Assembly (NCBI GenBank): GCA_900618795.1
Contig: UYJD01000010.1
Span: 966,068 to 1,030,067, forward strand
Source of the DNA: Cyanodermella asteris
Taxonomy: Eukaryota > Ascomycota > Lecanoromycetes > Ostropales > Stictidaceae
Direction of reading: 5' to 3'
Length of the DNA stretch: 64,000 bases
A program made the position numbers and the translations under genes. Shown here one piece after another: positions 1 through 64,000 of this stretch. The notes under the pieces are model-generated. The model was not told the DNA's origin, searched no databases, and saw only the letters and a program-made list of their open reading frames with translations. Position 1 is the first letter of the stretch. Every line of letters begins with the position of its first letter.

Positions 1-1316
1 CCTCCTATGTCCGTGACAGTATTCCTCAGAGTCAGGTTTTCCAATTTGCGAACATGATGAGCCCCAATTACTCCAGTCATGTCGGACACGCGCCGAACAC
101 CTTGACCCTACTCCTGGGTCAGAAAGCGTCATCGCCTGGCTTTTGCAAAGGCGAAGGAAAATCTCACTTGAATATTTCCCGGCCGTACGTGGTTTGAGCT
201 GCGCACTTCACCGGTGGTGGGAATCACAAATGTAAGCTCCTAGATCGAGATGAGGTGAGGTTCAACAGCACACAGCGCAAGAATCTTCCACGCTGTTCCG
301 TTTTCCCTATATATGTTGCTCATGTGGCCTACATTCGGCATCTCTCATCACTATCATGGATTACGATACGGCGTATCGGTGGTGGTCTAAGATCACTTTT
401 TGGACCCAATACCATGGTGACGGCAGCCGGCTGACCACTCACGACGCCCCTCAGCAAACTTGTCTCACTAGCCCCTATCGCCATCCCGCAATCGATGACC
501 CGTCTTACCCGATTGCGAAATATGGCGACTGTAAAGCTGGATACCTCGTGTGGACCCCTCGATACTGGCCGTCTGATCAGTGGGACCGAGCGACACATTC
601 GTCTCGGATGTTGGCCGAAGTTTGCAAGGATGCATATCTGCCTTGATCATGTCCGAGGGTGGTGGGAAAAGTTCACGGCTCGACCCATCCTGGCTCGACA
701 AGGCATTTCTTGAGGCGGAACTTTGCCAGTTCACCGGTGCAATTACTAGAGATATGGGTGGATGTTCCGAGCTTCTAGCCTCACAGGATACAGGCTCTTC
801 GCCGCAGCTAGAATCAAACAATTGTCTATCACGTATCATTGAGCCGTTGTGACGTATGAATTGACTTATGAATGCAATAGCTACTGGAGTAGATGTGATC
901 TACTGAGACAACAGTGAAGATGGCAAGCTATAGATACTGGATCGGATTGATGAGGCAAATTAGATTAGGAGCACCAAAGGGCCTCTTGTGTGTGGGCCTG
1001 AGAACCGTGTCCGATCAGTTCACAACACGCTCTAAACAGATGGTACACATTTGCAATGGTACCTGTCTCGAGTCACGTAGAAAGATCCTTCTCCGCCTCC
1101 ACCCACACTGCAAGAAGCCCAAATCGCTCCAGCGCCGTTGCGGCTTTGAATAGATATTTGTTCTCTGACACTGCCTTTTGCCACATACCCAAGCTCGAAA
1201 GCACTGTCAATTACATGCTACACCCTGTCTTGCCACCGCCTCCTCTTTGAGAACATCAAACACTTTGAGAGTGGCATTTCGCCCTCGTTGCTACCCTGTA
1301 TCGACTCCGCTTCCCT
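1..1316. other. Intergenic, no supported gene
   Basis: No convincing coding sequence. A TATA-like stretch near 308 precedes an open frame at 356-646 (+, 96 codons) and another at 580-852 in a different frame. I found no GT..AG intron that joins them and recognise no domain, so they are not called as a gene. The right end holds the terminator side of the minus-strand gene that begins at 3122. Confidence 0.5.
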
Positions 1317-3122
1317 TCATTTCGGGTCCAAATCCATCTCGTCCACAACCTGTTTCCGCGTTTCGTCGCATTGAGACTTCCACTGGTCGATCTGTTTGCG
1401 GTACCTGGTGTAGCCCAATGTCTCGTCGCAGGCGCTGCGCACTTCGTTCATCTTGACTTCAGGCAGCGAGCGTGGGGCATCAAAGACCTTCGAAGCTGAA
1501 GGTGTTCCATCCTGGGCGTTTGGCAGGCCAGCAAACACGAGAGATGTGATCTGGTAGACCAAAGGATTCACAGGCTCGTAGGCCGGTGCCGTGTCTGGCG
1601 GCATTGCCCCTTCGACCTCCACCTCTTTCATCCAGGCGTCAGTTGTCTTGTTACACTTCTCCATGAACTCATCATATTCTTCCCGCGTCATAGATTCATC
1701 ATCGTTGGCATCGCTCGATTTCTCCTCGTAGCCGAGGACCCAACGCATGTCTTTGAAAGGGTTGTAGATAATTTTGCCGTTGCGATCAACCTTGAAGCCA
1801 ATCTTGTTGCCATTCTCTGCAGTAACCGCAATTTCCTCGTTAATTCTAGCCAGCTCACTCCGCAAATACTTCAGGCCATCAGAGTCTTGCTGCTTGTAGC
1901 ATGGTCCGTGACGGTCGGGTCGCGCGTAGGGGTCAAAACGATTGCGCCTTGCGCATTTCCAATGCTCAATTGCCCTCTTCGCCACATTAATGTCCCCCAG
2001 AAGACTATCGCGCTCATGAATCAGCTCGCGGAGATCTCCAAGGACGATTTCAGCAAGGTCATATCTCGTCAGAGTGCGCGTTTCATTTTGGTATGGTAGA
2101 CCGTGGATCTCGTGGCACTCTTTCTCTTCGACTTCGATTTGAACGGCGCATTTGTGCTTTGCAACCTCAATCAAGGCCTCGTCAAAAGGTGGTGACAGGC
2201 CCACTTCGGGGATTTGCCGCTCAGAGTCGTCGGGGAAGCAGTCTTTCCAGCCGCAGATCATCTCGACGAGGTCCTGTTTTGCGGTAGAGCTTTTTTGCCT
2301 GTTCGCTTCCATGAGCTCCGCCCTTCTTTCGCGCTGTCTCCAGACCAAGTCTTCGGCGGTTCCGAGATCACTCAAGATAATTTGCCATTCTGTGTGCTCT
2401 CGATCAGACCGCCATAACTTATTTTTCGATTTGATACGCTCTTTGACGTCGCCAATTATGTTCCAAAGGGTGTCTCCGTGAGCATGCTCACTCTCTCTTG
2501 TCTTGTCATGTTCTTGCTGTAGCCTCATGGACTCAAACTCTAGATCACGGTAGAGTCGAACCTGCTCAACAATGTTCGCCGGTGGGCATAGCACCGTCGA
2601 AGACTTCGCGGCGGCGACAGCGGCATCGAGATCAACCTGAGTGTAAATCTTCTCTTGACTTGTATGGTGTGGCTGCAGCTCAGGTGGCGAAACAGGGGTG
2701 GTCTCCGGTGTTGCCAAGCGTGGTTTCGTGTTCAACTTTGCTCGGAGCATCAGCTTTTCGACTCTTCTCTTGCCTTTGACAGCAGTTCTTTTGCCGCCTT
2801 TGTTCGCTGGCAGCACCGCAGCTGATTGATGTGACGTCGTGGGCTTCGATAACTGCCCTTTCTTGGCCGCTTTCGCCGGCTTTACCTGCTTGCTTCTCGA
2901 TGGCACTGTCGTTGTAGACGTGCTGCCATTCAAGCGCGACGAGCTTCTCGGTGGCACCGTTGTTGGTGGAGACAAGTACTGAGAGCTTCCCGAATGCACG
3001 TATTGACTCTGAGGACTGTTGCTGCGGCTGATTCGCAGTTGTGCAGACTTTTTTGGCGCCGTCATAGTGTCGCGGGGACTATGGCCTTGAATGCCCAGCC
3101 GAGCGCTTGCAAGTGGCATCAT
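1317..3122 (-). CDS. Hypothetical coiled-coil protein, 601 aa
   Basis: A single uninterrupted frame starting at a double ATG (3122). I do not recognise the family. Residues 1-160 are rich in Ser, Thr, Lys and Pro with basic patches (about residues 78-125) that could act as nuclear localisation signals. From about 165 the protein is charged and alpha-helical, with heptad-like Glu/Lys/Arg/Leu spacing up to about 480, suggesting coiled coils. The C-terminal 120 residues are acidic, then carry a helical tail. No membrane segment or signal peptide is apparent. The alternative start after the second in-frame Met (about residue 20) cannot be excluded. A structural or chromatin-associated role is possible but unproven. 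Confidence 0.75.
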   Translation of the reverse strand: MMPLASARLGIQGHSPRDTMTAPKKSAQLRISRSNSPQSQYVHSGSSQYLSPPTTVPPRSSSRLNGSTSTTTVPSRSKQVKPAKAAKKGQLSKPTTSHQSAAVLPANKGGKRTAVKGKRRVEKLMLRAKLNTKPRLATPETTPVSPPELQPHHTSQEKIYTQVDLDAAVAAAKSSTVLCPPANIVEQVRLYRDLEFESMRLQQEHDKTRESEHAHGDTLWNIIGDVKERIKSKNKLWRSDREHTEWQIILSDLGTAEDLVWRQRERRAELMEANRQKSSTAKQDLVEMICGWKDCFPDDSERQIPEVGLSPPFDEALIEVAKHKCAVQIEVEEKECHEIHGLPYQNETRTLTRYDLAEIVLGDLRELIHERDSLLGDINVAKRAIEHWKCARRNRFDPYARPDRHGPCYKQQDSDGLKYLRSELARINEEIAVTAENGNKIGFKVDRNGKIIYNPFKDMRWVLGYEEKSSDANDDESMTREEYDEFMEKCNKTTDAWMKEVEVEGAMPPDTAPAYEPVNPLVYQITSLVFAGLPNAQDGTPSASKVFDAPRSLPEVKMNEVRSACDETLGYTRYRKQIDQWKSQCDETRKQVVDEMDLDPK

Positions 3123-3734
3123 TGACGAATATGACAGGTAGCTAGCGATCGTGTTGCAACTGAATCGGTAGCGAGGTGCTGAGAAATTGCAACGAGTGGT
3201 CGAGTGGTGCAGAGCTGGGGGAAGGTTGTGGAGGTTGCTTTACAACGAGTGCAGGCAAGGTATTGCGAGGCCTTCAGCTCTGGTAGATGTGCAGCCACTG
3301 AAATCAGAGTTAGCGCAGTGCACAGAAAGCCTGCTTCACTGCATGTGCTTCACTGTGGGTGACAGGAGCAAGAGGAGTCAATTCCGTTGTGTCAAGTGAA
3401 TATGAGCCTGGGCAAGCCATACCGGTTCGGCGTGGATTTACGGCAGCTCTTAGAGCGAATCACATCTTTTTCAATTTGGTATGATCAAATTTCACAAATG
3501 TGCGCCATTCAGTAGCCCTCATTCGAAAAACCGTGCTCCTTGTACAATGCCTCGAAGCTCTACGACCCTTGTTTGAAGTCAGTTTGGACACCAAACGAGA
3601 CCTGCCTGTTCGATCTTGCAGCCCCTCCAAACAACCAGTGTCCGCGCACTAGCCACCACTTCAGAAGATTTTCAAGAGCTCGAATCCGGAGAAATTGCGG
3701 CAGCCGAGCAATCAAAACAACATCAACGCAAAAT
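3123..3734. other. Divergent intergenic region
   Basis: It separates the start of the minus-strand coiled-coil gene (3122) from the start of the plus-strand gene (3735), so it should hold both promoters. An open frame at 3540-3734 continues upstream of the chosen ATG, but its composition does not look protein-like. Confidence 0.4.
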
Positions 3735-4971
3735 ATGAGAACAGAAACTCAGGATGTTGAACCAATGGGTCCGCAGACTCAAGGTACCACAGCGCAGACA
3801 CGGAGATCCTCTGCCCCGAACAAAAGAAGGTGGAGTTCCGAACGTGTTGGCTTCGAGCACGGGGACATTGTTGAGGCACCCTGGAATGAGCAGCATATCG
3901 ATCCAGAAGCGGACGAAAGAGATCCAAGGTTCATTTGGTCCGCCATCAATGGTTTGATCGAATCCAAGAGACGCACGTATGTCGTGTACAGCGTGGATCC
4001 CGACAGTCAAGGTCTTGATGTCTTCCGACTACCGCGGAATTGAGGCAGTCCCGCAGCAAGGTCGCCGAAACTGCTTACTCTTGGTAGTTGAGGACAAGAA
4101 CGTGCCAAAAATCAGTGGAGTAGAGCCAGACGCGTGCGTGTTTGCAGAGCCCATAAATGGTCACCTGTCGTTTGAACCTAGAAAAGAGGCATACATTCCT
4201 TGGAAACGAATGTCTGTGGCATTGCCAGGGGAGGCAGGGGAGGTTAGGAAATACGGCCAGCTGACAAGGGACAGCAGTTGGTATTTGTCCAACTGGGTAA
4301 GAGATAAAACCGCAAAATTAGATGTTCCCAAGTTTCGAAGATCTTCTCTACCTGCAGGCGAGCAATGGCAAAGAAGAGGTGGAATTGCCGGTAGCGGCGC
4401 CATGAGACCTCCTCCGCCACCTGTACCTTCATCAATGAACGTCGACAATCAGCAAAGCCCAGTCTTCCACAGTCTCATGGGTACTAAACCTCGCGACTCG
4501 GCGCTGGCTTCCAAGGAAACACCAGCGATTGAAATGGCCGACGCTCTAAGCCATAGCATGGACCCCAAGTTATCAGGTCTGCCACATCGACGTGAAACGC
4601 TGGGGTCTGTTTCTGATAACGCAAGGCGTACAGGGGTTTTGGGGGACAATGATCGAGTTCGAGCCCGAGCTCACACGCAGTCAAGGCATAGCAGAGGGCT
4701 CCAGGTCAGCCGGCCAGACCAAGGACTGGATAGTCGACAGCAGAATCAATCGATCCCGCATCAGTATGCTCGCAGAGGGCTAGATGCAAAGCCTGGCCAG
4801 GACCAGCGGCAAGGAAGATCGAGGAGTCCACCAAGACGAAACGGCCCCACAAACGACAAATCCCAGGCCCGTATGAGCCAGGCTGAGCCTTCGAGAGGTT
4901 CGGACTCGAATGCCGTACCTCTCATAGAACATGAATATGAGGGCACAATCAGGGATATTCGTTCAAGTTGA
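3735..4971 (+). CDS. Hypothetical protein, DUF6590-like N-terminal half
   Basis: Two open frames appear to be joined by one short intron. Exon 1 runs from ATG 3735 to about 4011, and exon 2 from about 4061 to 4971. The proposed intron (4012-4060) begins GTCTTG, a weak donor, and ends AAG, but it restores a smooth reading across the junction (DPDSQG / RRNCLLLVV). The more standard GTATGT at 3977 gives no in-frame acceptor. Residues about 35-180 (GDIVEAPW, RTYVVY, CLLLVVED, KYGQLTRDSSWYL) recall the fungal DUF6590 fold by layout only. The rest is a disordered Ser/Arg/Gln-rich tail with an SRSPP motif. Function unknown; no signal peptide. Confidence 0.6.
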
Positions 4972-7900
4972 ATACCCCGGCCCTCGCATTTTCCAAAATT
5001 CAGCCACGCTCCGACGTCACTGGGACCCCAGAGTGGCGCCAGGCATGACCGCAAAAATCCAAAGCGTTGACCAGTTGGCCTTTCCAAGTTCGAGACTGCT
5101 TTGCTGAAAAGATTAAATCCGCGTGTTGAGCCACGCAACAACGACAAAACGCTCGCGAAGACAAGGGAAGGCTTGCAGTCGTGCTCAGAGATTCTAAGTA
5201 CGCTTGGACATGATGAGTTGCTGGCCACCAGGACGGCCCAAAGCAGTTCAGCTGGTCGGCACACTGAAACTGATCACTCGTCTGTTCTTGCAAAGTGTCG
5301 CTGAGTGTTTGGAAGTTGAGGCGTGGCTGGGCGCTTGGGTTGCTGTGGCGTTGGTATTCGCGACTTCCTGTTTCTGCTCGAGTCTCCTGTCAAGATTCCC
5401 GGTTCAGCCTGCCCAGTTGTTCTCTTTCATTTCATGTCGCCGTCGAAGCTCATTGCGCACTCGTCACAGTATGCAAGTCATCGCCGCCGTCTGACACATC
5501 TGACATGCCGCCAGCGCCGGATGGATCATAGCTCGCCGAGCGGTCATAGCTCAGCCTGGCTGTCTGCAAGTTGCTGTCCGCCCTACCTTGATCGATATGC
5601 GACGCCGCAGGGAGTCGTCTTTTAAAAGCTCACGTGTCTGCAAATCAAGACAGAAGCGCCGTCTGCAATCCTGCAGATATCGATTGCTTGCAGTCACCAT
5701 CGTACTGGTTCTACAATGCTGTGAGGTGGTTGTGCTGCAGCGGGCGGATCGAGAGGCGATCTGAGCGTTTGTGAGCTCCGGATTCAGCCGACCTGTGGCG
5801 CCCGATGAAGCGTGATTGACTGACAGATTGCTCGAGAACGAGCTGCCACCGCACACGTTGGTTGAATGACTGCGTGTTGGACTTTGGCTCAGTGTATCTG
5901 TACTTCTGAGGACCTCGGGACATGAAGCTATGCAGATAACTTTGGACCCCAGGCCAGATGGCAAACTCTTGTCTCCTTGCAACTATTGAATTGTTTTAGA
6001 AAAAGTTATTGGAGATTCGTTCTGGGAGTCACTGTAACCACTTTTAAATTGAACACTGAAACACAGCATGAGGACTCAGTGTTAGCACTGCAAGTTGATG
6101 ATTGCGAGTTGTATAGCTGACGGCCGCGGATCCAGAAGATCATACAGAGTAGATGGGCAGGTCTACCAGTTGCTCCAAATGGCCTGATGGTCACTTCCAG
6201 GCACTCAAACATTCAGCAAATGAGCTATCTCATACCTACTTGTCTCCTTAGAAGTCTAGGTTCCTGTGTGGGTGTGGACGGATCTGCCTACTTAGCTACT
6301 GTATGACGAGAACTCATCTGTCTGCGGTAGCAAGACCTAGCAAGACCGACACCGGGAGAAATCCTTGCGTAGGTAGCTGTTCGAAGGGATTTCTTGAGGC
6401 TCGGACCGCTCACATTGAGCTGTCGGCCGAATTTCTTTACGTGCTTATTTTACGAGCTGCAATATTCGATGAATGGCCGTTGTGTTCCGTATGCTGGCTG
6501 CTCGCGCTTCTGCTAGCACCGACGTACCTTAGCCTGGCCTGCGAGGCAGCTGGCTATTCCGTTATCATCTGGCCAGGGGTCGGCCTCACGGTGGTTGTCG
6601 CTTGCTCCGCTCCGGAGACTGTTTACCTTGCCTTCATTCCACAGATGGAATAAACGCCACGCTTGGCGATCTCTCGGTGATGTCTGCGATTGCCACCGCC
6701 CGTCCCGCGCATGCCGCCTGGCGATGACTACTATGGTCCAGTACTCCTGTGGCAATCACTTACGGCACGCGTCATGTTGGATTACACACAGCGCGTGCAC
6801 TATGCGCATTTTTCGCAGTCCTTGACTCCTTGGATAGACGAGGGGCTTGTCAGCCCAGTCGCCACAAAATTACCCCAGTCACGGGTGGCCTCTTCCGTCA
6901 ACCTTGCTCTGAAGACAAAGGTGGAGTCATTTCCAAGGCATGGTCTCCTCGTCGCCGCCACAACTGTGGTGTCTTTGCACAATGATAGTTTTGTCTCGCG
7001 TCGAAAGGGGGTTTGGGCGAGGCCTTGCAACGGGAAAGTGAGACACTGCGGCCGGCCAGGGCATTGTCACGAACGGAAACGAACGAGGATGAGTTGTATG
7101 AATGTTGGTGAGTCACCAAGTCGGCAGCGCCGTCGTGAGGGCCCGCAAGAAAACCGCCTCGCGAGCCGGCAGGAAGCAGCACGAGGACACTTGCGAACGC
7201 ACGGACGGGCCAATCAGACGAGTCCCAATGTCGCTCTTGCACGTCTGACTGACGAGCACGGACTTGTCGCTCGTCGTATTTGTTCATCAAGCCCTGTTTC
7301 CAACCAGCCGAGCGTCGCCCCGCAGCGTCTTTTCTGCTGAGTTTCGACAGGCGTTCGCTCGAAGTGACCGAGAGAATTCATCAAATAGCTGGACGTGACA
7401 AGCCAGGACCAAGAGCGGAGGATTGTACAAAGGGCGTAGCGCAGTCAGCAGGGAGATGCATGCCGTCGTGAAACTGAACTCGATCGGGCGAAGCCCCAGG
7501 TGGGGTTGTTCGATCTTGTGCGTAGTGGTCGTCTGTAGGGGAAGATTGAAGATGCAGTGGCCACAGAGAGTAGTGCTGCCAGCACATCAGTCACGAGTGA
7601 ACAACCTTGCCAGGTACAAACAAGTCAGTGGTCACGCCGCAGACACGTTTACAGACAGATTGGCGGCTTGCCACAAGTCGACAGCCCCTCGAACGATGTC
7701 TGAGGTGAGCATGACGAGGCTGGAGGGCTTCTAGACGGGCGGCATTGCAAGATGGAAAGGATGCCTGGTCAGGCATGATGATGCTGGGAGGCTGGAGTCT
7801 GGATTGGGTTGGGTTGCACGGCAACTCGCAGGCAACGCTCGGAGCGAAAAGCATGGCATGGCCATCTGACGATCGCCACCCGCGAAGCGAAACGTTGATG

Positions 7901-8600
7901 CGTGACCCGCCGTGCTTAGGCGGCCGTGCTAAGTGATGCGTGGCCGCGCAAGTCTGATCCCGCCACCCCGTCACTCACTCGCGCCGGGTAGCCGAAGTCG
8001 CTTCTGGAGTTGGTGCTGTCGGATAAGTATTGTAGCAGACCAATGTATTAATGAGATGCGATACAACCTCTAGTCAAGAACATACACGCAGGCCAAAACA
8101 CCATCATGAGCGCCTTGGAGCATGACTCTCGACTTCAGAAAGAGATTTGGGCGCTGTAGCCGTGGCCTCTCGCAGTACGTTTAGCGCACATGCAAGGCTA
8201 ACTTATGCTCACTTGAAGCCTTTCGAGTTTCGCAAGCAGCAGCGCTTGTAGTACACCGCCGTAAGCGTTTGCATGGCTAGCTCGACATGCCATTGACAGA
8301 GTGAAAACCTGCGCTCGAGGCCGAGGCATGTTCGTGCAAAGTGGCGACTGGTAATGGTGCAGCCTGGCAGCGGCGAGGGCAATATCGCGATGCGGAAGGA
8401 CAGGATGCCGGAAACGATAGGGCGTCAGGCTGCTGCTGAAGACTGCTTGCACAGAGAGAGCACAGGCGCAGGCGACAGGCCCAAGGCCCAAGGCCATGCA
8501 GTGCAGTGCAGTACACGACCCGGCGGCGATCGACCGCTCTTGCAGTCACAGCCGCCCGTCGCCAGTCGCCGCTTCCCTCTGCTGCGTGCGCTCTCCTAAA
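4972..8600. other. Gene-poor interval
   Basis: About 3.6 kb in which every open frame is short, overlaps others on both strands and has Cys/Arg/Ser-rich, non-protein-like composition. I see no domain, tRNA signature, transposon end or tandem array. It may hold distal regulatory DNA or a non-coding transcript of the cyclin gene downstream; the sequence alone does not decide. Confidence 0.5.
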
Positions 8601-9864
8601 AGCAAATCCGTCCCCCCCGTCGCGCCTGCCTCTGACTCTACTCCCCATCGGCCGTCATGATGCCTCACCACCACAGTAACCAGCTTTGAGCGAGCCTCAC
8701 ACAGCAACAGCCCAACGCCCATGACACGATCCTGATACGACCAATACCATCTGAATTTGCGCGCGCACCTCTCTCCACTCTCCTTGCTCGAGTTCCTGCT
8801 TGCTTTGTTTTCTTTGTGCTCTTGGCGCCCCCAGCAGCAGCCTGGGTGGCAACTCCTGACAGTCACTCGGTAAGTCACCAGACAAAAGAGCCACCGTTCC
8901 CTCCAGGCTTCGCTGCCCCATGCGCCAACCCCCGAGCAAAGACTCATTCTCTCTCACAGTCACCAAGCGACACCTGTCATATACACTGCGACCGCCCATC
9001 ATCCCGACGATATCCTCTCTCTGTTTCCGTTCAGGCCCCCATTCGACCCAGATCTTCCCGCCACGCTGCCTTACAGTCACCATCACCACCTGTCACTTTA
9101 ACGCCTAAATTATTACCTACATATTCCGAAACGACTCCCACATCCGCTTTCGAGCTTCACAGTTGCTTCTTGTTCCGCTAGCCCATTCTCGAACATCACA
9201 CCCCCACGAAACTCTTGAGCCATTTTATGGTCAGTTGGCCGCTCAGCTTGTGACCCGCGCTGGTTCTCTCCGCAGCTCCACGCTAACACCTGCATAGAAC
9301 CCTTATATACCTAAAAAAATTCTTCGATAAGCTCCCGCCTCCATCCTAGTCAGGCACCCGCTCGGCGAGCTCGCCTCACAAGCCACACTTGACGTCGAGG
9401 GCCAAGCCTGCCTCGTCGTCGCGCAAGCCCATTCCTCAGAGGAAGCTGCGCATTTGAAGATATGCCAGACATCACAAAAACTAAAGCCATGCCTGCCCCC
9501 GCCACCGGTATCTACGCGAAGACCATCGGATCCGAATCCACCAAGTCCTACGAGGTTGTCAGTGTTGACGCTCCCTACTGAGTAACAGCTCCGCATACCC
9601 TGACTGTGACGTGGTGTATATTTCACCCGCCATAGTCTCCTTGCGACTCGGATTTCTACGACTGGTTTCGTGTACATATTAGGTGGCTGGAGGCAAGCTT
9701 GTCAGGCGTTTGTTTCGTCTGGCGTTTGGCGAAGAGTACTACGTACCGGCTTTTTCCATCGACGGTTCTGTTTGCGCTCTCCGGCCTTGATTTACTTTTA
9801 CATATTAAGGTTGTCTTTCCGTCGTTGACGTTGAAGCGATCATAACACACCCCTTCGATCAATC
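8600..9864 (+). promoter_or_regulatory. Pyrimidine-rich promoter/5' leader of the cyclin gene
   Basis: From about 8600 to 9600 the plus strand is rich in C/T tracts (repeated CCCC, CTCT and CACC runs), as is common in promoters and long 5' leaders of highly regulated fungal genes. It lies directly upstream of the cyclin start codon at 9865 and contains a 39-codon upstream ORF (9462-9581). The transcription start cannot be fixed from sequence. Confidence 0.4.
9462..9581 (+). CDS. Upstream ORF, 39 codons, in cyclin leader
   Basis: ATG at 9462, stop TGA at 9579-9581. The encoded peptide starts MPDITKTKAMPAPATG and ends VVSVDAPY. Its codon choice looks more protein-like than the surrounding leader. 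It ends 283 nt before the main start codon at 9865, leaving room for reinitiation. The start context (GAT before ATG) is weak, which would allow leaky scanning. It may control translation of the cyclin, or it could be an upstream exon if an intron joins it to the main frame; I found no obvious splice pair. Confidence 0.4.
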   Translation: MPDITKTKAMPAPATGIYAKTIGSESTKSYEVVSVDAPY

Positions 9865-11959
9865 ATGACTACACTTGACCTGGCTTTGCACACAGCGCAA
9901 GCAGGAGCACAAGTCAAAGACCGTTACTGCCACAGCCCGCCATCTTCACCTTCAGCGGCTTCTTCGGTTTCGGACTCTGTTTTCAGCAACGGCGATGCGC
10001 GCTCCTCACAGAGCTCTGCCCCGTCGTCCGTGAAGGGCTCCCCTCTCACCTATGAATCATCCTCTGATAATGATATTTCCGACACCATTTCCGCTGTCGA
10101 CTCTGTCAACGAGCAAATTGGCCATGACTTCAGCCAGACATCCTTGAACTCGCAGAAAAACGGAGAGGCAGTTGCTGCCGCATCGCAGCGCCGCAACCCT
10201 CGCCGCACGGGTGCTAAGGCTGACCGCCCCCAACTTCAGCATGAATCTGCTAAACCAGTTCCCTCACTTGTTCGCCAGTGCGACAGGAAGGAACAGTTCG
10301 TCGAGGCCCTTGTCGGTAAGCATACTTTGATCTAGATTCCCCATTTCATGACAATAGCTAAGATGTTGCCTTGAAGACACTGCCACTGAGATGATCGAGG
10401 TCATCTGGCCGCTTTCGAAAGCTCAGTGCAGCCTGCCGCAAGGCGGCCGCCACATCCTGGACTTGCGCAAGTTCGTCCAGGAGGTCTTGCGCCGCTCCAA
10501 GACGAGTCACTCGACTTTGCAGGTCGCGCTTTTTTACATGATGTTGCTCATACCTTTTGTGCCCAAAGCCGATGTTCCAGAACTCCCCACTGACCCAGCC
10601 CAATGCCGCGCATTGAGGTGTGGGCGTCGCATGTTCCTGGCTGCTTTGATTCTGGCATCAAAATATTTGCAGGATCGCAATTATACCATGTCGGCGTGGG
10701 CTAAAATTTCCGGCCTGAAGAAGGAAGAGATTTGCTACAACGAGCTGGCTTTCCTCAAGACCGTTGGCTTCGATCTGCACGTTCCGGAGCCCAAATACAA
10801 GGCTTGGACCGAGCTTGTTTTCAAGTGCTCGGTGGATGATGACTGCCGTCTAGCACGACTGAACAATGATGGTCGTTGCGAGAAGTGGAGAGCGATCATT
10901 CCCTACCTTACACCAGAGCTGAGCGTCACTGGTGACTCTGACATCAAGCTCGTGGACGCTTCTCGCGGCTCTTCGCCTTCCTCGACTCAAGTGTCTACTC
11001 CGGGATGGAGTGCACCAGCATCGCCCTATAGCGCTGTCTCTGACAGAAGCGATTCGCCGACCAACGGTGCTGGCATTGCCCCTCCGCCCCAGTTTCTTGA
11101 GCCAAAAGTCACGACCCCGGCGGAGCGCGTTCGGTTTCCGACATCGCCCAGGCTCTCCAAGCTTGAAACTCCATGCTTGCCGCCAATCAACTTTGACTGC
11201 TCTCCTGCAGCGAGCCGCAGTCAACTTACACCAAAGGTCTCAAAGTGCGCCGCTTTGGGCTTTGCCATGAAGCAGGCACAAAACCTCTCTGGCAACGGCC
11301 TTTGTGCCGATCTTCGGCCTTGCAGTATCGGGCCTCGCATCAAGAGCAAGCTTTGCTCGCGTCGATCTGGCCTGTCCCAATGCTCGTCCAGCTCTCGTGA
11401 CTCCGATTTTGCGCATGGCGAGGCTACAGCTGCGCCTGCTGCTCGCGAGAGCTTCTTGCGCGCTTCTTACAGCATTGGAAATGTCGACGTCGTGGAAAGC
11501 GACAAGGCTGCCGCTCGCGCTGCGCACAGTTTGCTGACCCTCAAAAATCTTCATGCTGCCTCAGCCTTTCCCACACCTGAGAGCTTCCGCAGCGCATCTA
11601 CCCGCAGCAGTTTCAGCTCCTCAGACGACGAAGTTTCAACCCCCAAGGTCGGAGATCCTGATGACCGTCCACTTGTCAGGACTGCCCAGAAACGAGCACG
11701 CCCCCTCAGCAAATGTGAGACCGAACTGGAGACGCCTTCATTCGGGACCGCTATTATGCACAGCCCAGAAACCATTACTGATGGCTCGACCGTGCCTGTC
11801 GGTATGGTCAAGCACAGAGGTGGTGCTTTTGTTGATTACGCTTCTGGCGTGGATGACGTTGTCCGAGCACGTGCCGGCCACATGCGCAGTGCTAGCGGCA
11901 GCCGTAACGGTGCTCGCAAGAAGCCTTGTTCAAGCCTGGCCAACTGCATTGGCGCATGA
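9865..11959 (+). CDS. Pcl-type (Pho85-binding) cyclin, 677 aa
   Basis: Two exons, 9865-10315 and 10377-11959. The intron (GTAAGC..AAG, 61 nt, phase 1) joins ..VEALV to DTATEMIEVIW in frame. Residues about 140-300 form a cyclin box of the Pcl/Clg1 kind, with LRKFVQEVLRRSK, ALFYMMLL, RRMFLAALILASKYLQD, AWAKISGL and NELAFLKTVGFDLHV. In yeasts such cyclins activate the kinase Pho85; the closest relative by memory is Pcl5, which drives Gcn4 turnover, but the exact subfamily is inference. The first 140 residues and the last 370 are Ser/Pro/Thr-rich and probably disordered, with several SP/TP sites that fit CDK phosphorylation. A long leader with an upstream ORF precedes it. Confidence 0.87.
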
Positions 11960-13423
11960 ATGTCATGCCAAACCTCATCCCCACCTATCGTACTATTCGA
12001 AAATCGAATTGGTAGGCTCATACCGCCGTTCGATATACCTCACCTTCATCTCTTTTTGTATTAAGCATTTCAATGGCGCACCACGGTCCCACCTGGCGAG
12101 GTGGCTTATATCCCCCGATTTGAGTCGATTGCTGCATTGAATGAACAACAAGGAACATGTCACTCAGAAGCACGTGGCGAGAGCATGTGATGATATTGAC
12201 ATTGGGAGGAATCCTCAGAGGCGCATTGCTGCTTTCAGCGGCAGTGACAAAGTTTTAATGGTTCGACCATCCTGAGCTGAAGCCGGGGCTCGAACGAGTA
12301 AAGGATGTGAAGATCAACGATTGGTATCTTGGATATATCTTGGTAGATGTGGTGCGAAGAGAAGCGAGGATGAATTAGTGTACCAATATCGCCTACACAG
12401 AAGTGGGCTTTTTTGGCACAAATAGGAATTAAAATTCAAGACATTTAAAATTCTACACAAGCGCATACGTGATGTTGATAATAGTGACCTTTTCACAAGT
12501 AAGGCTGAAAAGGTTCAATCACGCGAATGGTATCGCGTTTCCCACGATTATTGTGAGTTGAGGAAGGGACGAAAATCACTGATTCTCAGGACAGCCAAGC
12601 CTCGGATTCCCGATGCGGTAAAATATCTAGTGAATTGCTCAAGAATGAAGAATACATTTTCCCAACAGCACGTGTCACCCAAAGATGCAAGGACGGCACT
12701 TTGACCTGCTAGCTACCGAGTGGGAGAATATGGAAAAGCGCTCCGTCGATTCTGTTGGCCTGAGCACGCTGTCAGCTACTTGCTCAGATAGGCGCGGAAG
12801 CATTTCCATCAGCCCGCCTTGCTCGTCCGTCGTTGCAAACGCGAGAGTGTACACACCTATCATAACAAACTTTGCACTGCTGATTTGGGAGGATTTACGG
12901 TGTGTTACAATCTCATCCGCTGTGCCGTCGTGGACCTGCGGGGTGCAAACGTCGTCGCAGCCGCAATGGTGTCCTTCCCTCTCAGCAGCAAGCGGACGAT
13001 GCAGCCTGCGTGACAGGCAGCAATGTTTGATATCAAATACTTTCACGGCACGAGTATGTTTGTTTGCATGTATGGTGCTATTGTTTGTTGCCGAGGGGTC
13101 AATCCAGCAGGCTCTATCAAGCCTGGCGATGCAGGCAAACTGTTTGTACAAACGACATTCTGACTCTCATCATGCCCATACACCTGCATCCATCTCCTAC
13201 TCCTTGGTCTATCTTTTCGTCAGTTATTTGGCTGTCATCTCGTCTGAGTCCCTTGATCCTGTTTCCCAATCCACGGTACGCCGAAGTGGTCCCGTCCCCA
13301 ACACCATGCTGAAAAAAGAAAAAGGACACATCGTGAAAAAAAAAACCCCGAAATAAAAGTAAGGCCGTGAGTCCTGACAATGTTGCCAGGAAAAGGTCAT
13401 GGCAGACCATCAAGAGGCCGGTC
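11960..13423. other. Convergent intergenic region
   Basis: About 1.5 kb between two converging 3' ends (cyclin + and MYND protein -). It includes AT-rich, terminator-like stretches and an A tract near 13336. The open frames here (for example 12685-13356 +) have Cys/Ser/Val-rich translations without recognisable domains and are not supported as genes. Confidence 0.5.
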
Positions 13424-16400
13424 TCAAAATGGTGAAGTGGGCAGCCACTCCTCGCGCACCTCGCCATTGTCGTCAAGATATCCGCCAGGACGCTCTGAAG
13501 GATGAACGTTCGCCCATGCAGTCGATTTGACAGTTCCCTGACCATTCTCATCGTCAGTCTGGCTACCGCAAGCCGCCAGGTACTTGTTGTGGTGCTCGAT
13601 GCAGCGCACCTCATAGCTCGTCTCCGCAGTCTCACTCTCAAAGGCGCACATGTTGAAGCACCAGGGGCAATACTGGTACTGCTTGCCCGTTTCCTTGCAG
13701 TCGAGACACTCGACAAAAGTAGCCGGGTCGTTGGACCACATCCGGTACCAGGCGTCGATGGAAGCCATAATCTCGCCAATGGCCATGAAGTCGAGGCTGA
13801 AGAGCTTGGCGTGGCGACGCTCGGTGTCCAGGGACTTCATGACGCAGCATTTGCGGCCGCAACCGTCGCAGGTGCCGAAGCAGCGGGCGCAGACCAGGAA
13901 GACGCTCTTGCGGTGCATCTTGTGATTCGGGTGCTGAGACTCCACGCCACGGCTAGCTGCTAGTCGCGGGATATTGAAGAGCGAACGAAATGCGCACTCC
14001 ATGAAGAGCGCCCAGTCTATCTCGGCCAAGTCGGAATGCAGCATCGCCTGCGTCCAGTTTAGCTCCTTCAGGATCTTGTCGACGAACGTGTTGAGCTTGC
14101 GTTCGGTGATGACCTGCTGGATGCATGCTTCGATGACGTGCCAACGCTTCTGCAGCTCGACGAAATAGCCATCAGGGTATGCGGTCTGGCGAGTGCAGAG
14201 GACGTGTGCGACGCTTTTGTCGGCTGCAGCCAGGACTGCCTTGGTGTGCGAGCAATCTTTCTTGTGGCTGCGGCGGCATGCTGACGAGCAATAGTAGGCC
14301 GACCTGCAGTCATTGCATCGGGAAAGCTTGCCTCCATGCTCAGAAGCTTCTTCTGCTGGCTTTTCGCAGACCCAGCAGTTCTTGTTGTGCACCTTTGGCT
14401 TCAAAGTCAAGTAAGTCATCGGTACTGCCAGGTCGGTTTGCGGCGCCTCAATCGCAGTCTGGGGTTCATCGAGCTCATTGATCTCCTTGCCCTTGCCCTT
14501 TATATCTTTCTTGGTGGCTGTGACAATGCGCAGGACCTGAGTCGAAGCGGGTGTAGGTGTGATAATCTCGCTGTACTGCTTGTTCCTTGTCTTGCGTTCA
14601 TCATTGTCCTCATCCGCGACCACGGCAATCCCAAGGCCCTGCTTCGGAGTGGGCAGTGGTGTATCATGGAAATCATAATTGGCCTTCTTTCCACTGCCCT
14701 TGGAGACTGGGAGACTGGTGGTATCGTCATACGGGCCTTGTTTCATATCCGGAGTCGGCGTCTCGGGGCCAACATCGTACACAGTCTCTTTCCCCTTGCC
14801 CTTAAGGTCCTTTTCCTTGATGGTCACGACGCGCACGGCTTGGCTCGAAGGAGGGGTTCGCATACGCTTCTGGATTTCTTCATGATCGACTGGCAGCGTC
14901 GACACGAACTTGGCGAAATCCGCATCGAGCGCTGCTCGCGCCTCACACTTTACGTTCTCACCAACTTGGCTGATTGGCACCGGCTCGGAACCAGCACGAT
15001 CGCGGGAGGAAGAACGCTCTCGCTTGCTCGACTGGCTTGCGGATCGTGCACGACCGATTGGAGACACTAGCTCAGTCAAGTTTTCCTTACTGCCGGACCA
15101 TCTCTGCTTGACCAGATCAGTGAAAGAGCGCTTCTTGCGTAGAACTGGACGCTCGTTGTCAGACTCGGTGAGCGGCGGAGTCTCCGGCACGGCTGTACTT
15201 TCGTAAGGAATGCTGACAATGTTTGGCAAAGGACCCTCTGCGAGGACCTTCAGCAGCTCTTTGTCACCAGTAGCAGCCATCTCGCGAGGTGCGAGGCCAG
15301 CAGCACCGCAAGACTTGGGCTGGAGCTTGCTGCCGTGTTTGTTGAGCTTGAGGTCAGGAGCGGGCGGAAGGGGAGTCCTCTCTCGGATGCTGCGGATGTC
15401 CAGAGCAGATGGGATTTTTCGAAGTGGCTTCCGTGTGACCGTGCTCACATTTTTGGACAAGGATTTGATTTGTGTGTCTGTGGCTGAGTCATCGGCGGAA
15501 AGAATGGCAGGAGCAGTGGAAAGAGGAAGGGGGGTGTCGTCGACGGTAGGTGTGAGAGTGGGAGGAAGTTGGTCAATGGGACTCATCAGACTGATGACAG
15601 TGTCGGGCGAGGCAGGCTCAGCCCGACCACTTGGAGTTCCATCTACTCCAGCACCATCCTGCTGTAAAGCTGCTTCAAGTCGAGGAGCGAAGTACCCGGA
15701 TACATTTTGACGATGTGCACCGAGTCCCGTTTCCTCGTTGGGAAAGGGATTCGAAGCTCTTGGGACCGCAGGTAGACTTTCAAGAAGTAAATTGGGCGTT
15801 GAGCGTAACTCGAAGAGCTTTGTTGTTTCGATTTCGGATGGTGCTCCGGGACCATCATTCATGAGAACGTCTCGAGAGATGGAGTTCATGAGGCTTGGCT
15901 GCGACGGCCGAACCTTGAATGTTGCTCTGGGACCATTGTTCAGAAGGATACTCTGAGAGTTGGAGCTCCTCGAACCTACCTGTGGCAGTCGAATCTTTGA
16001 TGGAATGCTGCTTCCTGCACTGCGATTAAGTTTTGACGGGCTACCGAAATGTGTCGAACTAGAGCCGCGCAGCTTGCTGATGGTTGAAGTGATTAGACTC
16101 GATGCATGCTGATTGGCAATTAGAAGGTTTGAGGAAGGGCTTATGTTTCTCACGCGTGGATCGGATCGACCATGTGCGCTTTGTGAGCGACGAGAGTTGT
16201 CATGATGAGGGGATTGTGTAGCGACTTGGTCATCGGAAATTGGTGCCGGACCGCGCCCGGTGATCTTGGGTTTGTCATTCAGGTCGTTATGTATCTCCTT
16301 GCCGGTTCGTACAAGAGATGGAATACGTGAAGATGATCGTAATAGGTTCCCAGGAAAAACTTCTGGAATGGGGGACGGTCTACCGAGTGACCCTGTAGAA

Positions 16401-17230
16401 GACGATTTCGACAGAGCTGGTGTGCGTCTTAAGTTACTGGTACTGGAGCTTTTCGGGATCTTTGACTCGCGTTGCCTTGCTCTGTCTGCAAGGGAAGGGA
16501 TGCGTGAGGATGGTAGAGATTCCATAGGACGAGTAAGGTCCGAGGTACTGCCTCCTGCATGTTGCGAAGGACTTGTTATCTGTCGAGACGTCCCCTTAGT
16601 CGGTAATACCTGCCCTCGGTCCATGGCTTTGTTTGAGGAGTCGTCAGGTAGGAAGCCAATACCTGACGATGCTGATGCTCGAGTATTTACCGCGATGTTA
16701 TTAGATGAACTCCATGAAGGGACGTCGTCCTCGGTTTGTGAAATCGCAGTCGATGACCGTCTGAAAAAGTAAGCGATGATAGGCTTGTCTAATGGTAGGG
16801 AAGCGACTGACGATTCAACCGTCCCGCGTTCTGCTGGGTGGGTGAGAGCTTGCTTGTTGCACGCCGATCCAGCCGACACAGTCTCCTCCTGCGTAGGCCG
16901 GTCGGATTTTCGAAGGCTTTTGACTTTGTTCCACAATGCCCGTGTGCCACTGCCTTGCGTTCTACCGTGCTTGGAATGCGACTGGTGTATGTCAGTTAGG
17001 CCACACTCGACCGGGCCAGCGACAAATGGACTTACAGTGTCCTGCGAAGATAAACTGCTCCTGTTCTGCGTGTGGCTCACCGTGTCTCCATCAGCATCCT
17101 TCGATTGTTTAGCTAGGCAGAATGTTTGCAGAATTCGACGGGATAGGCTCACACTCGAACCTGCGTTGACTGATTTAGGTTTTGTCGGCCTGGAAATCGT
17201 ATTGGAGGTTTCCGGAAGAGCGGAAACCAT
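13424..17230 (-). CDS. MYND-type zinc finger protein, 1268 aa
   Basis: A single intronless frame from ATG 17230. Residues about 1-800 are Ser/Pro-rich and low in complexity, with repeated SSRIPSL motifs. A 16-residue unit ending KGKGKE occurs twice (about 799-814 and 900-916), each followed by a TPTP-type segment. The MYND finger lies at about 948-996 (CWVCEKP, CNDCRSAYYCSSACRRSHKKDC), with all expected Cys and His residues. Downstream is a conserved-looking C-terminal region with two more Cys clusters (CARCFGTCDGCGRKCC; CLDCKETGKQYQYCPWC). MYND fingers normally bind Pro-rich partners; the C-terminal Cys pairs may form further zinc sites. No SET domain is present. Regulatory or scaffold role inferred. 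Confidence 0.85.
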   Translation of the reverse strand: MVSALPETSNTISRPTKPKSVNAGSSVSLSRRILQTFCLAKQSKDADGDTVSHTQNRSSLSSQDTVSPFVAGPVECGLTDIHQSHSKHGRTQGSGTRALWNKVKSLRKSDRPTQEETVSAGSACNKQALTHPAERGTVESSVASLPLDKPIIAYFFRRSSTAISQTEDDVPSWSSSNNIAVNTRASASSGIGFLPDDSSNKAMDRGQVLPTKGTSRQITSPSQHAGGSTSDLTRPMESLPSSRIPSLADRARQRESKIPKSSSTSNLRRTPALSKSSSTGSLGRPSPIPEVFPGNLLRSSSRIPSLVRTGKEIHNDLNDKPKITGRGPAPISDDQVATQSPHHDNSRRSQSAHGRSDPRVRNISPSSNLLIANQHASSLITSTISKLRGSSSTHFGSPSKLNRSAGSSIPSKIRLPQVGSRSSNSQSILLNNGPRATFKVRPSQPSLMNSISRDVLMNDGPGAPSEIETTKLFELRSTPNLLLESLPAVPRASNPFPNEETGLGAHRQNVSGYFAPRLEAALQQDGAGVDGTPSGRAEPASPDTVISLMSPIDQLPPTLTPTVDDTPLPLSTAPAILSADDSATDTQIKSLSKNVSTVTRKPLRKIPSALDIRSIRERTPLPPAPDLKLNKHGSKLQPKSCGAAGLAPREMAATGDKELLKVLAEGPLPNIVSIPYESTAVPETPPLTESDNERPVLRKKRSFTDLVKQRWSGSKENLTELVSPIGRARSASQSSKRERSSSRDRAGSEPVPISQVGENVKCEARAALDADFAKFVSTLPVDHEEIQKRMRTPPSSQAVRVVTIKEKDLKGKGKETVYDVGPETPTPDMKQGPYDDTTSLPVSKGSGKKANYDFHDTPLPTPKQGLGIAVVADEDNDERKTRNKQYSEIITPTPASTQVLRIVTATKKDIKGKGKEINELDEPQTAIEAPQTDLAVPMTYLTLKPKVHNKNCWVCEKPAEEASEHGGKLSRCNDCRSAYYCSSACRRSHKKDCSHTKAVLAAADKSVAHVLCTRQTAYPDGYFVELQKRWHVIEACIQQVITERKLNTFVDKILKELNWTQAMLHSDLAEIDWALFMECAFRSLFNIPRLAASRGVESQHPNHKMHRKSVFLVCARCFGTCDGCGRKCCVMKSLDTERRHAKLFSLDFMAIGEIMASIDAWYRMWSNDPATFVECLDCKETGKQYQYCPWCFNMCAFESETAETSYEVRCIEHHNKYLAACGSQTDDENGQGTVKSTAWANVHPSERPGGYLDDNGEVREEWLPTSPF

Positions 17231-17269
17231 CTTGACAGGTTTGTGGGTCCCAACTCAGACACCTTCCAC

Positions 17270-17722
17270 TTAGGGCCGACGGTCTAAGCACGTCTTCTCG
17301 CACCACAGGAGATTGCGGGCAGAATTGTGAGAAATCAAGAAAGGAAGGAGGAAGGACGGGGCAGAGGCGCCGGTAGATGTACGCATCTTTGCTGGTAACC
17401 TTCCACGAGGGGCGTGAGCTTCAGTCAATCTTGCAATTCCCTCGAAAGCGGACTTCACGCACATAACAAGCTCGCTGTCCAAGGTTGGGCCTGCTGCCAA
17501 GACTTCTTTGTGGCGACATGAATTCACCTTGACGCTCTGATACTCTGACTCATATATTGCGTTTCCATGCCATACTTTGCCATCATATGTCACATTCGCC
17601 ACATCCGTTTTAGTATGTCGCTTGCGACACGCCACGCGGGCGAGCGAAATTATGTCTTCGGTCTTAATGAATCCATCGCGGAGAGTTTCTTCATCGACCT
17701 CGAGATTCAGGCATAGCTTCAA
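17270..17722 (-). CDS. Possible small hypothetical protein, 150 codons
   Basis: An open frame upstream of the MYND gene on the same strand. The first 110 residues (LEVDEETLRDGF, TEDIISLARVACRK, DSELVMCVKSAFEGIARL) have amphipathic, protein-like composition; the last 40 look random, so an intron or different end is possible. A further open frame at 17817-18041 (-) might be an upstream exon, but I could not find a clean splice pair. No homology recognised and no signal peptide. Confidence 0.3.
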   Translation of the reverse strand: MKLCLNLEVDEETLRDGFIKTEDIISLARVACRKRHTKTDVANVTYDGKVWHGNAIYESEYQSVKVNSCRHKEVLAAGPTLDSELVMCVKSAFEGIARLTEAHAPRGRLPAKMRTSTGASAPSFLLPFLISHNSARNLLWCEKTCLDRRP

Positions 17723-18139
17723 GTCAAAATACTGACTCTAATGCCACGCACATTACAGGGAGAGTCCAGGAGCTGAGCGTTTTAGGGACGATTGGTTCAG
17801 GTGCATTGGCTTGCGCTTAGACCATGACTTTGGGAGAACCGCCTTGCACATCGTTGAGGAGCAATCGAGGTGGAAGGAATGGTACGAAGTGGTTTAGAAT
17901 TGGTTCATACCTCGTGACATCGTGCAAATCTGTTATAAAGGGAAAGCCATGACAGCTGATTGCATAAAGAAAGGGGTATCGAACGCGTCCCCGAAGGTGC
18001 TGATTGTCACTGATCTTGTCACTGATCGTTTCGCCCACCATCCAGCACTGAGCTTGTGACTAGAGTCATCGAGCCATCAGGACCACAGGCCCTTGACCTA
18101 GTCGATCTCGTCCATCGTCTGCCCTGTGTTGATGCACGA

Positions 18140-18749
18140 TCAAGGCTTGGCAAACTCCGCCGTGACCTGTTTCGCCTTTGCTATGGCGTTTTTCTCGTCT
18201 GCTTTCCAATCCTGCGCAACGTCGTTGGCTAGAGGATCATCAGGATTTGGTGCTCCAAGCAGAGCTTGGATTGACAAGAGGATGGTGCGAATTTGTAGAG
18301 CTGGCGACCAATTGTCTACCAAGGGTCAGTATATTTTCAGCAAATAGTCCCATCTGATTCAGTCTCCTACTCTTCAGAACGTCGAGACAAATTCTGCCCA
18401 GTCTGTCAATGTTCGGATGGTAGATCTTCGTCAAGAATCGGATCTTGGGTGGTGTCATCGGGTAGTCATCGGGAAGAAACAGCTCGAGCTTGAAGACTCC
18501 ACCTATAGATAAGATCAGAACGTTGTACACACGGGTTAGCATTTGCTGGGCATACCCTCGTATGGAGACTGTGATGGGCCATCGATCTTGACGTCGAAGT
18601 AACGAAGGTTGTCTTCGTGAGGGACCGCAAGAATGCCGGGAACGCTACCACTGTTTAGAAGATGGTCGGAAGTACTTCGCAATGCCAACTCACGGGTCGG
18701 ACACGAGTCTTTCCGTCTCTTTGATGATGCGCTTGGGTAGCCCTGCCAT
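18140..18749 (-). CDS. UBC13: Ubiquitin-conjugating enzyme E2 Ubc13, 152 aa
   Basis: Four exons on the minus strand: 18694-18749, 18556-18650, 18371-18502 and 18140-18315. Together they give 152 residues, exactly the length of human UBE2N. The start [47 protein letters not shown] (active-site Cys about 87) and [19 protein letters not shown] match the Ubc13 family closely. Ubc13 pairs with a Uev protein (Mms2) and builds Lys63-linked ubiquitin chains on PCNA in error-free DNA damage tolerance. Introns are 43-55 nt; the donors are GTGAGT, GTATGC and GTAGGA. The C-terminal EFAKP differs from the usual ending but length is normal. Confidence 0.95.
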
Positions 18750-18894
18750 GATTGACAAACTGCACCGAGAAATGTGATGTGAGAGGATATGCGCTCAAGG
18801 GAAAGGAAGTATGAGCACGCCCCCACCACTGATCGGGGTCGTCGCGGCCAGATCAACGCTGAACGTCTGACAAAGGGGGATGACAAGCAAGATG

Positions 18895-19209
18895 CTACAG
18901 ACAGCTGCCGTCCGCACTGGCTACTATAAGCAAAGCGGAGCAATTTGACAGGCGTGGAGGCAAGGCGTTCTTGAGGCAGTTTGCATGATGCAGCACATGC
19001 TTCCAGGCGGGCCCGCAGTCAGCGCGCCGCACGACGTGACTGACGTCCCTGCCGCCGATGTGCATCTTGCTGACTAATCCCCCGGTCTTGGCATCGAGTT
19101 TCCTAATCGGGATCGTCTGTGTGACTTCGACATCGCCTGTTCGAGCTGTAGTCGCCTTCGTGAAGCAGTTTGAGCTTGGTCTTTTGTGAAAGAAAGTCCG
19201 AACATGCAT
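18895..19209 (-). CDS. Weak open frame between Ubc13 and Mtc5
   Basis: 104 codons from an ATG at 19209, in the short divergent region between Ubc13 (-) and Mtc5 (+). The middle (TGDVEVTQTIPIRKLDAKTGGLV) looks protein-like, but the rest does not, and it would overlap both promoters. No domain is recognised. Most likely it is a chance frame, although a short spliced gene is possible. Confidence 0.2.
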   Translation of the reverse strand: MHVRTFFHKRPSSNCFTKATTARTGDVEVTQTIPIRKLDAKTGGLVSKMHIGGRDVSHVVRRADCGPAWKHVLHHANCLKNALPPRLSNCSALLIVASADGSCL

Positions 19210-19361
19210 GATTGAGCGTTGCTACTTATAAACACCAATATAGGCTTCACGCCGTCTAGCGATCACTATGCGCCCAGCCTTTACCTTGCCCTCCTCCAGC
19301 ACATCACCACAAACAAGGACGCGACTTCCAGCAATTGAACGCCTCATGTGACGGACACACT

Positions 19362-22300
19362 ATGGCACTCGGCTTTGCCGATGTTTCATCCGCCTTTGAC
19401 AGCCCCACGTTCGGCAAAGATGGCTCTTTCGAGGTCAACAAGCCTGTTGGCTCCATGTCCATCTCGCCATGTGGGAGAGATGTTGTACTTGCATCGCGTC
19501 ATGGCCTTCACATCATTGACCTGGATTCTCCTTGGGCCCCTCCGAGACATTTGGCTCACCACACACCGTGGGAAGTCGCTGACGTCCAATGGTCGCCATT
19601 CCCGTCCAGGGATCATTGGGTTGTGAGTACGTCTAACCAGAAGGCGCTGGTGTGGAACCTGGAGATGTCAAGCCGCCACAGCCCGATTGAGCACACACTT
19701 CATGGTCATTCCCGAGCGCTCACGGATATCCAGTTCTCTGCACACGATCCAAACTCGCTGGCAACCTGTGCCGTAGACAGCTTCGTTCACTGTTGGGACC
19801 TGAGGCAGCCACAGCGGCCGGCATACAGCTTTTGTGATTGGTTTGCGGGTGCCACACAGACAAAGTGGAATAGGATCAATCCGCACATAATCGCCTCATC
19901 GCATGACCGAACGTTACACATTTGGGACAATCGGAAAGGCGCGTTCCCTCTGCGTTCACTGGACGCCCACGACACCAAAATCTACGGCATTGACTGGGAC
20001 AGGACCAATGCTTACAAGATCATCACATGCTCCCTTGACAAGTCAGTCAAGTTCTGGGACTATTCGGACGAGGCCGACAGACCCCAGCGTCTCCTTCGAA
20101 CGCCCTTCCCAGTATGGCGAGCCAGGCATACTCCTTTCGGCCACGGCATCATGGCCATGCCGCAAAGAGGAGACTTTAACCTTCACCTCTACGACTGCCG
20201 GGAAGAAAGCATCTGGGATCGCGATCTTGATCGTTCCCCACGCTTTGTTGAGAAATTCGCTGGTCACCAAGACAATGTCAAGGAGTTTCTCTGGCGACCT
20301 CGTGGGTCTTGGGAGGAAGGCTCGGATAACCGGGAGTTCCAGCTTGTGACATGGGGCGCTGACCGGTATCTGCGCCTGCATCGCATGACCGATGACATGC
20401 TTCACGAGGTTGGCTTCGAGAGAGGCCAGCCCGGCAATTTCACCACTCGCAAAAATGCACCGTATCGAACCTTTAAGGTTTCTGACCGTGATCTGCCTGG
20501 CTATGCGAGTGACGTTGAAGACCCTCTCGGCCCTGAGACGAGCGCATTCCTCTCCGCACGAGCGGCGCCGATATCAACCAGCCCGGACAGCGGCCCTTTC
20601 GGCTGGGCCGATGCTGGCTTTCTCAATACTCAACCTGGTATTCGGGCAAAGGCCCCACCACGGAAAGAGGTCGATCCAATATCTTGGATGAAAGGCGTCA
20701 AAATCGGTAAGCACGAAGATAAGACAAAGCATAAGCATGGTTCTTCAGCTCTGCCGACCTTGAGTATTGACACTTGGGAACACTACGAAAACCTCGGCGA
20801 AGAAGTCAAGCACGTCGGGCAGACGTTCAGCAAAGTCGAGTTTGGAGGCGTCGATATAAACAAGCGATTTTTGACCATGTCGCTCTACGGACCTTGGGGA
20901 AAGGACCGTGGACAGGTTTTCCTGTCCTGTCGAATGGTGTTCCCACCAAAGTATCCGTCAGAAGCGGCCGAGCTTATCCTTGAAGAGAGCACGAGTATCA
21001 GTACTGAGAGTATCGAGGAGATTAATGACACATCTGCAACCATTATGGAGGAATTTGCAATCCGCCATAAGCCTTCTATCGAGGCTGTCGTGCGTTTCTT
21101 GCATGGCGAACGAACATTGGATGAACTGAGGGGCTGGCTACGGCAGGGCCTCAGTACGCCGAACATGCTACCCACGGCTCTCGATGAAGAGAGCTCCAGT
21201 GACGAAGAAGATGTATTGACCCATCTAGGTGGGCCTCCGCTCGACGAAGTTGGGTTGGGAGGCTCAGATGTTCTAACAAACTCGAACGCTAATGCCAATG
21301 TGCCACTACCGAAGTCCTGCGGCGCGTTATGGGCACGAGATGGACGTCTCGTATGCTTTTTCAGACCGAAGATCGAGAAGGCAAGCTCCGTGATTGGCGT
21401 TCTCGGGCTTGTGAGTCAACCTGGGTCACTCAAGAAAAAGTCGCGATACTTTGATGGATTCGGTCGAGTCGAGTCCCACCAGTCTAAGCTGCCGTCGGCA
21501 AGGTCTGTTGCAGGCGCGTTTGACAGCGATGAGAGTTCAGTAGGCTCCGATAGCGATGGGAGCTCATCACGTTCGACGAGCGAGTCGTCCCTTGATGATG
21601 TCTCATCGGATCGTCCGCCTGGAGCTAGCTCTAGCATGATGTTCGGCGGCATTCCGATTCAAAGTCAAGGCCTGAAATCTTTTGATGGAATGCATGGCTC
21701 GGAGTCAAGCAAAAAGCCTGCCATGAGTTATTTTCAGGAGACAAAAAGCGTCGTCTCAATCCGTGACTTCAAACACTTTACCCCTGCGAGACGTGAGCTC
21801 GCCACTTACCAATATCAAGGCCTCGATCTCGGAAATTTCAATGCTAAGCTCGCCATTCTCCGTGGTTCAAACGAGCTAGCAAGTGCGTGGTCGATGGCGG
21901 CCAACTTGTGCCAGTGGCATGAGTCGAGCATTGCGACAAGTAAATCCACGCACCGTGGGGTCGATCAGTACATTCCAAATTTCGCCGGACACACTTGGAA
22001 CACGCTGGCGGCTTCCTTGTCTGATAGCTCTACGTCAGTCAGGATGTCTATCGCCCTTGGTCTTTTCTACTACTTTGGAGCGAATGCCGATGTCCAGATG
22101 GCGGCTACATTAGCGTGCGCGTTCCAGCCTTTCATTACGCCACGCAGGTCAGAGGAACTGCATCAGGCTATACGAAATGCTGGTAACACAATCTCCAGAC
22201 CAAATCATGCGATGCCGACAACGAAATCAGACCGAAGTGTACTGGAACCTATGCTCGTAGAGCCAGATCCTCATTTCGCCAGCGATCCTATCAAACCCAT

Positions 22301-23660
22301 GAGAACGGAGACGGATGACTTGTTGCTGCAGCCGCCATCGCTAGCTTCTTCATTGGGCGCAGATGAGAGTAATCAACGTATCGCTTTATCCACCGGTAAC
22401 ACGCCGCCATCGCGTCTGATCCCGAAATCCCGCGGTTTGAAAAAGCAAAGCTCGTTCTCGCAGCTCAAACCATCCCCTACAAGCCGACTGTGGCAGCTCG
22501 ATAATGCAACCGGTGGACTATTAACTGGTGCGGGTAATTTCGCCAGCGCTATATCGCAAAACTTCTCCTTTTCAACCTCATCGTCCCCACCATCTAAAAA
22601 GTGGCCCAGCCCGAGTATGAGCTTCACCACTGCCAAATCTCACCAAACACGCGAGTCAAAGATGATGCAGCAATCAGGTATCAGTCAGGAACGGCGTAAG
22701 TGGAGCATCCCAGAAGACTTTCCCGAGGATGGCAACGGAAAGAAGGATACAGAACCGGCGCCGCCTCGCAAACGGAGACTCAAAGTCGGCTACACGCTTC
22801 GGCAGAACTGCGGAGTGAGTTCTACTAGCGCTTTTATGACTGCTGAAGAGCAAGCCACGCTCGGCGCTTTGTTTGACTTACAACGATCAGCATATGCCGA
22901 TCTTCTGACTGTTTGGGGTCTGCCCATCGCCCGCGCTGAAGTCCTGAAGCACAACACAAGCTTAGGTACTCAACAAAACATAGCCGAGCAACCTGACAAC
23001 GCTCCTCTCGAGCTTGGGAAGCGCGGTTCCTCCGCTATCAGCAAAAAGAAGCCACCTCCTGGTCTTTTGGCTCGCCGACTGTGTCCATTCTGTTCCGTGA
23101 CAAACTGGCTCGACCGTCGAAACTCGGCTTTCAAATGCTCCAATTGCGACAGACGTGTTCCACCATTGGCTTGCACGTTCTGTAACAAACTCATGCGTGG
23201 TCGCACCTATCCATGCTTCTCATGCGGCCATGTACTTCATGCGCGCTGCCGAAGCAAACTGGCCAAGCAAACTGGCTACGACGGCCGCTGCATCGAAGGC
23301 TGCGATTGCGCCTGCCCCAGCGCAGTCGTTGTGCAAGTCGCAAGTTTGAACGAAGTTAGTGGCCACCAGCGGTCTGGCAGCGAAGAAACGCAAAGCTCGC
23401 ATATCACAGAAATCAAGTTGGATGTGAGGAGGGACGAAGATGGTGAAGTCGTACAGGACGAGCCGCGCGCGGGTCATGGCCAAGCTTGGGAGGAGATGGC
23501 AAGGGAGAGCCTTGCTAGAAATCTTGAATTGAAGTCAGGCATACGAAGATCCAGAAGCATCGATGGCAGGACGCGGGGTCCGAGCGATCGTGAGTTCAGG
23601 GCTTCCAACGTGCCCAGAAGGCGGGTTGGGACCACCATGGAAACGCTTGATGAGCTGTGA
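19362..23660 (+). CDS. MTC5: SEA/GATOR2 complex subunit Mtc5/Sea3 (WDR59), 1432 aa
   Basis: A single intronless frame. I choose the ATG at 19362 (MALGFADVSSAFDSP), nine codons inside the longest frame, because the family begins close to the FGKDGSFEV segment. Domains in order: WD40 repeats at about 20-360 (VQWSPF, HGHSRALTDIQFS, LYDCREESIWD); an RWD domain at about 480-590 (VDINKRFLTMSLYG, FPPKYPSEA); long disordered Ser-rich linkers; and a C-terminal RING-like zinc module at about 1240-1310 (CPFC, CSNC, CTFC, CFSCGHVLHARC). This order is diagnostic for WDR59/Mtc5. It works at the vacuole membrane in amino-acid signalling to TORC1. A TATA-like TTATAAA lies near 19229. Confidence 0.92.
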   Translation: MALGFADVSSAFDSPTFGKDGSFEVNKPVGSMSISPCGRDVVLASRHGLHIIDLDSPWAPPRHLAHHTPWEVADVQWSPFPSRDHWVVSTSNQKALVWNLEMSSRHSPIEHTLHGHSRALTDIQFSAHDPNSLATCAVDSFVHCWDLRQPQRPAYSFCDWFAGATQTKWNRINPHIIASSHDRTLHIWDNRKGAFPLRSLDAHDTKIYGIDWDRTNAYKIITCSLDKSVKFWDYSDEADRPQRLLRTPFPVWRARHTPFGHGIMAMPQRGDFNLHLYDCREESIWDRDLDRSPRFVEKFAGHQDNVKEFLWRPRGSWEEGSDNREFQLVTWGADRYLRLHRMTDDMLHEVGFERGQPGNFTTRKNAPYRTFKVSDRDLPGYASDVEDPLGPETSAFLSARAAPISTSPDSGPFGWADAGFLNTQPGIRAKAPPRKEVDPISWMKGVKIGKHEDKTKHKHGSSALPTLSIDTWEHYENLGEEVKHVGQTFSKVEFGGVDINKRFLTMSLYGPWGKDRGQVFLSCRMVFPPKYPSEAAELILEESTSISTESIEEINDTSATIMEEFAIRHKPSIEAVVRFLHGERTLDELRGWLRQGLSTPNMLPTALDEESSSDEEDVLTHLGGPPLDEVGLGGSDVLTNSNANANVPLPKSCGALWARDGRLVCFFRPKIEKASSVIGVLGLVSQPGSLKKKSRYFDGFGRVESHQSKLPSARSVAGAFDSDESSVGSDSDGSSSRSTSESSLDDVSSDRPPGASSSMMFGGIPIQSQGLKSFDGMHGSESSKKPAMSYFQETKSVVSIRDFKHFTPARRELATYQYQGLDLGNFNAKLAILRGSNELASAWSMAANLCQWHESSIATSKSTHRGVDQYIPNFAGHTWNTLAASLSDSSTSVRMSIALGLFYYFGANADVQMAATLACAFQPFITPRRSEELHQAIRNAGNTISRPNHAMPTTKSDRSVLEPMLVEPDPHFASDPIKPMRTETDDLLLQPPSLASSLGADESNQRIALSTGNTPPSRLIPKSRGLKKQSSFSQLKPSPTSRLWQLDNATGGLLTGAGNFASAISQNFSFSTSSSPPSKKWPSPSMSFTTAKSHQTRESKMMQQSGISQERRKWSIPEDFPEDGNGKKDTEPAPPRKRRLKVGYTLRQNCGVSSTSAFMTAEEQATLGALFDLQRSAYADLLTVWGLPIARAEVLKHNTSLGTQQNIAEQPDNAPLELGKRGSSAISKKKPPPGLLARRLCPFCSVTNWLDRRNSAFKCSNCDRRVPPLACTFCNKLMRGRTYPCFSCGHVLHARCRSKLAKQTGYDGRCIEGCDCACPSAVVVQVASLNEVSGHQRSGSEETQSSHITEIKLDVRRDEDGEVVQDEPRAGHGQAWEEMARESLARNLELKSGIRRSRSIDGRTRGPSDREFRASNVPRRRVGTTMETLDEL

Positions 23661-23914
23661 TGACCCAAGGAGGGTTTTGAGAGGTCTATCGCCGTGTATT
23701 TTTATAACAATATGCTCAATGCTGAGATCGGACAGGGAAAGCTTGCAAGAGTCCGCTTTTTTGGCGCTTATGTTCCAAGCGTTGCTCCGCAAAGCAAATG
23801 TCAGCATGGGCGAATGAGCATTATTGGAAAGGCAGCATAGTATTACATGTAATATTAGCAACGGAAGCAATGATCAAGACTTCATTGTGAGATTTTGTAC
23901 ATTATTTCATCAAA

Positions 23915-26785
23915 TCACTTCTTGTCCAGCTCTGGATCAGCATGTCGATTGAAGAACCTGAAAATCTGTCTACCAGTCGCCGCACCTACGAGCGGTGCAA
24001 GTTGCGACTCGCTCAGATTCGCAACGTCCCTGATGCTCTCAACCTCCAGCATTAGTGTGCTGATGTTCTTCGTTGTAATGCCAGGAACCGCACGCAACAT
24101 ATCGACCGGCGCCGTATTGAAGCTCTGCTCCCCTGGCTCTTCACCCTCCGTGAGACCAATCTGAACAGCCTTGATCGGATCCGGCTCTTCCTGACTCTTC
24201 TTCAGTTCCTCGAAGATCTCGGCCGTCTGGTAGGGACTGCTGCTCCATATGATTTTCAGACGCGGGAACGCAAGAGTGAGCAAGACGAGCTTGCTCTGCA
24301 GGTCGGCGTTTGAGCTGGAGAGAAAGGCGCCGGCGCCGCTTGTGCCTGGCCCCGAACCGATTCCGCCCGGTCCTTCGGTGAAGGGCTCGAGCGTGAATGA
24401 TTTGTTCTGATCGAATTCGATGAGAAGCATGGGGTTCTTGTAATGCTGAAACATCGTCTCGGCTTGGTTGAAAAGGCGACCAGATTTGAAGGACGAGATC
24501 AGATCGCGGATTGACTTTCGCTCGATGCAAATATCTGGCGATAGGACGTAGTCGGCCACTGTCAGCATGCAAGGGACGACCACCATATTCCGTCCGTGTA
24601 AAAGAGACGGTAGACTCGATCGGAACTCGCGTATATCTACGACGCAGATTGGTGGAGCCGCAGTCGCAGCCAGGCGACCACCACCTGCAATACGAGTATT
24701 GATTGTGCGTAAGAATTGCTCTTGCGGATCGAGATTGGCGTCGGCATGCGTGATCGTTACAGCCATGGTGGCTTTCTCCCTGATCAGCTTGGTAAAGCAG
24801 TCCTTCTCACGGCGAACGGCGCTGAGGTAGCGTTGTTCCTCGGTAGAGTTCCCGTAGTACATGAAGTAAATTTTGATATTGCGGTCCGTGTGTGAACTTC
24901 GATACACCTCAACTCGACGGATGAACGCGGCATCGGGCTCGTACATGATCACATAACGCGGCCGAATTTCCTCAAGGAGAAGATCATCCTTGTCGCCGTC
25001 AAAAGGATGTACCAATACGAGATCGTCCATGTCGTAGAGACCAAAGTATTCGTCCATGTCCTCAAGGTCGTCAAGGATCACGACATCCTTGTGGTTTGCA
25101 TCATTTTCAGTCTGGTGTAGCTCGCCTATTAGCTGAGCAACCTGCACATCGCGGTCTTCCGTCAAGTGAAGCGCACTGTTGACAGCTCGTCCGCCACCAG
25201 CTGCTGCGGCAGCTCCTCCTCTGACACGTCGTCGTTTGTTTGGGGGTGCGCGGCTCCCTTGGCCGCGGCGATCCGAACTCTTATAGCTTTCTAAGGCCTT
25301 TTGATTCTCCTCAAAGAGCGACGCGCTCACGCGGGCGAATTGCTTCTTCCATTCTAAGTATTCTCGTAACTTTCGTCGCATCATAAAGTTTGCCGAGGAC
25401 GAAGGCTGTTCCTCGTCATCTTGTTCGTCTTCATTGGTTTCTTTATCGGCCCGCTTGTCGAGTAAAATGTGCTGGGATTGCAAGTACTCTCGAATCTGCC
25501 TGCATGAGTATTGATCGGAGCACATGATGAGGACTGTTCCATTCGAGTCATCTCTGACTTTCGGATCAAAGTATGCATCTCTCTCGATCTCTTCCAGGCA
25601 CTCGGACAACTGAGCCCACTTTGGCTGCTCCTCAAGCGTCGGCCGGAGGGTATCGACCAGACCCTGAGATGCAGCTTGCGAGTTCAAGGCCTTGTCGGTC
25701 TTACCGCTGTAAACGCGAGCTTTCGCGGTCTGGAAGATTGTGTTTGCCGCATCCAGAAATAGCCAAGGTGATTGATTGTGGCGCGTCGACCCAGGTGGAG
25801 GCTGGTGAGCGGCCAGAGTCGTGTCGAGGTGCTTCAAGAACGAGACGGCATCGTATGTGAGCAGCGCGTGCAGGATGTTTCGAAGCACAGTCAAATCATT
25901 GACAATTTGTCTCGTTCGGAAGCTCGTACGATGCCACACTGGGTCGAGCTGGCGCCGGATTACCTGGTCGAAATTTCGGTGCAAGGCGCTTTCAGTCGTC
26001 CAGTCTTCCAGCTCCAGTCCAGTACCGGCCTTGCGCAGCTCGCTGACGCTGACGTCGATACACTCGAGTACGGCATTTTGAATGTCGCGCATGTTATCGG
26101 ACATTGGTATCTCAAGCTCAATAACTTCCGCCTTCTTCCGCCCTTCGAGCGCCTCCGCAATCGTGACGTGGAACCGAGGCCATAGGGATGACTTGCGCAG
26201 GAACAAGTTTCTCATTGTTCCGCAGAGTGGCGCATACCCGGTAGTCAAGCTTTCCGGGTTGTCCGAGAATGCCTTTAAGAAGCCATTCTTGTTGTTCTGC
26301 CTGTATATTCTAACAATGAAGGCTTCAATACTTGTCGCGACCACCTTGTCCGCATGCATGACCACCAACCCGGTGATACTCGCAGGATCCAGCAGCTTGC
26401 TCAATATATCTACGACCAAGATCTGGCTCGTGATCGAAAAGATCCCGCCCTGTGAATATAATTTCTCCCGCGTCCCGACGGTCATCCTCTCGGTCCTGAC
26501 TTCTGTAAATCCCCTGACCAGCGGTGATCGACTGATGGCAGCCTGCTCCGAGAGTGCTTCGCCCATCCAGTGGTTTTCCCGCTCATCGGCCCCGACGACG
26601 ATGACCAGGTTGTTGCCGGCCGCATCATAGGAGTGGAGGAGATTGGTGACCAAGCGGAGCAGCCCGAGGCCGCGGGCAAGGACGACCAGCTCATCGTCGG
26701 CGCGAAGCTCTTGGAAGAGGTCTTGTTGATAGGAGAGAGGAAGGGACAGTTTTACTGGCGGAGCAGCGCCAGCTTCGGAGGTCAT
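23915..26785 (-). CDS. RAD1: Structure-specific endonuclease Rad1/XPF, 956 aa
   Basis: A single frame from ATG 26785, in the size range of the family (human XPF 916). The N-terminal 650 residues form a degenerate SF2 helicase-like region, as is normal for XPF. The ERCC4 nuclease core is at about 690-830, with the ERKSIRDL active-site signature near residue 752 intact and VVDIREFRSSLP before it. A helix-hairpin-helix pair near the C-terminus (about 875-940) should bind the Rad10/ERCC1 partner. It cuts 5' of bubbles and flaps in nucleotide excision repair and recombination. Its 3' end faces that of Mtc5, 254 bp away. No intron is needed. Confidence 0.95.
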   Translation of the reverse strand: MTSEAGAAPPVKLSLPLSYQQDLFQELRADDELVVLARGLGLLRLVTNLLHSYDAAGNNLVIVVGADERENHWMGEALSEQAAISRSPLVRGFTEVRTERMTVGTREKLYSQGGIFSITSQILVVDILSKLLDPASITGLVVMHADKVVATSIEAFIVRIYRQNNKNGFLKAFSDNPESLTTGYAPLCGTMRNLFLRKSSLWPRFHVTIAEALEGRKKAEVIELEIPMSDNMRDIQNAVLECIDVSVSELRKAGTGLELEDWTTESALHRNFDQVIRRQLDPVWHRTSFRTRQIVNDLTVLRNILHALLTYDAVSFLKHLDTTLAAHQPPPGSTRHNQSPWLFLDAANTIFQTAKARVYSGKTDKALNSQAASQGLVDTLRPTLEEQPKWAQLSECLEEIERDAYFDPKVRDDSNGTVLIMCSDQYSCRQIREYLQSQHILLDKRADKETNEDEQDDEEQPSSSANFMMRRKLREYLEWKKQFARVSASLFEENQKALESYKSSDRRGQGSRAPPNKRRRVRGGAAAAAGGGRAVNSALHLTEDRDVQVAQLIGELHQTENDANHKDVVILDDLEDMDEYFGLYDMDDLVLVHPFDGDKDDLLLEEIRPRYVIMYEPDAAFIRRVEVYRSSHTDRNIKIYFMYYGNSTEEQRYLSAVRREKDCFTKLIREKATMAVTITHADANLDPQEQFLRTINTRIAGGGRLAATAAPPICVVDIREFRSSLPSLLHGRNMVVVPCMLTVADYVLSPDICIERKSIRDLISSFKSGRLFNQAETMFQHYKNPMLLIEFDQNKSFTLEPFTEGPGGIGSGPGTSGAGAFLSSSNADLQSKLVLLTLAFPRLKIIWSSSPYQTAEIFEELKKSQEEPDPIKAVQIGLTEGEEPGEQSFNTAPVDMLRAVPGITTKNISTLMLEVESIRDVANLSESQLAPLVGAATGRQIFRFFNRHADPELDKK

Positions 26786-27173
26786 TGATCACATTGCTGA
26801 GGGCAGCTGGGGTGTTGCTGCCGGCGTATTTGGTTTCAAAATCAGTGACGCATTGTGAGAGTCCAGGAAGCTATGACCGGAGATGGGCTCCGGAGCATGG
26901 ATTAAGTAAGGTGTTTGACAGCTCGAGCACTGCCACAATTGCTGGCCAACAACCTGCAAACCAGACTTCTTCAGCATTTGCGGGGTAGATCTGTGCTCGA
27001 CAGTGCCCAAGACGTCGTACTCGATATTTCATTATATTGACGCGACGATGGCGTTGTGGTAGACAATATCTGTTGCGAAAGATGAACCAGCATCCCAAAT
27101 TCTCTCCTCCAATCAGGCGTTATCCAAGTTCAAGATCGTTCCTTGCCTCCACCAGCGTGTCTGAGCGATGATT

Positions 27174-27924
27174 CTACTCATTCGCACGCATGAAAGCCGC
27201 AAACTCCTCGTCTGGAAGCTGTCAGCATTGGACACAACCGTCGGCGAGCATACTCACAGTCGATAGTACCGTTGCCGTCCTTGTCAACATGCTTGATCAT
27301 GTCCTCGATTTCCTCGTCGGTAAGATTGTCGCCCAGGCTCTTCATCACCTTGCGAATCTCGTCGGCATCAATAGTTCCACCTCCATCGCGATCGAAGACG
27401 GCGAATGCATCGCGCAATTCCTTCTCCGAGTCCGTAACTGTGGCTCTGGCGGCCATGAGATTGAGGAACTCTATGATAAGATGTCAAGTCAACCTTTGGT
27501 ATCGCATGGAAGCCGTTCTGGACCGGACGCAGGCTTACCTTCGAAATCAACGGTACCGTTACTATCGGTATCGACTTCGTTGATGATGTCCTTTAATTCC
27601 TCTGCCGTCGGATCGAGCTTCAACTCGCGCATAACGGCGCCAAGTTCTTCAGCAGTCAGGACCCCTGGACGAACACAGCATTAGTTTTATCTTGAAATGC
27701 ACTTCAGAGCCGCGGGACCCCGACTAACCATCTTTGTTTTTGTCCTGAAGGTATGTTAGCCATGGTAGCAATAATGCATACGCCGTTTGCTCACCAGGGC
27801 CTCAAAGGCGGCTCTGAAGTCCTCCACCTGCTGCTGTGTCAATTTGCGGGCCTAGAAACATGTCAGCCTCTCCGGTCTCCAGATTCGACGATATATGTCG
27901 CCATACGAGCTCTGACAAAGTCAT
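27174..27924 (-). CDS. Calmodulin-like EF-hand protein, 155 aa, six exons
   Basis: Exons: 27907-27924, 27795-27851, 27729-27744, 27539-27664, 27258-27470 and 27174-27211. All borders are GT..AG and all phases agree, giving 155 residues from MTLSEL to FMRANE. All four EF-hand loops are canonical: [36 protein letters not shown] and [12 protein letters not shown]. The first loop is partly encoded by a 16-nt microexon, and the first exon is only 18 nt. The sequence is clearly more diverged than the almost invariant true calmodulin (for example [29 protein letters not shown]), so I call it calmodulin-like; the housekeeping calmodulin gene is presumably elsewhere. It should be a Ca2+ sensor binding helical target peptides. 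Confidence 0.9.
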
Positions 27925-28197
27925 TTTAGCGGTGACAGGAGTTCTTCTCGTGAAGGTTATTCCGCATCCAATCCGCCGTAGCCTTATGAATTCGCAGGCA
28001 ATTGCGCGGGGTGCCAAGAGTCCGGGCCTTGCCGATAAACGGGTCGGCTTCCAGGGTCGATTTCAGGAAGTCACGGCCGCTGATCAGGGCTCCACGAATA
28101 GAAATATACATCACAGCGAGGCAGAATTGTGAAGGAGCCCAAAGCAGGCCGGAAGTGAAAAGTTAATGTGTTTTTGGATTTGTTACAAGTACAGCCA

Positions 28198-31100
28198 TCA
28201 ACCGGCAGCTGGCGCCACCAATGCAGCCCTCCTGATTTCGAGCTGTTTACGGAAATCAACCGCTCTGCTCTCCGCTGGTGGCATATGCTCTCCGCTCGCA
28301 ATACATAACACACGCATTCCGCGCTCATATTTGAGGTCCGGTAGAAGCTTGGGTGTGATCAGGAAATATTGCGACCCGCCACGTCCGCCCTGGCCTTCTG
28401 CGTGAATGTCGATCTCCTCCTCGGCATCGTCTTCTTCCATCTCATTGTCATCACCGTCGTCATCGTCATCGTCATCCCGTTCACTCCTTCGCTTTGGAAT
28501 TCTGAAGACCGGAGGTGGCATTTGATCCGTGCCTGTCGCGATTGCAACCATCCTTGCATGTGCCAGCCGCTCGTTTCGCGGATCCATACCTTGATTGATT
28601 TCGTCGACAATGCGGAAAGGTGACCTGGTCAAAGACTGCAGACTCATGAGATAGAACATGGTGGACACGGCGCGCTCTCCGCCTGACTGGCGGTTCGAGT
28701 TCAACTGACTCAGCGTCTCGTTCTCACGGAACTTGACCATGACCTGAATTTCCCACTTATCGAAGTCGTCCTCATCCTTCCCAACCGATACCTCTCCAGC
28801 GCAACTCAAGAACTTCATATTGTAGGAGAATGAATGGCTGATGAGCGAAACCAGTCTGTCAAGCTCTGGCTCCCACTGGTCACGAACCTCTTTGATTTTG
28901 TCAGCCATTTCCTCAATCGCCTCGTCCAGTTGTTGGATCTTGTTCCGCAGATCGTTAATTTGTCTTTCGCGTTTCTCATATTCGGCCAAAGTATTGCCTC
29001 CACCAGTACCTTGCAACATCTCCAGTCGCGCTCTCTGAGACTCAATCTGGGCCATCAACGCCATCGTGTCCGCATACTGCTGTTGGAACGCGCGAACCAC
29101 GTCCGCAAACTCATTTCTGCCGCGCTTGCGGAGCGTCTCTTCTAATTTACTTCTTTCTGCATTCACTTTTTCTCGAGCTTCGTTGAAGATACTTTGAGCT
29201 TCATCTCGTTCCTTTCGCTTCTCTTCGATACGTTCTTTCGTCCCAGCATGGCGTTCAGTGAGCGTTGCGAGATCCGATGTTGCTTCAATGCGCATGATCT
29301 CGATGTTCTGGAGCTCCTCGTGAGCTGCCTGCAGCTCCTCGACCGCATCTGCATACGCAAGCGACAACTTCACTCGCTGGAGACTAAGTTCGTCGCCTTC
29401 TCTGAAAAGCTCCCTGTCCCGACTTCGATAATCGCTAATCCTCTGTTGTTTGCTGGCGAGGTCGCTTTCGTTCTGTGCGATGCGCGTTGGGTAAGACTTG
29501 TAATTCGTCAACGCCTGCTGCATTTTGCTTTTCTCGTCTCGCAGCGTCCTGAGTTCGTTATCAAGCTGTTCTACGCGAGTTTTATATTGAGCACCTTTCT
29601 CCTTGGCTAAGCTGTCCATCTCGGCGGTGATCTCTTGGATCTCGTCCCTGAGTTCGTTGATCTCCCTTCTAAGGCCAGATATGGCCGATGTGTCGATCGG
29701 AGCATCAGTCCAGTACTTCGGTTTGGGCAGATCCTTTGAGACGACGTTGGTAGCCCCGGGGCCGTATTCGCGTCGACGCTGAAACTGATATGACGTCTTT
29801 GATGTTATGACGCGGCTCATATTGCTTTCCTTCAAACCCTCAAACTGCTGATCGCTGAGTTCTCGCGAAGAGTATCCGGTCTGATGCACCTTGGAGCCTT
29901 CGCACAGAGTGCACAGTACCGCTTCAGGGCCATCAATAAGATCCAGGATCCAGCCATCGAGTCCATGGGTGCGTAAATTTCCCTGGTTGACACTTGATGT
30001 GTATTGTGCCAATGGTACAGTAATGACGCGCTGATTGACTTTAGACCATCCGTTCTCGCGCAATGATCGTTGCAAGGTACGGAAATCGTTCATGGTCTGC
30101 GCTGTTAGAAATGTCCAATCATTCGTACCTATAGCCGCTTCCACGATGTCCGCCATTCGCGGATCTTTGAGCGAGCACTCAACCAGAGGTGGACCAAAGA
30201 TCCTCTTCTCGAACAGTTGCGGGTTACGGCGTAGCCACTCGCAGGCGTCATAGATCTCTGCATTAAAATGTTGTCGCAGTTTCACGGCTTGCTGCCCCGA
30301 CTTGGACTGAAGGTTATTTATCTGTGCTTCTCTTTGGGCAATATCACGCCCTTTATCTGTCCTTTGTCTGTCGAGCATTTTGTGGCGATCCTTGTCTTGG
30401 CTGCGAGCATCTTCTATCTCACGTTTCTCGCGTTCGCAACGTCGAATATTCTCGTTTTTAGAGTCGATCTCAGATTGTGAAGCAGGCTCGGGCTGTCTGG
30501 CTTGCACTTTGAGATTCCGGATAATCCCAGCCAACCTGCTCGTTTCCTGCTCGGCATCCCTTACTGCCTGCTTTTCGGCTCTTCGCGTGTTTTCATTTCT
30601 TTGAAGCTTCTTGTCGAGCTCCTCTATTTCCTTGCCCTTGCCCTCGACGGCGGCAAGCTTGCTTTGGACCACGTTCTTTTGGCGGCGATGTTCTGCATCC
30701 GTTCGTTTCTGATAGCGCTCCTTCAGCTTCATGTCTTGCATGAACGGCTCCAGGGCTTCCTCCAACCTCCGGACTTCATTTCCAAGTTCTTTCGACTCTT
30801 CCCGCTTTTTCTTTGCCATTTCGGTAAGCTCCTTAAATTTGAAAAACGGCTGCGAATCCTCTAGATCTCTCACGTTGGCTTGAACCTCGTCTCGTTCGCG
30901 GATCCGCTGGACATCTTGCTCTTGCGATTTGTGCTTTGCCTCAAGACTCGCCAAGCTCTCAGCATGATCCTGCCTGTTTCCTTCGAGCGCACGTTGATCT
31001 TTCCGAACCTGCTTCAGCGTATCATGCCAATCCAGCATCTCCTGTGATGCCACAGCTCGCTGCGTTTCATGTAGTAGCTGCACCGGTGAAAGCCTCGCAA

Positions 31101-31710
31101 ATTCAACTACGCGGTCCTGCGGCAGAAATTGACACAAGTTGTCGATTTGGACACCAAGCTTTCCGGCCCGATTCTTGATGCTCTTGGCTGGAAACGGCTT
31201 GTCATCGAGGCTGTAAAAGGCCTTGTTACCATCGCGTTTGATCGTGCACTTGAAGACAGGATGTTTCGCGCGTGCCGGCGGCCGCTCAACCTCAATTTCA
31301 ATGTGTGCCTGAGACGCCCCATGCTTCACGAACTCTCCAAGCTCTTTTGCCCTTCCCAGAAACTTCGGATCGTAGCCCAGACCGATGCAAATGGCGCAGA
31401 CGAGTGTACTTTTCCCGGTTCCGTTTGGTCCTATGACCATGTTCAGGCTGGGGCCGGGGAAGAACTCGACTGATCGATAAGTGACGAAGTTCTTCAGCCT
31501 GATCCGTCGGATAGCGCCCGGCTGGTGCTCAACCGGAGCTGTCAGACCGTTGGACATGTCATTTGCGAGTCCGTTCGCCTGACGTTCGTCTGCCTGAGTG
31601 TATCTGCTGGTGTTCTGGGTAGATGGCTCATGGCGGGGCCGCTTGTCGCTCCGAGCCGCATCGTCGTCGCAATCTTCGTGTGGACGCTTCGGCGTCGAAC
31701 CGCCCGACAT
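28198..31710 (-). CDS. SMC5: Smc5, subunit of the Smc5/6 complex, 1170 aa
   Basis: A single intronless frame. Walker A (GPNGTGKST) lies near residue 95, followed by GLGYDPKFLGRAKELGEFVKHG, which is typical of Smc5. Two long coiled-coil arms (about 240-490 and 690-960) flank a hinge at about 500-660. The ABC signature SGGERAVST is near 1010 and Walker B (DEINQGMD) near 1037. The N-terminal 50 residues are basic and disordered. Together with Smc6 and Nse1-6 it forms an ATP-driven DNA-entrapping ring needed for recombination repair and replication restart. An acidic D/E run near 1095-1115, encoded by a GAT-repeat stretch around 28440-28480, may be length-variable. Confidence 0.95.
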   Translation of the reverse strand: MSGGSTPKRPHEDCDDDAARSDKRPRHEPSTQNTSRYTQADERQANGLANDMSNGLTAPVEHQPGAIRRIRLKNFVTYRSVEFFPGPSLNMVIGPNGTGKSTLVCAICIGLGYDPKFLGRAKELGEFVKHGASQAHIEIEVERPPARAKHPVFKCTIKRDGNKAFYSLDDKPFPAKSIKNRAGKLGVQIDNLCQFLPQDRVVEFARLSPVQLLHETQRAVASQEMLDWHDTLKQVRKDQRALEGNRQDHAESLASLEAKHKSQEQDVQRIRERDEVQANVRDLEDSQPFFKFKELTEMAKKKREESKELGNEVRRLEEALEPFMQDMKLKERYQKRTDAEHRRQKNVVQSKLAAVEGKGKEIEELDKKLQRNENTRRAEKQAVRDAEQETSRLAGIIRNLKVQARQPEPASQSEIDSKNENIRRCEREKREIEDARSQDKDRHKMLDRQRTDKGRDIAQREAQINNLQSKSGQQAVKLRQHFNAEIYDACEWLRRNPQLFEKRIFGPPLVECSLKDPRMADIVEAAIGTNDWTFLTAQTMNDFRTLQRSLRENGWSKVNQRVITVPLAQYTSSVNQGNLRTHGLDGWILDLIDGPEAVLCTLCEGSKVHQTGYSSRELSDQQFEGLKESNMSRVITSKTSYQFQRRREYGPGATNVVSKDLPKPKYWTDAPIDTSAISGLRREINELRDEIQEITAEMDSLAKEKGAQYKTRVEQLDNELRTLRDEKSKMQQALTNYKSYPTRIAQNESDLASKQQRISDYRSRDRELFREGDELSLQRVKLSLAYADAVEELQAAHEELQNIEIMRIEATSDLATLTERHAGTKERIEEKRKERDEAQSIFNEAREKVNAERSKLEETLRKRGRNEFADVVRAFQQQYADTMALMAQIESQRARLEMLQGTGGGNTLAEYEKRERQINDLRNKIQQLDEAIEEMADKIKEVRDQWEPELDRLVSLISHSFSYNMKFLSCAGEVSVGKDEDDFDKWEIQVMVKFRENETLSQLNSNRQSGGERAVSTMFYLMSLQSLTRSPFRIVDEINQGMDPRNERLAHARMVAIATGTDQMPPPVFRIPKRRSERDDDDDDDGDDNEMEEDDAEEEIDIHAEGQGGRGGSQYFLITPKLLPDLKYERGMRVLCIASGEHMPPAESRAVDFRKQLEIRRAALVAPAAG

Positions 31711-32206
31711 GGCGCCTGGCGCAGCCTCTGGAGATGATGAGTCACCAGAGCGACTGTTGTTGATGAAACAAGGTGCTTGGTGCTGGCGGGTAGGCTCCGC
31801 TGGGACGGGATGCTGAGCGCGCCGAGCGTGAGCGGTTCGCGTTTAGCCTCGGATCTTAAATGCTACCCAGAAAGGACTAGCTTGACCCAGCGCTCACTCC
31901 AACATTCGTCCTCAATTTGGGTCAGCTAAACGTGCCGCACCAATACTTGGATACAATGATCCCATTGCCTGCGTTATTCACCTTCTGATCAAGGATGACT
32001 ACTACCTTCATGTCAACATTCACGAGACTCACTGGCAACACGTATCCTCATCCTCGATTGTTACTGATATGCGACCGTCATTCATTCAAAGTTATTCGCT
32101 GATCGTGACCTCGTCAAGCAATCTTATCATATAGCTAACGCCTTGAAAGGCCTGACGTATGCCGTGGTGGAGCCCTGCCCTAATCACGATATAACACAGC
32201 TTCCCC
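31711..32206. other. Intergenic between Smc5 and P450
   Basis: Holds the Smc5 promoter and the 3' region of the P450 gene. I see no coding frame of note. Confidence 0.4.
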
Positions 32207-33797
32207 CTATCTCTTCTCATTGATGACAACTCTTGGGGTCACCATCAGCGGGCCCTTGACAGGCAATCCATACACCTTCTGCTTCGACCAATTTTTGCTC
32301 TCTTCACACAGCTCCAGATCAAAGTTCCAAAGCACATTTGCCAAGATGAGTCTCATCTCATGGTACGCAAGGTTCTTGCCTATGCAGTTCCTCGGGCCGA
32401 AGCTGAAGGGCTGCAAGACGTCTCTCGCATCGTTTGCGAACGGCCCCGAGTTTTGGTTCTCGGGTAGCCACCGCTCAGGTAGGAATTCGTGGGGCTTATA
32501 CCAGTTCCTGGGCGATCGGTACGCAGCCCAGTGAGTTACAGTGACAATGGTGTTCTCCGGCACGAACTTGTCGGTGATCATGCGTCCACCAGCGGGCACT
32601 GTCCGAGCCTGTCCAAGAGGTGTGGGAGGATACATGCGCAGACCTTCGCGAAGGCAGGCCCAAAGATATGGTAGGCTCATCAAATTGTCGATGTCAATAT
32701 CTTCCACAGAAGTGAAAGCGTTGCGTATCTCGGCAGTAAGTTTGCTATACTTGTCAGGGTTGTTCAGAAGTAAGTTTGTGAGACCACTGAGCAATGTGGC
32801 CGTTGTCTCACTTCCTGCGACCATGAGAGTCATGCCCATAGCGTGCGATTCCTTGAGCGATAACGTGCCGTTCTCCTTGCCCTGGTTGCGCATGATGTAC
32901 TTCCAGAAGTCTGGTCTCTCGGTCTCCTTCGCCATTCGCTTATCAACTTGCTGCGTGCTGTAGTTGATATGAGTTGTGATAGGTTCGAACACCGACGCAG
33001 GAAGACACTTCTTCAGGACGTAACCAAGAGCTGGAAAGAATTTGGTGATGACAGAGAACCTGGATGCAATATGGATGCCGTTGTTGATGGCAAAGATCCA
33101 AGGAACCCACTCGCCCTGCTGTAGCATTCCAAAGGATTCGCCGAAGGACAGATCTGCGATGATATCGAAGGTGGTGAAATTGTACCACTTGGTCAGATCA
33201 ATCTTGCCACCCCCAGGCATCATGGCGACGTCACGAATCCTGTCAATCAACAACTGCACATAAGTGTTCAAGATCGGCTGCTGTTCACGGAGGGCCTTGT
33301 CAGAAAGAGCATGCGACACGAGACGGCGGGCGCGAGAGTGATCGGCGTCGTTCATCAGGATAATGCTGTCTTTGCCACCGATGAAAGAAATCTCAACCGC
33401 CTGGTCTTTTGGAATGTCACCCCATCCATTGTGTTTGTGACCAAAGATGTCCTTCCAGGCCAAAGGATCCGTATACGAAAGTTGCTCAGGGACGTATCGA
33501 ACAATGTCGCCATATGTTTCGTGAAGCTCGCTCATCCACGTATGGTGGCTTCCGAAGAATCGGTGATAGGAGATCGGCAAAGGTGTTGCTCGCGCCCAGA
33601 ATGGGCCGGGATAGTTCTTCAGCGGATGAAAATAAACATTGTAGACAATGCCAAAGACGATTGAGGCAAGGTAGACCTAACCGAGGTTGGTCAGTGAGCG
33701 GGAAACAGAAGCCGGGCCATCTTCGACATACAGCAAAAGCAGCACCGACAAGCAATGGAAGGTGCTCCGATAGGTGAAAAGTATCCGTGACGGGCAT
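32207..33797 (-). CDS. Cytochrome P450 monooxygenase, 511 aa
   Basis: Two exons, 33732-33797 and 32207-33676, joined by a 55-nt phase 0 intron with a GTATGT donor. The start is ATG 33797; the frame extends upstream but has no earlier ATG. An N-terminal hydrophobic anchor (residues about 12-35) is followed by a Pro-rich hinge (HPLKNYPGPFW). The I-helix AGSETT, the ExxR motif (EGLR) and the heme loop FSFGPRNCIG (Cys about 453) are all intact. It resembles the CYP65-type fungal P450s (isotrichodermin hydroxylase-like) used in secondary metabolism; that subfamily is from memory. It sits 11 kb from the type III PKS cluster, so it may or may not serve it. Confidence 0.92.
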
Positions 33798-36300
33798 TAT
33801 GGTCGACAAATGGTTATGGAGATCTTCAGAGGACAAATCAGATAGACCGAGATAGATGGTGTGAGAGTTGGATAGCCAGAGAGGAAGGCCGTTCTATGTA
33901 TAAACAACTTTCTAGGCACTTGGCTTCTTGCGCAGCAGTGATCGCCATGACTAGGTTACGCGTAATGTTTCAAACATGCTCTGAGCACCTACCATGCTTG
34001 AAAAGTCAAAGGAACATCCGGGCGCAAAGCCAATGTGTCAGAAGGCAGGGTCTGGGAAGCGAGCCACAACGACGACTGCGCGCCCAGCGAACCAAATCGA
34101 TTCAAATGCGATGACAATCACGAGTCCTCGAGGTACGGCTGCATGGGCCCACTCCATTATGCGTGGCGTTGGGAGCCGGCGGGGACAGTGGGCAGAGATC
34201 ACATCTCGTGCAACCAAAGTTTGGCATATCGGTAAACTCGGAAGGACGTTTTGGCGGACATAAAGGGTCTGATTATGCAACCCCCAATCCGCCGCCGATG
34301 CGAATTGAAGCTTGTTGGGCCATCGAAAGCCACGATCTCGTGCACAAGCACAGCCAGTTTTGTCAGTCTACATCAATTGTTTTTGAGCTGAAAGCTGCAA
34401 CGTCTGATCATGGTGGCAGATTGTTTGCACCTGGTTCGAAGTCGATAAGACTGATGCTTAGGCGTTTGGTCGAAAATGGCACAGTATACGTCGCGTGTCT
34501 CGACGTTACGTGATCTGGAATATGCCTAGCTTACGATGAGGGTGATTGCTTCGATCGTTCGCTTCCTCTGTGGAGTTGGAATTGACCGAATCCGACCGTA
34601 CACCCCGTACACACAGCGCAATATCCCGTTGCGGTCTCTTTGTGAGTTTTCCCGTAAATGTGATAGAAACATTGAGGTTGTCTGCATCGACGATGACAAC
34701 ATTCTGCACGCTTCATTGCTCCACATCGAACATGGATCTCAGGGAAGTCAGCCCGTTGCCGCGTGGAAGCGGCTTCTGTGGTCCGACAGATTAATCAGCT
34801 TATGTTCGGAGGCTCAAGCCAACGAAGCTAGTACACCCAGCAGAGTCGGAAGCCAGGCTCAGTCACACAGATACACTGATACAGTATGATGACCACGAGC
34901 ATCGAGTCCTGAGCAGCACAGGGGGGGACGGGATCGTAGACATTGCGTACTTTCAAAGCAATCGGCTTATACATGAGACCGGGATCAGTCGGCAGAACCC
35001 ACAAACTTGATCAGCAGAGCTGCCAATTGACTGACAAGCCTTCCTACTACGTCTTTGAGCGGACCATGTCGCTTGACATCCAGTCCCGCCACACCAGTCA
35101 GAAAAGAAGAAGAAGGGGTCTGCTGCCTTCGCTTGTCCTGCCTGGTGAAGCACCGCTGAGCACGCGAGACGTTACGAGATCGTTTGAGAAGATTCAGTAT
35201 CAGATGCTTAAACAAGTCAGATTTGAGGCGCCAGGCTCCAGTGAGCAGTTAGCAGCGTGCAGAAGTGTCCGTATATCGCTTAGCAGAAACGGAAAAGAGC
35301 TACAGTGGCGCAGCCCACGAGGGTATCTACTATGCCTTACGTGCATTGGCGTCCTGCGGGGAAATCCTCACGGAGCGCACCATCCGGTCCATACCTGACT
35401 TTTTGCCGTAGACCGGCATTGCAAGTTTGATGCTATGCATAAAGCTCAGTACGCCGTGGTTCGGCCCGTGTGGCTGTTATGAGTACGTAGCCGCATGTGG
35501 ATGCCTGTGTCTTTGATTTCCATGCACATACATTGTATCTCTCATTCATTTTCAGTTTCGCATCAGCAAGGCGGTCGGTCTTGAGATGCAGCGGACGACG
35601 TGGGATTGTATCTGCTTCAGCAGAAATCCGCAGCGTTTGCGTGCGCAATACCTATAATAGCTGTCCTGGTATCTGACCGTCTGGCAACTTGAACTTTCTG
35701 TCGCCTTTGCATCGAAAAAGCTCCCTGTTCGCACGGAAGCATCAGAAAAGTTGAGCACAGACAGAGTTTACGTATGTAATGATCATTCTCTGGGCGTCGA
35801 GAGAGATATGACTGGCCTCGTTGAGAGCAAGCGGTCAATCGATTGAGGCCGCACCACGTGACACCAAAGCTCACGTCCATCCCTCGCACCGTACTATTCA
35901 TTCTCAGCCTGTTGACCTCTTTTGCGATAGTCCTTGTGCTTCTGGAGTTTCGAGCTTCTGTCCAGATTGCTAGAAGTTGCGACCTGGACGAAGTCGTCGA
36001 CATTGGTCAGCTGGGCTATTCATTTCCTCCTGTCTTGTTCCAAGCATGTCTACAGAGCTGAAAGAGCCCGAATATCGGCTATCGCGGAATAGTGCCGCGT
36101 CTTGCAGGTGAATCAAAGTGAAGCACGTCCGCGATCTATATCTGACATTCCTACAGATTGAATGCTCAACACTATCTATGGCGTCAAGCCTGCGGCTTCA
36201 ACCTCAGTACCGAGCAGAGAAAGTCGGCCTTGTACATGGCCATTTTACGGCAAAAGTCTACGGGCATGTGGCTGACCGTTCTAAGAGCCCCGGGGTTATT
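33798..36300. other. Gene-poor accessory stretch
   Basis: About 2.5 kb with only short overlapping frames and no domain that I recognise. Base composition is not unusually AT-rich, so strong RIP decay is not evident. It borders the decayed genes further right. Confidence 0.4.
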
Positions 36301-36754
36301 TGCAGTTGCAGAAGATTGACAAGAGCGCCTTAACGGTCGCGTCTGCGGCTCCAGATTTGCCCCGAGATGCTATGGTTAAACTTCAGCATGAAGTTGGTGC
36401 TTGGAACTTTGGCCAGTACGCTGCATTCAGACATGCCTCTTATCACGCCAAGTGGGCGATTCAGGTGACAAGGACAAGTGGGTGCACCGTCTTGCCGACA
36501 TATGTACAGGAAACGGCATGGTCGACAGCCGGATGGATAAATGCCGCGTCCCTCCCTATCTGGCGATACCCTTCTGCCAGACCCAGCTCGGTGCATACGA
36601 AGAAGTCAGCAGAGTAGATATGGACAATAGCACTCCGCATTCAGATGGCCCTCGGCTTCGCGAACTGCTCCAGAGAGCACATAAGGAGTTGAACGCAGGC
36701 ATGTGGCTGGAACACAGCCTCGAGATCACCATCGGGAGAAAATCTGACAGCTGA
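36300..36754 (+). pseudogene. Possible relic of a SAM methyltransferase
   Basis: The plus-strand frame ending at 36754 contains RLADICTGNGM, close to the methyltransferase motif I pattern (VLDxGTGTG), and a C-terminal RELLQRAHKEL..EITIGRK segment resembling the end of LaeA/UmtA-type enzymes. The parts between do not align with a whole domain and the upstream half is in another frame. If real, it is a short degraded fragment. Identification rests on short motifs only. Confidence 0.2.
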
Positions 36755-36809
36755 ACCACTGTACTCAGATGTCACAAGAAAAAATGATTCTTGAAATGGA
36801 AACCAAAAA

Positions 36810-37897
36810 ACCTCATTCTCTGAGATATCTCGTCTCAAAGCCCATTGGGATGGTCCTGCTCCTCGAGTGAACGGTCTTCGTTCGTGACGTGTACCTCTTT
36901 GGCGTGTTCGCCGTTTGTCTTGGACGGGCTGTTTCTTCCAATGTCTTAAAGAGAGTGACCTTCACGACCGCTACTGACGCGATGGAAGTTGCGGGACATG
37001 AAAGAACGCAGGCACCGAACGCGGCGATTGATGCTCTCGTAGACCATGATGCGGTAGGCGACAACAATGTCCGCTGTGAGGAAGGCAAGACCGACTTCGA
37101 GCATACTCCAGTACATGGCCGATGTATCCAGACACTCTAACTCGAGGCAGTGGCCGTAATGGAGGGCAGTGGCCTGGACGAACACAGCCATTTTTCGTGA
37201 CCGAGGCGGCAATGGTGATGAGACCCAAAGCAAAGACACTCGTAAACGCAAGCTTGCGTGTGACAGACATTTGGAGGTTCCAAATCTATTTACATTCAGC
37301 TGCCCCCTTGCAGATGAACAGAAACGCGAAGAAGTAGCTGACAATTCAGGTGCTAAGTATGGCAAGCATCGAAAAGATTGTCCAGTGCTGCCACACTGTC
37401 GCGCCGGTATTGAAGATGCGGCGGCAGAAGAGGACCACGCTGACCTTGACGAGACCCAGCGCAAACACCTGCAGCAGCTCGAATGGTCAGAACGCCTGAG
37501 ACTAAACACTTGCGTGATCATTTGTTGTGAGTGGTCAAACATACCAAGTTCGTACCTGCATCAGCCACTCCTGGTTTGAAATCTGGATCAGGATAGCCGA
37601 TCATGTGGTTTGCGACCTCTGTAATGGTCACGACTGCAGCAGATACATATATGAATGATGCTTACCTGCTATCATGGCGATTTGCATCCCTAGAAAGCAG
37701 AGCTGTTCCCAACGAGTTTACTTAGGTGCGCTCCTTCCTGTGGTCTAACAGACGAACGCAGGGACCAAAATCCAATCATCGGCTCCGATCGAAGCCTACG
37801 GCACACGATTAGTATAGAACATCATCCCGCGCAGGGCGGCGGAGTTTAGAGATACAACTGCACGCAACAGCGAGCCCGACGAGGAGTTGTACGGTTG
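36810..37897 (-). pseudogene. Decayed SAT4/rhodopsin-domain membrane protein gene
   Basis: Pieces of a seven-helix fungal SAT4-type protein (Pth11-related) read in order on the minus strand: RRPARDD (about 37830), GADDWILVPAF (about 37780), HMIGYPDPDF (about 37595), FALGLVKVSVVLFCRRIF (about 37460), RKLAFTSVFALGLITIAAS (about 37240), and a segment with MYWSMLEVGL (about 37100). They lie in different frames. In-frame stops fall after DDVLY and AFVC, where AILST meets TGA in place of the family's usual Trp, and after the ICKGAAECK segment. There is a frame change near 37195. These are too many to be introns. The 5' end runs into the assembly gap at 37898. Confidence 0.65.
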
Positions 37898-38415
37898 NNN
37901 NNNNNNNNNNNNNNNNNNNNNNNNNNNNNNNNNNNNNNNNNNNNNNNNNNNNNNNNNNNNNNNNNNNNNNNNNNNNNNNNNNNNNNNNNNNNNNNNNNNN
38001 NNNNNNNNNNNNNNNNNNNNNNNNNNNNNNNNNNNNNNNNNNNNNNNNNNNNNNNNNNNNNNNNNNNNNNNNNNNNNNNNNNNNNNNNNNNNNNNNNNNN
38101 NNNNNNNNNNNNNNNNNNNNNNNNNNNNNNNNNNNNNNNNNNNNNNNNNNNNNNNNNNNNNNNNNNNNNNNNNNNNNNNNNNNNNNNNNNNNNNNNNNNN
38201 NNNNNNNNNNNNNNNNNNNNNNNNNNNNNNNNNNNNNNNNNNNNNNNNNNNNNNNNNNNNNNNNNNNNNNNNNNNNNNNNNNNNNNNNNNNNNNNNNNNN
38301 NNNNNNNNNNNNNNNNNNNNNNNNNNNNNNNNNNNNNNNNNNNNNNNNNNNNNNNNNNNNNNNNNNNNNNNNNNNNNNNNNNNNNNNNNNNNNNNNNNNN
38401 NNNNNNNNNNNNNNN
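37898..38415. other. Assembly gap (518 N)
   Basis: An unbroken run of N. Open frames spanning it are artefacts. It hides the 5' part of the SAT4-type pseudogene. Confidence 0.99.
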
Positions 38416-38923
38416 CCTTCACTGGTCGCCTACACAGTCAACCAACCCGTGCCCGCGTTACATTGTCCGTGACATCGGATCCCTGTATATTACGATAAGA
38501 ACTTGCTTATGCCCTCCACTAACAAAGTACAGCTGCTTATGCACTCAAAAAGCTACTTCCATGTAATCAGGAGCTTAGACACCCTCTTTTTGAGATGCAA
38601 GGCTGACGCTTGAACCCTCCTGTCGGTGGTTCAAAGCATGGCAACTACTGCCACAGAACCGCCATAGTCAGAATCAGAATGCTTGCAAATTTTTCACTTC
38701 GTGCCGCGAGCCTTGTGAGATCGACCGCTCTGGCCGGGGTCCTGGTCCAGTTCATCCTTGAAAATGCTGCATCTCGAGGCGATGCGGGACTGCAGACTCG
38801 CTTCCCGACGACCGTGCCTCGGCATCATGTTCAATCCTGAAAATTGCGGGGACTTGCAACCCTTCAACTCACAACGTCCAGAATATTGCAATTCCAAGCT
38901 GTCCCATTAATCAGATTACTAGC
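38416..38923. other. Promoter side of the dehydrogenase gene
   Basis: No supported gene between the gap and the ATG at 38924. The open frame at 38610-38840 has no recognisable domain. Confidence 0.4.
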
Positions 38924-40091
38924 ATGGCGACTATGAAAGCCGTGGTGTTTGACGGACCATACAAGGTGTCGTTGCAGGACAAGCCGATTCCTCAGATCCA
39001 GGATCCTACAGATATCATCGTCAAGCCGATCTTTACAGCATTATGCGGATCCGAATTGCATGTATTCAGGGGTCATCAGCCTTCTGGGACTGGATTTATC
39101 ATGGGTAGTAACCTTCTCGAGAGAGCAAGGTGCCGCGGAAAGAGACGAGGCTAATGTCTCGGCAGGTCATGAGTTTACGGGAATAGTTTCCGAGGTCGGC
39201 ACATCTGTCAAGACTGTGGCAGTCGGAGATCAGATCGTCTGCCCGTTTACCATTTCTTGTGGCGATTGCTTCTACTGTGGCCGGGGATTCAGTTCTAGAT
39301 GTGTGCACAGCAGACTGTTTGGTTCAGAGAAGCTTGATGGCTCCCAGGCAGAGTACGTGCGAGTACCATACGCAGACGGCACTGTCATGAAGGCACCACC
39401 AGGCATCGATGACAAGAAAGCGGTCCTGATGGCCGATATATGGCCAACCGGATGGTTTGCAGCCAACAATGCGCTCAAGAATCTCCAACGTGAAGAGATC
39501 GCCGACAGCACGGTTGTCTTGATCGGATGTGGTCCCGTAGGCCTCTGTGCACTGATCAACGCAAAAGAGTTCAAGCCAAAACACCTGCTGGCAGTCGACG
39601 CGGTACCAAGCAGGCTTGAACAAGCTCGAGCGTTGGGTGCTGAGCCTTGGAATTTCAAGGAGAACATGGATGGCTTGAGGAACCGTGTAAAAGAGCTCAC
39701 AGACGGTCGAGGAGCTGATGTGGTTATCGAAGTCGTGGGGTTGAGTCCCGCTCTTCGCACGGGTTTCGAGCTCCTCAGGCCCTGGGGTTTCATCTCAAGC
39801 GTCGGCGTACACAACGCCGAGATACCTTGGACAGGTAATGAGGCGTACGGTAAGAATATCCGGATCCAGATGGGACGATGCCCGGTGCGCTCAATCTTTC
39901 CCGAGGCTCTGGAAGCGCTCCGCAAGAAGCAACACTTGCTCGGTTTCATGCTGGACAAGATCATGCCACTTGATCAAGCCGTTGAGGGCTATGACCTCTT
40001 TGATAACATGAAAGCCCAGAAAGGTGAGTCTCGAATATCAAGCACGAATGAGTATAGACTGATGATGAGAGTAGTCGTCTTCCAGCTCTAG
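38924..40091 (+). CDS. Zinc-dependent alcohol dehydrogenase (MDR), 352 aa
   Basis: Three exons, 38924-39104, 39166-40023 and 40072-40091; both introns are phase 1 and the last exon is only 20 nt. The N-terminal GroES-like domain carries the catalytic zinc ligands (ALCGSELH, GHEF) and a complete structural zinc loop (CGDCFYCGRGFSSRC). The Rossmann fold follows (VVLIGCGPVGLCAL near residue 175; LLAVDAV with the Asp that favours NAD(H)). GRGADVVIEVVG is typical of medium-chain dehydrogenases. It resembles fungal threonine/sorbitol-type dehydrogenases; the substrate is unknown. It is followed in the same direction by an MFS transporter, and the two could act together on an imported compound. Confidence 0.9.
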
Positions 40092-40737
40092 CGGTGTTCC
40101 ACGCCGCCAAGATCGGTAGCAGCTACATGAAAGAATAGAACAAGGTGTAGAGCTTGTCTGCGAGTCGTCTATATGTGTCCGTCCCCCGCGACCATAAGCT
40201 TTGCGACGGCTGGAGGCAGTCCACTATAGGGTTGATATCGAATCATTCAGTATGAGCTGTAGAGTCCCTTCGCGTGCCCCAAGCACAATCGGGCGCCAGT
40301 CGCACCAAGTACAGAGCTGTTCTCGGAGCGCAAGGCATCGCCAAGGCAGCTTCACATAAAGTCAGAAAGACCTTGAGGAGACACACGGGCAGCTTTACAG
40401 GGATATTGTAGCACCCAGATGATTGGGCCGGAGCGTGTTGAGCAAGGATGGTAGGGAGACTGGGGTCGTCACGAGGGGTTTCCTTGGATCGTAGTGTCGC
40501 CGTAGCGTTGCAACACAACCAAGTTAACGCCGCATCTCAGCTCGCCATCAGCGACCGCCATGGCGAGCTCAACTCGATCCTGATAGGTACATCTTTGTGA
40601 TCGTCCAAAGCCACGTGAAGCTGAAAGTATATCTTTTTCCGTCGCACACCTTTAAATTCGCCGTCTCTCCCCAATGCGCGGCATGGTGCTCAGCATCGCT
40701 TTCCCACGTCTCCAACGTGCGCCGCTGAACCGCCGCC
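40092..40737. other. Promoter region of the MFS gene
   Basis: No coding frame with support. It carries a TATA-like TTTAAA at about 40651 ahead of the ATG at 40738. Confidence 0.35.
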
Positions 40738-42444
40738 ATGGCCGATCCGAACGCCCACCTTCAACAGTCTGCCGAGGCCGTTGATACCAAGAAAGATGGC
40801 GCACCCCCAAAGATTACTTCCGAGGAGCTCGATAGGGTGCACGCGACATTTAAAGATGATCGGGTCATCGACGACGGGGCTCTTGATCCGGTCTACGAGG
40901 CAAAAGCTAATCTGTTGAACCGCGCTGTAGGCCCCCCGGTCCGTGGTAACTCGGCGTCTTGACGATACTGACCCTGACATACAGATCCAGGACATTGGCA
41001 TGGGTAGACATCAATGGAAGTTGTTCTTCGTCGTTGGCTTCGGATGGGCTAGCGATAATCTTTGGCCTATTGTCGTCTCGCTCATCCTGCCTGCAATTGT
41101 CCTCGAATTCGACGTGTCAAGACCGCCACTGTTTTCGTTGGCGCAGAACATTGGTCTGCTCGCAGGAGCCGTGTTTTGGGGATTCGGCTGCGATCTGTTT
41201 GGCAGAGTGCTGGGCTTCAACTTGACGTTGGGCTTGACAGGCTTCTGGGCCATGATCTCCGCAAGTGCACCCAACTTTGCTGCCATCGGATCATTTGCCG
41301 CGCTTTGGTCATTCGGCGTCGGAGGCAATCTTCCAGTCGACTCTGCGCTCTTCCTCGAGTTCCTGCCGCAGACGCATCAGTACCTCCTGACGGTCTTGTC
41401 GATAGACTGGGCGGTGGCGCAAGTCGTGGCCAACCTGATCGCCTGGCCTCTCCTCAGCAATTTGACATGTCAAGAGACCGCGACAGAATGCCTGCGATCC
41501 CAGAACATGGGTTGGCGATACTTCATCGTGACAATGGGTGGAATCACGGTCGTGATGTTTCTGATTCGATTCCTCGCCTTCAAGGTCTACGAGTCGCCCA
41601 AATATCTCGTCGGCAAGGGTCGAGACGCCGAAGCGGTCGATGTTCTTCACAAACTTGCGGCGCGAAACAAGAAGTCAACCTGGTTGACGTTGGAAGATCT
41701 GACAGCCTGCGAACCTGAGGGCTACGTCGCTCAGACCAGTGCTGCAGATATCTTGCAACGCAACCTTCAGAAGGTCGATGCGAAGCAGATTCGTGCGCTC
41801 TTTGCCTCGAAACGCCTGGCTCTGAGCACGAGTCTGATCATGATCGTCTGGGCCTTTATTGGTCTTGCGTATCCTCTATACAACGCCTTTCTACCTTACA
41901 TCCAGCAGACAAAGGGCGCCCAGTTCGGTGATGGAAGCAACTACATCACGTATCGCAACAACCTGATCATCGCCGTGCTCGGAGTTCCTGGAGCCCTTCT
42001 TGCAGCCTGGCTAGTTGAGCTGCCTCACATCGGGAGAAAGGGCACTCTAGCGCTCTTCACAATCTTGACAGGTGTTTTCCTGTATGGTTCGACCACAGCT
42101 CTGAACAGCAATTCTCTTCTAGGCTGGAATTGCGCCTTCAACTTCTGCAGCAGTGCCATGTATGCTGTTCTGTACGGATATACGCCCGAAGTTTTTCCTA
42201 CACCGCAGAGAGGGACTGGAAACGCATTGACAGCGACATGTAACCGTGTTTTTGGAATTATGGCGGTACGTATGGTGTCGTGATACGCACAGTTACAGAT
42301 ACTAATGTTTGGCAGCCAATTGTTGCGATGTTTGCGAATCTAAAGACCTCGGCACCGGTCTACACCAGTGGGGCTCTTTTCATGGCAGCCGGGCTACTTG
42401 TCCTGGCAATGCCTTTTGAATCAAGAGGCAAAGCTGCCATGTAA
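40738..42444 (+). CDS. SV2-like MFS transporter, 532 aa
   Basis: Three exons, 40738-40926, 40985-42265 and 42316-42444, with two phase 0 introns (GTAGGC..CAG and GTACGT..CAG). The first 70 residues are cytosolic (ITSEELDRVHATF). From QDIGMGRHQWKLFFVVGFGWASDN onward about 12 hydrophobic helices follow, with the MFS loop GCDLFGRVLGF and the late motif YGYTPEVFPTPQRGTGNA, which is characteristic of the SV2/SVOP branch that includes fungal carboxylate and sugar-acid carriers. Plasma membrane location and proton coupling are family knowledge; the substrate is not known. The reading NRA/IQDIGMG across intron 1 fits the family well. Confidence 0.9.
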
Positions 42445-42944
42445 TCATATTTTGGTGGACAGCAAGGCTTTCGCGCAGGTTGATGAATAATGACATGTGC
42501 ATGTTCTGCTATTAACGCCATCCCCGAATTTTGTCGCATTGGCTCTGAGATGCACCCTCGATCTTTCACTAGTCTTACACACAGTAGCGGCAATGTTTCG
42601 TCTCTTCGCTTGCTTTTCTAGCACGCCTGACCATTGTAATGACCCCCAAAGCGCAGCACATTCAGCAAATTGGAAGCTCTCTTGACCGGCTGATGATGTG
42701 CAGCGTCTCGGCGATGCATGAAACAGTAGTCAAAGCGATCAACTCGCCACTATAGGTCGACCATATCAGCCTAACCTCGTCAGCGATTGATTGACTATTA
42801 CGGTCCCGGTGTGGAGACTCGAAAGATTCCGGAAGATCGAATCACACGTGCTGTGAATCTGCTGTGCCGCTGGCGTTTTGACCGTACGTCAACCCTGAAC
42901 CCTGCATTCCGTGTTTCATATCTCCTGATCGGCTGCACACAGAT
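42445..42944. other. Intergenic
   Basis: Terminator side of the MFS gene. The open frames are short and without recognisable domains. Confidence 0.35.
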
Positions 42945-42981
42945 GTACGTACTCCATTGCAGGAGTTCGAAACGTTAATTC
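42945..42981 (+). repeat. Left 37-bp inverted repeat arm
   Basis: Exact reverse complement of 43159-43195. Confidence 0.9.
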
Positions 42982-43158
42982 CTTCGTAGACGCACGTTAA
43001 GGTTTGATAGAATGTCTTCCCCACATCCTCAGTCACTACTTCTAGTATTTTATGGGTAAGTACGGCATACGCGTTCGAATCCCGCATCCTTTCTAGCATT
43101 AAAATAGGTGGGCAACTGGTTGAACAAGTGCTGTTACAATCTACAGTGGGTCTTTCAA

Positions 43159-43195
43159 GAATTAACGTTTCGAACTCCTGCAATGGAGTACGTAC
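43159..43195 (-). repeat. Right 37-bp inverted repeat arm
   Basis: Exact reverse complement of 42945-42981. Confidence 0.9.
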
Positions 43196-43624
43196 TTCCG
43201 ACTTGCTACCCTGTTTGACCGACGACGGCGCAGTCTGTCTGGAGAAGAACTGTAACTGCACAGGTCCAGCGAACCAGCATGGCTTGGTGCTAGCGGAGCC
43301 TCGTATCAGCGGGTCCAGGCATACATCCCAGCATCTGCAACCTCTTCTCGGCTCGGTTCAAACCTTCGGTGAGTCGATTAGGAAACTATGAGACTTTGTG
43401 TATCAAGATGCCCACCCGAATTTGCATATATGCTAGCGTTCTGCTGTGTCCAAGGTATATGTAGTTGATTCAAGACTTCACGTCTCGTTTTTATAACCGA
43501 CATTTTCACCTTCAGGCAGCCCCATTTCGATAGGTTGATGTTGCTGGTCACTCGTTTCTCCTTCTCTTCTTCCCCAAGGTCACACTTCCTTCCACCCTTT
43601 CCTTTGCTCTTCTCGGCCACAGCA

Positions 43625-44742
43625 ATGCGGTCGGCAACGTTTCCCAAGCTCGCCGTGCTGGCCACGGCGGCTCAGTCCTTCTTTTCTCTTGCCGAAGCCG
43701 TCGACTGGACAAACGCAGATACGGCAGCCCAAGTCCTCATCAATCAATACTGGAACGAGTCGACCGGCCTGTTCGGCGGGCTCTGGTGGAACTCGGCAGC
43801 CGCCCTGACTCACCTGGCCGACCACCACGCTCATCGTCCCAACAACGTCACGCCCACGGTTCCGAGACCTGTTCACCAACCACGTTCAAGGCGTCCGGGG
43901 GCCAAAAACTTCCTCAACGACTACTACGACGAAGAGGGCTGGTGGGCACTCGCCTGGATCGTGCCGCCAGCATCTGGACCGACATGAAGGGGCGGCTGGC
44001 ACAACGGCACCGGTTCGTGCGGCGGCGGCATCTGGTGGGACAAGCAGCACACCGGTCCGGGGGTGTATCGAGAACGAGCTGTCCACGTCCGTCTCGGCGC
44101 GCTTCGCCAACAGGATCCCCCGACGACAGAGCCGAGTAACGTCTACTGGAGCCGAGCAGACGTGGCAGTGGTTCGCCGGGGTCGGACATTGCTCAACGTC
44201 CACGGCGGCGTCGTCGTGACCGACGGCTACGACGTCGTCAAGACCTGTAAGCCGGGGGAACACGCAGTTCACATACTCTCGGGGCGTCATCGTCGTCGGG
44301 GCCCTCCTCGAACTCGACGGCGCGGCTTACAAAGCCGGTGTACCTGCCCAACGCCACCACCATCGCCGATGCCGCGCTCGAGTCCGGGACGGTTCAAAGA
44401 TGACGAGGGCATCTTCGCGGAGCCCGCCTGGTCGTGGAGCAACGATACCATGCAGTTCAAGGGCGTCGAGTGCGGAACCTCAACTTGCTGCAACGGCACG
44501 CGCCCAAACAGAGCCATGTCAACTTTGCCGTCGAGAACGGGCGGAGCGTCTGGGATAGCAGGTTCGCCGATGGCCAGTTTGGTCCGAGCTGGGATGTGGC
44601 GAATGGTGGACAGTCGCCGTTTGCTTCGAGCCATTCGTCGGGTATGGCTGCGTTGACGGCGGCTGCGGCGATGCAGGAGTCGATCAATGCGCCGGATCCG
44701 ATCACTAGAAGGTCGGCGACGATGAGGTTCGAGAAGCGCTAG
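43625..44742 (+). pseudogene. GH76 alpha-1,6-mannanase (Dcw1/Dfg5-type) pseudogene
   Basis: The start MRSATFPKLAVLA gives a plausible signal peptide ending at AEAVDW. GH76 segments then appear in the right order: NESTGLFGGLWWNSAAAL, FLNDYYDEEGWWALAWI (the Asp-Asp-like catalytic area), SIWTDMKG, CGGGIWWDK, ENELSTSVSARFANRIP, TWQWFAGVG, NVHGGVVVTDGYD and a QFKGVE stretch. They lie in all three plus-strand frames, with at least five frame changes between 43970 and 44500, too many and too close to be introns. Functional homologues are GPI-anchored wall enzymes that cross-link GPI proteins to glucan. Poor local sequencing is a less likely alternative. Confidence 0.7.
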
Positions 44743-45438
44743 GTTTTGGTCGTGTCGTTCGATGTTTCCTTGGATCGCTGAAATTGTTTTCTTTTTCTTT
44801 CTCGCTTGACGAGGCGTCTGTATCGATTTGACCCCACATCGAGTGTGTATATATGGGCTGCTGGCTTGGTACCCTTGAGCGTGGTTCGACCACTGTTGAA
44901 GTGACCTCACGCCCGATTTTACCAGAGCTACCTCAAAAGTTCTGTCGGAGCTTATGGAAAGTGAAAATAAAACTATGCGTGGTCATTGAAAGATTGTTTT
45001 CTCATTCTGATGAGACTCAGATAGTAGACGGTGCTCTCGACCATTCTAGAAAACCTCACGGGTCTCACGTAGTCGACCCGTCACTCTGAATTCTTGGGCC
45101 ATGCCCTATCGTACCTCGTAATATTCCGTTTTTCCGCCATCAGATTGCCAGACAGTCTGACACATCATTTCCGTTCATCCGCTTTGCTGGGTATCGTCTA
45201 AATTGAAGCTTGACTGCCGAAAGCTTGTCGAGCGAGACCTGCTATCATTCAGGCCGCATCATTATTCAACGCAACTGGCACACCGACCTCGATATTTGCC
45301 AGCAGCTGACTTGCGTTATGAAGTCTTCATAGCACATGCTTGCAGCGGCAAGCACAGCATCATCAGCTCGTTCGGGTCGAAGCGTGGCCTTGGACAGCGT
45401 AGCCGCGTTCATATTGAGTAAATGTGTGGGCCAAGTCT
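44743..45438. other. Intergenic between GH76 relic and PKS
   Basis: No supported gene. It lies at the 3' side of the type III PKS gene. Confidence 0.4.
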
Positions 45439-46725
45439 TCACGTTCGTGGTCTCCTCAGGATCAACATTGTTATGTCAACGTTATTGCCGAAGCCGCAGC
45501 TCACAATAAACTCCCGCTCCATAGGCATGTTTCTTCGAACATCGAGTACCTTCAGCAGGGTGGGGCCTGCACTGTTGCCCCAGTTCTCATACGTTGTCAC
45601 GGTGGCCTGAGCACGGTCGCGGGTTATCTCCATGGACTTTAGTATGCGGTCGAAGATGCCCAGGCCGCCAGGATGTAGATCCCAGTCAAAATCATCTGGG
45701 GCACGACAGACCTTGCCAGTGCTGTCGATCAGTGGAGGATTCGATCGGATCATGCTGAAGAATAGCTCGCGTACCGAATCTGCCATTATCTGGGGAAGTC
45801 GCGCCGATATGGTCGATACGGCACCTGGACATGGTTAGCATTCGGCCACTAGATCTACACTTGCGCGTCCTACAACGTACCAATCGAGGTGGGCATTAGT
45901 TGAAGCTCGTGCAGAGTGTTGGGCACGGTGTAATTCATCCATTGTTCGATTTCGAACAGATTGCGTGTGTTCTCGGGCTTGCTGAGGCCGATCTCGTTGG
46001 TAATGATCCCAGCGGTAGCCGCATCGCTGAATAAGGTCAATCCAATCGGGAAATGACCCTTGTTGAGCTGCTCCAATTCTGCGCGGAAACCAAGAGAGTT
46101 CAGATCGCAAGCAAAAACCAATATACGTGCAGGTCGTCCTTTGCAAGTGGCGGACATGGCAAGCTCGTATGCCGTGCGGAACAGAGCTGCTCCACCAGCG
46201 CAACCGACACCCGAGAGAAGTGTTCGGCTGGTGCTGGGACGTAGTCCTAGCCTTTGCGCAACGTATGCGTCGATGCCTGGATGGCATTGTACGCTACATG
46301 TTGCGGCTAGTAGGTGAGTGATGTCGGCAGGGCTGCCTCCCCAGTCGGCAATGGCACCTCGACATGCTCGCTCACTCAAGGGAAGACCATGCTCTAGCCA
46401 TATCGAAGTGAGTTCTTCGACCTTGTATGGCTCTGGACGATGGTAAAAGGGATGGTCGTGATTGAGGACGATAGGCCGAGCTTTGATACCTGTCCGCTTG
46501 TTGACTGCTCGGAGTTTGGCTAACCTGTACAGATCAAGTTAACTCACTATTCGAAAGGTCGCAGAAGGGGTGACGTTACTGTTGATCATTCTCGACCGCG
46601 GTTTGGGGAAGAACGTGGTTAAGGAAGTCTTCATCGACAGTGGAATCAGGATAAGCCGCATGCAAACCACGAACGAAGACGCCGGTGCCAAGGGTAGGCT
46701 GCAGGGTCGAGTGAAAGAGACCCAT
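45439..46725 (-). CDS. Type III polyketide synthase, 391 aa
   Basis: Three exons, 46580-46725, 45881-46524 and 45439-45824; introns of 55 and 56 nt (GTAACG and GTACGT donors, CAG acceptors). The 391 residues fit the chalcone-synthase-like family. The catalytic triad is intact: Cys157 in GVGCAGGAAL, His314 in DWDLHPGG and Asn347 in NWGNSAG, with the usual 33-residue His-Asn spacing. The enzyme condenses malonyl-CoA on an acyl-CoA starter without a carrier protein to give pyrones or resorcinols; the starter cannot be told from sequence. ATG 46725 is the first in frame. It is transcribed away from a flavin monooxygenase 750 bp upstream. It is the core enzyme of the proposed cluster. Confidence 0.95.
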
Positions 46726-47475
46726 CTCGAGGAGTAGTGGTGTGTACCAACGGGGTCCGATTTGAAGAGACACCGAGTGGCTAAACAAGGGGCAAGATGC
46801 CGGGCCTGTGTCTACTACTTTACCTGTGTTTCATTCGAAAGTAGTGTGCGGTGCAGACTATTGTTCTTTGCAACGATGAGCAATAGCAACCCTTGCAGCG
46901 GGACGGGAATTGGAAATTAGCAATGCATCGGCCGCCTTCGCTCTACCTGTCACACCGGCCATGACGTGGGACAATAAGACTGATGGAGGACAACTTAAGT
47001 CAGACGGCCCTCGAAACAGGTCGGCGCAGCGATGGGTCGCATTTGCACGCGTGGCCGGAGAGCAATGGCCAGCGGAGGGTGGTGAAGGAACAAGCTGATC
47101 GCAGCGACCGGCTGTGCGGATGGGGTTAAGAATCCCGGCGCAGCTCAGGTGACGCGAGTGGAATAAACTCCACGGATTACGGTAACGAACAGGAAAAGAA
47201 CAAAGTAATACGGTATCAGATCGTCGACGTCGTACGAAATCGATCGTGCCACCAACGTTGCGACCGCTTGTCGAGCCCATGGCCACCACGGCCAGCGTGC
47301 AGTTAGCTGAAGGGGCTTCCTCTTTATCCTTCGCTCTACTGCTTCACTATGCTTTGTGCTTTCAAATCTGCCTTTATGCGTCTGTTTCTACTAATGAACT
47401 CCCAACCCGCTGTGCGGCTCTAACCACCAAGATCACGCCCGCAAGTTGCACCCACAACTTTCGCCACGGTACAGT
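46726..47475. promoter_or_regulatory. Shared divergent promoter, PKS and FMO
   Basis: 750 bp between the start codons of the type III PKS (-) and the flavin monooxygenase (+), with no open frame worth calling. A palindrome CGTCGACG sits at 47222-47229. Common regulation of the pair is inferred from the arrangement only. Confidence 0.45.
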
Positions 47476-49426
47476 ATGCGCATCGCCGTCATTGGAGCGG
47501 GTGCCTCCGGCCTGGCGATCCTCAAGCACCTCTTCCACGACAGTCGAGACTTCCACACCGGTGCAATTGAGGTTTTCCTGTTCGAAAAGGAATCTGACAT
47601 CGGCGGCACATTTCGTTATCGAACTTACGAAGAAGGCGAGGTCTGTGCTCAAAGTTCATCCACCCGTCGATCAATCTGTCTCACATGAACTGCAGCTGGT
47701 CTCGTCCCGATTTCTAACATCCTTCTCCGACTTCAGAATCCCCGACGACCTCCCCGACTTCATAACAACTGACGAGTACTGTCGCTACTTGGCGGACTAT
47801 GCTACCCACTTCAAGCTCTGGTCGAGGATCAAGCTTGAGACCACAGTCCACCGCATCAGGCGGAGTGAGAAGGGTGGCCATGTGGTTACGTTCTCCAAGA
47901 ACGGATCTTCCAGCGAAGAGCAATGGCATTGTGATGCTATTGCCGTCTGCTCGGGCTTGAACGTTACGCCAAATGTCCCCGTCATACCAGGAATCGAACA
48001 CGTTCCAGAGGCCTTTCATTCGTCCGCCTTCAAGAAACGAGAACAGTTCGGCCGCGACAAGAACGTCATGATCCTCGGAGCCGGTGAGACGTCGATGGAT
48101 ATTGGCTATCTCGCAGTAACCGCACCCACACGCTCGGTGACATTGTGCCATCGGGGCGGCTGGAAGAATGAACCAAAGCAACTTCCGGACCCTATCTGGT
48201 TCGGCAATAAAAAGGCTTGGAACGAGGACGTTGAGCACAATGGTGTTTCGCCCCCAACCGATACGGGCTTCGCAAGCCTCTTTGACACCGCATATCAGCA
48301 TCCCATGTTGGAGGCTTCTCGATGGCCCTGGGAGTATTACGACAAGTTTACATGGTTCTACTCATATCTCACGACCGGAGTTGGTACGGGGATAGATCAG
48401 TGGGCTGGCGAAGTCCAGGGCGAACGTCATCACGCCAGATATGCTGTCGCCAACAAGTCTAATCGAACCTGTCCATACATTTCCGTCCCATACAAACCCA
48501 AGGTACCCGGCCTGATCGAACGCATACGAGCCTTCACATGCAGCCTCCCACAGCCGGACCTCAAAGGCCGCCAAATCGACCTCGCGCCCTGGCCCTCGCA
48601 CATCGACTCAAACGGCATCGTGCATTTCATCGACAACGGACGCGTCGAAGCCCAGATGATGAAGAATGCCAAAGTCAAGCCCGACATTGTCGTCTTCGCC
48701 ACCGGCTACACCCAAGTCTTCCCCTTCCTCGACGAAACCTACCCGACCATCTTCGACGCCGACATCCGAAGAATCTGGAAGACGGGAGTCGAGGACGTGG
48801 CCTTCATCGGCTTCGCAAGGCCCGCGTTCGGTGCCATTCCGCCACTGGCAGAGCTCCAGGCGCAGCTGTGGATCGCAAGGCTCTTCAACAGGCTCCCGCG
48901 ACCGATCAGGTATCGAGAGAACTTCCTGTTGAAGCACGATGCGGGCCGGCGTCTCGACTACATTGTCGACCACGAGACGTACGCCTACACGCTGGCACAG
49001 GACATGGGCGCCGCGCCATCGATGCTACAGGTCCTCTCCTTCGGTCCGAAAGTCTTCCTGACCTGGGCCCTGGGCCCGAACTTCAATACCAAATTCCGCC
49101 TCGTCGGGCCCTGGAAATGGGACGGTGCCGCGGACGTCATGCGGGGAGAGCAGTGGCGGGTCATCAGGAGGAGGAAGGGCTTCATCATCTGGTCGTGCAT
49201 GTCGCTCATCCCGTTGACGCTCTTTGGCACGCTGAGCTTGTGTTACTACGTGTACTACGGCATCAAGGATACTCTGCTCTGGCCGCTGTCGGTGCTGGGT
49301 CTGAGATCGCAGAATCACGTGAAACAGGCCCGCCTGGTGGATCCGATCGGAGCAAAGAGGGCCAAGGCGGAGCGTGATGCGAGAGGACCGGAGAAAGTTA
49401 AGGTGCAGAAGGAGAACTTGACTTAG
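47476..49426 (+). CDS. Flavin-containing monooxygenase, 631 aa
   Basis: Two exons, 47476-47640 and 47696-49426, joined in phase 0 across a 55-nt intron with an unusual GTCTGT donor and CTGCAG acceptor; the junction EEGE/LVSSRFLTSFSDFR fits the FMO family. The FAD site GAGASGL is at residues 7-13, the NADPH site GAGETSMD in the middle, and FATGY marks the FMO class. A hydrophobic segment near the C-terminus (WSCMSLIPLTLFGTLSLCYY) suggests a membrane anchor. FMOs insert one oxygen into N, S or carbonyl carbon centres. I see no clear Baeyer-Villiger fingerprint. Divergent from the type III PKS, it is likely its tailoring oxygenase. Confidence 0.92.
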
Positions 49427-50153
49427 GAGGCACCGGCCCAGGACACTATGATTGATGCACGAGAGAGCTCTTACGACTTACACGAGAGAACTCCCATGAA
49501 ATACACGATATTATTTGATGACGAATGTCAACATGAATGTTAATACTTAATGAGATTTGGAAATTTTTTACGACGATGATTCGACGAGACCGATGCGCGG
49601 GTAAGAGTGAATGGCCCACTTCACGACAATACACGATAGCATGATCTAAAGTATCATTACACCGTAAAGAAGCAACTCTTTTCCTTTGTGTCGAGCAATA
49701 ATCAGGGCTTGAGCGACAACCGATTTCCGGGAACCGGGCTGCGGACCGCGGCCGCATGGGACTGGCCAGCGATACGGAAAGGTAAAAATGTTGCCAGCAC
49801 TTGGCACGTGAAGCAGTCGAACTCCACATACATACAGGTGGCATCATTCTCGAGCGGCGGTCGAGCATCAAAGCATCAAAGAATCAAAAAAAAAAAAGGC
49901 TCTTTTCGCTCAGCTGAAGAGTGGGGGCCACTACTGGGTCGCTTCATCGGCAGTCGGAGATTCTTATGCATGCCCGACACCAACACGAGGCAAGTGCGCG
50001 CCGCACTTACGTTGTGCATGTCAGCTTGACAAATCCATTCATGCAGCATAAGAATGTGCGCTGCGTTCCAATATCATACAGTTCGTGCGCCGTCAAGACC
50101 ATATATGTCCCAATTCATTATCCGGACAAGCTTTCTTTTTGTTTGTTACATCC
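49427..50153. other. Convergent intergenic region
   Basis: Between the 3' ends of the FMO and the SAT4-type gene. An A tract lies at about 49888-49898. No gene seen. Confidence 0.4.
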
Positions 50154-51563
50154 TCAATAGCTAACTGAGATGTTCACCGTCTTCCGGATCCCCTCCGCAG
50201 GCGGCTCCTCGAAATTGTGAGTGGACGCACTGCTTTGCTTCATGGACTCGATATCGTCGGGTCCGTGTCGCTCGCTTCCATCCGTGAGCTCGATTCGATC
50301 GGATCGGCCGCCGAGCGAGCGGCCCCGGGGCCCTGTCAGCGTGGTCCAGGTGGGCCTCCATCGGCCGTAGGAATGATGTTTACCCGCCGTGTCGTAGGGC
50401 GACTTTGTGCTGCGATCTGTTCTATTGAGCAGAGGTCGGAGTACTGGAATCGTGGCCGCGACGATGAGGGTGCAATTCTCGATGCTGTCAAGTGTGGTTA
50501 GCTTGAGTGGCCAATGTGACCGCGCTTCGCTTTTGACATACGAGAACCAGAATTGTAGGCCCCAGAGGATATCTATATCGGTCCGTTAGCTCACACGAAC
50601 AGACTGCCTTGAGGATATGTGGATACGTACGCGTCAGATCCATAGGATCGCTGTCAATCTCTTTGATGGAGACTGTCTTCATGATCGAGAACGCCAGTGC
50701 ACTGTGCAGGTCAGTTGCGCTCATCCACTAACAGGCGAGGCACTCACAAAATTCCCAGACCCATGGTGATGCAGATAGAGATCTTAACAGAAGTCTTCAT
50801 GTTCAGTTTCCAGATGATAGTCGCGGGGAAGATAGCCAGAGCTAAATCAGCAAACGCGTTGAGGGCTGAAGGACGGTCAGTTACCGTGATATGTCGACGG
50901 GTTCGAAACTGAACGAGCCAGACTTACCGCCTTGTGAAAAGCCAATGTGCTCCTGAATAGACGGCGGCAGACACACGGCCCCGGGAGCAGCGTGGTCCCA
51001 CAGTGCATATGTAGGCCGGCACTGCAGCAGAATGTACAGAGCCGTCGCCGAGTTGATGCCAACCTGGATGAAGTAGAAGAATCGAAGAATCCACAGCTGA
51101 ATCTTCTGATTGGGGGCGAGGAGCATTACGAGCGTCCGAATGAACGAGATTCTGGCAAAAGCGGACGCCATGATACCAAAAACTTGCCCGAGGAAGGCCC
51201 ATTTCACGGCATCGATCGCATTCTGTGGAGGGAGCTCTGTTGCGCGCAACCCAAATCCGTTGTTGACTGCGAGTTGATTGAGGATGAAAGCCACCATGTT
51301 CGTTATCTGCAGGGTCGATGAGGTCAGCCCGTCGGCCCGTACGTGCATCGACATGCATCTGCAGGCACGGAACTCACGAAAGCGACGAGCATCCAGAAGT
51401 CGTCCCAAGCGACCTTTCGGATGAGGTGTACTCTGGTGTAGTATCTTGCTACCACCAGGATCGCTGTAATGGCGAATTCAGCCCACATGGCCTCCACCAA
51501 CTTCATGCCCTGCTCGTTCTCCGACATGGGCGGCAGCATCGTTGAGGGGTTCGGGTTCTCCAT
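50154..51563 (-). CDS. SAT4-family seven-helix (rhodopsin-domain) membrane protein, 371 aa
   Basis: Six exons: 51378-51563, 50928-51306, 50748-50865, 50631-50701, 50542-50572 and 50154-50484. All borders are GT..AG and phases agree; exon 5 is only 31 nt. Residues about 25-280 contain seven hydrophobic helices with family marks VVARYYTRVHLIRKVAWDDFWML, ALNAFADLALAIFP, IKISICITMGLGIF-like and CTLIVAATIPVLRPL. The last 90 residues are a soluble, charged tail. SAT4/Pth11-type proteins are fungal-specific, receptor-like; ligands are mostly unknown. Genes of this family often occur inside secondary-metabolite clusters. ATG 51563 is the first true ATG. An intact relative of the relic at 36.8-37.9 kb. 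Confidence 0.85.
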
Positions 51564-52968
51564 GGTGGCGTTGAGACCGTGGCTCCTCCGCACGGGTAGG
51601 GAGTCGTGCGGTGCGACGCCTCGATGAGGGAGTGGGAAAGACTCGCTGAGCTATGATTCACAGAAGGAGAAAAGACACCTGGCGATGCCTGCGATGCAAT
51701 AGAACGACGCCTACACGTTGCGCGGGAGGAGAATCTGGAGGACCAGCCCCGATGTTATTTGCCATGAGTGCGTCGTAGAGAAACAATTCAGGAGCTAGAG
51801 AAAGCAGGATTGCGCCATGGAACCAGACCAGACCAGCAGAGCAGTCTGCCAGACCCTGGTTACAGACATGGTGGCGTGCGAGGCGTGGTGTGTTACCAAG
51901 ATAGCACTAGCATGAAGATTGGCAACGGCTCAGTCCGCTAATGGGCCTCATGGCAAGCCGAGTGTTGTAGAGCGCAGATAGGAAACGGCGATCTGCAGAA
52001 ATGCGAAGAGGTGTATGTAACATCGAACGAATGAGATTATTTGGTCGGTCGGTCGGTCGTCTTACCTCAGGGTCGCATCATGGGCGGAGGCGGGCACACC
52101 TGTTCGTCAAGCCTGTCATCTCGGTCCATCAGGGCCGAGGGAATTTCCAGCTGGTCTAATAACGCTCAGGGCTCTTGCGGTGTGAAAGATGCTGGTTGAA
52201 AGCAGAATGCTGAGCTGGTCAGCGCTGCTCGAAACCAGCGCGTGGTATTATCTATTTGCAGAGAGCATGCAGTAAGTGACAAGGGGTGAAACCTGCAGCA
52301 CGCTGATCAAAGTCCGAAGGCTCGCATCTCGTGCGACCAGAGCAACGCGCGATCTTCCAACGGCATTCTGGATACTGGAGGAGTGCATGGCAGAATGAAC
52401 CTGCTGATCTTGCCATGCAGAGATTGTTGTTATCGGAGCTTCACAGACATGGTTCTTGGATCCTCCCGGGATGGCGTTGACATGACCATGTTCGGCAGGA
52501 CTCGGCAGTGGTCGCCAGTTCACGGTGCAACACACACCACTGCCCCCTGCGCAAGATGCTGCTGAGGCATCGCTGTATAGCGACGATGTCTACATGCACC
52601 TCCTTGGTGCTTTCTCATGAGCGTGAGTGTGTCCCCTCAGAACCTCGTCTAACAGGGGTAAAGGAGGCAAGGTCGATGATCGACAGACCAGCACGACGCA
52701 TTCGATTCCTCCAACCTTCCTTGCAACGTGGATACCATGCATAAGAACCTTTTGTCCAGGGAGTTCGGCATCTGTGCTAGCCGACTTTTCTCACAACGCT
52801 CAGTACTAGCTCGAGTCATGCGGTGCGATCCGGATCTGCTCATAGTCACGTTTGGACAAGGTATCACAGCCTGACACACGCCACATTCTGACAAGGGGCA
52901 GTTCAAATGCGTGCTCGTGATCACCAAGGCACGCTGCATTCTTGCTCTTACCTGCCCGGCTGTTCTCT
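51564..52968. other. Intergenic upstream of the SAT4-type gene
   Basis: 1.4 kb without a supported gene; contains a short GGTC tandem near 52046-52060. Both flanking genes are on the minus strand. Confidence 0.45.
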
Positions 52969-54237
52969 CTATGCGATTACTGCCTCAATTATGCTGTATT
53001 CCAGATCTGGGTCGTACCTGTATACTTCCTTAAACGCGAGCCCCTCGGAGGCCAACATGCTCTTCCAGTGCGCGAGAGTACGCTCAGTGGAGTTGAACAT
53101 GGCCATCATTGTGACATCCAACTGCATCGCGAACCTCGACGCACCAGTCGGCGGGATCACGAGCTCATCGATCCACAAGAAGGAATTCGGCGTCATGGCC
53201 TCCTTGATGTGCTTTAGAACCAATTTGGCCTCGGCGTCTGGTAGGTCGTGAAGGCATTGTCTGATGTAGTAAATTCTCGCACCTGGCAAGCCTTGTCAGT
53301 AAATGCTAAACATGCGTTGTGCGATTACAGACCTTTGACTCGATTCTCAGTGTAGAAATCCTGCACCATCATCTCGATGTCGTCGTATTTCGGTGCCGTC
53401 TCCAAAGTTGGAGGCAAATCTTGGTTGATGACACGTCCTGGAAAGTGCTTCGAAGTTGCCTTGCGAAACTCGGCGCACTGCCAGCCATGCCCACCGCCGA
53501 CATCGACAAAGAGGGGCGCTTCCTTGCCGGCATCTTTCAACCTGCTGGCCAGTGGCGCTACCGATGTCCACGGGACTGGGCTGTGGAAGGCTTTCAGGGA
53601 AGGGTGAAAGTATTTGAGCGTCTCCGTCTGTTGCTGGAACCAGATGAAAAATTGCTGGTCGGTCTGGTTGGCGCGATGAAAAGAGGTGTCTTTTGTCTGA
53701 TCCATCGGGTTCTTGTAGCCTTTGGATTTGAGAAAATCCGGCACTTCATGGAAGGGCGGATTGAGAACGTTGTAACCGAACATGATATTGCCCTTGCCCG
53801 CGTCGGATGCAAGAATTCGCGTGGTCTCGTTGGCAGCCCACAATCCCTCGCCGGACTCGTTGATTGTGAAAGTCGAGGCCAGGCTTCGCAGGATACGATC
53901 TGGAGACTGTCAGCAAGTTTGAAGCTGTAGCTGTAGCTGTAGCTAGCGTGGTGGCCGTACCTGTCAATGCCGCTTCTGCTCCACATTTGCTCGCAATCTC
54001 CTCCGTCTTCAAGGAGCCCTCTGCACTGGCCAGTATGGCAAAGATGTCGAGATCTGTAGCCGCTCTGACTATGGCTTGCTCGGTGCCCTGGTAGCCAATC
54101 TGTTGCATGATCTGTCTGGGCGTCGCTATAGACCGGGCGAGCTTCTGGAGCTGCGTACTAAGCCTGTAGCGCAGTGAAGAGTCGGCGGTGCTGGCAGCCA
54201 GCTGCAGCTGGTCGAGAAGGGTTTCAATCGCCGACAT
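52969..54237 (-). CDS. O-methyltransferase A, 385 aa
   Basis: Three exons, 53961-54237, 53333-53899 and 52969-53282; both introns are phase 1, and the second has a GTCTGT donor. The N-terminal winged-helix dimerisation region (residues about 1-140) is followed by the SAM-binding fold, with motif I LFVDVGGGHG near 223. The catalytic His lies in CLHDLPD (about residue 292). It belongs to the plant-COMT-like fungal O-methyltransferases, which methylate phenolic hydroxyls, for example on polyketides. It is divergent from a second methyltransferase 1.7 kb away, with which it shares both intron positions. The first intron contains a short GTAGCT tandem. Confidence 0.92.
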
Positions 54238-55951
54238 GGTGTTTGTGATATGGTGTCTCGGTTGCAAGGTGAAGGTGCTAGATAGGAAATCAGGTGGGAG
54301 CGCTGTGAGGGAGAGCTCTAGCTATTGCTGCACGCCTTGTTCATGTATCTACAAGCTCACGGCCAGCAGATGGTCGCTGACTGGGTCGCTTGATAGAGGG
54401 GTTTGTCGGGGCTGCGCTTCCGAACAAGAGTCAAGCGTGTCTCAGACTCTCAACCTCTACATGGTGATCTCCAGCCTTGCGTGGCGGCATCAGCTATCAG
54501 GGTCTGCACGGTGGGGAGTCGAATGACAGCAGTGGCTGCACCGGCCTTTGCGAATGTGGCTAGCTCGACTTAATTTACCATCGTGGTCACGAGGGTGTTC
54601 AGCACAAATTCGCTACATCCGGAAAGTGAGACAATGAACTCTGCAAAGTACGGCGTCTCGTAATTTACAGGCGGTCGAAAAGAATACCCCGCCAAGCTCG
54701 GCCAGCAGCTCGACCTGAGAATCGAGGAACAGAAACGGAGTCGAACCAACAGAGCTGAATCCTACTTTACTTCTGAACCCCGCTTGTGGGACATTCTGCC
54801 AAGTCCGGTAGTCGACGTCCACAGAGTGTATGTGCCTAGGTAAAGGAAGCATGGAGGATGACAGGCTACCTACCTACCTACCTCAGCTACTTCCAAATCA
54901 CTGCCAGCGAATGTGGCCGCCAACATGGTCGCAAGATCCAGCGGCGAGAATTGCTGACAGCATTAATGCGTCTCTTCCGAGTAGGCCGTAGGGTACACAT
55001 GGCCACTAATTTTCAAACAGTAACATGCATTGTAGACGAAAGCTATCGAACCCTGCGGGCCTGTATGTGCCCGCATTCAGCTCAGCGTGCAAATTGTGTG
55101 GCGCCATCTACGCACGATCCCATCTCTTACCAACTTACACCATCCCTCGCCAGGATTTCCCTCATCAGGCCGATGCAGAGAGTGTGAGCAAACAGCAGCC
55201 TAGGACGCGGCATTTAACTTTTGGGTCCAACCTAGCGGCAGCCTGCCTGGCTCGCAGTCTTGGGAGACGATACTGTGTTTTGAGATGGCCATGTGCGTAG
55301 ACCTGCACCAAGATCTGCGATGTCGTGGCGGACCAAAGGCGGTCACGGAAAGGTTACAATACCGAAGACGGATCGACAGGCTGTCGCCAACTTTGGTCGT
55401 TCGTCGGTCTGGCGTGAGGTCGAATTGAAACCCTTCTGTGCTACGATGACCGAACATGCGATCATCGACGCGTACCATCCAGAGACGTTTTCGCTTCGTC
55501 CAGTAGTGAAATACAAGACAGTCGGAATTACAGCCGTTCCCCTGCATTCCAAGGAATGCAACCAGTCAGATGTTCGACGTGTCTAGCCAATCTCACCCAG
55601 GATTGGTTGTATCCGCGTAACACAAATGATGCAGCGCTTGCCTGAGCTTATCCACAGCGAAGCGAAGATTCGATCCAACGCCGATTCGTATCTGGAAGCG
55701 TGGTAGAAGCGAAGTTGTAGATATTCCAAGCTCTATAGCCTGCCGAACCGTGAAGTCTTATCTGGGTAAATGTCTGAGCTGTGAATTCAGCTCAAGCAAG
55801 CCCCACGACTGCGATCCAAGGATCGATCCCCCGACCTAGACCAACCCCTGTCGCAGTGTAGCCCCTTCCATGCCTTCTATAAACTGCTGAAGTCTTGTTG
55901 TGAGACGCATTGATCGTTGCCCAAGCGTTTATCCGGTGTCAGAATATCACC
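54238..55951. promoter_or_regulatory. Divergent region between the two methyltransferases
   Basis: 1.7 kb between the two start codons. No coding frame with support. It contains a (TACC)n microsatellite near 54868-54882. It probably holds both promoters. Confidence 0.4.
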
Positions 55952-57493
55952 ATGTCAGCAGACACGTCGTCCCAATGGCCGCAGGAGCTTCTGAAACAGC
56001 TCTCCACAGTCTTGCAGGGCAAGGATGTTGACGATGCTCGACAGGAAGCTCTACGGCTCTCGACTCAGCTGACAGCCAGCTTGAGAAGGCCCCACGAAGT
56101 CGCCTTCGAGACATGCTTCCTGGTACGTGCAATCGCTCTTCAGGTTGAGGCTGTTGTACATGGGGCTGATCGTTAAACTATCAGCCGGCATACAGTGCCG
56201 CGTGCAGGGCGAGCATACACCTCGGTCTCTTTGAAGCTATTGTGCAAAGCCCCGGTCCCATCACAGCAGCGGAACTTGCCAACCAGACTGGAAGCGAACA
56301 CTTACTGGTCGGTGAGTGGATCCGATCATGACCGAGATCAAGCAGAAGCTCACCTCAGGTGAATTAGTCCGTCTGCTGCGCGTTGTGACAGGACTTGGGC
56401 TTGTCCAGGAGGTCGCAGCGGAGACGTACGCTGCTCTACCAGCGACGCACGCGCTGACGGCCCCCATGGTGCGAGCTGCCCACCAGCATTTGTACGTTCA
56501 ATCACCTTTACTCCCGAGTCCTGACATGATCACTTGCTTAGCTTCCGCTGACGGGGCAGCGAGCGGCCCGCTCTGTGCATGAAGATGTGAGTGTGAACTC
56601 GCACAAGCAGCGCTGACCATTCGTCGCAGCTGGGATCAAGGGGCGGCGTCACTGCTTCACCTCCCCGCCTATTTGAATGATCACGGCCCAAGGTGCCCGA
56701 CGGACGCCAGAGAGGGTCTTTTCCAATATGCATACGAGACCAAATTGGACGCGTTCTCCTACTGGCAGTCGCGGCAGCCGCCGCGCAAGGCGTTTGACAA
56801 CTTCAATTTTCTCATGACATGCGTGCGTGGGACAGAGCCTGCCTGGCTCTCTTGGTTTCCGATTCGGGAGCGTATACTCGATGGTGCGAATTTGGACAGT
56901 GCGATCCTTGTCGACGTTGGTGGTGGCCGAGGCCACGATGTGATTGCCTTCAAGCGCAAAGCAGGTGACAGTATGCCCGAGAGTGGACGCCTTGTATTGC
57001 AAGACCTGCCAGCTATACTGGAGGAAGCTCTCGAGGCGGACAGGGAAGCAATCGAGCGGGTGCCGTACGATTTCTTCACTCCGCAGGTTGTCAAAGGTGA
57101 GTCTCCGTCTCCTGCATAAGGGGCACGCCTGGAAGGCCAAGCGACTGACGTTTGGACGCAGGCGCACGTGCATACTATCTGGCTCACATTCTGCACGATT
57201 GGTCCGACCAGGCGTGTGGAAGCATCCTGCGCAATGCCAAAATAGCCATGGAGCCAGGATACTCGCGACTATTGCTCTATGAGTTCATTTTGCCGGATGC
57301 GGGCTGCTCCCTGATCCAGGCGGGCTTTGACCTTCAGATGATGGGAATGCATGCCGGCATGGAGAGGACGGAATCGCAGTGGACAAGGCTGCTCGAAAGA
57401 GAGGGATTCAAGATCATCAAGTTCTGGACAGGTGCCGATCAAGGTATGGAGGGCATCATCGAAGCGGAATTAGCTGCTGATGTGCTGGCATGA
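55952..57493 (+). CDS. O-methyltransferase B, 418 aa
   Basis: Six exons: 55952-56122, 56185-56311, 56359-56491, 56560-56586 (27 nt), 56630-57096 and 57162-57493. All borders are GT..AG with CTGAC-like branch points before the short exon. The 27-nt exon avoids an in-frame stop that a longer version would carry and leads into KIWDQGAASL. Motif I ILVDVGGGRG is near residue 247, and the catalytic His is in ILHDWSD (about 319). Same family as methyltransferase A but only distantly similar. Two introns match A in position and phase, suggesting an old inverted duplication. It is likely to methylate a hydroxyl of the cluster product. Confidence 0.87.
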
Positions 57494-58890
57494 TGGAGAT
57501 CCCGGCCGATGTTTCCAGGAACCCAGGGCTGGACGAAAAGAAATGCCAGCACACAATCCCTCAGCCAATGACAGTACGAGGCTGGTAATTTACGCCTCCG
57601 GACCACTCGCCATGTTCGTCGTAGCGCTGCACTTCAGGGCTTTGCACTCGGCACGCTCACTCCGAAGCTGGCGAGGATGGCAAAGGAGAAGGCCTTGCAC
57701 CACGCTCCTACCCTGCGAGCAGCATTCTTGAGTAGATGAAGGCAAAGCTCGAGACGGAGCAGAGCCTCGGTCTGCTGTACGATAGGAGCCAAGCCGATAA
57801 CGGATGACTAATTGCTGGCGCACGCGGGAGATAGCAGTGGCGTATCGATCGCGCACGGCGGGCAGATCGGGAAGGAGCGGACTGCGTCAAAAGACCCCAC
57901 AGCAGCAGTTGCGACCCACCCGCGCAACCACAAGTCCTTTCAGAACCCCACAGGCGGGCCCGAGCGCCGCACACCAACCACTATTGTTCCACTGCCCGTG
58001 TCACAAGGTAGTTACTGCAAGGAGGAGGACGGCCGAAGTCATGCTTCCATTTCAATGTCTTTGCAAAGCGTCTCTCCCTGCAGCTGAAACGAGTGCTGGC
58101 GAGACGACATGTGTCGCTGTTTGTTTATCTTATCGCTGCGTAAGAGCCGTGTTTCAGAGACAAGGAAGTGGGGGCACTGGTTGCCGGGCCGTTGTTCGAA
58201 TAGCGGCTCGAAGGCCACATGGCTTGCTCGACACGCGTGCTGTGACGTCTGTCAGCCCGCCACGCCGTTGGGAGCGCGCCCCGACACTCTGTGACAGTCT
58301 TGCCACTAAGTCGATTGTCGACAAAGTCGCATGTACCGGCCGAGACTCCAGCCTGCAGCTTTCGTACAGTAGCTTGTGTTTCGAAGATGGTATGTGCACG
58401 GCAGCATGGCATCGACACTCCGGGTGCAAGTAAGCTAACCCATGTCTCATGGCAGCGGGCCTGCCGCTTCCGATCGGTAACGACGGCCTCGTCCAAGGCG
58501 CACTCGTGCCCCCTATCAGAGACATGAGCGCTGCGGCTGCGGCTGCGGCTGAGGCGGTGATGGTGGTGACGGTGACGGCGGTGGTGGGCCCCCGGGAAGT
58601 GAGCTGTGAGTCCGCCGTTCCAACTGGACGAGCCTTTCAAACGCTTTTTCGCCCTCCGGCCAGTGCGACGACCAAAGCGCCTTCCCATTATTATTATTTC
58701 CACCCGCCTGAACCACTCGGCAGCGCGCCTTCCTTCGCCATCCTTCCCATCCTAGCCCCCAGTTTCACATTCACTTCTCTGATCTCTGCAGACACCTCTC
58801 CTTCCAACCTCCTCGGCTCTTGCTTGCGCTTCCATCCCATCCGAACTCATCTCCTTCATACGCCCTTTGCTCAAGTTGCTTCTCTGCACA
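57494..58890. other. Intergenic upstream of the MFS exporter
   Basis: 1.4 kb without a convincing gene. The stretch 58525-58590 has GCGGCT and GGTGAC short tandems that create long false frames. The last 180 bp are pyrimidine-rich and look like the exporter's leader. Confidence 0.45.
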
Positions 58891-60418
58891 ATGGCAACCC
58901 CAGCTCTCGCTGCCGACCCCTCCTCCGATCCGGTCAACGTCCAAGCTCACGAAGAAGCCCGCCGAGGCGCTGGCTCTCGGCGCGACAGCGAGTCCACCAA
59001 GCATGGCCAGAATGGAAGCATCGCAGAACCACCCAGCGAGAAGCCAGCACCACCTCCACCGGGTCCCATGGATCCTAGCCAGTTTCCCGACGGAGGGGTC
59101 GCTGCTTGGTTGACCGTTGCTGGAGGATGGTGTTGCGCATTCTGTTCTTTTGGATGGGTCAACGGTAAGCTTCACCAGCAGCCCGTCAGTTGCGCCGACT
59201 CGAGACTGACCAAGTCGTTCCAGCAATTGGTGTTTTCCAGCAGTATTATCAGACCGACCTATTGAGGAGCTACGACTCGTCTGACATTGCATGGATCGTC
59301 TCACTTCAGACATTCTTCATGTTTCTGGGCGCGCCAGTCGTCGGCAAAATATATGACAACTCGGGACCTCGATATTTGCTTGCTGTCGGAACATTCTTGC
59401 ACGTCTTTGGCTTAATGGTACGTTCAAAGCCAGCGGAAATTTCCTGGATTGCCACTAATCCGTTCAGATGCTGTCGCTCAGCACCGAGTACTATCAGATC
59501 ATTCTGTCCCAGGGCATTTGCTCCCCAATTGGTGCTTCGTGTGTCCTCTATCCCGCCATGTCAACTGTCGTGACCTGGTTCCACAAAAGAAGGGCGTTGG
59601 CACTCGGAATCATGGTATCCGGCTCCAGTCTGGGCGGCGTCATTTTTCCCATCATGCTCCAGCGACTGATCAATTCGAACGTCGGCTTCCCGTGGGCCGT
59701 TCGTGCCAGCGCATTCCTGATTCTCGGACTGCTTGCCTTCGCCACGGCCGTGACCACGTCGCGAATTCCTCCTTCTCCCAAGCCGTGGTCTCCCATGGAT
59801 TTCATCCGACCATTCGCACAGCCCACATTCGCCATGGTTTGCATTGCCAACTTCTTCGGTTTCCTCGGCTTGTTCATTCCACTCAACTACATCACTCTAT
59901 CCTTCACCCACTACAGCTCGGACATGAACCTCTCGCTGTATATCCTCTCAATCCTGAACGCTGGCTCCATCATTGGGCGAATTGTGCCCGGCTGGGCCGC
60001 CGACAAGCTTGGGAAGTTCAATGTCCAAATTGTCATGTGTGCCCTGAGCTTCATTGTCAACTTGGCTCTCTGGCTGCCCTCGCGTGGAGGAGCTCCCATC
60101 ATCGTCTTCGCCGTCTTGTACGGTATCGCGTCCGGCGCCTTCGTCTCCCTGGCGCCAGCCCTCATTGCACAGGTCACCACCGACATGAAGCAGATTGGCG
60201 TCCGGGTAGGCACCATGTTTGCGACTGTCAGCATTGCGAGCCTGATCGGAAACCCGATTGCCGGCGCCCTTTACGGCGATGCCGTCGGCAACGGCAAAGA
60301 AAACGACAACCCATTCGAATATCTGCAAATCTTCGCCGGTGTCGCCATTGCCATTTCGACCATTCTGTTTGGGGTCACCAAGAGCATGGTACCTGGTAAA
60401 TTGCTCAAAAACTTCTAA
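58891..60418 (+). CDS. Monocarboxylate-type MFS transporter, 472 aa
   Basis: Three exons, 58891-59164, 59224-59417 and 59468-60418; introns of phase 1 and phase 0. A 70-residue hydrophilic N-terminus (with a PPPPGP run) precedes FPDGGVAAWLTVAGGW, the hallmark start of fungal MCT-like (MCH/Mch5-type) carriers. About 12 helices follow, with YDNSGPRYLLAVG and WFHKRRALALGIMVSGSSLGG. The MCH family moves riboflavin, carboxylates or secondary metabolites across the plasma membrane. Its place at the edge of the polyketide cluster suggests export of the product. The stop is at 60416-60418. Confidence 0.92.
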
Positions 60419-61394
60419 TCTTAAAAGAAATGCTTGAAAACGAATCATTGGTAATGTGATGGACGATATGGCATGACTGAAAACTTTTACGGTCGGAACG
60501 CAATAAAAGTATTTGCACGCTGGATGTGGCATTGAGACGACTTTCAATGCATTCTGATATTAGCGAAGGAAAGCCAACGGAGGCATTCTGCACGGCGTCT
60601 ATGGGCTTTGGATTTTGGATACCCTCTCACGAAACGTAATACAATGCCTCAAATGAACACAAGCTCCGCTTGTTCTCTTGCGATGCCGTGACTCTGGTTT
60701 ACATGTGGTTGTCGAATGGACATTTGAAACACGTTCAACAAGCTGTGGCGGCAGTACGAGATTGTCAACAGTATTAATGAACATGTCGTTGTGCGCGCTG
60801 ATGGACAAAGTGTTGATTTCTTTCTGCACCGGTGTGATTGATTGCGCCAGTCGGAATCTTCCCCACGACACATCAGGAACTGGCCGAGCTGCAGGCGTTC
60901 TCCCGAACCGAACAGAGCGCTTTGCCCGAGACTCATTGACGACGTCGATCATGTTACTCTATCCAGTTCTTAGCTAGGGCCGTGACTGGCGCATCGCAAC
61001 AGGACGTGACCGGTCAAGATCATGGTTGTGTTTCGGGGAGCTTCTGTTCTGCGGACTGGCCGTGCATGACACAGTTTAGACTACCGCTGAGAGTACTGCT
61101 ACGAGTACTGCCAAAGGGAGCGAAGCCGCTGGCACGGAGAGTGTCTAAGGCGGTACTGCAGCAAATGGAGCAAGTCTAAACGTTGTGGAGAGCGTCCTTT
61201 CTGAACCACCACAGCACCTCATCGCTCCACCCTGCGCTCTTGGCCTTCAGCTCGCTCTCTTCGCTGTCAGCTTCGAACTCGGGGCCCCAGAAAAGCTCGT
61301 CAGGCACGGGGTAGAGATAGTTCAGGTCAATATTGCCTGCTGCGTCGTCACCAAAAAGCCGATTAACAATGTTGACATTGCGGTCGGATGTCCT
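60419..61394. other. Intergenic at the right border of the cluster
   Basis: Convergent 3' ends with no supported gene. AT-rich just after the exporter. Confidence 0.4.
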
Positions 61395-64000
61395 CTAGCA
61401 AGATTTCGGAATTGCCAGTGCCCATGATCTGAAAATCCTTGCCTCCTGACGTCGTCCATTCGGCCCATCTCTATCTTGCAGCGCTTTTCGGAGACAAAGA
61501 GCATCCCGCAGGGTCTGAATCAGCTCTGGGTCCATGCAGGACGTGTAGGTACGAGTGAGAGCCGTCAGATGGGACAGCAGCCGCAGAATTTCACACACCT
61601 CGTCCCTTTCGGCGTCAAATCCTCGCCAAAATGTGTCCAAGTGAAAATAACGCATGTTTCCCACCTCCGAGGAGTTTTCCGGAACCTGTGGAATACCTCC
61701 ACTATAGTTGGAGCCTTGGACGTGTGCTGCAGCGTTACAAATGGGTGAAAGATGAGCAAACAGACCAAGCTCACTTTCAACCTCGTTCGTGACCATGAGC
61801 GGCAACGAGAGCCGCGCAGCGACGCCACCGCCATAATCAAAATTGGGTCTTGACAGATGTACGCGGCCGGTGAGGTAGTCTCGATAGCCACCCCAATGCT
61901 GGCTATGTGTCCGATCATTGACGACAAGCTTGATGAATTCTTCGAATGCGTCCTGGGCAACGAGTCCCAATTGCAAGGTGAGATCCACAGATCCCTCGTA
62001 AGAGCCTCCTCCCAGTCCATCAAAATATCGAGGCCTATGAGGCCATAATTCCTGAACAGGGTATCTGCCATACTGCAAAGGGAGACCATTGAGCAAACTG
62101 TTCAGTCTCTGAATCTCTGCACAGCGAATGAAGCTTTCGAAGGGTCTCATATGAAAATCCCAGCTTGGGTTGAAAAAATTATATTCATCAATCGTTGCGA
62201 GGTGGGCGAACGGATCCCGAGCAGACACGTTCAAACCGTCGTCCACGTCGACCAAAAGGTCCGCAACTCTCGCAGAGACAGAAAGGCTCCTGGCGTCCCG
62301 CAGTCGACATAAGTATGTAGTATCCGGAGGAGCTGGGCAAATTAGCGTCGGGTTCTTCTAGAAGTAGTTGCACATCCACGGTGAGTAGTAACCAGAAATT
62401 TGTTCGCCATTGTTTGCAAACACTTCTCCAATTTACGTGTAGACGCATAGCCAGCGTATTTGCAAGCAGATTCGCTGAACTAGGCATGAGAATGGCTCTA
62501 TGGGCCAATTTGAATACCCAATTGAGCGTACAGACAAGAACACGCACGGTGACATTTACAACGAGACTTCGTGCAGTGCATCAAGGATACTATCACGAGT
62601 CCATCTTGCTTGTTCATGGCTCATGCTGCATAGAAACGAATCTGAATGGTTTTCTTACCTGGGGAGGAAGCAGCCGGATCGAAAGCCTCTGCTAATGGAG
62701 TAGGAAGACCCAACCAGCGGTTTGCGAGGTCTCTGGCCTGGAATGCGATCCGTCGAAGCGTTTTGGCACCTGGCTCTGTTGCTCCATCCGGTCTTCGATA
62801 AGTTGTGAGAGAGGGATAAAGATCTGCAAGAGACTGTCGCGGATTGTTGAAGGCCCAATCTGGCGAACCCGACAGACCCTTTGGATCCAAAGAGTCATCC
62901 TCCAAGAAAGTGGTGTACGAAGTAAGTATGCGAACACCGAATCCTGCGCATGACAGTTTGAGAATCTCTCTCTCCTTCAGCATTGGAATGTCCAGGATCG
63001 GCTGCCCGAGAACGAGCCTGGTCGTCATCATTGAGTATCCCGTCTCGATGGCTCGGGCACAACGTGGTAGCATCAGAGCCCTAGCACCATCAAAGCCTAT
63101 GGCACATGGATCTAGTGAAATGTCCAGCAATGTAGCCACAGGATTGCGCCAGACTTTCAAGGGAATTTGCACCTCCAGTCCATTCGGGTCCTCTGCAGCT
63201 ATGGTAACACGACTGGCAGTCCTCACGACAGTAGTTGAGCCTCGTCCGTCTGCAATTGCGTTCAGCTGCCAACAGTTTACGATGGCTCGAAGCTTGGCAG
63301 TCGCGTTCGGAGCATCGAGTCCATGTATGCGGAGCTCGAGAGGATATTTGCCTTGGTTCGGAGCACCGCAAAACGCGCCGAGAACATAGACTCCTGTCAA
63401 AATCACGTTGCACCAGCTCAAGCCTCGAAGTGGATCCGAACCAATTCATAAGTTCTGGATGAGTGACCGATCAGAGCCACGCATATGAAGAACATCCGGA
63501 CGTTTCTCATCCAGAAGGGTCATCTGATTTGCGGGAATGGGCTGGCGAGGGCACGAGACATCCGGATCGAGCCTCGTCCGACCATGAACCTCGGAGATAT
63601 CTCCTTCACGAGCGAGAATAGCCTTGAAGTCGTCGATGGTGACCAAGTGGATTCCAGTGGTGTTGTCGGTGTGCCTTATCTCGTCTTCGGTGCTCAACAC
63701 GGCCTCGTCAATGTCACGGAGTTGTGGAACACTTCTCCTGAAATCTTGGAATTTGCTGCTCTTACTACGACTCAGGCAGCTGACTGTGGCGCGAAGGGTC
63801 GTGTAGGGCATCGACCGAAACACATGCTTTGCTAGGGGCTCTTTGTCAACGATCCATTCGAGGAGCGCGGCCAGGTCCGCCTCGAAATCGGGAGACTAAA
63901 TTGGTCAACACTCATACCCATCGTAAGACTGATCGTCTATGATCCGCACACAATGGGAGCCTCACTCACTTCGCGCAGAGCATTATGCAATCTCCTGACA
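61395..64000 (-). CDS. Unknown multi-exon gene, 5' end cut by the window
   Basis: Coding blocks on the minus strand: up to the edge (ends near 63971, RRLHNALRE); 63897 to about 63460 (SPDFEADLAALLEW..DVLHM); about 63384-62659 (VYVLGAFCGAPNQG..FDPAASS); and 62332-61395 (PPDTTYLCRLRD..AIPKSC stop). The splice GTGAGT..TAG between the first two is good. The join at 63.4 kb uses a weak GTGGCT donor and is uncertain; the alternative is two adjacent genes, since the third block has no ATG at its start. The intron 62333-62658 is long for this window. I recognise no domain. The blocks are rich in Leu, Arg and Asp, soluble, and carry no obvious signal peptide. Confidence 0.5.

Follow-up and report, generated by a model that had tools for sequence, protein, structure and literature searches.

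A small secondary-metabolite gene cluster built around a type III polyketide synthase (PKS) of fungal lineage probably occupies positions 45439-60418 of a 64,000-nucleotide stretch of contig UYJD01000010.1 of Cyanodermella asteris (the window); we give this reading a probability of roughly 0.68. In favor of it are six intact gene models, an intact catalytic triad in the PKS, the grouping of this enzyme with fungal relatives in a tree, the histidine retained in the LHD motif of two O-methyltransferases (OMTs), and two divergent gene pairs, PKS/FMO and OMT1/OMT2; to these are added a zinc-cluster-type palindrome found in most of the promoter regions, and a similar gene combination described from four Sordariomycetes (PMC6985275). 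Against it are the lack of a shared 8-mer or of a palindrome common to all the promoter regions tested, the lack of Zn2Cys6 and AMP-ligase motifs in the 64 kb, and the third-position GC content (GC3) of the PKS gene. The PKS, the flavin monooxygenase (FMO) and the two OMTs are the probable but unproven core of the cluster, in which a core enzyme and its tailoring enzymes adjoin each other as in a secondary-metabolite gene cluster. The main features are the following:

45439-46725, minus strand: type III polyketide synthase, 391 aa; exons 45439-45824, 45881-46524 and 46580-46725
46726-47475: divergent region between the PKS and FMO genes, 750 bp, a possible shared promoter
47476-49426, plus strand: FMO-like flavin monooxygenase, 631 aa; exons 47476-47640 and 47696-49426
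50154-51563, minus strand: fungal rhodopsin-domain (SAT4-type) membrane protein, 371 aa; six exons
52969-54237, minus strand: O-methyltransferase 1 (OMT1), 385 aa; exons 52969-53282, 53333-53899 and 53961-54237
55952-57493, plus strand: O-methyltransferase 2 (OMT2), 406 aa; five exons
58891-60418, plus strand: MFS transporter of monocarboxylate-transporter type, 472 aa; exons 58891-59164, 59224-59417 and 59468-60418

All six genes are present and open; each of the 16 introns of the models is of the GT-AG type, and there are no internal stops. The splice sites were picked by hand to retain the sequence expected for each family, so the gene structures are models and not transcripts, and the outer ends (45439 and 60418) were taken over from the first reading of the sequence. 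Pfam was run on selected proteins and selected open frames of the window, and the scores of all six proteins exceed the curated cut-offs, while NCBIfam gave matches below cut-off only. These results bear out the initial annotation, which had described six intact genes and assigned them to a PKS, an FMO, a SAT4-type protein, two OMTs and an MFS protein. Its description of the genes as packed was an overstatement; the five gaps that separate them measure 727-1714 bp, a spacing that is probably ordinary in a filamentous fungus.

The PKS passes the Pfam cut-off (27 bits in both cases) for its two domains, PF00195 (84.6 bits) and PF02797 (29.6 bits). Its best solved relative, with 222 bits, is ORAS, the 2'-oxoalkylresorcylic acid synthase of Neurospora crassa (PDB 3e1h, 3euo). 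The triad previously reported as intact was confirmed, given that Cys157, His314 and Asn347 are invariant in an alignment with ORAS and with CsyB from Aspergillus oryzae (PDB 3wxz); the window enzyme is 34% identical to the former and 33% identical to the latter. GFGPG is the signature of the C-terminal loop in the type III PKS (chalcone/stilbene synthase) superfamily; this loop varies among the fungal enzymes, and it reads GFGNN in the window PKS, AFGPG in ORAS and AFGHG in CsyB. In a tree of nine rows, three fungal and six bacterial, the window PKS, ORAS and CsyB (the last two as partial sequences) formed a group with a support of 100/100 that excluded the bacterial type III PKSs. These bacterial enzymes were drawn from plasmids, and three of the rows have peculiarities: one is long (L005), another has an unusual composition (L002) and a third is an unannotated open frame (L006). 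The branch of the window PKS is also long (1.38), and the tree leaves the order among the three fungal enzymes unsettled. Identity to the six bacterial enzymes is at most 25.5% in alignments over 200 residues, and to plasmid-encoded type III PKSs at most 25.4% among the 30 listed of 108 matching records. Judging from its sequence, the PKS is a member of the fungal lineage together with ORAS and CsyB. An actinobacterial origin was rejected on the basis of the tree and of the low bacterial identity, in a comparison set without a Mycobacterium or Nocardia enzyme. Scans for relatives of the PKS by short-peptide patterns gave no confirmed case among 31 stretches of prokaryotic genome contigs when a single protein was used, among 81 stretches of the same contigs when the PKS alignment was used, or among 41 stretches of viral contigs, also with the alignment; because the method relies on such short patterns, these blank results are weak evidence.

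The FMO matches PF00743 with 148.2 bits and an ancestral FMO with 128 bits, and carries the motifs GAGASG and GAGETS. Both OMTs show the Methyltransf_2 domain PF00891 along with the dimerization domain PF08100 (57.4 and 36.9 bits in OMT1; 77.8 and 39.8 bits in OMT2). Among solved structures, OMT1 is closest to LepI (174 bits), followed by MpaG' (152 bits); the corresponding values for OMT2 are 163 bits for LepI, 162 for MpaG' and 131 for OxaC. Since LepI is the best solved relative of OMT1, a role as a pericyclase was considered for this protein. In Methyltransf_2 enzymes the histidine of the LHD motif and the glycine-rich SAM motif have known roles. The alignments revealed that this histidine is retained in OMT1 (CLHDLPD) and OMT2 (ILHDWSD), whereas LepI has LRD, and the glycine-rich motifs read VDVGGGHG and VDVGGGRG; the retained histidine argues for both proteins being methyltransferases rather than pericyclases, and a LepI-like role of OMT1 is thus disfavored. 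A recent duplication of the OMT genes was rejected, given that their products are only 28.8% identical.

For the four enzymes and the transporter we infer the following joint action, order of reactions, product and transport. The PKS would load an acyl-CoA from primary metabolism onto Cys157 and elongate this starter using malonyl-CoA, and the resulting tri- to pentaketide may be released as a pyrone or a resorcinol-type ring. The FMO would then oxygenate this product, either by ring hydroxylation or in a Baeyer-Villiger-like step, the hydroxyls would be methylated by the two OMTs, and the transporter may move the product or a precursor.

The membership of the two remaining genes is less clear. 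The protein encoded between the FMO and OMT1 genes matches PF20684 with 125.6 bits (residues 39-283, covering positions 1-237 of the 237 of the profile), hence its SAT4 type is correct; the match is to a domain only, so the label of receptor that it had been given is unproven, and no open-access paper was found that joins the SAT4 family with a biosynthetic gene cluster and a polyketide. The MFS transporter (PF07690, 105.2 bits) has the monocarboxylate transporters MCT10 (73 bits) and MCT8 (63 bits) as its best solved relatives, and a sequence does not tell the direction of transport; its previous designation as an exporter is not supported. Both genes belong to large families that are common in fungi, so both may be chance neighbors, and the rhodopsin-domain gene in particular may be a bystander to the PKS pathway. 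A smaller cluster, formed by the PKS and FMO genes with or without the two OMT genes, is accordingly a plausible reading to which we grant somewhat less than even odds. It agrees with the conserved locus published in PMC6985275, which consists of just a PKS, two methyltransferases and a flavin monooxygenase; but the rhodopsin-domain gene lies inside the run, and according to the same source type III PKS loci often include MFS genes.

This published locus (PMC6985275) is the nearest precedent for the window cluster. It was reported as a predicted type III PKS cluster conserved in Dactylonectria estremocensis, D. macrodidyma, Ilyonectria robusta and Neonectria radicicola, with methyltransferases and monooxygenase of fungal origin and a PKS 56-60% identical to Mycobacterium enzymes, for which an actinobacterial origin was inferred. 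The window shares with it two PF00891 proteins and one PF00743 protein beside a PKS, a likeness by description only, since the text of the paper names one gene as an O-methyltransferase and gives no Pfam codes for the accessory genes; like that locus, the window cluster is an orphan without an assigned product. In contrast, the window PKS belongs with ORAS and CsyB. Among the other known systems, ORAS shares the triad and the lineage, and its locus has no obvious cluster in the account of PMC6985275; CsyB, with the same two traits, has an MFS gene close by and appears to adjoin this gene only. In the soppiline cluster of Penicillium soppii (PMC6985275) a fungal type III PKS is also clustered with an oxygenase, but this is a P450 and the starter is supplied by a reducing PKS, whereas an exact-pattern search of the window did not find the DTACSS motif of type I PKSs. 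No published cluster with a fungal-lineage PKS, an FMO and two OMTs was found in literature searches confined to open-access papers.

The window cluster looks mostly of a known kind, one for a methylated polyketide from a plant-type core enzyme. Its notable point is an accessory set like that of the Sordariomycete locus placed beside a fungal-lineage PKS. Among fungal type III PKS clusters in general, those whose product is known are few. It is conceivable, albeit unlikely, that the FMO and two OMTs are a transferable accessory module, which fungi have combined on two or more occasions with type III PKS cores unrelated to each other, of fungal lineage here and actinobacterial in the four Sordariomycetes. 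In one scenario, a bacterial gene would have displaced the fungal core gene of a pre-existing cluster; in the other, one tailoring scheme would have arisen twice. By both routes, a PKS of bacterial origin would be compatible with eukaryotic enzymes owing to the similar backbone that it produces, a question that PMC6985275 does not settle. If the accessory genes are the same at both loci, their comparison would test whether a bacterial core gained by horizontal transfer can take over from a fungal core in a functioning pathway, a point for which the authors of that paper call for experimental validation.

To the left of the PKS gene lie an SMC_N gene and three further intact models:

28198-31842: SMC_N gene, an SMC-family housekeeping gene of the left flank
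32207-33797, minus strand: cytochrome P450, possible further member, 511 aa; two exons; PF00067 (243.5 bits)
38924-40091, plus strand: zinc alcohol dehydrogenase (ADH), possible further member, 351 aa; three exons; PF08240/PF00107
40738-42444, plus strand: second MFS transporter, possible further member, 532 aa; three exons; PF07690/PF00083

The P450 matches CYP3A7 with 120 bits, and the second MFS protein matches NCBIfam models of aromatic-acid and cation transporters, all below cut-off. These three intact models leave the left border of the candidate cluster unfixed. A larger cluster of ~21-28 kb would begin at the P450 (32.2 kb) or at the ADH (38.9 kb), end with the MFS gene at 60.4 kb and have the SMC_N gene as its left boundary. 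It would fit the occurrence of P450 and ADH_N domains in 7/8 and of MFS in 8/8 fungal type III PKS clades (PMC6985275). We regard this larger cluster as possible but rather doubtful, since the second MFS gene is separated from the PKS by 3.0 kb that contain a gene with several frame shifts, and the P450 from the ADH by 5.1 kb with rhodopsin-like gene fragments and a run of N. On the right flank, none of the three open frames tested had a Pfam match.

For the six-gene cluster, regulatory signals were searched in four promoter regions: the entire PKS/FMO and OMT1/OMT2 gaps, and, for the rhodopsin-domain and MFS genes, ~1 kb of upstream sequence. The four regions have no 8-, 9- or 10-base word in common, and their 4 shared 7-mers are about as many as in shuffled sequence (mean of 3.38 in 100 shuffles). 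The palindrome CGG-N10-CCG, one of 13 spacings tried, is present in 3/4 of these regions and in 1/7 control regions; none of the 13 spacings occurs in all four, and there is no convincing shared regulatory motif. The earlier statement that no regulator or acyl-CoA ligase is visible is supported, by motif patterns only: six-frame patterns within single frames, which intron-split motifs could escape, revealed neither a Zn2Cys6 nor an AMP-ligase motif in the 64 kb.

Densities of ~40 FMO-like and ~30 Methyltransf_2 genes per 12,000 genes were assumed. With these assumed densities, the chance of finding an FMO and two OMTs within five genes on either side of one PKS would be roughly 1e-5. A stand-alone PKS surrounded by unrelated single genes, as reported for ORAS, is improbable: it would account for the loose spacing, the missing 8-mer and Zn2Cys6 motif and the differing GC3 of the PKS, but an FMO and two Methyltransf_2 genes within ~12 kb of the PKS would by this estimate be hard to obtain by chance, and the gene set resembles the combination published in PMC6985275.

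The GC3 of the PKS gene is 0.564, below that of all five partner genes (0.631-0.715) and near those of WDR (0.563) and SMC5 (0.581). Pattern matches in the window also included one C2H2-like and five bZIP-like cases.

The locus at 45439-60418 is a probable orphan cluster around a fungal type III PKS, of a kind already known. Its six genes were rebuilt from the window DNA with splice sites picked by hand, and all six gave complete ATG-to-stop frames, with 16 introns in total, all short and GT-AG (PKS 2, FMO 1, rhodopsin-domain protein 5, OMT1 2, OMT2 4, MFS transporter 2; one OMT2 intron measures 138 bp). Pfam confirmed the family of each. The initial annotation had reported these six genes; that observation is confirmed, with exact coordinates, and its interpretation as a whole is partly supported.

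At 391 residues, the PKS has Pfam matches to each half of the chalcone/stilbene synthase family. The 60 best of 99 matching solved sequences are headed by fungal enzymes, namely ORAS of Neurospora crassa (222 bits), CsyB of Aspergillus oryzae (191 bits) and an Aspergillus thesauricus type III PKS (178 bits); chalcone synthases and other entries rank below them, at 103 bits or less. The Cys/His/Asn triad, previously described as intact, is Cys157, His314 and Asn347, invariant with ORAS and CsyB in the alignment. In a tree of nine rows, six of them bacterial type III PKSs drawn from named plasmids, the window PKS joins ORAS and CsyB with support of 100/100, away from the bacterial enzymes, and the order among the three fungal rows is not resolved; its branch is long, at 1.38 versus 0.63 and 0.79. 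The long branch and this grouping identify it as a diverged fungal member. None of the six bacterial enzymes exceeds 25.5% identity with it, except for a 20-residue piece at 30% (E 7.8).

The FMO, of 631 residues, belongs to PF00743 and has two nucleotide-binding motifs; its closest solved relatives, ancestral flavin-containing monooxygenases (up to 128 bits), are too distant for its reaction to be read from them. OMT1 and OMT2 each carry dimerisation and catalytic domains (Pfam); the best solved relative of both is LepI (174 and 163 bits, respectively), a pericyclase with a methyltransferase fold, followed by MpaG' (152 and 162 bits). Since both keep LHD at the alignment position where LepI has LRD, we read them as true methyltransferases. 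Their mutual identity of 28.8% rules out a fresh duplication, and they may methylate different positions.

The MFS protein had been labelled an exporter, which is a guess given that its 13 solved matches are 12 monocarboxylate transporters (the best being MCT10, 73 bits) and one MFS L-lactate transporter. The rhodopsin-domain protein spans the entire PF20684 profile, a coverage that carries no information on signalling.

The sequence shows the enzyme families and the triad alone; for the pathway, the starter, chain length, ring type, step order and direction of transport are inferred. Most likely, an acyl-CoA supplied by primary metabolism would be extended with malonyl-CoA on Cys157 and released as a pyrone or resorcinol-type ring. 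The FMO would then oxygenate the product, the two OMTs would carry out O-methylation, and transport would follow.

That the PKS, the FMO and the two OMTs form the core of a real pathway has a probability of about two in three. In its favour are enzyme types that fit together, two divergent gene pairs (PKS/FMO and OMT1/OMT2) and a published parallel. The motif CGG-N10-CCG, one of 13 spacings tried, occurs in 3 of the 4 promoter regions of the cluster and in 1 of 7 control regions, a distribution that weakly favours a cluster. Against it stand several features: no word of 8 to 10 bases is common to the four cluster promoter regions, common 7-mers are at shuffled level, the GC3 of the PKS differs from that of its partner genes, and the intergenic gaps (0.7-1.7 kb) are not tight. 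Counting against it too, motif patterns found no Zn2Cys6 or AMP-ligase motif in the 64-kb window, which agrees with the earlier remark that no regulator or acyl-CoA-forming enzyme is visible.

The published parallel is a predicted type III PKS cluster of four Sordariomycetes (PMC6985275), whose PKS has 56-60% identity to Mycobacterium enzymes and was inferred to come from actinobacteria; in Aspergillus brevijanus a related PKS is found downstream of an O-methyltransferase, the arrangement seen in Dactylonectria too. The authors call the locus remarkable and leave undecided whether the transferred PKS landed between genes already in place or the genes joined it later. The accessory set of the window is similar to theirs by gene names, whereas the window PKS is of fungal lineage and theirs bacterium-derived. 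The resemblance to the set of an unrelated PKS locus is worth following, and stays a lead because it is a likeness by name, the main text of that article giving no Pfam codes for the accessory genes; a truly common accessory set seems unlikely.

Features bordering the probable cluster
32207-33797, intact P450, left flank, 5.1 kb beyond the ADH
38924-40091, intact ADH, left flank
40738-42444, second intact MFS gene, left flank
43620-44740, plus strand, multiply frame-shifted, secreted-protein-like gene between the second MFS gene and the PKS
61179-63895, minus strand, long open frames of up to 320 codons, right flank

The frame of the apparent coding sequence at 43620-44740 shifts several times, and the three pieces searched had no Pfam match; by eye it resembles GH76 mannanases, and the shifts reflect decay of the gene or else sequencing errors in this stretch. 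The three right-flank frames tested also had no Pfam match, and 61179-63895 is perhaps one multi-exon gene. Fragments of a second rhodopsin-domain gene lie at 36970-37900 (minus strand), beside a 518-base N run (37898-38415) and about 12.7 kb from the intact gene; PF20684 is weak in two of the three fragments searched (17.7 and 17.9 bits, under the cut-off of 27). Between them and the P450, some 3 kb (33800-36900) hold no convincing coding sequence, and two open frames at 36285-36751 have no Pfam match. Further left, Pfam identified an SMC_N gene, an ERCC4-domain gene and a WD40/RING gene, for which SMC5, XPF and WDR59 are our reading and not database assignments. Together with the short GT-AG introns, these genes give the window the look of fungal DNA. 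A 1276-codon open frame at 13424-17254 (minus strand) has no Pfam match at E 0.001 and carries, by eye, a MYND-like Cys-rich stretch.

In two of the six bacterial plasmid loci, the type III PKS gene shares 4 bases at one end with a gene annotated as an FAD-dependent oxidoreductase:
L001 (Paludisphaera), 1-1401, oxidoreductase gene overlapping the PKS gene start by 4 bases
L002 (Psychrobacter), 184-1554, oxidoreductase gene overlapping the PKS gene end by 4 bases
A flavin enzyme adjoining a type III PKS therefore occurs in bacteria too.
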